Part shown: piece after piece, positions 1 to 64,000 of the stretch
Numbering within the stretch: position 1 is the stretch's first letter
How the letters are laid out: every line of letters starts with the position of its first letter
From: Lonicera japonica
Taxonomy: Eukaryota > Streptophyta > Magnoliopsida > Dipsacales > Caprifoliaceae
Assembly: GCA_021464415.1 (NCBI GenBank)
Contig: CM038467.1
Location: forward strand, 52,557,309-52,621,308
Direction of reading: 5' to 3'
DNA: 64,000 nt
Program-made: the position numbers and the translations under genes
Notes under the pieces: generated by a model
What the model was told of the DNA's origin: nothing
The model's database searches: none
The model's input: the letters and a program-made list of their open reading frames with translations, nothing else

Positions 1-1176
1 GTATTACGAATCCATGGGAAGAACTTGGCCTTGAAAACGGGCTTGCAAAAAAAGGGTAATTATGAGCTTTATATACTATTTTGGGTTTATAACATTTAGT
101 CATCAAATTTCAAAGCGTGTTTCAGTTTGCCCATTTTGTCCAGTTGACGGAACAGGCAAAATGAAGCTCACTCTATAGATGAAAAAAATAAAAATAAAAT
201 AAAATAACTTGCTCCAAAATTTAGTAGCTAAACTAACACTTTTTAAAGTTGGATGAGCAAAATAAAATTCACTCAATAATTTAGTGATCATTTAGGTTGT
301 TTATTACGTACTAAATTGTTAAACTTTACTCATCCTAGGATGAATAATACTATTTATACTACTTATATTTGTAGGTTCAACAAGTAAAATAGTAATTTAA
401 CAAAACATTTTTTAGTTTGTATAACTAAATTTGATAAAATAGTAATTTAGCACCACAAAATCAAGTATTTATATGTAATCAATACTATTTTGTTTTTCTA
501 ATAGTGTTAAAGACTTTTTAATATTAAAAAGATTGAAAGAGCGCAATTTAGAACTTCGGCATAAGAAACCGATTTCGATTATTCCACCTCATGATCAAGA
601 TCGAATATCTACATTTTATTTTTTTTGCACACACACAAAAAAAATTGGATATTCATAAATTTACTTCGATTTTATTGGGTGTCACCTTCTTCAATTTTAA
701 AGAAAATGACTTGTTATGTATTCGTACGCTTACTGCCGAATTATACTCTTACGTGAACTCAGGGGCGGACCCAACCCCTGGCGGGGAGGGTTCTGACCTA
801 GGGTAATTTTTTTTTTCACTAACTATATATATATATATATATAATTGTATAGTTTGATCCACCCTCTGTCCAGCTTTAGCTCTTTTGCCTCCTCTCAGAG
901 AAATCCTGAGTCTGCCCCTACTTGAACTTGAATTAAAATATATCCACATATTTCTTAATAAAATTTAAATGTTATGAATAAGTTATTTCCTATGAAAATG
1001 CTTCAATACATTGATTTTCATTTATTTCAAAGATGCATCCATTTAAATTACAAAAAAAAAATTTCAAACTTGAAATTAGACCTATGTGTATGTTTAAATC
1101 ATTTAATGTTCAATACGATGAGTTGAATTATTATTTTTTTTAATACAATTTGATGGATTGATTTATGTATATACAG
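1..1176. other. AT-rich non-coding stretch upstream of the first visible hydrolase exon
   Basis: I find no convincing exon here. The sequence is AT-rich and interrupted by one small hAT-type MITE (760-920). The first recognisable exon begins at 1177 after an AG acceptor, so this stretch is most likely a long intron of the hydrolase gene, with the N-terminal exons outside the window. An (AT)n run lies at about 827-842 inside the MITE. Confidence 0.6.
760..920. mobile_element. hAT-type MITE, 161 bp, with imperfect 8-bp TSD
   Basis: The left end reads CAGGGGCGGAC and the right end, reverse-complemented, reads TAGGGGCAGAC, which makes a short terminal inverted repeat of the plant hAT type. The 8 bp outside are CGTGAACT (752-759) and CTTGAACT (921-928), matching at 7 of 8 positions. 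That fits the 8-bp target duplication of hAT elements. The element has no coding capacity and contains an (AT)n run. It lies in what is probably an intron of the downstream hydrolase gene. Confidence 0.75.
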
Positions 1177-2984
1177 GATATTGCTTCCTTGGAAAATGCA
1201 CTAGATATGGTGGCCCCATCTGGTGACTTTGATATATCGACTATAACTGGGATCATCAACAAATATGGTCAACAAGTGGAGTTAACACAAAATAATATAA
1301 ATTCTAGGTGAGAAGGAAAGTGTGAAAATTTTAACTTTCGTGTATTTTTATTGCGTTTGGTTTGTAGGAAAGTTTACTGACCCTTCATCAAATAAGTTTT
1401 CTGCGAAAAACAAAGTTTCGTGCAAAACCTATCAAACCAAAAAAAAATTTGCGTGGCAGGGATCTTAGAATAGAGAAACTCATGCATCAATTTGTCAACC
1501 AAACACATACAAGAAAATGACTTTTTGTTTTATTTACTTCACTTCACTTTTTCGCAAAATTTTCCTAGCAACCAAATAAACCTTTAAAGTAATATTCATG
1601 ATTCATTAGTGCATGAGCTCAACTTATTTTTACTAACATTATGAAGTCTTGGCTATAGATTGGAGATCATCAACATATGCTTTTCAGGAGAAACTGTTGA
1701 AGAAATAATATCATCGTTGGTATGTATATTTATCATAAAAAGGATACAAAATTTGTAGTTTTGAATTATGAAATAACATGCAAGTGTAATTCTAATTAAT
1801 TAGAAAATGGGAGGAAAGACCAAAAAGTCCAAAATTCATTAAATTATTGATCAAATATTTTCTAACTTTAGCTTCAAAACTACTAATTATGTTATCCACG
1901 AGTATGCACATGACTAATAACTTATCAGATTCATAAAATAAAGAACTTTTGAAAATTTGTAAAGCAAATCCAAAACATGCTCAATTTGATCTATGTATTG
2001 CAGGAGGAAGTTTTTGCTGGTAGAGCAGAGAAATGGATCGTTGGTGCGATAAACTCAATGAAAAAAGCTTCTCCAACGAGCCTAAAAGTTTTTCTAAAAT
2101 CGGTAAAATAACATATCGAACTTGATAATATACTGCAAAATATAAATTTTGTCAAGGCGATATTGAATCATGTGCATGGTATTTACTTTTATTCAACTTG
2201 TTCAATAGATTAGGGATGGTCGGGCACAGAAGCTTGATCGATGTCTCATACATGAATTTAATGCCCTTTCCCACATCTTGCGGAGAACAATTAGTGACGA
2301 TTTCTTTGAGGTTGTTTAAATGTTACTTCCATTGCTTGTTGTTTGAAATTTTTCCCATTTCAAGAATCTCAAATTGGTAAATTTACAAAGCCACATATAA
2401 TGTTTGAATTACAAAATTGCAAAGCTTAAGCTTTGCACGTGACATTACCAATTTTGAATTCGAGAAACTATCTACTCAGAGCATCTATTTAACCTGTTTG
2501 ATTGAGTTTTCCATATTCTAGTTAATATAATTGCATTTTTTTTCCTTCAGGGTTCTAGAGCCATGCTAATTGATAAAGATAATAATCCCCGGGTATGCTT
2601 CATTTAACTTTGTCATTTTATATGTATGTCAAGCTTTGCGAGGAGGCTTTTAACTTTATGAAGTTTGTGTTTTGAGCCTTTACAAAGATAATTAATATTG
2701 CCAGTGAAGAATATCTATCTCTAGAACAATGCGTTCATGCTTATGCTTGCTTCAATATCAATATTTCCTCTGACAATAGCAATTGTCTGTACAATTTAGT
2801 GCTCATTATTAGTGTCATAACTTCTTTTTTTCACTTATTAATGTAGTGGGCACCTTCGAAACTGGAGTTGGTGACTGAAGAAATGGTGCAAACACTTTTC
2901 TCCAATGTTGATGATGAAGAGTGGGAATCATTAAAACTTCCGGCAAGATCCAACCTCTCCTACCCTATGTTATCAAGACTCTAG
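1177..2984 (+). CDS. CHY1-like: 3-hydroxyisobutyryl-CoA hydrolase-like protein, C-terminal six exons (5' part outside window)
   Basis: Six exons with GT/AG borders join in one frame: 1177-1307, 1659-1719, 2004-2102, 2209-2310, 2551-2592 and 2847-2984. They encode 190 residues and end at TAG. The exon 1/2 junction splits an Arg codon; the later junctions are phase 0. The peptides match the C-terminal part of plant ECH_2-type hydrolases: LEIINICFS followed by TVEEIISSL, then WIVGAINSMKKASPTSLKV, then IRDGRAQ, then AMLIDKDNNPR, then LKLPARSNL. The family hydrolyses 3-hydroxyisobutyryl-CoA in valine catabolism, and the plant CHY1 type is peroxisomal. The last three residues, SRL, form a type 1 peroxisomal targeting signal. 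The N-terminal crotonase fold and its catalytic residues are not in the window. No frameshift or premature stop is seen in these exons, so the gene may be functional. Confidence 0.85.
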
Positions 2985-3492
2985 GCCCAATGGCAAAGGT
3001 TATTAATAAAAACCAATCCAAATAATAATTTTTCAAATAACGATTATGAAACATCAGCTATTATATGGGGGATCTTAAGCAGACCAATTTGTTGCTCCTT
3101 AAATATGAACTAATAATTATATTGTAATAATTATAGAGTATGTGAAGAAAATATCAAAAATGGGTTGAATTGTGTGAATAAAGTATCGAAGTCAATTAGA
3201 AAAAGCGAATTGAAGCAATCCCAAAACAAAAATTGTATTTGGGAAAGTTATGCAGCAGTTCGATATTTTCAGCATATTTTTTCTCTCAGAACTCAGATTT
3301 TACCATTATTTGTATGGTTGGAAAGAAGATTGAAGACCTATAACTTTCGTGTTTTGAGTTTTCTCAAATTTGGAGGTTTACTTTGTTAAAAATAGTTCCA
3401 AAGGTACTGCCAGTGCATAATGACAAAAATTATAAGAAGTGTTCTCTCCATTTAATTTCTTGCTCCTTACTATTCTATAATCCAATCCTTAT
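2985..3492. other. 3' flank of the hydrolase gene
   Basis: This is AT-rich sequence following the TAG stop. It probably contains the 3' UTR and polyadenylation region. The only open frame, about 74 codons at 3165-3389, has no recognisable similarity and I do not call it. Confidence 0.5.
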
Positions 3493-4175
3493 TCAACATT
3501 TTTTCATATTTTTCTCATTAAACTCTGACTCTTCTCCTATTCTTCATAAATAAATAAATAAAACAATCCATCAATTTAACCAAAATTCCCAACTCCCATC
3601 ATGCAACTCTTTTCGAGAGATTGTCTATGATTTTAGCATATATATCTTTCCTTGAGAGAAATATGGTGAGGGTTCTGGAAACTCCTAATTTCTATTACGT
3701 TTAGGTTGTTTGTGTTTTTAGAAGAACAAGTAAATATTTACGATTGAAAACCATAATGAGATTTCAAGCCTTGATTTTTGTGATATAATATTCGGTAGTG
3801 AGGTTATTTGTGTTTTTGGAAGAAAAAATATTATCGTCATTGAAGTTATATTGTGAAGGGAATAAATTTTTATGTTCGAGTTTGTGGAGGATTCTCTGTA
3901 GCAGGTGCAATTCGAAGTAGAGAAAGATTTGGAATTTCATCCATCTATCTTCTGAACATAGTTTTTATTTTTATTAGATTAGTTTGCAATTTAATCTTTC
4001 GATGTGTTTTATTTTTCTTATTATAATAAGTAAATTTCATTAATATAAATTCTAAACATTCATTCCCTATGAATTCGATCTCTTACTTCCACTATCTACA
4101 TTATCAATGTAGTGTAGTAAAATAAGGATTTTAATAAGTATTTTTCTTGCGACAAAAAAAATAATGTTTCAAAAT

Positions 4176-4192
4176 TGGCGCCGTTGTCGGGG
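4176..4192 (+). promoter_or_regulatory. Primer-binding site, tRNA-Asp type (first copy)
   Basis: TGGCGCCGTTGTCGGGG differs at one base from the complement of the 3' end of plant tRNA-Asp. It lies 4 bp after the presumed LTR end at 4171. The same site is used by the Athila element at 13221. Confidence 0.75.
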
Positions 4193-5252
4193 AATGATGT
4201 TGCTTTAGAGTTTGTATTAATTTAAATTGCTTGAGGACGAGCAAAGTTTAAGGTTATGGGTATTTCAAAAACTTATTGTGATAAAATTTAATACTTGTAA
4301 GCGCACGGATCAATTTATAGTGTAGCGTGTAAGCGAGGTAAATCACACAGAGACTCAAACATTATATTTTATAATTATTTTGTTAATCTTGCACTAAACT
4401 CCTAATCTAGTTAGAAAGGTTTATGGGAATCAAACTAATAAAATAGAATAAAATAAAATAAAACAAAGCAAAGCAAATCAACTAAATTAAATACTATTAG
4501 GAAAGATAGCAAAATTAATGAATTAATTGAATAGGGTTTTGGAGTCATTCAACTTTATTTTTCATATTTTTCTCATTAAACTCTAACTCTTCTCCTATTT
4601 ATAGAATCATTCTTCATAAATAAATAAATAAAACAATGCCTTCAATTTAACCAAAATTCCCAACTCCCGTTATGCAACTCTTTTTGAGAGATTGTCTACG
4701 ATTTTAGCAGATGTATCTTTCCCTGAGAGAAACATGGTGAGGGTTCTGGAAACTCCAAATTTCTATTACATTTAGTTTGTTTGTGTTTTTAGAAGAACAA
4801 ATAATTCTTACGATTGAAGAACATAATGAGATTTCAAGCCTTGATTTTTGTGATACAATATTCGGTGGTGAGGTTATTTGTGTTTTTAGAAGAACAAATA
4901 TTCTCGTCATTAAAGTTATATTGTGAAGGGAATAAATTTTCATGTTCGAGTTTGTGGAGGATTCTCTGTAGCAAATGCAATTTGAAGCAGAGAAAGATTT
5001 TGAATTTCATCCATCTATCTTAGGAACATAGTTTTTATTTTTATTTTTCTTAGATTAGTTTGCAATTTAATCTTTTGATGTGTTTTATTTTTCTTATTAT
5101 AATAAGTAAATTTAATTAATATAAATTCTAAACAATCATTCCCTGCGAATTCGATCTCTTACTTATGCTATCTACGTTATCAATGTAGTGTAATAAAATA
5201 AGGGTTTTGAACTAGTGTTTTTCTTGCGACGAAAAAATTGATCTTTCAAACT

Positions 5253-5269
5253 TGGCACCGTTGTCGGGG
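5253..5269 (+). promoter_or_regulatory. Primer-binding site, tRNA-Asp type (second copy, mutated)
   Basis: TGGCACCGTTGTCGGGG is the second copy of the site at 4176, with a further G-to-A change. It follows the full LTR that ends at about 5248. Confidence 0.7.
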
Positions 5270-5625
5270 AATGATGTTGCTTTAGAGTTTGTATTAATTT
5301 AAATTGTTCGAGGACGAGCAAAGTTTAAAGTTAGGGATATTTCAAAAACTTGTTGTGATAAATTTTAATACTCGCAAGCTCATGGATCAGTTTATAGTGT
5401 AACGTGTAAGCGAAGTCAATCCCACAGTAACTCAAGCATTATATTTTATAATTATCTTGTTAATCTTTTACTAAACTCCTAATCTAGTAAGAAAGGTTTA
5501 TAGGAATCAAATTAATAAAATAAAACAAAAGAAAAGAAAGCAAATAAACTAAATTAAATAATATTAGGAAATATAACAAAATTAATGAATTAGTTGAATA
5601 GGGTTTTGGAGTCATATATTTAATA

Positions 5626-7490
5626 TCATCTTCCCAAGTTTTTATGCGTGTAAACTCTACTCTTGTCTCACAATAATTTGGTATCTTGACTCTATTATTT
5701 ACGGAAAATAAAATCATTCAAGTTTAATTAATTTATAAATTCAATTATAATTCTTCTGCGACCAAACTTATGTATAAAGTCAAAAACTCACAATATCCAT
5801 TAAAACACATCCTATATTTGCACTTAACAAATCATAAAGTGAATCCAACAAAAAATAATAAGAATCTAACTTTATTTTTATCAATTAAAATAAGCATCCA
5901 ATAAGAATAATTGTATTTAACATTAAATTATTATATTAATAGAGTTAATTAACATAAACACGAGCAATAAAATCAATTGAATATTCTCATTCTAACTATA
6001 ACACAAATTTATGCTAGTATGAATAAAATTAAATAAATAAAAAATAATAAAGAACACTTAGTTCGTATTAAACAAATAAATTAAGTCTTCAAATTGCCAA
6101 ATAATATGAAAGCTAAAGAATAAAAAAGTAAAATAAAGAAAAGAGAAGAAGAATGCGGCCAGCACTGGGCTCGCTGCCTTCAATTATGCTTTAGGGCATT
6201 AACTTGGATGGGCTTTGGTTGATGGGAAATGGGATGACTTGGCTGCTGAGTGGCTGATTTGGAAGATGAGCTCGGCTTGTTTAATATTGATAGCAAATAT
6301 ATGAATGAGCCCGTAATTAAATATAATGAATTTTTGTCATTTTTAAACGCTGCATTTTGTGTTACAATATCAGACCTCAAAATGATTAAATTTATTTATT
6401 TTTTTCCAATCTTCTCCAATTCTTTTCGAACACTCGAGAAATACTAAAAATATAAATATTGGTAATAATATATGCTCTCTAAAGGTATAATTAATAGAAT
6501 AAATTATACTAATTTCTTGGTCTATCAACCCCCAACTTACACTTTGCTAGCCACGAGCAAAACTAAAAATCTCAAAATAAATTATTTTCTTAAATCCAAG
6601 ATTTTCAATAAAATTCGAGTGTAATAGTTCTTTTTAAAAGTTGATTTCCCTTTTTTTCACTAATGCAAATAACTCAATAAAGACATCCAAACACCCACAA
6701 TGCGACACACATACAACTTCAAAGTTTTGAAACTAGCAAGATTAATAAATATTTCATCCTCACCAATTCTCATTGCGCGAGTGTGAATTAACAACTACAT
6801 AATATCAATGATATCAATGTAAGAAAACTTTTAAATCCCATTCAAACTATACTTTTACTCAACTCCTCATATGGCATAGTAGCATACACTCAACAAATAA
6901 AATACTAGAGAATAAGGTGTAAATGCTCTCATTATATGCGGGCATTAAAGAGTAAATGTATTCAAAATCAAATGCCTCTCGCATGTATATATAAAAAATT
7001 CTATAATTAAAATAACATGAGTCTTGTGAATGGATATATCCCACTAGAAAAATGAAATGCGTAAATGGATCCATTTCCACCACTCTCACCTCTAAACCAT
7101 ATTCCAAAATATCAATAGGACTTTTCTGGATTGTAACATAAGACTTAGGTAAGATTATGAAAGGAAGGCGTATATAACAGATTCAAAAATCTAAGAAATA
7201 AATCAAGATATAAAATTGACATTTTTGGGCTTAACTTGACTTCATTTTAGCATTTTCTTTTGCATTTTTTTTTATTATTTTTTTCTTTCATCACTTTTTT
7301 TTCTTTAACATCTCATTTTTTTCACGCATTTTTTTCTTTAGATATTTGGAGGAGATATCATAACTTTTTTTTCTCGTATACATAAAATAATTAATCTCAA
7401 TACATTATTAGATAAAGGGTAGGCTATAAATATGGGTTAAACTCCTAATTGGAGTAGCGTAAGGTTGTCGGGTTAACAAAGAAGGGCTAT
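5626..7490. other. AT-rich non-coding sequence, probably old LTR/LARD-type repeat
   Basis: No coding region is supported. The part up to about 6450 may be the rest of the third LTR copy. At about 6527-6560 the text CCCCCAACTTACACTTTGCT followed by GAGCAAAAC resembles the reverse complement of the GACGAGCAAAGTTTAAG motif that ends the minimal internal regions at 4276 and 5353. This suggests a related element in the opposite orientation. I see nothing else definable. Confidence 0.4.
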
Positions 7491-9575
7491 ATATAAAAGG
7501 TGATAGTGCAAAATACTAATTTAATTTATCCAAACAACCACGAAGGGACACGTGGCCATCCACGTCAGTCGCATTTATCGCCATAGCGAAATGAGCTCTA
7601 CTCGAGCACTACAATATAGAACGAAGCTCTCCAGCAAAAGAACGCCGACTCAAGGTTTGATTCCACGTAACAGATGATGAGACTCGAGCTCTGGAGCTCG
7701 CACGGACACCCTGATGGCACAACTGACAGACAGCATGGGCGACTGCCACTTGCTCTGCAGGATGCGTAGAACTTTCCCCACCTTCATTAAATGCCCATTG
7801 AATGTAATTAATGCACCAGGATTCATGGAGATGCAATGTGAGTGTGAGAATCCATACCCATGAGCCTCGGGACTCTCTTTCTCTCTTTACATTCTGAATG
7901 AAAACTTGCTTAGTAAAGTCGCCAGTTTGTTTTACAGGAAACAAACAAAAGATCGTATGAGGAATAATTTGAAAACAAGACTATATTTCATACGTTTAAA
8001 ACCAGAGATTGATTGAAAACTCGTTTTGCTAGGGTTCGGGAACTGCGTTACGAATTGCGAAGGTGTTAGGCACCCAAATCGCCCTTTCGGTCTCTTAATG
8101 GATCATGTATGTAATTCTTATTTTAGACATCTTGCAAGTAGGTTAAATAGTTTTCAAAATAGTCATGTCTGGATAAATTTAGTTTAAAATTGTATTTTGA
8201 AATTAGACTCGAGCTTTGCGAGCGCCTACGTATTCATTCGTAGAATGAAATCAGAGTCTCGTAGTTCCATTTGTTTGAAAACCGTTTTTGTATTTTTTAT
8301 TTTGTTTTGAAAACGTGTCAAAACGGATTTTAGTTTTCTTGTAAAACTTAGGAAAAGACTTACCTTGAAAGCAGTGGACTTCTGTGCATGTTATCTAATT
8401 TTCTGTATTAAAACTTGTATTTAAATGCAATATTAAAATTCAAAAGAGTTATAGAGAAACGTACCTGATGCGTTTGAAGAAGAATGAGTATCGCTTGATT
8501 GCTCCTTTCTCTCTCTAAGGCTTTCTCTTTCTCGATCTTCTCTCTCTAGAACTTTCTCCTCCTACGCCTCCTCTTTCTAAGACTTTCTCTCTAAGAATTC
8601 TTTCTCTTTAAAAAGACTCTCTAATAATTTTGACAAACTTTCTCCTTACTAAAAACTCTATTTAGTATTGATCCCTCCCAAATGAGAGCCCAATGGTCCT
8701 ATTTATAGCAAAATTTTCGCCAAAATGCTCTGAAAAAGGCTAGTCACAGGGGGGTAACTACAGGGGGTGTGGTTGGGACCTGCTGTTGGGGGCCTAACCG
8801 TACAGCTGGTAGGTAGCGAAGTGGCAACATTGGTCGATCCCCGTCCTAGTAAGCGAAGTGGCAACATTGGTTGTATCAGACTCTCGGTGGATCCAAAGTC
8901 AGAGTCTTTCCTAACAGCCTTTTATATGCATAATGACTTAAGACCTAATGTGAAATGCATGTTTTATGAGAAAACCAATGTTCACACGAGAGTTGTGGAT
9001 TGGGGTGTTCACAGTGAGGGTGGCTGATGATCAAGGCATGGCCTCTGGCACGTAGGCAGAGCTCGTCTATACATTATCTCTGTCTCATATATATATATAT
9101 ATAAGGAGGATCCAGCATTTAAGGCGGACACACAATAAAAACATCTACCTAGGATAAACATTCACTCCAAGAACAAGAAAGTGAATCCAACATTCAATAG
9201 CAAAGAGACAAGAGAGAAATAGAAGCTCAGAGCACTCAGTAAAGCTCCTAGAATAGAGAAGCCAGAACTCATGTAGCTCAAGCATACTCTTATTGTAATA
9301 TTGTGAGGATAGAATAGCTAGAGAGACTTTTGTGAGTTAATAATAACTGTTTGTTTACCATTAATATAAGGCAAACCAAGCTCCTAGCTCTATTCCACAG
9401 GAGATGACTAACATGTATCTTCATATGAGGCTAATCTCCTCTATAAATTTTTGACTCTTTTAAATTTCGTACCTTTACTACTCTAATCGTTCGATACAAC
9501 TATTTAACTGTGTGGTCTAAAATACCCTCCTCGATTTTAGCATCAATAGTTTAGTGTTGTCTGTGCGAAAGACAA
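7490..9575 (+). repeat. Probable 5' LTR and primer-site region of Tat-1 (interrupted by a solo LTR)
   Basis: The sequence flanking the solo LTR at 7843-9013 forms a promoter-like unit. It has a TATA run at about 9082-9102 and a leader. It ends at about 9547 with a decayed primer-site-like stretch, AGTGTTGTCTGTGCGAAAGA, which resembles the TGGCGCCGTCTGTGGGAA site common in Tat elements. The gag start follows at about 9659. No second LTR is available for comparison, so both ends are estimates. Confidence 0.5.
7843..9013 (-). mobile_element. Solo LTR, Tat-type family (1171 bp, TSD GTGAG)
   Basis: It begins TGTGAGAATCC and ends GTGTTCACA, and is flanked by perfect 5-bp duplications GTGAG (7838-7842 and 9014-9018). 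It shares with the LTRs at 29963, 37685 and 51945 the conserved boxes AAGTCGCCAGTTTGTTTTAC and GAAGGTGTTAGGCACCCAA, so transcription would run on the minus strand. A minus-strand TATAAATA lies at 8700-8707. A direct duplication of AGCGAAGTGGCAACATTGGT occurs at about 8815-8836 and 8852-8872. No internal region is left, so it arose by recombination between LTRs. Confidence 0.85.
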
Positions 9576-9658
9576 TTTCTCAAATTCACATCATTTTCCA
9601 AAAGCTAATAATAATAAAAAAATCCATGTCTTCTAGACAGTTCTAGCCAGACCCCATA

Positions 9659-9865
9659 TTGGCGTTACAAGAGCGGCAAGCAGTCCTCCAAATACGAATA
9701 GACAGACTTATAGCCCAGAGGGAAACTCCCCCAGCCAGCTCGAGAAGCAGGTCGCCCTCAGCCTCCACGTCTGCAGCTGCCCGCCCAGTCCTCGCACCAC
9801 GCATCCCAGCCAGGCAAAGACTCAGAAAGTCTAGGGGGAGCCACAGCAGAACAGTCGAACTCGAG
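9659..9865 (+). pseudogene. Tat-1 gag, N-terminal remnant
   Basis: The open frame from 9659 encodes a basic, Ser/Pro/Arg-rich start (ALQERQAVLQIRIDRLIAQR, then SSRSRSPSASTSAAARP), typical of the low-complexity N-terminus of Tat gag. It is cut at 9865 by the solo LTR 9866-11360. The frame seen across the border is an artefact of the insertion. gag sequence resumes at 11366 and again at 23541. Confidence 0.5.
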
Positions 9866-9970
9866 TGTAGACACCCTGATTCGTGACTCCCGCAAGAACC
9901 CTAATGACCATCGAGAAGTACAGTTCTTGGGGCTCAAGACCCACCCGAGTACCTGAAATTGCCCCGAAAG

Positions 9971-9990
9971 GGTTTGTTGGCCAACAAACC
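9971..9990. repeat. Perfect 20-bp palindrome in U3 of the solo LTR
   Basis: GGTTTGTTGGCCAACAAACC equals its own reverse complement. It lies about 20 bp upstream of the TCGNGCGA array in the same LTR. Confidence 0.8.
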
Positions 9991-10004
9991 TGTTTTTAAG
10001 GGGG

Positions 10005-10161
10005 ATTATCGCGCGACATATCAGTATGTCGTGCGATAATCTATCTTTTGTCGCATGATAAACCCATCTGACCCAGACCATCCACTCTCTGACACATCAG
10101 TCTGTCAGAGACATCACTTCAGCCGTTTGTCGTGCGACATTGCTTAACATGTCGCGCGACA
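10005..10161 (+). promoter_or_regulatory. Array of TCG(C/T)GCGA palindromes upstream of the LTR TATA box
   Basis: Five near-palindromic cores are centred at 10012.5, 10032.5, 10054.5, 10133.5 and 10155.5. The last two read TGTCGTGCGACA and TGTCGCGCGACA. Neighbour distances are 20, 22, 79 and 22 bp. The first two also form the long inverted repeat GATTATCGCGCGACATA / TATGTCGTGCGATAATC. The array ends 15 bp before TATAAATA at 10177. Confidence 0.75.
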
Positions 10162-11360
10162 ATCCTCTCCCAACACTATAAATAGGCCAACACCCCCAAG
10201 GGTTCAGGGAGGAACTTGGGATTTAAGAATTCTAGGCTTATATCTGATTTTCTAGACTTTTATCAAGTATTTTTTACAATCGTCTTATTTCTGAAGAATT
10301 ATCGAATCTCCCGACACTCGACGTGTCCCGCTTCTGGAATCGAATTCTCAAAAATATCTGAAGAAGGAAAATATTATTATCGCCGAAAATCTCTCTGCCG
10401 TATTATATTTTTTTTCTTATTATTATTCTCGTTGGGAAGGTAAAGAAAGTCTCTTCTAGTATTTAAAATTAAAATATATGTGTACTTGTTTTACTTCTGT
10501 TGTCCACGTTTTATTTGAATAAACTTATTGCCAAGTTATAAAATAGTCTACTGTTTTCAAAACAAAAGACCTTGATAAAACCATTTACAAAACCAGAAAA
10601 GTAAGTGTATTATCATCAGGATAAAATTCTGTTTTCAAAACCCGGATCGATAAAACATACTTAGGAATTAAAATCCGGCATATCCTGTCTTTTTCATAGA
10701 CTGCGACATGCCTGATAAAACTCCCCTCAAAGAGTTCTAATTCCATATTAAATTAGTTCCAACATAAGATCCGAATTCTTCCAAAGTAACAAAAATAAGA
10801 GAAACCCGTAATTATCTGAGGAAATAAATACGGGGAACTCTCTTAAATAAAAAAGGCTTTTGTCAATTGTATTTACATCTTTCAAAACAAAAAATTGGAT
10901 CTCGGAACACAAAGGTTTTCATTCCTTTTTCCATTTTTCCCAAAATTAAGGTTTTTTGTTCAAAATGTAGTAGACCGTCAGTAAAAGCATCCATGTTTTT
11001 CAACATAAAATAAACAGATAAAAGACCACTAGAGACTGAAAGGGCGGAATGGGTGCTTAATACCTTCCTAATCCGTAACATAGTTTCTAAACCCTATAGA
11101 ATCCTAGTTTCGCAGACAAACGTGTAAAGAAAGGCTTGTCTATAGCCTTTCCTCTTTTACGACCCTTTTTGTTCGTTTTCTTATAAAACGTACTGGCGAC
11201 TCTGAACGAACCCTCCTGAATCTAGAAATAGGATAGAGGGACACCCGATATGAATTATCAACACCAATAGGAGCAAATGGAACAACGGAATCCCTTCCGA
11301 TGTTTTAGACGCCGAAGCACAAGAACGAGACCCGGGGGGTCGCATTTGAGAATTCTCACA

Positions 11361-11564
11361 TTGAGTTCGACCGATCCAACTCCAGGAGGGAGTCATCTTT
11401 CGAAAGAGGACTCGATCAGAACTTCTCCCCCACCACTAAGGAACCCGTAGGTACATATCGTCCATGAAAGGCGATCAAAAAAGGTCTAAAGACAGTAGAG
11501 TTGGAATAAATAAGGTCGGCCTCCCTTCCTTTCAGCTCGAGCACCTCATCAAAAGGTAGATGCT
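11361..11564 (+). pseudogene. Tat-1 gag remnant between two insertions
   Basis: This 204-bp piece lies between the solo LTR and the Athila insertion. By position it is gag linker. Its frame has stops and no domain can be recognised. It continues directly at 23541, after the second ATGCT duplication. Confidence 0.45.
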
Positions 11565-13214
11565 TGATAAACGCATAATATTGTCATGCATAAGCTCTTT
11601 CCCAGAGTCGCATGACGCGTTTGTTGCTTTAATTCTGCCTAATTATCCGCTTATCTTGAGATTAGTGTCTTAGCGAGTTTTGTATCTAACATGGCCCAAG
11701 TTGGTGTGTATTTTGTAGTATTCCATGTGTTTGTAGGATTGGAGTACAATGGCATTGCATGAAGTGATCAAGAGTAAGCTCGGAGGCTTGCAAAGTGCTG
11801 AGTGAACAAGTTCCAGACCCATGATCGATCATGGGCAAAGCCATGATCGATCATGGTTGCAAGATTTTCTGGCAGAACACTTCCATGATCGATCATGGGC
11901 ATAACCATGATCGATCATGGCCCTTGCAACTTGGCCATTTCACACCCAAAATGGGCTATTTTAGTGGTTCAAGCTATTTTAGATATTTAGTTAGATATTT
12001 TGCAACCTTTTAATATATATTATTTTTCTCTTAGCTTCTTGAAAAAAAAAAGGAGATCTAAGTTTTTGTACAAGTTCTAGAGAGAAGTGGGAGCTAAAAC
12101 CTTGTAATTTCTTCTTCTTCTTGTAAGTTTACTTTGATTTTAAGAAATGAATGCTTCTTCTATAATTCTTGTTTCGAGTATTATGGAGTAGTCTTTTACT
12201 AAGGTTACGGAGGTGAACCGCGATATAATATTCGGTGATTTATGGCTCAATCCATGTTTAAAGTTTGAGAAATAGTTGTAAATCCTTTTCTTCTTCATTT
12301 CCTCCATTGTTGCAAGCTTTCTAGGTATATTCATAATATTAAGACTTTATATGCCTTGTATATTTAGTGCTTGGTTGTTAATGAACATACAACATATTTA
12401 TATGGTTCTAAAAAGCTTGTAGTCCCTTTCCCCCATCCATGGAGTTTTTCCCTCTTCATAGAAATTATGAATAGTTCTTAAAACTCCATAGATGGATTTT
12501 AAATTTGTTTAGCTTATCTTTGATTCATTTATTGATATATTGAGTGCTTCTTACACTTTATGTGATACTTAGACTCTTTATTTTCTACCATATGTGATAA
12601 ATGATGAGTTGACTAATTTATCCCATAAACTTTATTCCGTTGCATTGTTAGGATTCACTTTATAATTTTCATTCTTTAAATCATGAGATTACCACACTTG
12701 CTTGATGTTAAATCTTTTTATGATGAGTTCGTCATATCTATCTCGGATTAGCTTCATCGGGAATGGGTTGCCTTACTTCACACCCGTAGCTAAGAGGTAG
12801 GAATGATAACCTCGTCTTTGGTGGTATGTCGTTTGTATCTCTCTTGATATAGCTTCAATTCGGGAATGAGTCGCCTAGCGTCGCACCCTCTGCTATTGAG
12901 AGATACACCAACATTCCCCATTTCTCGAGAATCCTTGTGTTCTAATCTTAGTATGAGCTAATGATCACCGTTTCTTAAATCGTAACTAATCTCCACCTAC
13001 CTTAGTGCTTTCTTATTTATTTTCGCATCTGTTTTACATTTACGTTGTTCTACAACAAACCAACTCACAGAAACCAGAAAATCACTTAATCCGTAATCCA
13101 TTCCATTCCTCTTCACTTATCCCTGTGGTTCGACACTCGGACTTCCGAGACTATATTACAACTTGACGTGCCTGCACTTGGGCTCTATCGCAACGCGTAA
13201 CTTAAGCGGCGTCA
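11565..13214 (+). repeat. Athila 5' LTR
   Basis: This is the 1650-bp 5' LTR. U3 carries two pairs of a 16-bp palindrome (annotated separately). A TATA-like TAATATATATTA lies at about 12011-12022. The LTR ends in GGCGTCA, followed after 6 bp by the primer-binding site. Confidence 0.95.
11819..11920 (+). promoter_or_regulatory. Four copies of palindrome CCATGATCGATCATGG in Athila 5' LTR
   Basis: Perfect 16-bp palindromes lie at 11819-11834, 11841-11856, 11883-11898 and 11905-11920. Within each pair the starts are 22 bp apart, and the two pairs are 64 bp apart. They lie about 90-190 bp upstream of the TATA-like sequence at 12011. The 3' LTR has the same four copies, and six more stand before the accessory ORF at 19348. 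Confidence 0.9.
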
Positions 13215-13220
13215 AGTTTT

Positions 13221-13237
13221 TGGCGCCGTTGCCGGGG
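13221..13237 (+). promoter_or_regulatory. Athila primer-binding site (tRNA-Asp)
   Basis: TGGCGCCGTTGCCGGGG is complementary to the 3' end of plant tRNA-Asp and begins 6 bp after the LTR end. It would prime minus-strand cDNA synthesis. Confidence 0.9.
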
Positions 13238-13368
13238 ATAAGGCAAAAGGCGGATTCTGGGTTTTGTATAAAACCATTCTGTAAGTATTTCTCTCTATTT
13301 GATTAATTTATTTTTCTCCCTTATTTTCTGTTTTATTTTGTAGAGTTCCCAAGGAGTGATTCGAATCA

Positions 13369-15048
13369 TTGTCCAAGCCCATGCAAGGGCGATTGTTTGT
13401 GGATATTCGAATTAGCCCTCCCACATCTCCAAGAATGGCAAACCAAGGTAGAGCCGCGGATCACGAGAGCGATAATGAAGGGGAAGGTGCCAACAATGTT
13501 CCTCATGTTAGGACCATGAGAGACTACCTTCAACCGCCTCGGGCAACTTCGAATTCGTGCATTGTGCTTCCCGCTGGCCAAGCCGGAGCATTCTCTTTCA
13601 AACCGGGTATGCTTCAACATATCCCTTCTTTTCATGGTATGGAGTCGGAAAACCCATACTTGCACTTGAAAGACTTTGAAGAAGTCTGCTCCACATTTCG
13701 TGAGGCAAATATTAATGAGGATGTCATGCGTTTAAAGCTCTTTCCTTTCTCCCTAAAAGATAAAGGAAAAATTTGGCTAAATGCTCAAAGACCACAATCA
13801 ATTCGGTCTTGGCAAGAACTTCAAGCGGAATTTCTAAAAAAATTCTTTCCCGTGCATAGAACCAATGCTTTAAGAAGGGCGATATCTAATTTTTCGCCAA
13901 AAGAAAATGAAACTTTTTATAAGTGTTGGGAAAGATACAAGGAACTTCTAAACGCATGCCCTCACCATGGTCACGAAACGTGGAGCCTTGTTAGTTTTTT
14001 CTATGAATCTCTCACCCCTGATATGCGTACGTTTGTTGAGACCATGTGTAATGGTCAATTCTTAAGTAAGAATCCCGATGAGGCTTTATTGTATTTTGAT
14101 GAATTAGCGGAAGGTGCCCAAAATTGGAACACCTATTCCGAGGAACCCAAAGCAAAAACTCAAGGAAGGGGTGGGTTGTACCAAGTGTCTAATGAGGATG
14201 ACATGGGTGCGAGGTTATTCCAATTGTCTAAGAAAGTAGAGGCAATGGAAGCAAGTAAGTTTAAGGAGGTCAACGTAGTATCCTCGAGTCAGTTGTGTGT
14301 CATTTGTGAAAATTCAGGACACACCACCGAGGATTGTCCTACCATTCCCGCTTTCCGGGAAGTCCTCAAAAATCCCGCCCAAGTCAATGCTTTACACCAG
14401 TACAACCAAAACCGTAACCAAAACGATCCTTATTCTCAAAGGTACAATGAAGGATGGAAGAATCACCCCAATTTCAGTTGGGGAGGAAATCAAAGTCAGA
14501 ACCACAACCAATATAATCAGAACCAAAGGCAACAACAACAACCTCAAAACTCTTTTGTTCCACCTCAGAATCAAAATCCCAACCAAAACTTGGAAGCTTT
14601 GTTGAGATCATTTGTGGACAAAACGGATCGTGATGTGGGTGAGTTAAAAACTCAAATGTCTAAACTCACCACCGCCCTAGCTACCCAAGAGAAGGGAAAA
14701 TTCCCCTCTCAACCTTTAGCGAATCCTAGAGGTCAAGTTCAAGTAGTAGAGGGAGGAGAGTCTAGCTCCAAGATAGAAGAACTCAAATCTATCACAATCT
14801 TGAGAAGTGGTAAGGAGGTAGACAAAACTATTGTTCCTAAAACCCCCAAGGTGGCGGACATAGTTAATCCCACGCATGTTGAGGAGTCGGAGGTAGAAAA
14901 AGTTGTGAGTGAAGAGAAGAAGAGAGAGGAAGAGAGACAAGGAAAGGAGGATCTTGAGAAAATCAAGAACGGAATTAAGGTCCCTTTCCCGGAGAGATTG
15001 AACCAACCATCCAAATCTAATACTGAGATTTTGGATGTGTTTCGATAA
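13369..15048 (+). CDS. gag: Athila gag polyprotein part (capsid and zinc knuckle), ends at an in-frame TAA
   Basis: The open frame covers the gag region of the polyprotein. Likely starts are ATG 13381 or ATG 13435, the latter followed by ANQGRAADHESDNEGEG. A retrotransposon gag domain lies at about 13620-14130 (LHLKDFEEVCSTF, then WLNAQRPQSIRSWQELQAEF). A CCHC zinc knuckle, CVICENSGHTTEDC, is at about 14297-14338, followed by an Asn/Gln-rich stretch and a charged tail. The protein packages element RNA into virus-like particles. The frame stops at TAA 15046-15048 but continues in the same frame into pol. Athila normally reads one long gag-pol frame here, so the TAA is most likely a recent nonsense mutation. 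Readthrough is possible but no readthrough context is evident. Confidence 0.9.
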   Translation: MSKPMQGRLFVDIRISPPTSPRMANQGRAADHESDNEGEGANNVPHVRTMRDYLQPPRATSNSCIVLPAGQAGAFSFKPGMLQHIPSFHGMESENPYLHLKDFEEVCSTFREANINEDVMRLKLFPFSLKDKGKIWLNAQRPQSIRSWQELQAEFLKKFFPVHRTNALRRAISNFSPKENETFYKCWERYKELLNACPHHGHETWSLVSFFYESLTPDMRTFVETMCNGQFLSKNPDEALLYFDELAEGAQNWNTYSEEPKAKTQGRGGLYQVSNEDDMGARLFQLSKKVEAMEASKFKEVNVVSSSQLCVICENSGHTTEDCPTIPAFREVLKNPAQVNALHQYNQNRNQNDPYSQRYNEGWKNHPNFSWGGNQSQNHNQYNQNQRQQQQPQNSFVPPQNQNPNQNLEALLRSFVDKTDRDVGELKTQMSKLTTALATQEKGKFPSQPLANPRGQVQVVEGGESSSKIEELKSITILRSGKEVDKTIVPKTPKVADIVNPTHVEESEVEKVVSEEKKREEERQGKEDLEKIKNGIKVPFPERLNQPSKSNTEILDVFR

Positions 15049-18000
15049 GTGAAAATCAACATTCCATTGCTTGACGCGGTCAAGCAAATACCTTCGTATG
15101 CTAAGTTCCTCAAGGACTTATGCACGACAAAACGAAGGTTGAATGTTAAGAAGAAGGCCTTTATGGCGGAGCAAGTGAGCTCCATCATGCAAGGCACGAG
15201 AGCCCCTAAGTTCAAGGACCCCGGTTGCCCCACAATTTCGTGTGTCATAGGAAATTGTAGGATCAAAAATGCTTTGCTAGATTTGGGAGCAAGTGTGAAC
15301 GTACTCCCATATTCTGTATATCAACAATTGGGGTTGGGTGAGTTGAAACCCACGAGGGTTACTATTCAATTAGCGGACCGATCCGTTAAGATACCAAGAG
15401 GGATAGTCGAAGATGTGCTTGTTCAAATTGACAAGTTTTATTTTCCCGTTGACTTTATCATCCTCGACATGCAACTCGTGTCGAATCCCGCTAAGGAGAT
15501 TCCAGTTATCCTTGGGCGACCATTTCTTGCTACTTCTAATGCCATAATAAATTGCAAGAATGGAATTGTGAAGTTAGCATTTGGAAACATGACTTTAGAG
15601 CTAAACGTGTTCTCTTTGAGCAATCAAAGAGACGACGATGATGATGAGGAAAGTGAACACGTAAACATGATAGAGTCATGTATCCAAGACCACTTTGTGG
15701 CAAATTTCGAATCGAAGTCAATGGAAGGCTATCTAACCACTTCCGATGAACTCGAGGATTGTATGCAAGTGTTTTCCTTGTGTGACAAACAGGTTGAGTT
15801 TTTGGAGAAAGAGGAAAACACACAATCTCCCACCAAAAAGCTTGAAGGAAAAATGGATCTCAAGCTATTGCCGAGCAATTTGAAGTATGCCTTTTTGGGA
15901 CCTTCAGATACCTTCCCAGTTATCATCTCGTCCGAACTTTCGGATGACCAAGAAGGAAGGTTAGTTCATTTGCTTGGTAAATATAAAAAAGCTTTTGGTT
16001 GGACTCTTGCCGACCTCCAAGGAATAAGCCCTTTGATTTGTACACATAAAATTCACTTGGAGGATGGGGCAAAAACATCAAGGCAATTTCAACGCCGGTT
16101 GAATCCTAACATGCAAGAAGTGGTTAGGAACGAGGTGTTGAAATTATTGGATGCAAAGATCATCTATCCAATCTCGGATAGTAAATGGGTTAGTCCAACT
16201 CAAGTGGTACCGAAAAAATCGGGTCTTACGGTAGTCAAGAACGACTCAAACGAGTTGATTCCACAAAGAGTCACCACCGGGTGGCGAATGTGTATTGACT
16301 ACCGTAAACTCAATGAGGCTACTCGTAAAGATCATTTCCCCCTCCCCTTTTTGGATCAAACTCTAGAGAGGGTAGCGGGTCATGAATATTACTCTTTCCT
16401 CGATGGTTTTTCCGGGTACAATCAAATTGAGATTGACCTAGATGATCAAGAAAAAACCACCTTTACATGTCCTTTTGGTACCTTCGCTTATCGAAGAATG
16501 CCCTTTGGTCTATGTAATGCACCGGCCACTTTCCAACGGTGCATGCTAAGTATCTTTAGCGATATGGTGGAAAGGACTTTGGAAGTTTTTATGGATGACT
16601 TTACCGTCTATGGTAAGTCATTCGACAATTGCTTGGCTAACCTGGAACAGGTCTTGGGAAGATGCGTGGAAAAACAATTGGTATTGAACTGGGAGAAGTG
16701 CCATCTTATGGTTACCAAGGGAATTGTTTTGGGGCACATCATTTCTTCAGAAGGAATCGAGGTGGATAAAGCTAAAATTGAGTTGATTGCTAAACTTCCT
16801 ACACCGAAGAATGTCAAAGATGTTCGATCTTTTCTAGGACATGCCGGGTTTTATAGGAGGTTTATCAAGAACTTCAGTTCCATTTCCAAGCCCATGTGTA
16901 GTCTACTTCTCAAGGATGCACCCTTTCAGTGGGATGCCAAGTGCGAGGAAGCCTTTGTCTCTCTGAAGCATATGCTTACTACTGCGCCGATTATGCAGAC
17001 ACCGGACTGGAGCTTGCCATTCGAGCTTATGTGCGACGCAAGTGACTATGCGGTGGGAGCGGTTCTTGGTCAACGAAAAGACAAGAAACCGGGTGTGATA
17101 TACTATGCAAGTAGGACCTTGAATGATGCGCAAATGAACTACACCACGACAGAGAAAGAGCTTCTAGCAATTGTCTTCGCCCTAGACAAGTTCCGATCCT
17201 ATTTGATAGGATCGCCAATTGTGATTTTCACGGATCACGCGGCATTGAAGTATCTATTCACAAAGAAAGATGCCAAGCCGCGGCTTTTGAGGTGGATACT
17301 CTTATTGCAAGAATTTCATTTAAGCATCAAGGACAAAAAGGGAGTCGAGAACGTGGTGGCCGATCATCTGTCTCGACTCACTTTTACGAACAACATTGAA
17401 GAAAGCCCGATCCAAGATTCGTTTCCAGACGAACAATTATTGGCAATCTCGACGCTCCCATGGTATGCAGACATTGTAAATTATCTTGTAACTGACAAGA
17501 TACCAAAGTCATGGGGCGCACAAGATAGAAAAAGGTTTTTGAGTGAAGTGGGTCGATTCTATTGGGATGAACCGTACCTGTTTAAGTATTGTGCGGATCA
17601 GATTATCAGACGGTGCATCCCAGAGGAAGAAGTGGAGAGAGCTCTATCTTTCTGTCATTCTGAGGCTTGCGGAGGACACTTCTCGGCAAAGAAGACCACC
17701 GCGAAGATTCTGCAAAGTGGATTGTATTGGCCGTCGCTTTTTAAGGACGCACAACGCTTTTGCAAGGCATGTCAAAGATGCCAAATGCTTGGAGGGATCT
17801 CCAAGAGGAATATGATGCCTCTCAACCCAATTCTGATGATCGAAATCTTTGACTGTTGGGGCATCGATTTTATGGGACCATTCCCATCCTCCTACGGTAA
17901 TCTTTATATTTTAGTTGCCGTAGATTATGTTTCGAAATGGGTGGAAGCCCAAGCGTGTAAGAAAAACGATCACAAAGTGGTGATCCGATTTCTGAAAGAA

Positions 18001-18747
18001 CACATTCTTGCACGTTTTGGCACCCCCAAGGCAATAATAAGCGATGGCGGTACTCACTTTTGCAATAAACCGTTTCAATCATTAATGCAAAAGTACGGTG
18101 TAAATCACAAAGTATCGCTCGCTTATCATCCTCAAACTAATGGTCAAGCCGAGTTGGCAAATAGGGAGATCAAACAGATTCTAGAGAAAACGGTAAACCC
18201 GAACCGCAAGGATTGGTCATTAAGACTGACCGACGCACTTTGGGCTTACCGTACTGCGTACAAAACAACTCTAGATATGTCTCCCTATCGCATTGTATAT
18301 GGAAAACCATGTCATTTGCCAGTAGAGTTGGAACACAAATCATACTGGGCAACTAAGATGGTTAACTGTGATTTCGAAAAAGCCGGGCTTGACCGTAAGT
18401 TGCAAATTGATGAAATCGAGGAATTGAGAAGAGATGCATATGATAATGCGAAGATAAGCAAGGAACGTGCCAAAATTTTTCATGATAAATCTATTTTAAG
18501 GAAAGAATTCAAACTTGGGCACAAAGTTCTTATTTATGATACTCGTCTGCATCTCTTCCCCGGGAAATTGAAGTCTCGTTGGACCGGCCCATACATTGTC
18601 CGTCATGTATTTCCTTTTGGGGCTGTGCAAGTTGAGGATCCCAAAACCGGCTATGTTTTTAAAGTAAATGGACAACGTTTAAAGCCATTTTTAGAATTCC
18701 CAATTCGAGAGGAGTCCACCCCTTTCGAAGACCCGACTTATGCCTAA
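15049..18747 (+). CDS. pol: Athila pol: protease, reverse transcriptase, RNase H, integrase
   Basis: The frame is open for 1232 codons and in phase with gag across the single TAA. The first sense codon is GTG, so a separate start is not implied. The order is: protease with DLGAS (15280-15294); reverse transcriptase with the active-site FMDD (16588-16599) preceded by [12 protein letters not shown]; RNase H with [17 protein letters not shown] at about 17020-17070; integrase HHCC zinc finger at about 17650-17790 (CKACQRC); integrase core with DFMGPFP (about 17865), ISDGGTHF (about 18040) and [10 protein letters not shown] (about 18150), giving the D, D, E triad; and a C-terminal WTGPYIV module. 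All catalytic motifs are present and I see no internal stop. The frame ends at TAA 18745-18747. The protein makes and integrates the cDNA. Confidence 0.92.
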
Positions 18748-18897
18748 CAAGCATAGGTCGATTCTGTAAATAATGTTTTTTGTAGTATTTTTGAGTTTCA
18801 GGAATTTTTGGGCGAGATTGGATCGAGCTGGACCAAGTTGGGGGGAGTGGAAAGGTGTTTCAAGTGAAGAAATCTCATGGGAGAATTTTTGTTGAAG

Positions 18898-19063
18898 GCA
18901 TGATCGATCATGGTTATACCCATGATCGATCATGGGATCAAATTGAGGAGGCAGTGCACTTCCATGATCGATCATGGGCAAAACCATGATCGATCATGGT
19001 GAAATTTTCCTGCGGCAGTAGACTTCCATGATCGATCATGGGCAAAGCCATGATCGATCATGG
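18898..19063 (+). promoter_or_regulatory. Six palindromes CCATGATCGATCATGG before the Athila accessory ORF
   Basis: Copies lie at 18898-18913 (first base G instead of C), 18920-18935, 18962-18977, 18984-18999, 19026-19041 and 19048-19063. Starts within each pair are 22 bp apart and pairs are 64 bp apart, exactly as in the LTRs. The array lies between the pol stop (18747) and the accessory ORF (ATG 19348), with a C/T-rich leader-like stretch from about 19095 to 19347. It is probably the promoter-proximal region of that ORF. No clear TATA follows; TCTTAAAAAC at about 19070 is the nearest AT-rich candidate. Confidence 0.85.
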
Positions 19064-19347
19064 TCCCTCTTAAAAACAGAGCAGCCGTTTCTAAACCCCA
19101 AAATCGTGCCCCATTTTCTCTCTAACTCCCATTTCTCTCCATCTCCCTTCTTCAAACCTTCAACAATCATCATATCAAACCCTCCCCTAGCCTTTCCACC
19201 TCCATAAACTCTCAATTTCACCCCCAAACTCCAAACCCATCTACCATCAACACCTCTTTCTCTCTCTAAAACCCCAAACCCCCAATTTCGAGCCCTACTC
19301 CCCAAAATTTTGAAATTTCTCTCTATTTCTCCCCTCTCCCCACATCA

Positions 19348-20541
19348 ATGGCTGCCATTACTCCAGTTAACAAGCCAGAAGAGCTTCAAGCCGCGAGGGG
19401 TGGGTACCACGGGTTCCGTAGCCGTCAGGAGTACGATTGGTGGAATTACGCTTTCAGGAACCGGGCTGTGATGATCGAGAGGCCTGTGATTATTGGTGCC
19501 TTGGACGATTTCCCTCAAATGGGAACATTCGAAAGACACGAGGGGTGGGTTCAATATTTGCGACAACCAGGTAATCAATGTAATCTCACTCTATGTCGTG
19601 AATTTGTAGCAAGTTTGGTGCGTGTGCCCAATGCTGCTTATGCCTATGTTGCCCACGTACGTGGGAGAACTGTTCCTTTCAACCTCGAGGTTGTTAGTAG
19701 AGTCACGGGGATTCCGGCATTGCCGGATGGCAGCTATGACCTCCCTCATTCAGCCCGTATTTTATACCCCACTGATGACGAGTTGGCTACGTTCTTAGCC
19801 GGTCGTCCAATGACTTGGATTGGCACGCAATTCGATAGGAACAATTTAGCACCACAATTCAGGACCCTGTGGCTTGTTGTAGCCAATGCGTTAGATCCCA
19901 CCTCGCACATTCAACATTTGTACACCTATCATGCCTATGTTCTATATGTAATTGCTCGCAATAGGCCGTGTTGTTTGGTTCGCTACATAATGCGAAAAAT
20001 CATGAAAGTCTATGACACGGTAGCCCATAACGAAACGATAAAATTTGGTGTGCTTCTGACCCGCATTTGTTTGGAGGCGGGTGTCCAAGAAAGGGACACC
20101 GATGTCAGAAAGATACAGCGGGCCCCGATAAACAGGTCCACCCAGGCTAGAGCCGCCGGACAACTGAGAAATAGGCCAAGTTCTTCCACAGCCGCACCAC
20201 AACAGGGGGATAGCGAAGAAGAAGGGGCAGAGGAAGCAGGAGCGGATGTTCCGGGTCAGTCAAGGCGTAGAAGAAGGGCAAGCTCTGGGCCTGTGGATGA
20301 CAATAGGGAGTTCATTAGAGAGCAGTTTGAGCAGATGACTGCTTTGATGCAGACCGGGTTTGCTAGCGTCAACGAGAGGGTAGAGATTATGGTATTGCGT
20401 CAGGACCGTTTGGAGGCAGATATTGCAGCTCAGGTCGAGGCACGAGTTGCAGCTCAGATGACGACTCAGCAGGAGTTCATACGCCAGCAGTTCGAGGCGT
20501 TGTATGGTCGTTTTCCACCACCCCCACCTTCTGATATGTGA
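19348..20541 (+). CDS. Athila accessory protein (plant transposon-protein type, 397 aa)
   Basis: An intact frame from ATG 19348 to TGA. Residues about 1-235 form a globular domain (EYDWWNYAFRNRAVMIERP, then FVASLVRVPNAAYAYVAHVRG, then VVSRVTGIPALPDG). By memory of the pattern this resembles the putative plant transposon protein domain often found downstream of pol in Athila elements. Residues about 265-310 are low-complexity and acidic, then basic (SRRRRRAS). Residues about 318-385 are likely coiled coil (REQFEQMTALMQTGF, then RLEADIAAQVEARVAAQM), and the tail is proline-rich. It sits where Athila env-like ORFs sit, but I see no signal peptide or membrane segment, so I do not call it an envelope protein. 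Six palindromes identical to those in the LTRs stand upstream. Its function is unknown; a DNA-binding regulator of the element is my inference. Confidence 0.75.
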   Translation: MAAITPVNKPEELQAARGGYHGFRSRQEYDWWNYAFRNRAVMIERPVIIGALDDFPQMGTFERHEGWVQYLRQPGNQCNLTLCREFVASLVRVPNAAYAYVAHVRGRTVPFNLEVVSRVTGIPALPDGSYDLPHSARILYPTDDELATFLAGRPMTWIGTQFDRNNLAPQFRTLWLVVANALDPTSHIQHLYTYHAYVLYVIARNRPCCLVRYIMRKIMKVYDTVAHNETIKFGVLLTRICLEAGVQERDTDVRKIQRAPINRSTQARAAGQLRNRPSSSTAAPQQGDSEEEGAEEAGADVPGQSRRRRRASSGPVDDNREFIREQFEQMTALMQTGFASVNERVEIMVLRQDRLEADIAAQVEARVAAQMTTQQEFIRQQFEALYGRFPPPPPSDM

Positions 20542-21885
20542 TGATGATGTGATAGCCTGAAAACTCTTTAAGTACCTATATTTATGCTTAGTTTTATTTT
20601 ATTTCTTTTGGGTTGTATTAGAATTGAGACTTGATGTTAACTCTAGAACTTGGTTTTAATGATTGAATATTATAGTTTTTGCTTTTGAATTCTAATTCTA
20701 ACCCGTTTTGTGAATAGTTTTTGTTTATCTCTTATTTTTGTCTCATGGAGAGCAAAGCCATTGTAGCCCTTCCGTGCGTTGTTGTTGTTATCTTTACATT
20801 GAGGACAATGTGTGTTTCAAGTGGAGGGGGGTACGTTATTTTGTGTTTATTTTGTTTGGCTTGCTATCAGTCATTCCCATGAGTAGAAGAGATTTGTTCA
20901 ATTTTTTTTAGAAGTTTGAAAATTGATGATTGATTGATATTTTGTTCGATGAAGATTATTGTTTCATTAGCTTTTGGCATGAATTCTTTGATCTAGATAG
21001 GAATTTGAATGATAATCTAAATTGCCTTGCTCCACTTAGTCTCATATCCCGTTATATTCTCATGCTCCACATGCTAGATTGCTTCGGTTGTTTTCAATTC
21101 GGTAATAACACCTAGATTTATTTTCATTGAGAGAAGAGAAATTTTTGTCCAAAAATAATGGAAGCTCTTTCGAAAAGATCCTCCAATGAGAGGACAAAAG
21201 CATAGCACTTTGATAACTTGGATGACTTTTATCCTAATATTGACTTAAAGCTTCACTTGACTAAATCTTAAGTCTCTTTGTCTAATATTATGGATGGGTA
21301 TAGGTTGCCATATGGGAAAGGGTGAATAGCTTCCTTTGAGCGCCAATGAATGAGCAGAATTTTGAAAAATTTCATAAGTGAGACCGCTGCCCCCCATAGA
21401 GACGAAAACCACCCTGATCTAATTTAGCGAAATTTTCAAGTAAAAGATCAAGAAAGTGCTTAGAATCGACATATCTTGGAGCTTTTGTTTTTGAAAAAGT
21501 TCTCTCTTCCTTCTTGAATGATTATGGCTCTTTGTGTTTATATCGAATTGTTTGAATCGAAGTCTGGTATTTGAGCATTGGAGAATATGTGATTGTGTTC
21601 TAAAGGAGATAGGTGAATTAGATGATCATTCAAAAGTCCGTCATTCTGGAAAATTGATAATAATGCCTCTTGCTTTGCAAATTGAAACTTGAATCTTCAT
21701 TCTCACCATTCATCATGATCAAACTTCCAATGTTTGTAGGTATCATTTCTGAAAACCTTCACGAGATGCAACTCGTCTTCTTTGGGAACTTAGAAGTTAA
21801 CATCTTTTTGTATAGTGTTTTATTTTTGTAATTATATTTTTTTTTGTCTTGCTAAGGGACTAGCAAGAGATAAGTTGAGGGGAGT
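20542..21885 (+). other. Athila 3' untranslated region with polypurine tract
   Basis: No coding region is supported. The tract AAGTTGAGGGGAGT (about 21872-21885) immediately precedes the 3' LTR and would prime plus-strand cDNA. A second purine tract, AAGTGGAGGGGGG at about 20819-20831, follows ACATTGAGGACAATGTGTG. Confidence 0.7.
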
Positions 21886-23535
21886 TGATAAACGCATAAT
21901 ATTGTCATGCATAAGCTCTTTCCCAGAGTCGCATGACGCGTTTGTTGCTTTAATTCTGCCTAATTATCCGCTTATCTTGAGATTAGTGTCTTAGCGAGTT
22001 TGGTATCTAACATGGCCCAAGTTGGTGTGTATTTTGTAGTATTCCATGTGTTTGTAGGATTGGAGTACAATGGCATTGCATGAAGTGATCAAGAGTAAGC
22101 TCGGAGGCTTGCAAAGTGCTGAGTGAACAAGTTCCAGACCCATGATCGATCATGGGCAAAGCCATGATCGATCATGGTTGCAAGATTTTCTGGCAGAACA
22201 CTTCCATGATCGATCATGGGCATAACCATGATCGATCATGGCCCTTGCAACTTGGCCATTTCACACCCAAAATGGGCTATTTTAGTGGTTCAAGCTATTT
22301 TAGATATTTAGTTAGATATTTTGCAACCTTTTAATATATATTATTTTTCTCTTAGCTTCTTGAAAAAAAAAAAGGAGATCTAAGTTTTTGTACAAGTTCT
22401 AGAGAGAAGTGGGAGCTAAAACCTTGTAATTTCTTCTTCTTCTTGTAAGTTTACTTTGATTTTAAGAAATGAATGCTTCTTCTATAATTCTTGTTTCGAG
22501 TATTATGGAGTAGTCTTTTACTAAGGTTACGGAGGTGAACCGCGATATAATATTCGGTGATTTATGGCTCAATCCATGTTTAAAGTTTGAGAAATAGTTG
22601 TAAATCCTTTTCTTCTTCATTTCCTCCATTGTTGCAAGCTTTCTAGGTATATTCATAATATTAAGACTTTATATGCCTTGTATATTTAGTGCTTGGTTGT
22701 TAATGAACATACAACATATTTATATGGTTCTAAAAAGCTTGTAGTCCCTTTCCCCCATCCATGGAGTTTTTCCCTCTTCATAGAAATTATGAATAGTTCT
22801 TAAAACTCCATAGATGGATTTTAAATTTGTTTAGCTTATCTTTGATTCATTTATTGATATATTGAGTGCTTCTTACACTTTATGTGATACTTAGACTCTT
22901 TATTTTCTACCATATGTGATAAATGATGAGTTGACTAATTTATCCCATAAACTTTATTCCGTTGCATTGTTAGGATTCACTTTATAATTTTCATTCTTTA
23001 AATCATGAGATTACCACACTTGCTTGATGTTAAATCTTTTTATGATGAGTTCGTCATATCTATCTCGGATTAGCTTCATCGGGAATGGGTTGCCTTGCTT
23101 CACACCCGTAGCTAAGAGGTAGGAATGATAACCTCGTCTTTGGTGGTATGTCGTTTGTATCTCTCTTGATATAGCTTCAATTCGGGAATGAGTCGCCTAG
23201 CGTCGCACCCTCTGCTATTGAGAGATACACCAACATTCCCCATTTCTCGAGAATCCTTGTGTTCTAATCTTAGTATGAGCTAATGATCACCGTTTCTTAA
23301 ATCGTAACTAATCTCACCTACCTTAGTGCTTTCTTATTTATTTTCGCATCTGTTTTACATTTACGTTGTTCTACAACAAACCAACTCACAGAAACCAGAA
23401 AATCACTTAATCCGTAATCCATTCCATTCCTCTTCACTTATCCCTGTGGTTCGACACTCGGACTTCCGAGACTATATTACAACTTGACGTGCCTGCACTT
23501 GGGCTCTATCGCAACGCGTAACTTAAGCGGCGTCA
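21886..23535 (+). repeat. Athila 3' LTR
   Basis: This 1650-bp copy of the 5' LTR carries palindromes at 22140-22155, 22162-22177, 22204-22219 and 22226-22241. The differences I see from the 5' LTR are T/G at about 22002, an extra A in the poly-A run near 22363-22373, A/G at about 23098, and one missing C near 23314. Confidence 0.95.
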
Positions 23536-23540
23536 ATGCT

Positions 23541-23979
23541 AGGCCTCAAGGGTAGGTATTCGATAGGATCTCTCACAGAGAGTCGGTAGAAGAGGTCGAG
23601 AAGAGATTGATGTCAAAAATGGAGGTTCAGATGGCAAAAATGATGAAGACTATGGGCCATTCGGGAGGGAGCACAATAGCAGCTCTTGTAAGGGACTTCA
23701 AGTCTCCTTTCGCTGATCACATTCAGAGCTGTCAGGTCCTGAAAAAGTTTAAGCTCCCATCGCTGCAATCTTATGATGGAATCACTGACCATGTGGATCA
23801 CTAACAACAATATGAAAATATGATAGGACTTCAAAATGTCCCGAATATTTTAATATGCAGAGCTTTTGTTACCATTCTTAAAGGGCTAGCTCGAATGTGG
23901 TGCAATAGCCTGCTCCCGGGGTCAATTGAGAGCTCACAAGAGCTCGGCACTAAGTTCATTTCACACTTCCTAGGAACCC
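23541..23979 (+). pseudogene. Tat-1 gag, capsid-domain remnant
   Basis: After the Athila target duplication, Tat gag resumes with ISHRESVEEVEKRLMSKME, then SPFADHIQSCQVLKKFKLPS, then YDGITDHVDH, a TAA, and onwards with the pattern ICRAFVTILKGLARMWCNSL. These are typical of the Tat gag capsid region. A stop codon after DHVDH and earlier breaks make it non-functional. It is cut at 23979 by a solo LTR and resumes at 26747. Confidence 0.75.
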
Positions 23980-26741
23980 TGTAACACCCCTGCCTTAATA
24001 TACAAGATAGCACCCGTAATTAAGACCTGGAGTGCTACTAACCCATCTTAGATTGACTAAAATGGGCATATATGTAAATGCACAAAGAAGTTCAAACGGT
24101 AAATATCACACATGTTAATCAGCCAGTTAGAAGAAGATAGTACTGTACAAAATCATGCATACATGTACCCAATATACAAAACCAAACTAAGCATGCACAA
24201 GTCAGTAAATAACACTTCGGGCTAGCCGTAGCTTCCCAAGGTAACATATTCATAACAAAACGATGAATTCGTATCAGAGCTCTCTATTTCGATCCCGATC
24301 CCGCCGTCTCATTAACATTACACGTCCCCTGTGTACCTGTAATAGTTAGAAAACGGGGTGAGCTCACAGCTCATTAGGGGTGAAAGGCATATATTCAAAA
24401 AAACAGGTTTATAAACATATCTTTCAAGCCACGTGTAATTCTTTAACATCAACAAAAACCATGTTCATCAATTAACTATGCATGCACGTGCTAATGCAAT
24501 TTACCTCCCGTGTCAACCGATTACCATACCATAAAGAGCCTGAGCTTTAAGTATATTCCCATGCCACCGAGATGTTGAATCATCAAGCTGATACCCTAGG
24601 ATCAATTGTCCCGATCCTATATGAATATAGATAGCAACAGTCCTAGGATCAATAATCTCGATCCCATACAAACATTGATAACAACCAAACTATAGTGCCT
24701 TGCCAATTTGCCTAGGTTCCCGGGCTCCACACCGGTGGCTTATAGGCGGCCAAACATTGCTCCCCCAGGGGTTTAGGGCTTTTCAACCCAAGGGCACCGG
24801 GCCCTGCCTATTTTTCCCATCCCGACAAGCACTATGAAAACAGATATTCACATCACCCTTGGTCATCCACGACCAAGTAAAATCATTTCCAAGAGAATAA
24901 TCAACCAATCATATCCGATAAGACAATATCACGATATAATTGAAGCTTCCATGAATTGACATGAGAAATAAGCCTCCATGTAGCCTCCAAACAGAGATAT
25001 ATTTATAATGAAAGTCTCAGCATCATAATAAGAGATATACGCCCATTCGATAGGCCATAAGGGAGTCCGAGTTTGCCCAGGAATCTTCAAGATTGCGGTT
25101 GACACAAAGATGATGCACAACATGCATACATGCTCTTTATGATAACTAAAAACAACACATGCCACTTAAACTTCATTCATCATGTATCCATGCTCCTCAT
25201 CGCATACATAACCCATTTACAAATCCACTTGGATACAACCAAGCATGTATATCCAAGGAACATGGCTTACAAGTCTATCTCACATAGATATTAAGTTCAA
25301 GCGGCATATCTTGTTCCACTTCATGCATCAAAAATAAGGTAGATACTACATATGCCATATAAACTCTGTCAAAATCACGTCCTTTAGTGTATACAAAACC
25401 CTTTTCTTGGCAAATCAACACATACATACCCAAAGGACGTCCATATGAATCAATAACATGTAATTATAGAGCTTAGATGGCATATCTTGCATAAATACGT
25501 GAATTCATACTCCAATTAACCATATATCATTGATATCGATCAATAGGCAAAATCATCATATTCGACATACATGTATAAATCATCCATTTATAGCCAAATG
25601 AAATTATATTATCAAGTGTACATAGCATCTATTCTCTCAAACTTCACTTTTAGATCTTTATTAATCACACAACATCATGTTATAAGCAATACCTTAGATA
25701 ACTAAGACAAATGAAATGAAACTATGATGATATTTATAAAATAAGGCCAAAATTTCAAGTTTAAAAGCATATAAACCCCTACCTCAAGTTGTAGACCAAA
25801 AGAGAGAAGAAAGGATGATAATCGAAGCTTTGCTTGGTGAAACCCCGAATATATCGCGTCACCGCGTTTCTAGAATGGCAAAACCCCCAAATAACGAAGC
25901 TTAGACTCTAACCCGTGTAGTCCTAACTCAGGCTCGAGCTCCCATGGCGGATAATAAGGAAGAAGATGATGAATAGTGCTTTAGAAGAAGGTTTGATTGA
26001 TTTGGAGCTTTAATCTTGGATTGAGGATGAAAGATGTGTAAAAAGCTCTCAAAGAACCCTTAAAAACGAGCTCTCACCTCTCTCTAACTTCCCCTGAGGT
26101 TGTGTCTCAAAAATATGGAAGAAGGTGGCTTAAAATGACGTAAAAGTGGTGAAAACCGACTTACTGTTGGACCATGATCGATCATGGTTTCCTCCATGAT
26201 CGATCATGGAGTCCTCTGCCGACCCATGCCTTTTGAATATGGAGCACTGTTCGTATTTTGGCCATAACTTTTCGCTCGGAATTCCGATTGAGGTGATCTT
26301 TATATCCACGGAAAGGTATTTAAAATCTCTAGAACTTTCTAGGAGAAAGTTTTCCCAAATTCTAAATATATGGTTCCCAGAAATTCGCCGAAGACAGCGC
26401 TCTGCCAAAGCGCTACCGAATGACCAGAATTTTGCAATGGGCCTACTTTGCGCCCTATTTTGACCCACGAGGAGTGTGAATTAGCTTTAGGTCAAAACAC
26501 AAAAGTTATAGAATGGTATAAACACTAGACACCAACGTAAACGGAACCTCATTCCGATAAATAAAGAAGAAATTACGATAGCTCAAAGATAGCTAGAAAT
26601 AACAAATCGGGAAAGGCTAAAACTTCTTATTTACCAACCAAAATCCATTCGAACCACCCGAATCACCTAACGATCACTCACATGAGTATAAATAAACTAA
26701 TATAATTCAAGTTGAAACAAATTAAAATACAGGGTATTACA
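23980..26741 (-). mobile_element. Solo LTR, 2762 bp (TSD AACCC), minus orientation
   Basis: It begins TGTAACACCCC, ends GGGTATTACA, and is flanked by AACCC (23975-23979 and 26742-26746). Comparison with the + strand solo LTR at 47602 places its transcribed orientation on the minus strand. The shared pieces are a pair of GATCGATC palindromes, then a GTTAGAGAGAG block, then a TGAGC-rich block near the LTR end. No coding sequence or internal region is present. It interrupts the gag of Tat-1. Confidence 0.85.
26172..26209 (-). promoter_or_regulatory. Pair of CCATGATCGATCATGG palindromes in the solo LTR
   Basis: Perfect 16-bp palindromes at 26172-26187 and 26194-26209 have starts 22 bp apart. Word and spacing are the same as in the unrelated Athila element. 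They lie about 530 bp from the presumed 5' end of this minus-oriented LTR, just before the block that aligns with the promoter-proximal part of the solo LTR at 47602. Confidence 0.8.
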
Positions 26742-26746
26742 AACCC

Positions 26747-27366
26747 GGAAGCAGTCCAAGTTGTCCATTCACCTCTTTACTGTGAAGTAGAGGTCCACCG
26801 AGAGCTTGAAAGAATACGCTTGTTGGTTCAACCAAGAGAGTTTGATGATCACTAACCTCAATGAAGGAGTAGCAGTGGTAGCCTTTATGGAGGAGGTGAG
26901 CTCCCTTTACTGCCTCATGACCCTAGTAAGAATGGCCTCTAAGACCATGTCCGAGGTCCTGAATGAGGTCAACAAGCAAATCGTTATAAAAGAAACTCTA
27001 TAGGGACGAGACCTATTGGGGCTATTAGCCTTCTTACCCTCCTCCAAGCGCTAAAGGGGGCACAACCCACCCCGAGGTCAAGACAGAGCGGACAAGAAGG
27101 GCAGAAAAGAATCAAGCAAGCCCGAACCAAGCGGAGGCAGAGCACCTCAATAGTTTACTCCTCTGACGACCCCTCTGGGTGAAGTTTATGCCCAGTTAGA
27201 TCCAGGACAAATCCCAAAAGCTCGGAAGATGAAGACATCTAAGAAAAAGAGAGATACAACTAAATATTGCCGATGCCATAAAGACCATGGCCATGAAACA
27301 GATGATTGCTAGAAGTTAAAGAAAGAGATTGAGAAGCTCATCCAGATAGGATAGCTCAGACAATAT
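26747..27366 (+). pseudogene. Tat-1 gag, C-terminal part with decayed zinc knuckle
   Basis: The reading resumes with the pattern SLKEYACWFNQESL, then VAFMEEV, then MASKTMSEVLNEVNKQI, typical of the end of the Tat capsid. At about 27265-27310 comes YCRCHKDHGHETDDC, a degenerate zinc knuckle followed by a TAG where the family usually has a coding residue. Several further stops are present. Confidence 0.7.
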
Positions 27367-28090
27367 GTGGATAAGAAGAAGGAGGTCCCCCTAAAAGCCA
27401 AAGGAGAGGTACCAGAAAATGAGATATTCATGATTGAGGGGGGATCCTCATACTCCAAAAACAACAACATGTCTAGAAAGGCCTACATCAAGCAGGCCAA
27501 ATTCTCGAGCTCAGAGGCAGAGTACCTCAACTTCAGGCCTATTAAAATGGTGACGTATGATGTCAAAAAGCTCGTATTTACTAATGAAGACATGAACGGG
27601 GTAAAGTTCTCACACGACGACCCTTTGGTAGTGACGACGATGGTGGGAAATCACAATGTCCATGGAATCCTTATAGACACAGGGACTACCTCCAACTTCA
27701 TGTACTACAGCGCTTTTAAGGCCGTGGGCCTCACGGCAGAACACCTGACCCCTTCGACGGTCATCCTGGTTGGTTTTTAAGGAAGAAGACTAAGTCTTTG
27801 GGGACCATCAAGCTCACTGTAATTTTGGGTACAACTCCGAAGCAAATCACCACTATCGCCAAGTTCTTGGTACTAGATAGAGCTCCCCATTATAACACTA
27901 TCCTTGGCAGGGGTACGTTTAATGAGATCAGGGATACCATTTTAACTTATCGCCTGACTATGAGATTCCCTACCCCCCACGAAGTCGGGGAGGTCAGAGA
28001 AAACCAGGTGGAAGCGTAATACTGCCAGTTTGGGACTCTAAAAGAGGTCAAAATTGTAGACATTACAGTCGTTGAGCTCAAAGTCATGAC
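27367..28090 (+). pseudogene. Tat-1 protease region
   Basis: FSHDDPLVVTTMVGNHNVHG is followed by ILIDTGTTSNFMYYSAF. This is the retropepsin active-site region (DTG) of Tat elements, at about 27660-27720. The frame breaks at TAA 27778-27780 and resumes in another frame (IKLTVILGTTPKQI, then FLVLDRAPHYNTILGRGTFN) to 28017. It is interrupted at 28091 by a MITE. The enzyme would cut the polyprotein, but this copy is broken. Confidence 0.8.
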
Positions 28091-28651
28091 TAGGGGTGTG
28101 CAAAATAACCGAAAAACCAAAAAACCGGCCCGAACCGACCCGAACCGGACCGAAACCGACGGTTTTGTTAACTTGCGGTTCATTTTCGGTTTGTTGCTTA
28201 AAGAACCGACTGCCATCGGTTCGGTTGGCGGTTCTCGGTCAAGAATACCGTCCCAAAACCGAACCGAACCGAGATATATAAATTACATGAAAAGACCCTA
28301 GGTTTTTATTTACATACCACCCCTTTTTTTATGTCCTCCTATTTTTTTTCTTGAGTTAAATGGGTTTTGAAATTAAAAATCTTCATCTCTATTACATATT
28401 ATGTTGTGATTTATGAAAGTAAGATTTCCATAACAAGTTAAATGGGTTTTGAAAATAAAATTCTTCATAAAAAATCCTCTTACGCTAAAACCGAAACCGA
28501 ACCGAAACCGACACAACCGACCTTGCCCGAAACCGACCGGTTTCTTCCTTTTTCGGTTCTGCTTCGGTTGCTAATTTTGAAAAACCGACTTGGTCGGTTC
28601 GGTTGCCGGTTAATCAGCACGGTTCGGTTAACCGAACCGTGCACACCCCTA
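28091..28651. mobile_element. hAT-type MITE, 561 bp, perfect 8-bp TSD GTCATGAC
   Basis: The ends are TAGGGGTGTGCA and its reverse complement TGCACACCCCTA. The flanks are GTCATGAC on both sides (28083-28090, 28652-28659). Many subterminal ACCGAACCG / CGGTTCGGT words occur in both halves, as in plant hAT MITEs. Open frames across it, such as 28442-28801, are chance products of the insertion. Confidence 0.92.
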
Positions 28652-29962
28652 GTCATGACCATGGAAGAATTAATGAATATAGAAGGACCCGGTGACTCAG
28701 AGAAATGGGAGATCGACATTTTAGATCCCAGAGATGAAAAGAAAAAACTCCGTGGTGAATCAATAGAAGACTTAGAAGATCTAATTCTGGACCTTTCATA
28801 GCCTGACAAAATCCTGAAAATCAGTGATCAACTTGGCCCAAAAATTAAAGAAGAGCTATATCAATACTTATGAGCAAACGCCGATGTCTTTGCATGGTCG
28901 CACGATGACATGAAATGGATAAATCTAGAGGTCATGGTGTACAGGCTAAACGTCGACTCGACTTTTGAGCCTATAAGGCAGAAGAAGGGGAATTTTGCTA
29001 CGAAGAGAAACTTAGCCTCTAAAGAAGAGGTTCAGAAGCTCCTTCGAGCTGGTTTCATAAGAGAGGTCCATTACCCCAAGTGGCTCTCCAACGTGGTTCT
29101 GGTGAAAAAGCACAGTCGAAAGTGAAGAATGTATGTCGACTTCAAATACCTCAACAAGGCTTGCCCGAAGGACAGTTTTCCACTCCCCAAAATTGATCAA
29201 CTCGTGAATGCGACCACGGGCCACAAAATGCTGAGCTTCATAGACTCCTATTCTGGCTATAATTAGGTCAGGATTGCTCTACAAGATGAAGATGAAGAGA
29301 AGGCCTCACTCATCACCAATAAGGGCACATACTGTTACAGGGCTATGCCTTTTGTTCTAAGGAATGCTGGAGCTACCTACTAGAGAGTTATGAACGCTCT
29401 ATTCAGGGACCAGATAAGTAGGAACATGGAGATTTTTGTTGACGACATGTTGGTTAAGAGTCTCAGAGCCCCTAATCACGTGGCTGACCTCAACGAGGCC
29501 TTTACCATACTCAGATATAATAACATATCCCTCAATCCAGCCAATTGCGCTTTCCGGGTCAAAGGGGAAAAGTTCTTGGGCTTTCTGGTAACACAGAGAG
29601 GTATCGAGGCTAATCCCTAGAAGATACAAGCCCTTATCGATATGAGATTTCCATCCAAGCCAAAAGAGGTCCAGAATTTGGCAGGAAGGGTGGCGGCTTT
29701 GAACAAGTTCATTTTCAGAGCAACCGACAAGTGCCACCCCTTCTTCAAAACCCTCAAGAAGGCGTTCAAATGGACGGAAGAGTATGAACTGGCCTTTCAG
29801 CAACTCAAGCAGTATTTTGGAGCTCCACCCATTCTCAGTTCACCAAAGAAAGAGGAGATTTTGAATTTATATCTGGCAGTATCACAACGTCAACTCAGCA
29901 CTAATGAAAAATGAGAAGGGGGCATAGCTTCCTGTCTATTACACGAGTAGAGCTTTGCATGC
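28652..29962 (+). pseudogene. Tat-1 reverse transcriptase and start of RNase H
   Basis: The Tat RT is readable from DVFAWSHDDM (about 28882) through LNKACPKDSFPLPKIDQLV, CYRAMPFVLRNAGATY and the active site FVDDML (about 29434) to the RNase H start. Stops interrupt it at about 29123 (after KHSRK), 29262 (after GYN), 29381 (after GATY) and 29618. Most stand where the family has Gln or Trp codons, consistent with C-to-T decay of methylated cytosines. The frame ends in YYTSRALHA, where the minus-strand element at 29963 is inserted; it resumes at 39731. Confidence 0.85.
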
Positions 29963-32008
29963 TGTGAGAACCCGCTTTCTCGACGCCCGGGGGTCCCCGT
30001 GGGCGGTGATTCCGTTTGTTGATTTGGAAATCAGGTTTTGAAAAGAATAAGAGTCGCCAGTTTGTTTTACTAAACAAACAAAAAAGGTTTGTGTAAAAGA
30101 GACGTATTTATGGACTAAATATCCTCTTATACACAATATATGCGAAACCAGTTGATTCGAAGGTTCGGGGATTAAGTTACGAATTGGGAAGGTGTTAGGC
30201 ACCCAATTCGCCCTTTCGGTCTCTTGAGTAGGATATGCGTGTGTTATAATTCAGTTCTTGCATGCTATTGCTATTACTTTACAGCTTTTCGTGCTTGCCT
30301 TAAAAATCGGGATTTTGGGGTTGGGATGAAAACGATGTGTTTCCTAATTCACCCATGATTTTGAAAATAAGTGTGTGTGTGTGATTTAAAAAAGAGAGTT
30401 TGATAATAATAGATGCAATGAAACAAGTGATTTTGTAAAGCATTGGGCTTTTCGGAAACTGATTCAATGTGGAATCTTATATTCGATATTATATGAGGCG
30501 AGTTGACCGATCGTATACCAAAGTCTATTGATTAAACCGGTATAGATGGCAATAGTGCTCTCATGATCGAGTATTTATCACATACACACCGCAATCTATG
30601 AGTTAGATTGGATATATAGCGATTATCGATTCCTTCGTATAACAATACCGCTAATCCGAACTTTTGGAAAAGTAAGAAAGTAATAATACTATTTTGAAAT
30701 TGGATTAGGGTTTATTATACGCCTTTAATTTTGAAAAATAATTTGAAAAAGGGTTTTGAAAAGCTATTAAGTAATAAAAATTATGCAAACAAGAGTATGA
30801 ATTATAAAATTGACGAATAAATAAAAGGAGAGAGAGAAAATTATACCTGAGCCTTCTTGGAAGGAGAGAATAAGGATCTCTTGGTGTGTACCACGAAATT
30901 CCCTTGATTGTTGATGAAAATAATGAATGGAGGGGGGGTCTATTTATAGTTGAAGAAAATACTTGGAGAGCAAGAAAATAGATTGCCATTAGGACTCTTG
31001 GAAATTATCGCGAGGACTTCCCACCGTTGGATCATCCCGATTTTTGGATATGTGTTGTAAATAGGAATATTCTAGATCGTGTAAAAATTTCAGGTCAATC
31101 GGATTTCGGGAAGGTTCCCTTTCGTTCTGCTTGGTACGAAGAGTTTGTGTCCGCGTAGGAAAGGTACTTGTTGTAGACAAGGTCCCTTGTTTGCACGACA
31201 AGTCAGGTTCTAACCGTTGGATCATGCTGAAATTTGGATATGTATTGCCAATATAAGTCTTCTAGACTCTGTAAAAATTTGAAGACGATCGGAGTTCGGG
31301 AAGGACTCGGTCTCCTTGGCTTGGTACAAAGAGTTTGTTTCCGCGTAGGAAATGTACTACAACTATCTCGACAATTAAACTTCCAACCGTTGGATAATTC
31401 TAAATTTTCGACATGTTTTCCCTCCAAATGTTTTCTAGCTCGTGTCCAAATTTTAAGTCGATCAGAATTCGGGAAGGCCACTATTTATTTTAATTTGCTA
31501 CGAAGGACATTTCGACTAGAATTGCACGGTAGACAAATTGATTCTTGAGGATCCCATGTCCAACAAAGCTGAATTTTTAATATGCTCTTCCCCACAATAA
31601 GGCCTATCCACTTACAAAACTTCAAACCATTTTAACTTCGATAACACCTCCATTTGACCACCCGAAATAAACTCGCGATTTTCTGAATTTTCGGAGATCC
31701 GACCGTCGGATTTAGCTGATTTTCGAGTATGTTACTCCTTTTGATAATTTCCAACAACTCTCAAAGTTTGAGGATGATCCAAAGTATGTGACTCTCCTTT
31801 CACAAATTTCCCGGAGTTTTGACGGTTTTTTAGTTCCGGCAATTTTCGATAATTCTATAACTTCTCATCCGGGGTCCTTTCGGCTTTCTTCTTTGACCTG
31901 TACACATGAACAAACTACATGTGCATCTAGGAATGCTTGTGCGTGCATGCATGTTTATTTCTTTGAAAATTAGGATTCTTGCGGGGGTCGCAAAATGAGG
32001 TGTTCACA
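29963..32008 (-). repeat. 3' LTR of the non-autonomous Tat-type element
   Basis: It begins TGTGAGAACCC on the + strand and ends GAGGTGTTCACA. A minus-strand TATAAATA lies at 30941-30948. The U5 conserved boxes are at 30050-30225 (AGAGTCGCCA, GAAGGTGTTAGGCACCC). The U3 contains three diverged tandem copies of a roughly 180-bp unit, each with CCGTTGGAT (starts about 31024, 31214, 31387), a GGGAAGG word and CGCGTAGGAAA. Confidence 0.92.
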
Positions 32009-32221
32009 GACCCTCTCGGCCTGGGTTCTTTGTGAAGCAAAGAAACCAGGACGATAATGAGAACGCATCATTTTGTGGCACTCGCATGAATCACATATGA
32101 TATTTTGAAAACAATGCAATGCAAATGATGCTGTGCTATGCTGCTTCTCTCTCTCTCCATGGGATGGATGGGCGATGTTTGGAACATATCTTGTGTCTTG
32201 CTGTGATGTGTGAACCATGTA
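32009..32221 (-). other. Polypurine side of the interior, conserved with Tat-2
   Basis: GACCCTCTCGGCC next to the LTR is the complement of a polypurine-like GGCCGAGAGGGTC. The following 150 bp resemble 53676-53830 of Tat-2 (CTCTCGGCCT, AACCAGGACGATA-like and CATCATTTTG words, and an ATGGATGGGCGAT word). The two elements therefore share a 3' end and are related. Confidence 0.7.
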
Positions 32222-33440
32222 GAGGGGTGTGCCCCCTGCTCTAGCAAAGTGTACTAGCCGCGTAGAGGGTGAGCCCCTTCTTTAATAGGATTGTGAATCG
32301 TGTAGAGGGTGAGCCCCTTCTTTAATAGGATTGGGAACCGTGTAGAGGGTGAGCCCCTGCCTTAACGGGATTGGGAACCGTGTAGAGGGTGAGCCCCTGC
32401 CTTAACGGGATTTAAGAACCGTGTAGAGGGTGAGCCCCTGCTTTAACGGGATTTGAGAACCGTGTAGAGGGTGAGCCCTTACTTTAACGGGATTGGGAAC
32501 CGTGTAGAGGGTGGGCCCCTGCTTTAACGGGATTGGGAACCGTGTAGAGGGTGAGCCCCTGCTTTAACGGGATTGGGAACCGTGTAGAGGGTGAGCCCCT
32601 ACTTTAACGGGATTGGGAACCGTGTAGAGGGTGAGCCCCTGCTTTAACGAGATTTGAGAACCGTGCTTGAGAACCATGTAGAGGGTGAGCCCCTGCCTTA
32701 ACGGGATTGGGAACCGTGTAGAGGGTGAGCCCCTGCTTTAACGGGATTGGGAACCTTGTAGAGGGTGAGCCCCTGCTTTAACGGGATTGGGAACCGTGTA
32801 GAGGGTGAGCCCCTGCTTTAACGGGATTTGAGAACCGTGCTTGAGAACCATGTAGAGGGTGAGCCCCTGCCTTAACGGGATTGGGAACCGTGTAGAGGGT
32901 GAGCCCCTGCTTTAACGGGATTGGGAACCGTGTAGAGGGTGAGCCCCTGCTTTAACGGGATTGGGAACCGTGTAGAGGGTGGGCCCCTGCTTTAACGGGA
33001 TTGGGAACCGTGTAGAGGGTGAGCCCCTGCTTTAACGGGATTTGGGAACCGTGTAGAGGGTGAGCCCCTGCCTTAACGGGATTTGAGAACCGTTTAGAGG
33101 GTGAGCCCCTGCCTTAACGGGATTGGGAACCGTGTAGAGGGTGAGCCCCTGCCTTAACGGGATTGGCAACTGGACTGTGTGAACCGTGCTTGTGAACCGT
33201 GTAGAGGGTGAGCCCCTGCTTTAACGGACTTGTGAACCGTGCTTGTGAACCGTGTAGAGGGTGAGCCCCTGCTTTAACGGACTGTGTGAACCATGCTTGT
33301 GAACCGTGTAGAGGGTGAGCCCCTGCCTTAACGGGATTGGGAACCGTGTAGAGGGTGAGCCCCTGCTTTAACGGGATTGGGAACCGTGCTTGTGAACCGT
33401 GTAGAGGGTGAGCCCCTGCTTTAACGGACTTGTGGGATTG
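32222..33440. repeat. Tandem array of a 40-bp unit, roughly 30 copies
   Basis: The unit is GAACCGTGTAGAGGGTGAGC followed by CCCTGCTTTAACGGGATTGG, with small variants. Variants include TTTGAGAACC spacers and, near the right end, longer units with CTTGTGAACC inserts. It lies just inside the 3' end of the minus-strand element, in its 3' untranslated region. The open frame on the minus strand over 33114-33461 is only the translated repeat. Confidence 0.9.
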
Positions 33441-34539
33441 TTCTGTCAGTGATTCTAGCATGGTGTATGTTTGCTGGGGATATGATGATTGATTGTATGC
33501 TGGCTAAGAATTGATGGTATGATGATTGATGGCCTGCTGGGGAGTTGAGAATTCCTACTGGCTAGGATAAAGGCTGAGAGTTGAGGATTTGCTGAGGATA
33601 TAAGAACTCCTACTAGCATGGATAATGGTTGATGTGTGGGTTGATGATCTGCTACGGAAATGAGAATCCCTACTTGCTAGGATAATGGCTGAGGGTTGAT
33701 GCTGAGGAGGTGAGAGTCTCTGAGAAGACATACATAGAGAGTTCTGGTGTGATATTTTTTTTTTATTTTTTTTTTTAAAAGAAGTACTTTTGGCTGGCCT
33801 CTTTTTCCTTGAGAAATGATCGAGTTACGTTCTCTCTGTTCTCGAAACTTCGTGTATGAATTTTGGACTTTGCCTCTTGCTCAGTTTCCGTGGCATTTTT
33901 TTTTCTTGTCACTAGGGTGCGATTCTGCTTATTGTTTCCTGACTTCGCGAAAGAAGAATTTCTTGTGCCTACATCATTTTCTGTTTTTCGATGCCCTTAT
34001 TCCTCCTTGATTGATTAAAAGCTTTTTGATACAGCTTTTTGTTTTTTTAGCTTACTTTTTTTTTTTTGCATGGTCAGCAGCCTTCCTCACCCAAGACGTA
34101 GCCCTGGGCCTTTTGGCCTAGCTGTCACTCTTGGTGTGGCTCTCGCTGCCATCTTTTTTCCTTTTCAGTTTTTTTTTCAATATTCTTTTCCTTTGGCACT
34201 GTGGGATTTATCCTCTTTTCTACTCTTTCAATTTTTTCTTGTACCCACTTTGTTTTCTCTCACTTTGTCAGGTATTCTGAGCATCATCATCCTTGCGACT
34301 TTGAGAATGTTTACTTTGAAAGTTCGCATTTGACATCGTCGTGCTGTGTTTGTGATTTTCGGTCCGAGAACCTTTGGGAGCGTATCTTGAAAACTTCTTG
34401 GGCGAGAAAAAGCTAGGCCAAAAGTCCTTTTTGTGGGGCTTGTTCCCTGTGTTTTTTACGAAATCTTATCATTCCAGTCTTTCTCTCTATCTTTCTCTGA
34501 TATCATCTCAAAGGGGGCTTTTTGGTTTTGGAGAGAGCT
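33441..34539. other. Non-coding interior of the non-autonomous element
   Basis: No protein domain is recognisable. 33460-33730 has loose repeats around GCTGGGGATATGATGATTG and GAGAATCCCTACT. About 34070-34260 (CAGCAGCCTTCCTCACC, then TTTTGGCCTAGCTGTCACTC) matches 54365-54540 in Tat-2, where it precedes the antisense plant-mobile-domain gene. This region may be the remnant of a Tat-2-like ancestor that lost its genes. Confidence 0.6.
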
Positions 34540-34995
34540 TGAGTTTGCCTGAAGGAAGGGCTTTAGTATGTGCCTGTGAAAAGGGCTTTAGTATGTACCT
34601 GTAAAAAGGGCTTAGGTTGGATTGGTGCCGGTAAAAGGGGCTTGGATTGGATTGGTGCCTGTAGAAAGGGCTTTGGATTGGTGCCTATGGAAAGGGCTTT
34701 GGGATGGTGCCTATAGAAAGGGCTTGGGATTTGATTGATGCCTGTAGAAAGGGCTTGTGAAGTGATTTGACTCTCTGGGAGACTTTGTGATTGTGTTTTT
34801 TCCTCTCTAGGAGGACATGTGGAGTGATTTGCCTCTCTGGGAGACTTTGTGAAATGATTGACCTCTCTGGGAGAAAATGTGAAGTGATTCGACTCTCTGG
34901 GAAGGCTTATGAAATGACTTGCCTCTCTAAGAGGGCTTGTGAAGTGATTTGAATCTCTGGGAGGGCTTATGAAGTGACTTGCCTCTTTGGGAAAG
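34540..34995. repeat. Two short degenerate tandem repeats
   Basis: About 34550-34750 repeats GTGCCTGTAGAAAGGGCTT with an irregular period of 25-35 bp. About 34750-34995 repeats GTGAAGTGATTTGCCTCTCT plus GGGAG, with a period near 30 bp. Confidence 0.7.
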
Positions 34996-35784
34996 CATGT
35001 GATCTTATCATGACGATCTGGTCGGTGATGGTGGTGTGACTAATCATCGAAGTATATACCAGGATGCGGTGGTGAAGCCTGTCTGGTAGGCCATGAAGCT
35101 TAGTGCCTATGTATTCTTGGACTGGTGCGCGGTACACTTATGCAAGTGTTCATGTGTGTGCACTATGCAAATGCTTATGCCATGCTTCCATAAATTTTAA
35201 GTATTCGCATACTTCTTAAATCATCGCACTATCATTTTAAAAATTAGGTTTTGAAAAGGTTTTGAATCTTGAGTTGCCTGATTTATGAAGTATGTTACGC
35301 TACTTGAAATTACCTAAATGCAGATGTATGCATGCAGGACCGACAATTTTCCGAGAACATAGCAACTTTGAAAAGGCAAATATTGATTTCTAGTCAAACA
35401 GTGAGTGAGTGTAAGGTAATAAGAGAGATGGAGTGCTTCCGAGTTGAAACTCTGCTGATCTTGCATTATGCTTCCATCTTGACATGTTTCTCTCTGCTTC
35501 TTGAGTCTTGGACCTGTTAAGATTCATTCGCGTTGCTGTTTTTGCTCATACCCACAATCTCAGGAGGATTACCGATGTTCTGCATTCTCAGGAGTAGGTG
35601 TAGACAGGCTTGATTCTTGAGAGATGCGGGGCTTTCAGTTGCTAAACCAATTGATTAACTTGATTTTACCTTCAGGATTTTTGGCTCTGCTGATAGGACA
35701 ACAACAGGGTCATGGTGATATGGGTAGGACATTCTCAGTGCGAATGATGAATGGAGAGGCTAGTCTTTAGAGAGTTGTTCGGGT

Positions 35785-36030
35785 CTTCTCGTCGATACCC
35801 TCAGTAGATGTACCCTCGGCACCCTCAATATGTGCAAACGATGATGGTGAGTCTAGTCTTCGGGGAACTATTCTGGTCTTCTTGTCGAAACCCTCAATGC
35901 ATATACCCTCTGCACCCTCAGTGTATGCGAACGATGATGGTGAGGCTATTTGGGTCTTCTTGTCGATACCCTCAGTGCATATACCCTCTGTACCCTCAGT
36001 GTATACGAACGATGATGGTGAGGCTAGTCT
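35785..36030. repeat. Three diverged copies of a roughly 75-95-bp unit
   Basis: The words CTTCTTGTCGATACCCTCAG, CATATACCCTCTGCACCCTC and CGAACGATGATGGTGAGGCT recur three times. Open frames on both strands here are translated repeat. Confidence 0.75.
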
Positions 36031-36338
36031 TCGGGGATCTGTTATGATCTGCATCAAGGAAGGCTTGAGGATTATGGTTCTGAGGGGGTTGGTTATGTTT
36101 AGGGTTCAACCAGGCGGTTTTGGGATCTTGCACCGGTGGTACAACGATGTTGGCAATGGCACATGAAGTGGGTGGTTGATGTTGGCAGGAATTGAGAGAA
36201 TGTGTTAGAGAATGTTAAGTGGAGCTACTGGGTCTCGGGTTTGGTTACCTTAGGCTGGGTATGGATTTGGATTGAATTGGTTTGGTTCAGTATGTATTCT
36301 GACAGTGATTAGGGCTCAAGATGGGCTTGGGTGGCCAC

Positions 36339-36569
36339 TTAGTGATCTTTCATGATGGCTACGAACTGGGTCCGATCATGGATTAGATGATAGATGTGTT
36401 CAAGGGTTAAGGTGCCACCCTCGGTTTGTGGGAGAACGGGACCAGGCGGCGGACCCGCTGCATGAGAAGCTTCACCGTAATTACCCTCAGTTTTCTCGAC
36501 CCCGATTTGATGAAGTAGTAACTCGGTGTTGCAATGATGAGGCATGATCGGTAGTGAATCTGATCTCAT
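36339..36569 (-). pseudogene. Possible gag N-terminal remnant of the non-autonomous element
   Basis: This 76-codon minus-strand frame lies about 1.1 kb inside the primer site, where gag of a Tat element would start. It contains GPPPGPVLPQTEGGTLTLEH, then IYHLIHDRTQFVAIM. Length, position and composition fit the start of a gag protein, but no capsid or zinc knuckle follows. I cannot confirm the family. It could equally be a short leader ORF. Confidence 0.3.
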
Positions 36570-37663
36570 GAGTCGTCTAGTTTGCCAGCAGTAGATAATC
36601 GGAGTGTGGTGAAGAATGGGGAGAAAGAAGTAGGGGATTTGACCGAAAAATCAATATTTTGCCATGGGTTGCATAATTCTCGGAAAACTATGACTCGACA
36701 AAAAAATAAAATCGAAAACCACTTTTTAGTGATTAGCGAAAACAGACCGACGGCAACAACTTGAAAGCCCCGTGGATAGGTTTAGGGTAGGAATATGAAT
36801 TCCCAGGGTGCCCTTATAACCTTCCGATTTTAAAAATTAATTTTTGAAAAAATTATTTTTGAAAATGACTCGGTTTTTTAGAAAATATTTTGAAAAACAT
36901 TTTTGAAAAATCGGGAAGTTCTCTCCTCTTATAGTTGCTTTTCATGAAAATAGTAAAAGGGAAATTCTCACTAACTGGTTTTAGTGAGGGATTTCTACGG
37001 ACGGGGTTGGACAGCCACCGACCGTACTTGCCAAACCAAGAGTTGGTATGTATGACAAGTCCTTTTGTTCACTAATCTCACGACCGACGGTCAAGAAAAC
37101 ATGTAGAAATTCGTGTGTACTAGGCTGACGCATCCTATATGCAAGCGTGGTTGAAAAGGGTAAGGTTTAAGGCTCCCTCCTATTTGGCTAGGTCTTGCTA
37201 TATACCCCAAGGGCGAGTACGTGCAAGGACTTTTTGATATACATTCTGGGTACGTGAGTGTTCTCGTCACTCGATATACCTCAGTTTGGTACTTGGCCAA
37301 GGAGAGTGGTCCCATGCGCTTTCGGCTAGTGTAGACCCGCAAGTCCACGGCCTAATCACGACTTTGGTCCCGAGGTTGATAGGGTAAATTCACACTCGCG
37401 ATAATGCATGATGATAGTGAGTGCGTGCAAAATAACAATTATGGAGGTACATTATGAAGAACGCTTTAGGGTTTGTCCGAGTACTTTCAATTTTTATTTA
37501 TGAAAAGATTTTCCTCAAACAATTATTACAAACAAAAAGGAAATTAGGGTATCCACCTAAATCGCATCTATGTTATCCTAAGACTAAGGCCAAAAAAGAA
37601 AGCATGCAAACATAAATAATTATCCACGCATATTCTACTCTTGTTTAGAGTCTAATCCTCTTA
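36570..37663 (-). other. Leader of the non-autonomous element
   Basis: This is sequence between the primer site and the possible gag start, read on the minus strand. I see no domain and no clear repeats. AT-rich stretches with GAAAATATTTTG words occur at about 36830-36930. Confidence 0.5.
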
Positions 37664-37683
37664 CGTCCCCAGCAGAGTCGCCA
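37664..37683 (-). promoter_or_regulatory. Primer-binding site of the non-autonomous element (tRNA-Arg type)
   Basis: On the minus strand it reads TGGCGACTCTGCTGGGGACG and begins one base inside the 5' LTR (37685). It fits the 3' end of plant tRNA-Arg (ending GAGTCGCCA), the primer type reported for Ogre/Tat elements. Its first ten bases occur again inside the LTR at 37772-37781. Confidence 0.85.
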
Positions 37684-37684
37684 C

Positions 37685-39730
37685 TGTGAGAACCCGCGTT
37701 CTCGACGCCCGGGGGTCCCCGTGGGCGGTGATTCCGTTTGTTGATTTGGAAATCAGGTTTTGAAAAGAATAAGAGTCGCCAGTTTGTTTTACTAAACAAA
37801 CAAAAAAGGTTTGTGTAAAAGAGACGTATTTATGGACTAAATATCCTCTTATACACAATATATGCGAAACCAGTTGATTCGAAGGTTCGGGGATTAAGTT
37901 ACGAATCGGGAAGGTGTTAGGCACCCAATTCGCCCTTTCGGTCTCTTGAGTAGGATATGCGTGTGTTATAATTCAGTTCTTGCATGCTATTGCTATTACT
38001 TTACAGCTTTTCGTGCTTGCCTTAAAAATCGGAATTTTGGGGTTGGGATGAAAACGATGTGTTTCCTAATTCACCCATGATTTTGAAAATAAGTGTGTGT
38101 GTGTGATTTAAAAAAGAGAGTTTGATAATAATAGATGCAATGAAACAAGTGATTTTGTAAAGCATTGGGCTTTTCGGAAACTGATTCAATGTGGAATCTT
38201 ATATTCGATATTATATGAGGCGAGTTGACCGATCGTATACCAAAGTCTATTGATTAAACCGGTATAGATGGCAATAGTGCTCTCATGATCGAGTATTTAT
38301 CACATACACACCGCAATCTATGAGTTAGATTGGATATATAGCGATTATCGATTCCTTCGTATAACAATACCGCTAATCCGAACTTTTGGAAAAGTAAGAA
38401 AGTAATAATACTATTTTGGAATTGGATTAGGGTTTATTATACGCCTTTAATTTTGAAAAATAATTTGAAAAAGGGTTTTGAAAAGCTATTAAGTAATAAA
38501 AATTATGCAAACAAGAGTATGAATTATAAAATTGACGAATAAATAAAAGGAGAGAGAGAAAATTATACCTGAGCCTTCTTGGAAGGAGAGAATAAGGATC
38601 TCTTGGTGTGTACCACGAAATTCCCTTGATTGTTGATGAAAATAATGAATGGAGGGGGGGTCTATTTATAGTTGAAGAAAATACTTGGAGAGCAAGAAAA
38701 TAGATTGCCATTAGGACTCTTGGAAATTATCGCGAGGAGTTCCCACCGTTGGATCATCCCGATTTTTGGATATGTGTTGTAAATAGGAATATTCTAGATC
38801 GTGTAAAAATTTCAGGTCAATCGGATTTCGGGAAGGTTCCCTTTCGTTCTGATTGGTACGAAGAGTTTGTGTCCGCGTAGGAAAGGTACTTGTTGTAGAC
38901 AAGGTCCCTTGTTTGCACGACAAGTCAGGTTCTAACCGTTGGATCATGCTGAAATTTGGATATGTATTGCCAATATAAGTCTTCTAGACTCTGTAAAATT
39001 TTGAAGACGATCGGAGTTCGGGAAGGACTCGGTCTCCTTGGCTTGGTACAAAGAGTTTGTTTCCGCGTAGGAAACGTACTACAACTATCTCGACAATTAA
39101 ACTTCCAACCGTTGGATAATTCTAAATTTTCGACATGTTTTCCCTCCAAATGTTTTCTAGCTCGTGTCCAAATTTTAAGTCGATCAGAATTCGGGAAGGC
39201 CACTATTTATTTTAATTTGCTACGAAGGACATTTCGACTAGAATTGCACGGTAGACAAATTGATTCTTGAGGATCCCATGTCCAACAAAGCTGAATTTTT
39301 AATATGCTCTTCCCCACAATAAGGCCTATCCACTTACAAAACTTCAAACCATTTTAACTTCGATAACACCTCCATTTGACCACCCGAAATAAACTCGCGA
39401 TTTTCTGAATTTTCGGAGATCCGACCGTCGGATTTAGCTGATTTTCGAGTATATTACTCCTTTTGATAATTTCCAACAACTCTCAAAGTTTGAGGATGAT
39501 CCAAAGTATGTGACTCTCCTTTCACAAATTTCCCGGAGTTTTGACGGTTTTTTGGTTCCGGCAATTTTCGATAATTCTATAACTTCTCATCCGGGGTCCT
39601 TTCGGCTTTCTTCTTTGACCTGTACACATGAACAAACTACATGTGCATCTAGGAATGCTTGTGCGTGCATGCATGTTTATTTCTTTGAAAATTAGGATTC
39701 TTGCGGGGGTCGCAAAATGAGGTGTTCACA
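37685..39730 (-). repeat. 5' LTR of the non-autonomous Tat-type element
   Basis: This 2046-bp LTR is nearly identical to 29963-32008. The minus-strand TATAAATA is at 38663-38670. The conserved U5 boxes lie at 37772-37945. U3 carries the three CCGTTGGAT-containing repeats. Confidence 0.92.
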
Positions 39731-40557
39731 CATGCTGCCGAGCTAAAATATCAAAGGTTAGAGAAACTGGTTTATGCCATCCTCCTCACTTTCAAGAAAC
39801 TGAGACCTTACTTCCAGGCCCACACTATCGATGTACTCACCGACCAGCCCCTATGAAGGATCCTTGACAAGCCAGAGAAGTTAGGAAGGTTAGTTATCTA
39901 GGCTGTAGAGCTCGAACAGTTCGTGATTAATTATAAATCTTGAACCTCTGTCAAGGGATAGGCCATAATAGATTTCATCGCGGAGTTCACATACAATGAA
40001 AAACTAGCTCTGAACATCAGGAATTGTTGCCACCTGTGGACCCGAGCACCTCGAGCCCCACCTCTCTGAACTTGCGACCAGAGATTTCCATATGGATACT
40101 CCATGCAGATGGGTCATTCAACTTACAAGAATCTAGTGCTGGTGTGGTGCTCATCACCCCTGAAGCTAACAGTCTGGAAATAGCTCTCAAATTTCTTTTC
40201 AAAACCTCCAACAACGAGGCTGAATATGAAGCCATCATTGTAGGACTACGAATAGCTAAAGATCTGGGGACAAGGCAAATGGTGGTCTATAACGACTCTG
40301 CGGTAGTGGTTTGCCAAATACTTATCCACAACATGGCTAAAAAAGATTACATGGCTGCCTATCTGGCCAAGGCTAAGGTAACAACTCGGAGGTACTCGAA
40401 CCTAATATTCATCAAGGTCCCCCGAGCTCTGAACAACAAAGCAGACCGCTTGGCCAAACTTGCCTCATCTACAGAGGTACCGAGTGGTGTTCATGTAGAG
40501 TATTTAGAAAAGAAGGCCATTTATGAGATCACAGAGCTCAACATAGCCCCAGTATAG
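39731..40557 (+). pseudogene. Tat-1 RNase H end and second RNase H
   Basis: After the CATGC duplication the RNase H resumes with LKYQRLEKLVYAILLTFKKL and IDVLTDQPL, with stop codons. From 40024 a clean frame of 177 codons encodes the second, archaeal-type RNase H typical of Tat elements: SIWILHADGSFN, then SAGVVLITPE, then NNEAEYEAIIVGLRIAKDLG, then VYNDSAVVVCQI, then KADRLAKLAS. The acidic residues D, E and D are kept in this part. It would process the RNA of the RNA:DNA hybrid, but the whole polyprotein is broken. Confidence 0.82.
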
Positions 40558-41803
40558 GCCTGTCAATGTTGGATCGACCCAATTCTAAACTATCTCATGA
40601 GCAGAGCTCTTCCTGAAGACAATAAGAAGGCCAAAAGGATAAAATACATTTCCAATGGGTACGTGGTCATTGAAGAAACACTGTACAAGAGGGGGTTTGT
40701 CCTCCCATTTTTGCTCTGCCTACATCCTCACTAGGCCCAGACAGCACTGTTAGAAATCCAGGAGGGTTTGTGTGGAGGTCATCCAGCAGCTCGTTCGCTG
40801 GCCCTTAAAGTCGACAGACAGGGCTACTTTTGGCCCGCTATCTTGCAAGACGCCAAAGAGCTAGTAAGGAAATATGGCAAGTGCAGCGATTCTCCAACGT
40901 CCAGCAGCTCCCAGCAAAGCTCATGACCCCCATTAGAAGTCCTTAGCTCTTCTCTCAAGGGGGATGGACATAGTTGGGCCCTTACCCTTAGGCAAGAGGC
41001 GAACTAAATTTGCAATGGTAGCAATTAATTACTTCACCAAGTGGGTTGAGGCAAAGGCACTGACCACAATCACCACCATAAAAATCCAAAGTTTCTTATG
41101 GAGAAATATTATATGTCATTTCGATCTGCCAAAGGTGTTGATCACAGACAATGGGAAGTAATTCGACAGTGACCTCTTTTGGGACTTCTGCAAAGGACAT
41201 GGGATTGAAAACTATTACATCTCCCCTGTCCACCATAAGCCAATGGTCAGGTAGAGGTCACCAATAGAACCCTACTGAGCTCGTTAAAGAAGAGACTCGA
41301 TGATGCCAAGGAAAATTGGTCTGAAGAGCTTTCGTCAATTCGGTGGGCCTACTGAACCACTATCAGAGGTCCAACTGGCAAAACTCCCTTCTCTCTGACC
41401 TATGGGACCGAAGCTATTATTTCGGTGGAGATAGGGGTACCCACATACAGAATTAACCATCACGACCCAGCTCGTAATAATGAAGGCATGTTGGCTAATC
41501 TAGACTTCCTTGAAGAAAAAAGAGAGGAAGCTTGAATCAAAGAAGAGGCCTATAAAAGAAGCATGGTCAAAAATTACAATAAAAGAGTCAAGCGCAAAAG
41601 TCTGAATATGGCAGACTTGGTACTTCGAAAGGTTATCCTAGCAACCAACATGGCAAGCGCTCTACTAAATGGGAAGGTCCCTACATAGTCACCAAGGTCA
41701 GCGGACCTAGTACCTACTATCTGAGGACTGTAGATGGCATGGAACTCATGAGACTATGGAACATAGAACACCTCAAGAGATACTATCTTTTAGCTAAAAT
41801 ATA
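40558..41803 (+). pseudogene. Tat-1 integrase
   Basis: Integrase can be followed with stops and shifts. It starts with a zinc-finger region at about 40760-40900 (GHPAARSLALKVDRQGYFWP pattern, then KYGKCS). The core has MDIVGPLPLGKRRTKFAMVA and NYFTKWVEAKAL (from 40964), then LPKVLITDNGK with a TAA at about 41159, then an SPVHHKP-type stretch. The C-terminal WEGPYIV-like module ends at about 41803 (RYYLLAKI). The copy cannot encode an active enzyme. Confidence 0.8.
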
Positions 41804-41880
41804 ATGTACTATTGTAATAGCTGTTTATAAGAAAAATGTATATGAAATAGATTTGCTTTGGGACTTCATTACTTGTAAAG

Positions 41881-42128
41881 TGCACTCTGTAAAAAACCTT
41901 TCACGAAGATGTCAGTTTAGTAAGTGCTCATCTTGTAAGAAGCACACTTACACTCTGTAAAAAAAACCTCTCACAAGGAGGTCATTTTAGTAAGTGCTCA
42001 GCTCACAAGAAGCACACTTGCACTCTGTAAAAAAAACCTCTCACGAAGAGGTTAGTTTAGTAAATGCTCAGCTCGCAAGAAACACACTTATACTCTGTAA
42101 AAAAAATCTCTCACAAAGAAGTTGATTT
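41881..42128. repeat. Tandem repeat of about 70 bp, 3.5 copies, in the Tat-1 3' region
   Basis: The unit contains CACTCTGTAAAAAAAACCTC, CACGAAGAGGTCAGTTTAGT and AAGTGCTCAGCTCACAAGAA. A related single copy (CTCTCACGCAGAGGTCAGTG) recurs at about 42342. It lies just after the integrase, where Tat elements often carry variable tandem repeats. Confidence 0.8.
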
Positions 42129-42860
42129 TTCAATCGAAGAGGCCTATTAACAAATAATTTTTTTTTAGAATTTGCCTAAGTCAGAAGGGGGGGGGGGGAC
42201 TTTACTCAAGACTTAGACAAAAACAAAACAAATTTTACTTTTTAAACACCAAAGACTTCGCAAAAATTCCTATCATCATATAAGTCTGTCACCAAGCACA
42301 AAAGGACCTTAATATAGGCCTGTTGAGAACTATACAATTCCTCTCACGCAGAGGTCAGTGTAGTAACTAATCAGCTCAATGAGCACTTTTACACGCTGAG
42401 GAGTCCACCTAACACTTGAGAGTTCTCAATAAATTTTGCGTAATGCCTAGGGGGAATGACCATTTTAAACATTAACCAAAATAACGAGAATTCCACGTTG
42501 TATTGAGAGACCCAACAACAACTAATTCAACAAGCTACAGGTCCTTAATCTCTTATGATATGGCTAAGACCTCCCTTGAGGCACACTACACATTTTGCAT
42601 AAAATTCTACTTAACTTTTTTCTAAGCTATAGGGGCATTAAAGTATTAACGGAGCTCATTGTATCTCACATGACAACTTAGATAAAATAAAAAAGACAAG
42701 AAATTCAGGCAAAATAAAACGGAGAAATTTTCAATGCAAAAACTTGTTTATTTCATAATAAAGGGAAATAATTACAGGGATCCTAATGCCTCTATTACGA
42801 AAGAAAAGTAAAGAAAGCAGAAAATCCTACAACTATAGACACTAAGTCTACTAAGCCTCC
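42129..42860. other. Tat-1 3' region without genes
   Basis: Non-coding, with a poly-G run at about 42188-42198. I see nothing else definable. Confidence 0.5.
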
Positions 42861-44757
42861 CCTATGTCAGCTCCATCTCCAGAGGATGAAGGTTTTCTAG
42901 TTTCCCATTTTTCCAGAATGTCGGGCTCCTCTTCCCTTATTAGCTGAAGAATGGAAAGGATGTCCCATCTTTTCTCTAAAATCTTTGTCTCGAGCTCTGA
43001 AGTAACGCCCATGTTTGAGGGGATCTCTATACCCTCAATATTATCAGGCTTCTACAAGGCAAGCTCCTGGCACTTGAAGAAACTGGCCACATAAGCAATG
43101 CTGATCTTGGATAGCGGCCCTTCTTGAGCACAGGAGCTCTCCATGGCTTGAAGCTCCACAGCATGCATGAAATCTCTGAGGACCCTAGCGTCTTTTCCAG
43201 CTCTGAGACCTGGTTCTTCATGGCCTTGTTCCGATGGAAGACAGAAGAAAGCTCCTCCTTTTCAGCTGCAAGCTCAGGCTCAATAGCTTTTTGCGCTTCT
43301 TCCAGAGTAGCCCTCAGGCTCGTAGACTCCTTCTCAGCCCCGTCAGCTCGGGTGAGAACCCTGTTGTGGTCTCCACATAGCTCGTGGAGGTCATTCCTGT
43401 ATTTTTCCAGCTTTGCAGAGAGAGGCCAGTAGCCGGTTCCCTCCTTGGCTATGTGAAGGGTATAATAAAAGAGGGAGATGGCCTGAAAAGGAGAACTGTT
43501 AAGATCTTGAACGAGAGAGTGCCAAAATAAAGGAAAAATTAGAGCAAAAATGTTACATGACTCATATGATAGCCGTACTCATCGGCTAGTTGGCTAACTC
43601 CTACCTCCATCATGTTTTGAAGCATGCCCTCACCCAAAGAAGGCAAGGTCATCCCAAGAATGAAGAACTAAGACCCATCTCTAGTGGTCCTAGGGGTAGC
43701 GGAGCTGGAGGCACCTTCAAAGGCAGACTGCTTCTGAGCTTCAGTAAGGTCGAGCTCTTGCACGTCCTATTCGTCAAAGACCACTTACTTGTAAGCTGCC
43801 CTAATGGGAGAGGCCCTGCCTGGCAAAAAGATGCCAATATCTTCATCTTGGAGCTCCTCGACCCTCTCCAACCTTGTTTCTTACAGGCTTAGAGGTTGAA
43901 GAGTGGTGAGAGGACCAATCATCAACTCCACAAATGAGTTGACACCTCCTGCATCCTTATCCTCCTCTGTCTTCTCGACTGCTGAGGGGGCGGTACGTCC
44001 CTCCTTAAAATCCTTGGCACTAATGGTAGACAAAGGCTTATCTGCCAATACCACGAAAGGCCTATTGAGCTCAAGCTCTGCTCTGCTATAGTTTGGATGG
44101 CAATGTGCATGTTGCTAGGTCTGGGACCCAGACCGAAGCGCCATAGCATTTTTGGGGCAATGAGCTAGGCATAATTATTCACCATAAACCTCTCAGCGTC
44201 ATTTATCCACTCATTGGACGCGGAGGCAGACCTTTCTACAAAAAAGAAAAAGAAAAAAAGAGTTGTCAAAATAGCTCAGCAGTGGTTGTTAAAACAAAAT
44301 AGGCAAGAATCTGAGTACTTATAGACTGAGATGGGGTCCGTGAACCAAGCCTTAAGGTCGATCATACTGGGACATCGCGGATCGTGCTCCCAACCAGTCC
44401 CAGACACGAAGAAGAACCTTTTTTTTGTTAAAAATATTGGAAGGTAGGTCATAGATGAGCTTGGGTGCTCCCATTTTGAAGGAACAGTTGAGAGTTCCTC
44501 TGTTCCTGCCTCTACCGTCCTTGTACTGGAATAGGGTAAGGAACTCGTCGACTGAAATCTTGTGGCTCCCAATAGTGATAGCTCTGAATATGAAAATGGA
44601 TCTGATCAGGTAGCTCCACATGTTTGGAAGGACTTGCACCGACGTAAGGTCTAAGGCCGCTAAGAGCTCCCTCGGGTGGTCGTCCATCGAAAAACAGAGC
44701 CCATACTCAAAAGCAGATTCATAAAAACACACTTTCCTGAGTAAAAAGTAGCAAGCC
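42861..44757 (-). pseudogene. Tat-1 antisense accessory gene (gypsy-type transposon protein), broken
   Basis: On the minus strand, downstream of pol, the N-terminal part reads CFYESAFEYGLCFSMDDHPR, then LLAALDLTSVQVLPNMWSYL, then IFIFRAITIGSHKISVDEFL, over about 44730-44350. The pattern of a helical globular domain with an NMWSYL/NAWRIL-like core resembles the putative gypsy-type transposon domain (Transposase_28 group). Around 43430-43030, in another frame, a coiled-coil stretch appears (LAAEKEELSS, then HRNKAMKNQVSELEKTL). Shifts and stops separate the parts. It sits where Tat-2 carries its antisense genes, so antisense accessory genes are common to both elements. Function unknown. Confidence 0.6.
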
Positions 44758-44764
44758 CTTTGTA

Positions 44765-45864
44765 TGCCTCTCCATCTTTTGCCATAAGGCAAAGGTGTGC
44801 CATCTCTTCATCACTTGACTCGATATCGGATTTGTCTTCATCTAATTCGCTTGAATGCCTTTTTAGAGCATCTTTCAATCTTCTGCATAGCTCTTCCCTC
44901 TTTGCTTTCTTCTCTCTTTTCTCATCTTTTATAACCGGAAAATTCAACTTGTAGGGTCCCGGTTCATGACAATGTAAACACTTCCTTAGCTCATTCTCAA
45001 CTTTTGGATGAGTTGATTTATCATGGAAGTTCTTTGAGGATGAGGGATCGTTGGTGATCTTCCCTTGAGAATACTTCTTCTTTGTTAGAAATTTCTCAAA
45101 TTTCCTAGAGAGAAGTGCTATGTCTCCATCTCCTTTTGTTCCTTTTCCTTCATTTGGTTTTAAAGCAAATATTGTCAATGGATTCGCTTTCTCTCCTCCT
45201 TCTTCTCTTTGCAATTTCTTCTCATGGGTTTTGAGAGAACCCAATAGCTCATTCATGCTAAGCGTTTTGAGATTCTTAACTTCTTGAATTACCATCACCT
45301 TAGGCCTCCACATCTTTAAAAGAATCCTAAGCATTTTTCTAATCTTTTCTTCATTAGAATAAACCTTGCCAAAAGGTCCAAAGCATTAGTGAGAATAGAA
45401 AATCTACTATACATGGAAGCAAGTGATTCGTTATGCTCCATCTTAAATAACTCATAATCATGGACAAGTATTTTAATATTATCCTCCTTCACTTGAGAAG
45501 TTTCCTCATAGAAAACGTCAAGCTTGTCCCAAATCTCTTTTGCAGTTTTGCAACTAGAGATTTTATTGTATTCATCCATAGACAATACATAATGTAATGA
45601 ATTTAAAGCTTTGGCATTAAACTGAATTTTTCTAATATCATGCTCAATGTATTTGAATATAGACTTGGGAATAACATTTTTCTTTTCGTTGGTTTTTGTA
45701 ATCTCATAAGGTCCAACAAATGTAACCTTCCATTGTTCAAAATCGTTAGCTTGTAAAAAAGTGCACATACGATTTTTCCAATAACTATAGTTTTTGCCAG
45801 TAAACAATGGTGGCCTATAAATAAAAGCACCTTCGGAAAGGCCAGTTCTTTGATAATAAGACAT
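44765..45864 (-). pseudogene. gag: Copia gag, frameshifted and truncated
   Basis: The frame begins with ATG at 45864 (SYYQRTGLSEGAFIYRPPLF, then WKNRMCTFLQ), a typical copia gag N-terminus. It continues with the UBN2-type domain (KTAKEIWDKLDVFYEETSQV). A shift near 45350 moves the reading to a second frame (IQEVKNLKTLSMNELLGSLK, then THEKKLQREE). The zinc knuckle is degenerate (CLHCHEPGPYKLNF): the usual His and last Cys are replaced. The open frame runs on into Tat-1 sequence after about 44757, so the apparent fusion is not a gene. Confidence 0.8.
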
Positions 45865-45907
45865 GATCGAGGACTCTAAGATTGTGAAATCAAAACAAGA
45901 CTATACC

Positions 45908-45918
45908 CTCTGATACCA
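45908..45918 (-). promoter_or_regulatory. Copia primer-binding site (initiator tRNA-Met)
   Basis: The minus strand reads TGGTATCAGAG, complementary to the 3' end of plant initiator tRNA-Met. It lies two bases inside the LTR end at 45921. Confidence 0.85.
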
Positions 45919-45920
45919 AT

Positions 45921-47439
45921 TGTTAATTGGATTTTAACCCTAGAGGGGGTGAATAGGGTATCAAAAACTTAATGCAGAATTAAAAACTTTTTCAAAATGT
46001 TTAAGTAATTTAACTAGCTAAACAAGTATATCAGGGAATGCAAGCAAATAATCAATCAAGAAATCAATCCCAAGAGCAATCAATAAATATAAATGCAATC
46101 AAATAAGGAGCTTGAGTTAGAAAGATTAAACCAATTGGAAGTCCAAACGCTTTTTGTCCTCACAGTTTTGGTTTACCAAACCATAGTCTGCGCTCGATTA
46201 GTTCCCCGACAAGTTTCACTAATTTCAATCTTCTTTCGGGTGAAGATCAAACCTTTATAAGTGTTGTTGTCTCACTACACTCTACAAGTATTGCTATACC
46301 ACAATACTCTCACAAGAATCTCACTTGCTAATTTATGAGATTTACTTCTCACAAATACTAAACAAGAATTTACCTTATTATTTTTCTATGAGATTTACCT
46401 CTCACAATTTCAATATAGATTGTTTGGTGATTCACACCAACGAACAACAACTCTAAAGTGTTTAAAGATTACAATTGAAGTTCACACTAGAGTTACTTGT
46501 TTGATCAAGATTAATAGCTCAAATAAATAATGATTGATCAAAAATAATTTCTTGAATCTTTTGATATTGAAGATAGATGAAGTATAGAGTATGAGAGTGA
46601 TTCAAGGAAGTCAAAATGTTCTTAGATAGTGTATATATTGTCTCAATAGTGATATAGCCGTTTATGAGGTTTGGTAGAAGTTTGGTACCAAAAATGATAA
46701 AAAATCAAAAATTCAACAGCAATATTCCGAAGCATCAGTCAACTGATGGATCCTTAGTCGACTGAGCAAAGCTACTTAGTCGACTGATGGGCTCTGTCCA
46801 TCAAACCAAAATCCCAATTTTTGCATTTTTGCATATAAGCTCCAAAATTAATTCTAATGCTTTTGGGACCTTAAAATAAGTTCCTAAGACAGCTATTTAC
46901 AGGAAAATTCAAAATAAGATCGCTTGAATTTAATATGAATTTATTTGAAAATCGATTTTTGTAAGAATGATGTTTTCAAAGAAATTTTGATTCAAACTGA
47001 TTTTGATCCATCTAAGAATGCTATATCAATATGTATGAGCTATATAAATAATCAAATAAGAAACTTTACGTAAATCCTAAGCACTCACTCAATTAACGAA
47101 TGAACGAGTCTTTGAATGCTTCGATTTGTTTCTTCAATTTGTTCTTCACTTGAAACTTTTGCCTTGAAGCTTTTGCATGTGATCCTTGATCTTTTGTGCT
47201 TCATGAAATGCATTGATAGCATGTGTGAGATGATATATGATCTTCCTTGCTAGTCCAATGCGTAGTTGACTTGATCGGATATTGATTGAATGATCCTTGT
47301 CATGCTTCCATTGAGCAATCATGATATTCTTGATATTCAATGTAAATGAGCTAAAAACTTATATCAAGAAACATGTTAAATTACAAATGATTGATTTATT
47401 GTTATTATCAAAATAAGATTAAAACCTTCAAGGTCAACA
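45921..47439 (-). repeat. Copia 5' LTR
   Basis: This 1519-bp LTR has ends TGTTAATTGG and TCAACA on the + strand. Minus-strand TATA-like sequence (GTATATATTG complement) lies at about 46628-46640. An array of TCAGTCGACTGA-like palindromes lies upstream of it (annotated separately). Confidence 0.75.
46731..46790 (-). promoter_or_regulatory. Three TCAGTCGACTGA-like palindromes upstream of the copia TATA region
   Basis: Near-palindromes lie at CATCAGTCAACTGATG (centre 46740.5), CTTAGTCGACTGAG (centre 46759.5) and CTTAGTCGACTGATG (centre 46781.5), with spacings of 19 and 22 bp. They lie about 100 bp upstream, on the minus strand, of the TATA-like region. Confidence 0.6.
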
Positions 47440-47601
47440 ATGATGGCTAAATGGATGAATTAAGTTTTACTTTTTTAAATCAATTGAGCTAAGGCTGGCG
47501 ATTAATACGAATGGTAGCTCATAAAGAATTAGTCATTTGAGTTTGTCATTGGTCTTTACCAAGGCTGATGAGCTATCAAGCGGGAATGTTATCCTGAAAA
47601 T
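47440..47601. other. Short stretch between copia LTR and solo LTR
   Basis: There is no gene. It ends with the AAAAT target duplication (47597-47601) and was contiguous with 50427 before the solo LTR inserted. Confidence 0.5.
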
Positions 47602-50421
47602 TGTAATGCCTCGTATTTTGTTTTCGTGCCATTTTCACGCTTAAGCCCGTTTAAAGCCAAAACTCTGTTGGAGGGGCCAATTTACGTTTTAGAACCTTTA
47701 TCATTGATCCAATACATATACAAGTTATTTTAATGATATTAAGTATGCGTGCATGGTTGGAACACATTTTGGGAAGCCGCGGGTGAATTTGGTGGCTAAT
47801 GGTGAAAATTGAACTTTTGCCGAAATGAGTTTGGCTAACTTTGAAAGGCCATAACTTTCTCATACAAAGTCCAAATGACTTCCCATTTATGGCCAGATTT
47901 CATCTCATTCCTTTCTACAAGTTCCGTGTTGGGCTCGAGTTGAGATAACATCGTTTCAGGGGTCAAAGAGGCAGAGGAAAATGGGACTTCAGGAAGATTT
48001 GCCTCTAATCGATCAGTGGCTAATGCTCTGATCGATCAGAGCTGGGCAACGGGGTCTAAATGCTTATTTTGACCAGATATTTATCCATTTTCACCCTCCT
48101 TTCTTCCTTATTTTGATCCACACCTTTGGAGAGAGTTAGAGAGAGTTAAGAGCTCATTTGCGGGGAGTTTTTAAGAGATCATTGCCTATTCATCATCAAA
48201 ACCCAAAATCACTACCATATCATCCTTAAATCTTCATCATATTTTTCATCTTCCTCATCATCCATGACTAGGGTTTGAATAATTGGCGAAAACTAGAGTT
48301 AATTCAGCTCAATTCAACGCTCAATCTTCAAGGAACTAGCTTTAATTAAGGTGGGAACACTATTACCTAAACTCAAGTTCAAATTTTATGTGTTGCATCT
48401 TTATTTTCAAAGCAAATTGGGGGGTTTTTCTTACAAGTTTATTGATACACATATATGGGACTTTGGGTTTGAGACTTATGAGTTGCTTTCTTGATTTATC
48501 CATGTTTTCATTATAATTTCATGCCTATATATGTGAATCTCATTATACACTAGCTTACCACGAGCTCTATTGGTTACTCGCTAGTGCGGGTGTGTGTATA
48601 CTCAGCTTATCGTTATCTATATACTATGTTATGATTTAGGAATGAGGATTTATGCTAGAGTTGGATTTTATTATACCTTAGTATGAACTTTGTACCCTAG
48701 AAGCTATACATAAGTGTTCCTACATATACTATTGAGTTATTAAGGGAATTATTTAATAAGTATACAACTACAACAGGCTTTGGGTATATATATGCTTAGT
48801 ATGGAAAATGGAGTTGTATATATATTAGGTTTACATGATGTAAGTAATATACATATGCCATTGATTCCCTAATATCATGACTTTGGTGGAGATCCATTTT
48901 TTTGGCAATAATCTTGTTTTTGAACTCAGCTATACATTTTACAAATTATGGGTTTGATATGTGTACTTTCACTACCAAAAGTTATGATGACTATATCCAT
49001 GAGATACATACGCTATTGAATGGACTAATTGCGCGTTTTATGAATGATATTTTACTAAGCCAAGTGTTTATTACGAATAGATTATTAATCAACTTATTAA
49101 AGTTGTTCATTACGTGGATATAATGAGGCAACAGGTATTAGTTTCTTAAATGGCACATGTATATTAAATATATGTTAAGTTGAACACATCATCGTTATGC
49201 ATATGGAGAAACTAGTTACGCTCTTGGTAAGCAAAATTAGTACGAAGATATGAATGAAGATATATATATATATATATGTGTGTGTGCGCGCGTATATACA
49301 GGTACATATGTATGTTATATATGAGTATAGCTTTTAGGAATACTTCCTATTGATGTTTTTGTTTTGTATGGCATTAATAGTCCATGGGGGAAGTAGCCTT
49401 GGCGGCTACACACCCTGATCTGTGTAGAGGGATCCCGCTTTGAGAGCGGCATACTCTATGGTCCGTAGGAGGACCCCGCGAGGCAGCATACCCTACACCA
49501 TCTAGGTGGTCCACGGGGGGACCCAACCTTGGGGGTTACATACCCTAGCCTTGGGGGTTTAGATCGCCATTGCTATGCACAGTAGAGTAAATCCTAGATG
49601 TTTGATGTGAGATGAGATTGACGGTTATAAGATTAGTGCATACACTTCTCTAATGATATACTATAATATTATGATTTACTTATATCTTGATGATATATTC
49701 TTTGTTGTATTTTCAGGGTAGGATAGCATTAGGCGTGCATTGCACGTAACATAGTTTCACTCTATTTTAAACAGAGTACTTTATATATATATAAGCGCTG
49801 AGTACATATGTAAAAATAGTATAAGCATATAAACATAGTTTCGATTATTTTCATTACTACATGTTGCATGTGTTTTCCAATATGTATTTTCTTAGGCAAA
49901 TGCTTATAGTTCCCACTGAGCCCGTATTTGGCTCACTCCCATTTTTCAAACAATTTTGCAGGTACTTCTTAAGGGACGACACGAGTATGGAATCTAAGGG
50001 CCTCTGAATACCTTAAACACTTAGAGTTGTCTATAGACAACTTGTACGTTATCAATTGTGTATAATTAAACATCTCTTAGATTTGATGTATTATCATTGA
50101 GATATTATGTAAAGTCTTTGTTTAAAGTTGGGACCTCATTGGAAGAATTGTTTTATATGGATTGTTTGATTTCTACTGATCAAGAATTTCAAAATCATAG
50201 AGTTAGATTGCTGGTAAAACTTTATCTTATTATTTACAGGTTTTGATTAATTAACTTTACGAACTCCACATGCCAAAATTTTCTTAAAAATGAGGCTTCA
50301 TATGTAATTTACTATATAAATGAGATTTAAATTATGTACTTCAAATCTACCGTCGCGTACGACACTGTGATTAACCGGGTCTCGGAGGCTTAAACCTGAT
50401 AATGGGATTCTGGGTGTCACA
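47602..50421 (+). mobile_element. Solo LTR, 2820 bp (TSD AAAAT), + orientation
   Basis: It begins TGTAATGCCTCG, ends GGGTGTCACA, and is flanked by AAAAT (47597-47601, 50422-50426). It is related to the minus-oriented solo LTR at 23980: a paired GATCGATC palindrome, then a GAGAGAGTTAGAGAGAG block, then TGAGC and TTTGCAGGTAC words near the end (about 49910-49970). It contains an (AT)n(GT)n run at about 49258-49292 and no coding region. Confidence 0.85.
48003..48041 (+). promoter_or_regulatory. Pair of GATCGATC palindromes in the + solo LTR
   Basis: CTCTGATCGATCAGAG at 48026-48041 is a perfect 16-bp palindrome. CTCTAATCGATCAGTG at 48003-48018 is a decayed copy. Their centres are 23 bp apart. 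The core GATCGATC equals that of the Athila palindrome but the outer bases differ. Confidence 0.7.
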
Positions 50422-50426
50422 AAAAT

Positions 50427-51200
50427 GATTAATCAACTGACTAAGCATGGTGAGGTAGCCTATCCGATTTAATATGTTATCATTTTTTTTGTATCATAAA
50501 TTCTGAATCGACTTCATTTCCTCAGTAACCTTGTAAAATGTTCTCTTAATTGCTAGCTTGGAACTTTTTGGGTCCTTCCTACTGTTGTTATCGTTGAGAC
50601 CGATATGGGGTGGCACACTTATCTTGTAAAGATAAGGACTTTTCTAAAAAAGTAAATCCTATAAGGAAAAGGTAATATAGCACGGTGTAATCGATATGAT
50701 ATGACGGGTCTTGAAAGGTCATGTGTATTATTTTGCCGTGTAATAGTATTGCTAATATTTTGAACTTAATACTAAAAAATATCATTTGTGTTTTCTAGGA
50801 ATTTAAATTAAGTTTAGGCTTCAACTTAGGGTTGTTGACGATACTAGCAATGCAGCATTTTTGGTATGGGGACCGTGAGCATGTTGAATTGCTTGGAAAG
50901 ATGGTTGTTGAGTTAAAACCTGAATTGTGCGATGTATTTGCAAATATCAACTTTATGTTCTCAAACTAATTTTCTTTATTTTGAGCATTAAAAAGTCAAT
51001 GATGTGTTGTTTCAACAAGGAAATGAAAAGGGCATGTCGGCTGACTTTGAGAAATTGGAGGAGAGAGAGATATTGTTTAGGGTTCAGGATGAAAATGCAT
51101 GTTCATCAGAAAAGTGACATTTTTAGTGTGACGAAGTGCTCGATTGACCCTAATATAATTTCTAAGTATGTGGGTATGAATGCAGTGAGTTAGGTTAGTC
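50427..51200 (+). pseudogene. Helitron-associated RPA-like gene remnant
   Basis: Pieces of a replication-protein-A large-subunit type OB-fold appear in order with shifts and stops. They are SCKDKDFSKKVNPIR at about 50629-50675 (part of the C-terminal zinc region), then RLQLRVVDDTSNAAFLVWG at about 50810-50870, then after a shift DREHVELLGKMVVELKPELC at about 50873-50935, then MHVHQKSDIFSVTKCSIDPN at about 51090-51160. Plant Helitrons often carry RPA-like genes beside Rep/helicase, and a Rep fragment follows. This copy is broken. The identity of the single-strand-binding family is by pattern only. Confidence 0.65.
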
Positions 51201-51547
51201 GAAAATATCAACTAAAGGCAAAACTTTAATTTTGCCACATGTTAAGATTAAGTACATACTAAGACGCAATCTAACAAATGTAGCTCTTAATTCTAAACAA
51301 CAAGAGTCGGATCCCCATTCAAAGATCGAAAAGACTAAGACTGAAGAGGTAAAGGTGTTTCTTTTATCAGTTTTCAATACTTAATGTCTCATTTTCTATC
51401 GTGAGTCTATGGTTGCCAATATGTATTATCTAATTACTAATAGCATATTTTATGGTCTAAGGCTCTTCCTCAAATGATGAAGTTACTCCACATGCACGCA
51501 TTTTGCAATTCCTTTCGTCACAAGATAAATATCTTACAGTAGGTGAA

Positions 51548-51944
51548 ATCGATCTTATAATCTCAATAGTGATTCCTGATGAGGTGTCAGATTTTCATTA
51601 TTATAGTGTTGTTAGAGATTTCATGGTGCATGGACCACGTGGTAGTGCAAGGAGTTATTCACCGTGTATGTCAGATGGTCATTGTACAAAGCATTGTCCA
51701 AAAAAATTTTGTTAAATTTACAAATATTGACGAAGATGGTTACCCAGACTACAAAAGGAGGGACAATGGAAGATGGTTTATTAAAAATGTTGTTGAGCTT
51801 GATAAAAAATATGTGGTTCCTCACAATCGTTATTTTTTGATGAAATATGGTGCTCATAAAAATGTTGAATGGTGCAATCAGTCTCGGTCTATAAAGTATT
51901 TATTCAAATATGTCAACAAAAGACATGATTGTGTTACAACAACC
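51548..51944 (+). pseudogene. Helitron Rep/helicase remnant
   Basis: The peptides EIDLIISIVIPDEVSDFHYY, then SVVRDFMVHGP, then SPCMSDGHCTKHCPKKF, then after a +1 shift near 51710 DEDGYPDYKRRDN, then VPHNRYFLMKYGAH, then EWCNQSRSIKYLFKYVNKRH, are the strongly conserved central part of plant Helitron Rep/helicase proteins. The rest is cut off at 51945 by the LTR of Tat-2. The protein would nick and unwind the element for rolling-circle transposition, but this is a fragment. Confidence 0.88.
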
Positions 51945-53675
51945 TGTGAAAACCCGCGTTTTCAGCCCCTTCGCTTTTCATCTTTATTTTTCGGAACATG
52001 TTGGAGTTTTTATTAATTACAAAAAACATGACATTTTGTAAACAATTCAGAGTCGCCAGTTTGTTTTACTAAACAAACAAAAGTTTTGTGTAAAAGAGAA
52101 ACATTTATGAATTAAACACTTTCTTAAACACAATTAATGCGGAACCAGACAATTCAAAGGTTCGGGGATTAAATTACGAATTGGGAAGGGATTAGGCACC
52201 CAATTCTCCCTTTCGGTCTCTAAGTAGAATATGCGTTAAGTATTATCACAGATTCGCATGCGCGTGTAATATTATCTCACTTCAGCCTTTTATTTTTAGA
52301 AAACCGGGATTTTGGGGTGGGGATTGAAGATGTGTGCTTCGTTTTTCGCCCTTTTTGATTTTAGAAATCAGTGTGTATGTGTGTGGTTTCACAATTGTTT
52401 TGTATAGAGATAGACAACGAAATCAGTGCATTTTGATAAAAATCAGAGCTTTTCAGAAGCTAATTTAGTTTGGAATTGGTATCCGGCAATCATCGAGATT
52501 TCTTTTGTCAAATAGTGTGCCACAATTTAATTACTTAAATTGGCATTTGACAATTTTCATACTCTCACATTAGATATTTAATTCAACGCCCAAATTTATA
52601 GATTAAACGGGGCACAAAATTAATCAATTCCGGTGTGGATTGAGACTGATAAAATTGAAAATAACTGATAAAAATATTCCTTCAAAAGGTGATTTTTTCC
52701 CAACCAATATTTTCAATGTTGATAATCTAACTCAAATCTAAAATTTGAACTTATTTGGAATTTAAACAGCAGTCTAATATGTGAGACTGATAAAAAATAC
52801 CCTGATAAAAATATATTTTTAAAATACAATTTTTTCTCAATCCACACCTTCTATAATTAAAATAAAGCTCAAATATGAAATTTAGATTGATTTGGAGATA
52901 AATATCACTCTTTACATGCGATTCAATGAAAATACACGGATAAAAATTGAAATTCAGAAAATTACGAAACTTACCAAAAAGCTTTCCCAAGGTGAATATA
53001 GTATTTCGAACACTTCTCCCAAGATTTTCCACTTTTTCTTCTCAAAAAAGGCACAAAAGAGGTCTATTTATAGCAAAAAAGACCAGTTGTCCCTAGGACA
53101 ACTGGTCTTGTCGTGGGGACAACACCTATTGTCATGGGGACAACACAAGTTGTCCCTGGGACAACTGGTTTTGCCTCCTTTTCGGTTTGCGCAACAGTTT
53201 TTACAATTTCAGCCCAACCGAGTATCGGAATGATATGATTTTTTGATATGTTGTTCCCCATGATGTAACCTACATCCTGACCAAATTTCAGCTTATTTGG
53301 ACTTCGGGAAGTTTTCCTTTTGATTCCCGAGGTGAATTCCCAGTTTTCTAAATTTCCGGAGATCCGGCCGTCGGAATATGCTGATTTTTGAGTATGTTCC
53401 TCCTTGTAGTATTACCTAACAACCCTCAAAGTTTGAGGACGATCAGATATGTACAGATATTTAATTTCACCTTCCAGGAGTTTTGACGGTTACCGATTTT
53501 CGGCAGTTTCTGGTAATTCTCGTAACTTTCTGTCCGGGTGGCCTTTCTTCCTCATTCTTTGACCTGTATCATATGTATAGAGTATATATTCATCCATAAA
53601 TGTCTATGCATGCCTGTGTGTTCATTTTTTTGATGTTCGGGATTTGTGCGAGGGTCGAAAAATGAGGTGTTCACA
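51945..53675 (-). repeat. Tat-2 3' LTR
   Basis: It begins TGTGAAAACCCGCG and ends GAGGTGTTCACA on the + strand (1731 bp). A minus-strand TATAAATA lies at 53065-53072. The conserved U5 boxes lie at about 52049-52225 (AGAGTCGCCAGTTTGTTTTA, then ATTAGGCACCCAATTC). The palindrome array 53081-53164 stands directly upstream of TATA. It is related to, but distinct from, the LTRs at 29963 and 37685. Confidence 0.88.
53065..53164 (-). promoter_or_regulatory. Tat-2 LTR promoter: TATA box and four TTGTC-N5-GACAA palindromes at 21-bp steps
   Basis: Read on the minus strand, TATAAATA (53072-53065) is preceded by four inverted repeats of TTGTC and GACAA with a 5-bp gap. They are centred at 53094, 53115, 53136 and 53157, exactly 21 bp apart. 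The one nearest TATA has 12-bp perfect arms (GACCAGTTGTCC and GGACAACTGGTC). The distance from that repeat to TATA is about 15 bp. Confidence 0.9.
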
Positions 53676-53870
53676 GACCCTCTCGGCCTAGGTTCTTTGG
53701 AACAAAGAAACTAGGACGATACTGAGAATGCATCATTTTGAGGCGCTCGCATGAATCCTCCATGACATGTTTTTGGAAAATAATGCCATGCTAAATGATG
53801 CTTGTGCTGTCTATCTCTGCTAGGAATGGATGGGCGATTCAGGACGCGTCCTGTGCTTTGTAAAAAAATG

Positions 53871-54046
53871 TTGAGCTGTGGTAATCCTACTTCGTAGGAC
53901 TGTTCTATCAACGAATCTGCTTTCTGGGGTTGAGCTGTGGTACTCCTACTTCGTAGGACGGTTCTGTCAACGAATCTGCTTTCTGGGTTGAGCTGTGGTA
54001 CTCCTACTTCGTAGGACGGTTCTATCAACGAATCTGCTTTCTGGGG
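53871..54046. repeat. Three tandem copies of a 59-bp unit
   Basis: Copies start at 53871, 53930 and 53989. Each contains TTGAGCTGTGGTACTCCTAC, TTCGTAGGACGGTTCTATCA and ACGAATCTGCTTTCTGGG. The position matches the 40-bp array of the non-autonomous element, just inside the 3' LTR. Confidence 0.9.
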
Positions 54047-54772
54047 TAAAAAAGTTTTTCTTTTTTTTTATCCGGTTTTTCTATGCATTTTTTTGATAAG
54101 TTTCCTTTCTTTCTAAAAAGATGTAATCACGATTTCCTTGGTTTGTAAACCTCGTGAGTGCTTTCCTTGGGGTTTTCACCTTACACTCTTGAATTTTTAC
54201 CAATGTTTCTACAATTTTCAGGACTCTTGCCCTTTGCAGTTTTTTCTTGGTTTTCGGAGAACATTTTTATTTGCACCTGCACCTTTTCTGTTTTTTTATG
54301 CCCTTATATCTCCCTCTGATGTTTTCAAGGCTTTTTTCTTGATGCCCGTCTATTTAATCTCTTGCATGGCCGGCAGCCTTTCTCACCCGAGACGTAGCCT
54401 TGAGCCTTTTGGCCTAGCTGTCACTCTCGGTGTGGCTCTCGCTGTTACCTTCTTTCTCTGTTTTTCTCGAATTCTCTTTATTTCTTCTCTCTTGGTGCTG
54501 TGGGTTTTATCCTCTTTTCTACTCTTTCAATTTTTCTTGTACCCACTTCGTTCTCTTCAAATAGTTTCTCCACTGCTAAGGGCACATTTCCTGTGTTATG
54601 TGGAAGTCTTGGTTTAAATTCTCTGTGTTGGGTTTTTACCGTGCATGTGTTGTGGTGTTTTCTTGGCTTGAAAACTTCAGAATTCCATGATTCCTCTTCT
54701 TCTTTTTTTTTTTTAAAAAACTGATAAAAAAATGACATTTTTATTCCGGATAAAAGAGAAAAAAGAGGTTTT
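54047..54772. other. Non-coding stretch before the antisense gene promoter
   Basis: A T-rich, spliced-leader-like or UTR-like sequence. About 54365-54540 matches 34075-34260 of the non-autonomous element. The frames here show no domain. Confidence 0.5.
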
Positions 54773-54849
54773 TATTTTTGGGGACAAATGGCTTGTCTTG
54801 GGGACAACTGGTTTCTCCTGGGGACAACTAGTTTGGTTCATATATATAT
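54773..54849 (+). promoter_or_regulatory. Promoter of the antisense plant-mobile-domain gene: GGGGACAA array and TATA
   Basis: GACAA cores lie at 54783-54787, 54803-54807 and 54823-54827, exactly 20 bp apart, each within GGGGACAA. The middle one has the full TTGTC-N5-GACAA form (54793-54807). TATATATAT follows at 54841-54849, 14 bp after the last core. The gene's ATG is at 54953. Confidence 0.85.
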
Positions 54850-54952
54850 GAGCCTTCTTTGCTTGCATTTCTCCCACCTCCCATAGTTTCTTTCTCTCTC
54901 TAAGTTCATATTTTCTCCTTGGCTTTTCTTTGCAATCCTTTTGTTCTTTATC

Positions 54953-57741
54953 ATGTCGGCTTTTCATTCTTATAATAATAGTATTCATTCTCTCCCTCCG
55001 GATTGTCTGCTTGGTGATTCTCCGAATATTTTTACCACGGGATCTGACGATTTTACTTTCATATCGCCGCATCACGATGATTGGGAGGGGATAGTATGGC
55101 AAGGTGCTGAAGGTGCGGCTTACCGACGTGCTGTGTATACTGACGCTGTCGTTTCTGATATCAACCCCCCGTGGCTTATCATGGAGCCAGAACAGCATTT
55201 ATTCTTCAATCGTACCCGGGTATTTCCAAATGCAACATATATTATGAAATGCTAATGTACTGCTTTATATGTTTATGCAAGTGCCATGTTAGTTGTCTTT
55301 AAAAATAAAATGATAATAAAATCAATTAATAATATATAATGTTAGTAATAATAATAGTGGTAATAATAGTAGTACTAGTAGTACTAGTAAATAGTAATAG
55401 TACTAGTAAATAGTGATAGTACTAGTAAATAGTGATAGTACTAGTAAATAGTAAATAGTAGTAGAACATGTTTCCTGCAAAAGCAAATAATACCATGTTA
55501 GAAATTCCTATATATGCCTATATGCTAAAATGCATGTTTATCATTTTCGAGCCCCCCTTTTTTCTTTTCTTTTTTTTTAAACCAGGTAAGTCGCATATGC
55601 CATGGTTCTTGCAACTCTGTCTATGACGCTTGGGTATCCTCTCCTCAAGCGGTTAGGGAGTTCCTCGGTGTTACTCCTTTTGGCCCTCTTCTAAACGCAT
55701 TGCTTGGGCACGCCCAGCGTGGTTCGAATCTTACGACGGCGATGGCGGAAAGGTGGTTTGATACTACCCACACCTTTCAGTGGGGTTGGGGGGAGATGAC
55801 CATGACTCCCATAGACGTGCATGTCTTGACGGGTTTGCCTTTCGGGGGCCGGCCGATCGATTGTTCTCCTTCAGCTAGGATTACCGAGGCGGGGATGCGA
55901 GCTGCTCTGGGTTGGTATTACGAGGGGAATGAGATCCCTCATGCTGTTTTGGTTGAATATCTGAAGCAGGAAAGTTTGCGCATGGTAAGCAGGGGCAATC
56001 TTCTTACCCGACAAGAGGTTCGTCAGTATGCTAGATCACTGCTCCTCTTAGTTCTGCAGGAATTATTTACAGCTCGCGGTAATAATGATGCAGCTGTATA
56101 CTGGCTTGCCATTCTCAATGATTTCAGCACTATTCATTCTTGGGATTGGGGGGGGGGACTTGTTCTAGCCGTTCTGTATGACTCGATGGATAGTTTTTCG
56201 AGGCGCGAATCTTCTACTCACCGGGGAATGTGCATGTTATGGGAGGTACCCCCCCTTCTATCTCTTTTATCATAATTTCCACGTTTGTATAAGTTTCTTT
56301 GTTAATCTTTTCTTTATATTTTTTTCAGGCCTGGTCTCTGGCGTATATCGGTAGTGGTCCGGCACAGCTTGGTGTTTGTAGGAATCGTTCTTTCCCCTTT
56401 TTTCGTCGTTTTTCCCGAAAACTATGTACGTCGAAGCCATTCCGTTATTCTCTATCGCATCTTTGCCACGGAGATTTCTTTGGGCTTAGCCCTGATCGGG
56501 TACAAACTTTATCCCTTGGTTCATTTTATATTTCCCTTCTTTTTGAAATTGTTCCTTATACTTATGTCTCTGTAGGTGAACTGGACCCCCTGGTCGGAAT
56601 TGCAGGTCAGCCGGCTTTCCATTATATCCGGACATTTTCTCAGACACGGCGGCTGTTGCGTCATGATTATGACTATTGTTTCTATCTGGGCGAGAGGGTG
56701 ATGCGTCAGCATTCTCCTGGGGCTACTCTCAAGTCCCCTGCTCATCCTCATTCGCGTATGCGTTTTCCTTCTCAGGTTCCTGCTGAGGATCATTTAATCT
56801 TGTTTCAAGGATGTGATTATACGAGGTTCCAGTCGGATATTCCTTATCGCGAGTTTGCACGCATTTATCTGTTGCGAGAGAATGTAGGTGCCACCCCTGA
56901 TGACATTTATACACGTTATACTAGGCTAGGGGGAAATTCTCATTGTATTCGTGGGCAGGACTGGTATGCGATGCATGTGTCAAAATCTGGAGAGTCTGCT
57001 CACCCTGGGTATCGGTCTGCTAGTTCTTCTGATGATGAGAGTGGGAACCAAAATGAGAGTACGGATCAAGATGATGTCATGGATCAGGCGACTGATGGGA
57101 TTACTGGTGATGTAGAGGGTGTAAGTCAGAACCTTGGTGGACATGAAGACATGGATATTAGCTTTGGTCACGATGGTGGTGGTGTTGATGGTGGGTTCAC
57201 AGGCGGCAATGTGGCTATGAGGCCACCTGTTTTTGTCAATCATCCGATGGGTGAAGGCTTGGGTCATACTACAGGTTATCCAACGGGGCAAGGGCAAGGC
57301 TTTGTTGCAGGTTATCAAACAGAGCAAGGGCGAGGTTTTGTTGCAGGTTATCAGACGGGGCAAGGTTCGAGTTTTGATTTGCCCGCCTTCTCTAACTTTA
57401 CCTCTTTCCTGAATAACAACCCTTTTGGTGGCGAGGTACCCCAAGACTCTGGGAGGGAATTCCGAGATATGGTACGAGATCTCAACCAGGCAGAAGCGGC
57501 TAGACGTTTTGAGAGGGATCAAGGGATGCCTTCTGGACCTGGCCAATCGTCCCGCTCTTGTAGTTTACCTGTATTGCCGCAGACCAAGTCTTTTACTGCT
57601 GCTTGGGAGGAGATGCTGTATAACCTCCGATCTTCTCCCACTCCTGAACGTTTTACTTTTCCCGGGATTCCAAGTGGGAAAAATGTTGTAGTCTCGATAG
57701 ATGAATTACGCAGTCTTTATGATACTGCCACGGATTATTAG
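54953..57741 (+). CDS. Plant-mobile-domain (PMD) protein carried antisense by Tat-2
   Basis: ATG 54953 follows a TATA box by about 105 bp. Exons are 54953-55219, 55586-56245 and 56329 onwards, with GT/AG borders that keep one frame. A further intron at about 56425-56574 (GTACGT to CTGTAG) is possible. The domain part contains DDWEGIVWQGAEGAAYRRAV, then LTTAMAERWFDTTHTFQWGW, then GEMTMTPIDVHVLTGLPFGG, then LAILNDFSTIHSWDWGGGLV, then FYLGERVMRQ. This is the layout of the plant mobile domain (aminotransferase-like) family. The C-terminal third is acidic, then has glycine repeats (GYQTGQG type, about 57255-57370). TAG 57739-57741 ends the frame, but in-frame sequence to 57993 (DRSFRDAMRLASNAAAREAP, then RRRGPPSRRSQ) looks coding, so the stop may be a mutation. 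Host PMD proteins of the MAIN/MAIL1 group act in the nucleus in transposon silencing; a role of this copy is inference. Confidence 0.8.
55365..55465. repeat. Minisatellite in intron 1 of the PMD gene
   Basis: An about 19-20-bp unit, AGTACTAGTAAATAGTGAT, is repeated about five times within the intron 55220-55585. Confidence 0.8.
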
Positions 57742-58229
57742 GCCTTCTTAGTTCACTGTGTTCCCCAACCATGGGACTACGATAGGTCTTTCCGTGATGC
57801 TATGAGGCTTGCTAGTAATGCCGCTGCTCGTGAGGCTCCTGATCCTGGTGCACCCTCTCGCTCTTCCATGGGGTCAGTTAACGAGGCCGTGCTCATAAGT
57901 CGTCCTGCCCCTCGTCGTCGTGGCCCTCCTTCTCGACGTTCTCAGCTTGGTTCGGCGAAGAATATTGACATGTCATCGAGACGTGGCAGTTAGCTAGTTT
58001 TTTTTTGTTTTTTGAAAAAGCATCCTTTATGTTTTATTTATGAAATCGTGTATTTTGCAAAAAAGAAACAAGTCTGTGTAGCTCGAAAATGATATGTATG
58101 CAAACGTATGTAATGTAGACTCTTTTTCGAAAATATATTTAATATTTTATTTTGAGAAAATATCAGTTGTAAGTATTGTTATGTTTGTTAATAAAGATTT
58201 TGGCCTGGAGGCAAAAGTTTTATTTTGGG
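57742..58229 (+). other. Possible C-terminal extension of the PMD gene and gap to the next promoter
   Basis: The PMD frame stays open after TAG 57739 up to TAG 57991-57993, with a basic Arg/Ser/Pro-rich tail (RPAPRRRGPPSRRSQ). This resembles a nuclear-localisation type sequence. From 57994 to 58229 the sequence is AT-rich and non-coding. Confidence 0.5.
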
Positions 58230-58312
58230 GACAACAACTTTGTCTTGGGGACAACAGCTTTGTCCTGGGGACAACTGCTTTGTCTTTAGACCAATGCCCC
58301 CTCCTATAAATA
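58230..58312 (+). promoter_or_regulatory. Promoter of the DUF7745-like gene: TTGTC/GACAA array and TATA
   Basis: GACAA cores lie at 58230, 58250 and 58270, and TTGTC cores at 58240, 58260 and 58280, so the period is exactly 20 bp. The two complete palindromes are TTGTCTTGGGGACAA (58240-58254) and TTGTCCTGGGGACAA (58260-58274). TATAAATA is at 58305-58312, 20 bp after the last core. The ORF begins at 58397. Confidence 0.9.
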
Positions 58313-58396
58313 CTTCCATTATTTCATTCATTTCTTCACTTCTCTCATTTTCCTTCCTTTCTTACTTTTTTCTCTCTACACTCTTTCACCCACATT

Positions 58397-59662
58397 ATGT
58401 CTTCCTTTCGTTCCGATGAATCTCTCCGATTTCTTCAGTCTCTAGGGCAGCTCATGCGTGCTGACAATGCCCTAAACTGGGGAGATTGGAGTCGTCTTTT
58501 CTACTGGCGATCTGCTGAGATTCGATATAGTTTTCTTCTTTGCGCCTTACCCCTTTGGGACCATACCGATCACGTCTTTCGCATAGGCATTGACGAGCTC
58601 TGTCCCACTTATGAGGAGTTTTCTTGATTTCTGGGTCAGCCTCTCAATACCGAGTTAGCTATTTTGGATCTCACCCTCAGCCCCCGCTTGGTTCTTGCTG
58701 AGATTCTTCAGGTGGATTCTCGGGTTTGCCGTTCGATGCTTACTCCAACTGGTTTAGATTTACGTCGCCTAGTCCGATTCTTGCTCGACTCTGCTGATGA
58801 TCCCGTTTTTACTCGAGCTCGCACCGTAGGTGCCATGGTATGCTGTTTTGCTACCCTGCTCTTTGTTACTGGGGATTTCCTGATTGACCCAAATATAGTT
58901 TTACTAGTTCAGCAGGCTTTACTGGGTCGTTCGATTGTTCCTTACTTGTTGGCCGAGACCTTCCTCGGGTTAGATGCTATGGTTGCTAGTACTTTTGAGT
59001 TTTTCCATGGGAGCCTGATATTGCTGTATATGTGGCTATTGGAGCGCTTTCGATTTGTATCTGATAGGCATGTGGGCCCTGCCATCCTGCGCAACACTGC
59101 GCGTTTTTTCAGACGTACCCTCTTGCTTAGTGATTCTAGGAGTGCTTGCATTTGGACTGGGGTTTTCTGCGAGATTTCTAGATCTATCCGATGGCACATA
59201 CCGTGGTGGCGATTGAGGTCGATGGTTTTATCTACTGGTGGTCAGTATTACGTGCGTATTCGGGGCCTCTTCTTTACTTCTTTCTACATTCCTTCCAGAT
59301 TGCTGCGACAGTTCAATATACCCTGGATGGATTTGCCTCCACCCCGCGATTTTTCGACTGACTCTGTTACGGTTGATACCCGGCTTGCTCTTCGATTCAC
59401 AGCTATGTGGGTAGGACGTTTCATACAAGTTTTCGGTGCTGCTGAGTTTGGGATCTCCCGTCCCATGGCGGAGGTTCACGTGAGGAGGATTTGGGATAGG
59501 GTCCAGGATCGGGTTCTTGGTAGTTTGCGCCAGATGCGTTGGTTTGAGTTTATGGAGGAGGTACCTGTGGTTGATGCTATTGTGCAAGCTTACAAGTTTG
59601 TGGATCAGGCTCGTATTGAGTTTTCGGCTGAAGATGATCAGCTGCCACCCCCACTAGCTTAG
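58397..59662 (+). pseudogene. DUF7745-like protein carried antisense by Tat-2, one in-frame stop
   Basis: ATG 58397 (SSFRSDESLRFLQSLGQLMR) opens a frame of 421 codons to TAG 59660-59662 (ending QLPPPLA), broken only by TGA 58625-58627 after YEEFS. At that place related proteins usually have Ser-Arg-Leu/Phe-Leu-Gly, so CGA changed to TGA by a single CpG transition is likely. Features are FYWRSAEIRYSFLLCALPLW near the start, then PTYEEF, then a long helical region (LFVTGDFLIDP, then ILLYMWLLERFRF, then WHIPWWRLRSM). The pattern matches the DUF7745 group found in plant gypsy elements. Function unknown. It has its own TATA and the same operator-like array as the LTR. Confidence 0.7.
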
Positions 59663-59917
59663 GGATGTTCTGGATGTAGTTTCTAGGTTTCTTTCAAAAC
59701 TGTTTTAGGGAGTTTATTTTGAAATTCATTTTGTTATGCAAACTTATTTTGTAATTTTTTAAAATTAATGAAAAGCAGGGTTTATTTTATTTTATGAAAA
59801 TTAGACCGGGCCTGAAATCACTTCTCAGGTTGCCTATGTTCCCCTTGTTTTAATATCTCAATTCTTGGCTGTGGGGCTCAGGTCTATGTAGTTCTTGGGT
59901 ATGGCGGCTTATGTCCT
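59663..59917. other. Convergent gap between the DUF7745-like gene and pol
   Basis: There is no gene. The + strand accessory gene and the minus-strand integrase end towards each other here. Confidence 0.6.
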
Positions 59918-60802
59918 TTACTGATAGTATTTCTTCAAACGGTCTAGATTAACCGGAGAACTGAACTGTTGCCCATCTGTATCTGTGATTATGACTGCTC
60001 CTCCGAACAAAATCTCTTTGACAATATACGGCCCTGTCCACTTCTGTGCGAATTTTCCCCTTGGATCTGTAGTTGGTTCTCTGATTTCTTTTAGCACCAA
60101 ATCATCTATATGTATTCCCCTGATTTTCACTTTCTGATTGAATGCTCTAGAAACCCTTTTCTGATACCCTTGCTGATGGTAGGCGGCTTTCAATCGTTTC
60201 TCGTCAAGTAGCGCCAACTCTTCATAACGGCTTTGAACCCAGTCTAATTCTGCCACTGTGCTTTCCATAACTACCCTCAGAGACGGGATATCCATTTCTA
60301 AAGGCAGTACTGGTTCCATCCCATACGTTAATGAAAATGGTGTGGCGTTTACGGAGACCCTTTCTGTAGTGCGATATCCCCACAATGCATACGGCAGTTT
60401 ATCGGCCCATTCTCGACCACCTTTTATCATCTTGCTAATCATATTCTTCAGATTTTTGTTTGCCGCTTCTACTGCACCATTAGTCTGTGGCTTATAGGGG
60501 GAGGACTTGTGCCTCTGTATCCCGTATTCTTCCATCACATCGTTGGCTTCTCCTTCAAAGTGGGTTCCATTGTCAGACACAATCTCATGGGGTACCCCGT
60601 ATCTATAGATGATATTCCTTCGAATGAATTTTGCTACCTTCTTAGCATCAAGCTTCGCATACGATTCTGCCTCGACCCACTTTGTAAAATAATCGATTGC
60701 GACCAGTATGTACTCATGTCCATTACTTGCTGACGGCGATATTTTTCCAATGACGTCTATTCCCCAAACTGAGAACGGCCAAGGAGCTGTCATAGTGTAC
60801 AA
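59918..60802 (-). CDS. pol: Tat-2 integrase core and C-terminus (part of pol)
   Basis: An open minus-strand frame of 294 codons. It has the integrase core with WGIDVIGKISPS, then FTKWVEAESYAKLDAKKVA, then IVSDNGTHFEGEAN, and NGAVEAANKNLKNMISKMI. The D, D, E residues are present. The C-terminal module is WTGPYIVKEI, ending NLDRLKKYYQ. A TAA just upstream, near 60876, separates it from the zinc-finger part in an otherwise continuous pol, so the full polyprotein is broken. It would integrate the element cDNA. Confidence 0.88.
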   Translation of the reverse strand: MYTMTAPWPFSVWGIDVIGKISPSASNGHEYILVAIDYFTKWVEAESYAKLDAKKVAKFIRRNIIYRYGVPHEIVSDNGTHFEGEANDVMEEYGIQRHKSSPYKPQTNGAVEAANKNLKNMISKMIKGGREWADKLPYALWGYRTTERVSVNATPFSLTYGMEPVLPLEMDIPSLRVVMESTVAELDWVQSRYEELALLDEKRLKAAYHQQGYQKRVSRAFNQKVKIRGIHIDDLVLKEIREPTTDPRGKFAQKWTGPYIVKEILFGGAVIITDTDGQQFSSPVNLDRLKKYYQ

Positions 60803-61372
60803 TTCTTTTGGGGGAAGTTTTTGAGATTTTACGTAGACTTGGCAGAGATGGCATCTTTTGACATGACCATTACAGTCTTATTGCATAGTGGTCCAGTAAT
60901 ATCCTTGTCGAATTATCTTCCGAGCCAAAGTGTGTCCACTCACGTGGGGTCCGCATTCTCCCCCGTGCACTTTGCTCATAACGGCTTGAGATTCCTCTTC
61001 TCTTAGGCATCGAAGATGTACTCCGTCATACCCTCTCTTGTACAATTTTCCTGCATAAATGATGAATTGAGCTGCCAATCTCCGAAGTGCTATCCGAGTC
61101 TTCTTATTGGCATGATCAGGGTATTGTCCTTCTTTTAAGACCCTCCAGATGCCGTAATACCAGGTGGCTGAATCTACCAATTCCTCATCTTCATTTTCAC
61201 TGTCAAGGACCATGCAGTATGTCGGGACCTCTCTTTGCTCAATAGTGATCTGTACTGCCTGTATATCTCCCGGGATTTCTACCATTGATGCCAATGTTAC
61301 CAGTGCGTCGGCAAAATTATTTTGACTGCGGGGTACATGGTGCAGTCGGCGATTTCCAACCCCACGTTGCAA
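60803..61372 (-). pseudogene. Tat-2 second RNase H end and integrase zinc-finger region
   Basis: From 61372 leftwards the frame reads HHVPRSQNNFADALVTLASM, the end of the archaeal-type RNase H. It goes on through LYKRGYDGVHLRCLREEES and VHGGECGPHVSGHTLARKII to YYWTTMQ and then TAA. Next comes DCNGHVKRCHLCQVY, the second half of the HHCC zinc finger. The stop lies inside the zinc finger. Confidence 0.8.
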
Positions 61373-61966
61373 GCCTCATATTCAGCCGTGTTATTGGTGC
61401 AGTCGAATTGCAACCGGAACGACAACGGTGCGTGAATCTGGTCTGGCGAGATTAAAAGAATCCCTATTCCATAGCCATTTTTGTTGGCAGCTCCGTCGAA
61501 ATACAATTTCCTTTTACCCTCTGTTTCTAATGCCATGATAGTTTCATCTAGGAAGCTGAGATCTCTTTCTTCTTCCTCTTCCAAAATAGGATTACCAGCC
61601 AAGAAATCTGCGATGATCTGACCTTTAATCGCCTTCTGCGTAACATATGTGATATCGAACTCAGATAACAAAAACACCCATTTAGCCATCCGATTAGTCA
61701 ACACTGGCCTCTCGAACAAGTATTTCAATGGATCCAACCGGGCTATTAGAACAACGGAAAATACGAGCATGTAATGGCGTAACTTATGAGTTGCCCAAAT
61801 CAAAGCTGCACACGATCTTTCCAGTGGTGAGTAATTTCTTTCACAGGGTGACAACTTCTTACTGATGTAATAAATCGCCTGCTCCTTTTGACTCTGGATC
61901 AAGTGTTGGGCCAACATAGCCCCTGCGGCAATTTCATTGACTGTGAGATACAATAATAAGGGAAGG
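61297..61966 (-). pseudogene. Tat-2 RNase H and start of second RNase H, with internal deletion
   Basis: The minus-strand reading covers AAGAMLAQHLIQSQKEQAIY, then YISKKLSPCERNYSPLERSC, then IIADFLAGNPILEEEEERDL, then KLYFDGAANKNGYGIGILLI, then NNTAEYEACNVGLEI. After this the frame jumps to the HHVPRSQ region. The middle of the second RNase H (about 60 residues, with the next catalytic Asp) is missing, so the domain is dead. The upstream side is cut by the LTR starting at 61967, and the RT lies beyond it. Confidence 0.8.
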
Positions 61967-64000
61967 TGTGAACACCTCATTTTGCGACCCTCGCAAGAAT
62001 TCTGATTTTCAAAGAAATGAACACGCATGGATGCATGAGCATTTTTAGATGCACAAAAACTATGTACATGTGATACAGGTCAAAGAAGAAAGCCAAAATG
62101 ACCCCGGATGAGGAGTTACAGAATTATCGAAAATTATCGGAATCGAAAATCGTCAAAAACTCCTGAAAACTTGTGAAAGAAGAGTTACACATTTCGGATC
62201 ATCCTCAAACTTTGAGTGTTGTTAGACATTATCATGAGGAGTAGTATACTCGAAAATCAGCTCAATCGAACAGGCGAATCTCCGAAAAATTCAGAAAATC
62301 ATGAGTTTGATTCGGGTAGTCAAATGGAGGTCTTCTCGAAGTTAAAATGGTTTGAAGTTTGGTAAGTGGATAGGCCTTATTGTGGGGAAGAGCATATTAA
62401 AATTTCAGCTTTGTCAGACATGGGATCCTCAAGAATCAATTTGTCTACCGTGCAATTCTAGTTGAAATGTCCTTCGTAGCAAATTAAAATAAATAGTGGC
62501 CTTCCCGAATTCTGATCGACCTCAAATTTGGACACAAGTTAGAAAACATTTGGAGGGAAAACATATCAGAATGATCCAACGGTTGTAAGTTCAATTTTCG
62601 AGATTGTTGTACGCAAGTACGTTTCCTACGCGAGAACAAACTCTTTGTACCAAGCCAAGGAGATAGAGTCCTTCCCGAACTCCGATAGTCTCCAATTTTT
62701 TACAGAGTCTAGAAGACTTATATTGGCAATACATATCTAAAATTAAGCATTATCCAACGGTTAGAACCCGACTTTTCGTTCAAACAAGGGACCTTGTCTA
62801 CAACAAGTACCTTTCCTACGCGAACACAAACTCTTCGTACCAATCAGAACGAAAGGGAACCTTCCCGAAATCTGATCGACCTGAAATTTTTACACAATCT
62901 AGAAGAGTTCTATTCCCAAAACATATCCAAAAATCAGGATGATCCAACGGTGGGAAGGTTTCTCGATAATTTCCAAGAGTCCTAGTTGCAATCTCTTTTC
63001 TTGCTCTCCAAGTATTTTCTTCAACTATAAATAGACCCCCCCCCTCCATTCATTATTTTCATCAACAATCAAGGGGATTTCGTGGCACACACCAAGAAAT
63101 CCTTATTCTCTCATTCCAAGGAGGCTCAGGTATAATTTTCTCTCTCTTCTTTTATTTATTCGTCAGTTTTATAATTTATATTCCTGTCTGCATAATTTCT
63201 ATTACTTGATAGCTTTTCAAAACTTTTTTTCAAATTGTTTTTCAAAACTAAAGGCGTATAATAAACCCTAATCCAATTCTAAAATAGTATTATTACTTTC
63301 TTACTTTTTCAAAAGTCCGGATTAGCGGTATTGTTATACGAAGGAATCGATAATCGCTATATATCCAATCTAACTCATAGATTGCAGTGTGTATGTGACA
63401 AATACTCGATTATGAAAGCATTATTGCCATCTATATCGGTTTAATCAATAGACTTTGGTATACGATTGGTCAACTCGCCTCATATCATATCGAGTATAAG
63501 ATTCCACATTGAATCAGTTTCCGAAAAGCCCAATACTTTTCAAAATCACTTGTTTCATTGCATTTATTATTCTCAAATTCTTTTTTTTTCAAATCACACA
63601 CACACACACACACACTTATTTTTAAATCGTGGGCGAACTAGGAAACACATCGTTTTCATCCCAACCCCAAAATCCCTGTTTCTAAGGCAAGCAGGAAAAG
63701 CTGAGAGTAATAGCAATAGCATGCAAGAGCTGAATTATAACACACGCATATCCTACTCAAGAGACCGAAAGGGCGAATTGGGTGCCTAACACCTTCCCGA
63801 TTCGTAACTTAGTCCTCGAACCTTCGAATCAACTGGTTTCGCATACATTGTGTATAAGAGGATATTTAGTCTATAAATACGTCTCTTTTACACAAACCTT
63901 TTTTGTTTGTTTAGTAAAACAAACTGGCGACTCTTATTCTTTTCAAAACCGATTTCCAAATCAACAACGGAATCGCCGCCCACGAGGACCCCCGGGCGTC
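61967..64000 (+). mobile_element. LTR of the 29963/37685 family, + orientation, running off the window
   Basis: It begins TGTGAACACCTCATTTTGCG and matches, reverse-complemented, the LTRs at 29963 and 37685 along its whole visible length. About 20 bp are missing at the right end. TATAAATA lies at 63026-63033, and the U5 box TGGCGACTCT at 63925-63934. It is clearly more diverged from that pair than they are from each other. GAAGG (61962-61966) would be its left target duplication. Whether it is a solo LTR or the 5' LTR of a full element cannot be decided here. Confidence 0.88.

Follow-up and report, generated by a model that had tools for sequence, protein, structure and literature searches.

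Private palindromes repeated at the main and accessory-gene promoters of Tat and Athila-like retrotransposons in Lonicera japonica suggest element-encoded regulators

The window analysed here, a stretch of 64,000 nucleotides of the Lonicera japonica genome (contig CM038467.1, positions 52,557,309 to 52,621,308), contains two elements which, from their layout and the known features of these lineages, we take to be Tat and Athila (Table 1). The gag-pol region of the Tat element lies on the minus strand, and two accessory genes run antisense to it between the integrase and the 3' LTR. In Pfam, PF10536 is matched by the PMD-gene ORF at 55529-56275 (E=4.8e-18), and a 344-aa piece of the DUF7745-like protein matches PF24924 at E=0.013, under the curated cut-off. 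This protein is related at 44% to the Lonicera protein P0001, which matches the PMD profile at 1.6e-5, also under the cut-off, and its gene has 120 matches in the genome, several of them stop-free. The Athila-like element (11564-23536) lies outside the region covered by the preliminary description and constitutes a second case of a palindrome shared between promoters; its ORF3 has 105 genome matches at 86-100% identity.

Table 1. Features of the Tat and Athila-like elements (positions within the window)
Feature	Position	Strand	Remarks
Athila-like 5' LTR	11564..13215	+	99.76% to 21885-23536
Athila LTR array	11819..11920	+	4 x CCATGATCGATCATGG, steps 22/42/22
Athila-like gag and pol	13360..18747	+	PF03732, PF00078, PF17917, PF00665
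ORF3 promoter array	18899..19063	+	6 x CATGATCGATCATG, of which 5 carry the complete 16-bp word; steps 22/42/22/42/22
ORF3, Transposase_32 protein	19348..20541	+	intact, env-like position; PF20167 E=3.4e-21
Athila-like 3' LTR	21885..23536	+	array at 22140-22241
Tat 3' LTR	51946..53676	-	from blastn similarity to sibling LTRs at 29962-32008 / 37684-39730, plus sequence
Tat 3' LTR termini			TGTGAAAACCC / GGTGTTCACA, by-eye reading of the sequence
Tat LTR array	53087..53164	-	4 exact TTGTC-N5-GACAA, 21-bp steps
TATA box, Tat LTR promoter	53072-53067	-	TATAAA
PMD-gene promoter array	54773..54827	+	3 units, 20-bp steps, 1 exact
PMD-gene TATA-like box	54840..54849	+	ATATATATAT
PMD accessory gene	54953..57742	+	frame broken near 3' end
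PMD gene inferred exons	54953-55219, 55586-56245, 56329-57742	+	from frames and GT/AG
DUF7745-like promoter array	58220..58294	+	4 units, 20-bp steps, 2 exact
TATA box, DUF7745-like gene	58305..58310	+	TATAAA
DUF7745-like accessory gene	58397..59662	+	one in-frame stop in window copy
Tat integrase and RNase H	59918..62079	-	broken; interrupted from ~61967 by another Tat-type LTR

The preliminary description had reported TTGTC-N5-GACAA palindromes or their half-sites at 20- or 21-bp steps in three places of the Tat element, and this was confirmed, the window containing seven exact copies, all inside the arrays of the LTR, the PMD gene and the DUF7745-like gene. In the LTR the exact palindromes start at 53087, 53108, 53129 and 53150, whereas the PMD promoter combines one exact unit (54793) with a one-sided unit (54773) and one carrying a single mismatch (54813), and the DUF7745-like promoter has two exact (58240 and 58260) and two imperfect units (58220 and 58280). 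The last of these arrays can be read equally well as GACAA-N5-TTGTC, its half-sites alternating about every 10 bp, so that the pair forming the unit is not fixed. Each array lies upstream of a TATA box, as had been claimed, but the distance of 14-20 bp given earlier has to be corrected: for the LTR, PMD and DUF7745-like promoters respectively, the last palindrome ends 14, 12 and 10 bp short of the box and is centred 22, 20 and 18 bp from it. In 300 first-order Markov simulations exact copies averaged 0.07 per run and never exceeded 1, and in 30 such runs three or more equal palindromes never came together within 100 bp, which rules out a chance origin of the Tat arrays. When up to two mismatches were allowed, the motif showed no enrichment in the window (41 occurrences versus 36.1 expected), and the Tat signal therefore consists of exactness and clustering. 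Conservation between the Tat arrays amounts to 86% in the arms, 64% in the centre and 44% in the linker, the value for the arms being partly a matter of construction because units were picked by their arms.

Genome-wide, the exact palindrome of the window element, which belongs to family A, occurs 1801 times versus 392 for a reversed control. The array at the DUF7745-like promoter, with 2-4 units, was found in 19 of the 20 fetched family A loci (the window's own copy, L011, included; the exception is L023), the array at the PMD promoter in 3/3 (window, L009, L043), and the LTR array in 4/4 elements whose fetched sequence includes that part (window, and L068, L069 and L071 with 2, 4 and 3 units). 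Among ten diverged DUF7745-like loci, tallied by eye, two lacked an array (L032, L038) and three had degenerate words only (L031, L039, L040). Family A copies thus retain the arrays at each promoter covered, L023 excepted.

Family C (L042, L046, L047), whose DUF7745-like protein is 43-45% and whose PMD pieces are 45-49% identical to those of the window, carries another word, TGTCGCGCGACA (at most one mismatch), at the LTR (9, 10 and 9 sites), PMD (3, 3 and 3) and DUF7745-like (3, 2 and 2) promoters, with no further site in the 7.7-9 kb examined. These family C stretches lack the A word, and the three A stretches and B2 lack the C word. The word of B2 (L045), CATCTGTC-N5-GACAGATG with at most two mismatches, was counted seven times in the LTR array, once at each accessory promoter and once elsewhere in the LTR; it is not exclusive of the A word, which with one mismatch matches B2 once per promoter. 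The B2 and C words had first been read from these sequences and were counted afterwards. Loci without a PMD match (L041, L044, L053) stand outside the three-promoter comparison, and the counts leave out L052 (a PMD match lacking both an upstream TTGTC/GACAA pair and LTR similarity), L070 (LTR promoter uncovered), L067 (promoter uncovered) and L072, whose LTR was fetched for its word. Overall, the half-site core TGTC is constant over the Tat families, with a gap of 5 or 4, and covariation of the word among the three promoters is clear in A and C, less clean in B2 and only hinted at in B3.

A comparable arrangement was observed in the Athila-like element of the window, in which CCATGATCGATCATGG is common to the LTR and the ORF3 promoter; the TATA box of this LTR is uncertain, the array itself being found. 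Families AT1 and AT2 carry the CATGATCGATCATG core at the LTR (4 sites) and at the ORF3 promoter (6 and 8), with a few imperfect sites, and AT3, with 33-34% identity in ORF3, carries TAGTAAGATCGATCTTACTA-type words at both places (8 and 9) in 3/3 copies. Three more ORF3 promoters of the AT3 type, with DNA identity of 78-87% to L055, L056 or L061, have seven words each. Intact ORF3 frames are present both in the window family and in AT3. AT4, represented by one copy (L060), has 18 sites in the LTR and none upstream of ORF3, and in AT5 (L057, L058) such palindromes are absent altogether. The half-site core GATCGATC is constant over the Athila families. A pair of CCATGATCGATCATGG was also seen in another transposable element, at 26172-26209, to which no gene was assigned, and a TGATCGATCA relative at 48 kb.

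The Athila LTR and ORF3-promoter arrays resemble each other beyond the palindromes (86.9% between 11819-11923 and 18962-19066), and the number of units varies as in tandem repeats, both of which would suit arrays that duplication or template switching had carried from one promoter to another and homogenisation had kept similar, reflecting descent and not co-regulation. We consider this improbable, given that between the Athila copies and the window 363/364 core bases are identical versus 282/328 linker bases (Fisher p 5.5e-15, indicative only because the copies compared are relatives and the comparisons are not independent); outside the arrays the identity lies between 0.59 and 0.94, subject to end effects. 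Given this difference between cores and linkers, simple duplication of a promoter was rejected as a complete explanation. In the Tat element, moreover, the similarity between the PMD and DUF7745-like arrays is confined to about 66 bp, and the asymmetric centre TGGG places the LTR array in inverted orientation to its promoter with respect to the other two.

The symmetry of the words, together with the fact that tandem repeats can be RdDM targets (PMC10398659, in the part available), would also accommodate palindromes that silencing or chromatin factors recognise, or that act as DNA or RNA structures such as hairpins or a source of siRNA. Such a role appears very unlikely, since the Tat arrays stand immediately upstream of the TATA box and in families A, C, AT1 and AT2 the steps approximate whole turns of the helix, both of which point to bound proteins. 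Elsewhere the helical phase is not significant (B2), the arrays are out of phase (AT3), or the 26-27 bp steps do not amount to whole turns (B1); the phase values come from hand-compiled step lists from which steps >60 bp were dropped, and the steps of one array depend on each other.

The preliminary description had named the VANC anti-silencing proteins of VANDAL elements, which are DNA transposons of the MULE class, as the nearest analogy. Like VANC targets, the window elements repeat a short family-specific motif in non-coding regions, but they are LTR elements with gag and pol, set apart from VANC by their Pfam matches. VANC proteins are transposon-encoded and recognise tandem short motifs in non-coding regions, with words that differ among related families; in the parts of the reports available, the motifs quoted are not palindromes, and demethylation was measured (PMC5735166, PMC10398659). 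Of the precedents found, the palindromic boxes of Sireviruses come closer than VANC alone. These RM boxes are element-specific palindromes that keep a conserved core; one set precedes the TATA box within the LTR and another precedes the env-like gene (Bousios et al. 2010, PMC2829016). According to the available part of that paper, which compared the boxes with host factor sites, the linker copies occur in the nine box-bearing Sireviruses with ENV and in none of the four without it (n=13); these four env-less elements keep their LTR boxes, and six env-bearing ones have no boxes. Palindromic repeats likewise precede the TATA box in the LTR of the Tat element, and in Tat and Athila the same boxes recur upstream of the accessory or env-like gene, except in AT4 and AT5. 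Differences are nevertheless evident: Sireviruses are Ty1/copia elements with a CGG-CCG core and a sense env-like gene (PMC2829016, same part), while the window elements are Ty3/gypsy (the order of RT, RNase H and integrase and the PF03732 gag exclude a Sirevirus in the Athila-like case), have TGTC and GATCGATC cores, carry two antisense genes in Tat, and change their word family by family at two or three promoters.

Foamy viruses provide a functional parallel, given that their regulatory genes precede the 3' LTR under an internal promoter of their own and that Tas binds both the LTR and this promoter (PMC4929722, in part). The window elements share sites between LTR and internal promoters in the same way, regulator binding being predicted here from sequence, but foamy viruses are animal retroviruses and the Tat accessory genes are antisense. 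Antisense ORFs between pol and the 3' LTR, with a proposed regulatory role, are known from Tat/Retand elements, whose arrangement the window Tat shares, and Grande gene23 is reported to have its own promoter; in the available sections of these reports the proteins are mostly TRP28 (PF04195) and no shared promoter motif is described, whereas PMD and DUF7745-like genes are found here (PMC11963269, PMC7264820). PMD-A clades are also carried by Ty3/gypsy elements, as in the window Tat, and the part of that source available gives no function or cis-sites for PMD-A (PMC5418596).

Host transcription factors could bind the palindromes instead, placing all promoters of an element under one host signal (for instance stress, hormone or gametophyte), with TGTC-type factors for Tat and GATCGATC-type factors for Athila as possible examples; we regard this as a serious but rather unlikely alternative. 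It would agree with the constancy of the TGTC and GATCGATC cores across families and with the TGATCGATCA relative at 48 kb, and the element at 26.2 kb that carries the Athila word and was assigned no gene, like the Sirevirus exceptions, would fit a trans-acting or host factor. However, gap, centre and flanks change in concert at the promoters of an element, which would be unneeded for a single host factor. TGTC halves, as in auxin-response elements, are present; the gap of 5 or 4 seems to differ from the spacing of ARF dimers, and the ARF reading was set aside. Plant LTR cis-boxes for host factors are known (PMC2829016, in part), and the family A words contain AGTTGTCC (7/9 of its copies in the window lie inside arrays), a reported target motif of VANC6 in Arabidopsis (PMC5735166, in the part available), so that other proteins can use such a word. 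The DOWN motif CATGCAGTTT of MAIN/MAIL1, tied to host PMD proteins, was dropped as a candidate, the Tat words as read being unlike the motif quoted in the accessible part of PMC9899485.

No DNA-binding domain was identified in the accessory proteins, whose Pfam matches are PMD, DUF7745 (weak) and Transposase_32, and PF04195 (TRP28) was not detected at E up to 10 in the DUF7745-like pieces, one PMD exon ORF, P0001 or ORF3. Comparison by hhalign of the DUF7745-like, PMD and Transposase_32 sets, whose profiles are shallow, revealed no kinship, so that the idea of element-encoded regulators needs at least two regulator families. Protein searches, in part among the best 8000 candidates, returned one Lonicera protein for the DUF7745-like piece, one for ORF3 and none for PMD. 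No match to ORF3 was obtained in a PDB sequence search, none to the Athila core as a text string in the literature, and no relatives in IMG/VR scans with the Athila palindrome, ORF3 and PMD, which gave four pattern matches (L001-L004).

The arrays and their positions, the identity of the word within elements, its change between families and the conservation of its core are features of the DNA itself. That Tat and Athila elements each repeat a private palindrome at their main and extra-gene promoters suggests that each has its own regulator and matching switches. A single DNA-binding protein acting on every promoter of an element can fairly be inferred, and an accessory protein in this role would be the simplest account of the family-specific words; on balance, we lean towards an element-encoded accessory protein that would bind the palindromes as a dimer and jointly control the LTR and the accessory genes. 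The earlier proposal of one protein over gag-pol and both accessory genes gains partial support from word covariation in A and C, less cleanly in B2, and from the similar Athila design. We infer dimer binding, co-regulation, the identity of the regulator and the sign of its effect as follows. In both Tat and Athila-like elements a sequence-specific protein would bind the short palindrome as a dimer at the copies upstream of the LTR promoter, which drives gag-pol, and of the accessory-gene promoters, the arrays being operators used by the element for itself. The regulator would most likely come from the element's own accessory gene, candidates being the PMD or DUF7745-like gene in Tat and the Transposase_32 ORF3 in Athila, and may activate its targets or counter their silencing in a feed-forward loop, much as foamy-virus Tas acts on both the LTR and the internal promoter of the virus. 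With drift of the protein and its word, every promoter of the element would have to follow, which would give rise to private words in each family.

The role of antisense and env-like accessory genes in plant LTR retrotransposons is called unknown in the available parts of several reports (PMC7264820, PMC11963269, PMC2829016). More tentatively, and with somewhat less than even confidence, we propose that in several lineages of these elements such genes encode dimeric DNA-binding regulators whose palindromic operators, copied to every promoter, co-evolve with the protein and insulate families from one another, and that elements lacking these genes may borrow or swap operators to ride a helper. 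The arrays offer a direct test, in that the protein of each family is predicted to recognise a different DNA word. If this is true, plant retrotransposons would regulate themselves like complex retroviruses, and MAIN and MAIL1, host PMD proteins with a part in transposon silencing, would be kin of transposon regulators.

All seven exact TTGTC-N5-GACAA palindromes of the window fall inside the three arrays that the preliminary description placed at the LTR, PMD and DUF7745-like (DUF) promoters of the minus-strand Tat element, versus a mean of 0.07 in simulated windows. When the window was scanned for gapped palindromes that occur repeatedly (5-base arms, gaps of 0-8), the top two non-A+T-rich words among the 25 most frequent listed were TTGTC-N5-GACAA and TGATCGATCA, the core of CCATGATCGATCATGG (with shifted readings), followed by words such as TCGGA-N2-TCCGA and TCCTA-N5-TAGGA with five copies each; only TTGTC-N5-GACAA and TGATCGATCA/CCATGATCGATCATGG form arrays of at least three equal palindromes within 100 bp. 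Half-sites in the Tat arrays are spaced by about 10 bp and a TATA box indeed lies downstream of every array, although at 10-14 bp rather than the 14-20 bp given previously.

The window consists of plant DNA with LTR retrotransposons nested in one another, which we take to be Tat and Athila types from their layout. Its Tat copy is degenerate, with a broken pol, one stop in the DUF frame and a PMD frame interrupted near its end. P0001, a Lonicera protein 44% identical to the DUF7745-like protein, hits the PMD model at 1.6e-5, short of the curated cut-off, so the two accessory genes may be members of a single broad PMD-like group.

Features of the nested retrotransposons and neighboring repeats in the window
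Feature	Position	Strand	Remarks
3' LTR of Tat element	about 51946-53676	minus	
PMD gene	54953-57742	opposite to gag-pol strand	PF10536, E=4.8e-18
DUF7745-like gene	58397-59662	opposite to gag-pol strand	weak label, E=0.013
Integrase and RNase H of Tat element	beyond accessory genes	minus	cut by another Tat-type LTR at about 61967
Athila-like element	11564-23536		young; LTRs 99.76% identical
Sister Tat-type family, first element	29962-39730		LTR pair 99.5% identical; longest ORF at most 158 aa; LTR promoter without array, only single imperfect palindromes; tandem array at 32209-33437
Sister Tat-type family	61967-64000		
~1.06-kb sequence, twice head-to-tail	3491-5615		88.9% identity

In the window's own assembly (886 Mb), TTGTC-N5-GACAA occurs 1801 times, against 392 copies of the reversed control pattern. 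The DUF piece, used as protein query, gave at least 120 genome matches, of which the best 30 were fetched, comprising 20 loci of family A, that of the window copy (86-100% identity, two at 78%), and ten of the intermediate B families (61-70%); dozens of intact frames of the more distant family C (43-45%) were among the matches listed. The DUF promoter array was present in 19 of the 20 family A loci, where it comprises 2-4 units accompanied by a TATA box; the PMD promoter array was present in all three loci examined, and the LTR array in all four copies with that part present and fetched (2, 3, 4 and 4 units). In L009, the same copy as L035, a TE insertion takes the place of the array-bearing part of the LTR; for L043, no LTR similarity was seen in the fetched stretch.

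As to whether the word covaries among the three promoters, family C gave a clear picture: it carries a private word, TGTCGCGCGACA, at all three in place of the A word, with many sites reading TTGTC-GCGC-GACAA (gap 4) and steps mostly of 20-23, 30-32 or 42 bp. In three C stretches, 75-92% identical to one another in the aligned parts listed, this word (at most one mismatch) occurs 15, 15 and 14 times per stretch, always at one of the three promoters; these stretches lack the A word, and the three A stretches and B2 lack the C word. Covariation was less clear-cut in the B families. B2 (L045; PMD piece 61%) has CATCTGTC-N5-GACAGATG sites (at most two mismatches) in its LTR array (seven), at its PMD and DUF promoters (one each) and once more in the LTR outside the array, but its word overlaps that of A, as each B2 promoter also holds one match to the A word when a single mismatch is allowed. 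B3 words are degenerate, their left arms reading GTGTC at all three promoters, and B1 promoters bear TTGTC-TTGTG-GACAA type words at steps of 26-27 bp; no LTR belonging to B1 elements was found around the B1 loci. Counted by eye, with gaps of 4 or 5 and a single arm mismatch tolerated, eight of ten diverged DUF loci have at least one such palindrome and two (L032 and L038) have none. Family C also has TATAG-N2-CTATA words in tandem repeats (steps near 69 bp) downstream of a PMD promoter (L042:3809-5167).

The Athila-like element has its own palindrome, CCATGATCGATCATGG, common to its LTRs and to the promoter of its third ORF (ORF3, a Transposase_32 gene). Fifteen copies occur in the window, four per LTR, five (plus one shorter) upstream of ORF3 and two in a TE at 26.2 kb, and the arrays of the element have steps of 22 and 42 bp. 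Among 105 genome matches of ORF3 at 86-100% identity, three copies (L048-L050, 86-92%) have six palindromes each at the ORF3 promoter, and four in the LTR in both copies with the array covered, one of the four carrying a base change in L050; for L049, the fetched end is rearranged and does not reach the array. Compared with the window, 363 of 364 core positions are identical in these copies versus 282 of 328 in the linkers (Fisher p 5.5e-15). Family AT2 (L059, 72%) keeps the window word, with some imperfect flanks and steps of 20-21 and 41-43 bp, and AT3 (L055, L056 and L061; 33-34%) has TAGTAAGATCGATCTTACTA-type words, nine at the promoter and eight at the LTR in all three copies; three further ORF3 promoters (L062-L064, 78-87% DNA identity to AT3 copies) have seven palindromes each. 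The shared LTR/ORF3-promoter layout is thus common but not universal, since AT1 (the window family), AT2 and AT3 have it, whereas the one AT4 copy seen (L060) has 18 LTR sites of CAAGATCGATCTTG type and none at ORF3, and such palindromes are absent from both AT5 copies seen (L057 and L058).

The TE at 26.2 kb carries a pair of CCATGATCGATCATGG palindromes (26172-26209). A relative of this TE (aligned parts 79-93% identical) is inserted in L009, and in place of the pair it has four ACCGGT cores (L009:1828-1931), GGACCGGTAT and ATACCGGTCC alternating at steps of 22, 42 and 22 bp. These steps equal those of the Athila-like array while the word differs, a hint that an operator word may have been swapped with its spacing kept. 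Another relative, at 48002-48042, contains an 18-bp palindrome, GCTCTGATCGATCAGAGC (48025-48042), and an imperfect second copy.

A close precedent for these arrays is found in Sireviruses, which, according to PMC2829016, have palindromic, element-specific boxes in the LTR and, in env-bearing elements only, in front of env as well; the novelty of the present arrangement is lowered accordingly. Six env-bearing Sireviruses are reported there as box-less, like AT5. VANC proteins of VANDAL transposons, formerly put forward as the nearest known analogy, yield that place to the Sirevirus boxes but offer the idea that motif and protein may co-evolve (PMC5735166). The VANC6 target motif of Arabidopsis VANDALs reported there, AGTTGTCC, has seven of its nine window copies in family A arrays (53085-53166, 54802-54829 and 58269-58276), possibly by chance. 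A Retand survey proposes antisense ORFs as regulatory, though its text, as far as consulted, mentions no promoter motif held in common. The literature available for searching yielded no report of palindromes common to LTR and accessory promoters in Ty3/gypsy elements.

The palindromes, repeated sites, near-whole helical-turn steps in several families and TATA proximity in Tat lead us to propose that a dimeric protein would bind the arrays cooperatively. Foamy viruses, in which one regulator binds both LTR and internal promoter (PMC4929722), supply the model for the mechanism. Because the word is common within an element and changed between families, the regulator would belong to the element itself. 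Candidates are the PMD or DUF7745-like protein in Tat and, as the only one found in Athila, ORF3, whose C-terminal part appears coiled-coil-like by eye and which has an RRRRR stretch. Since the arrays stand upstream of TATA, their position suggests that the effect would be activation or anti-silencing more than steric repression.
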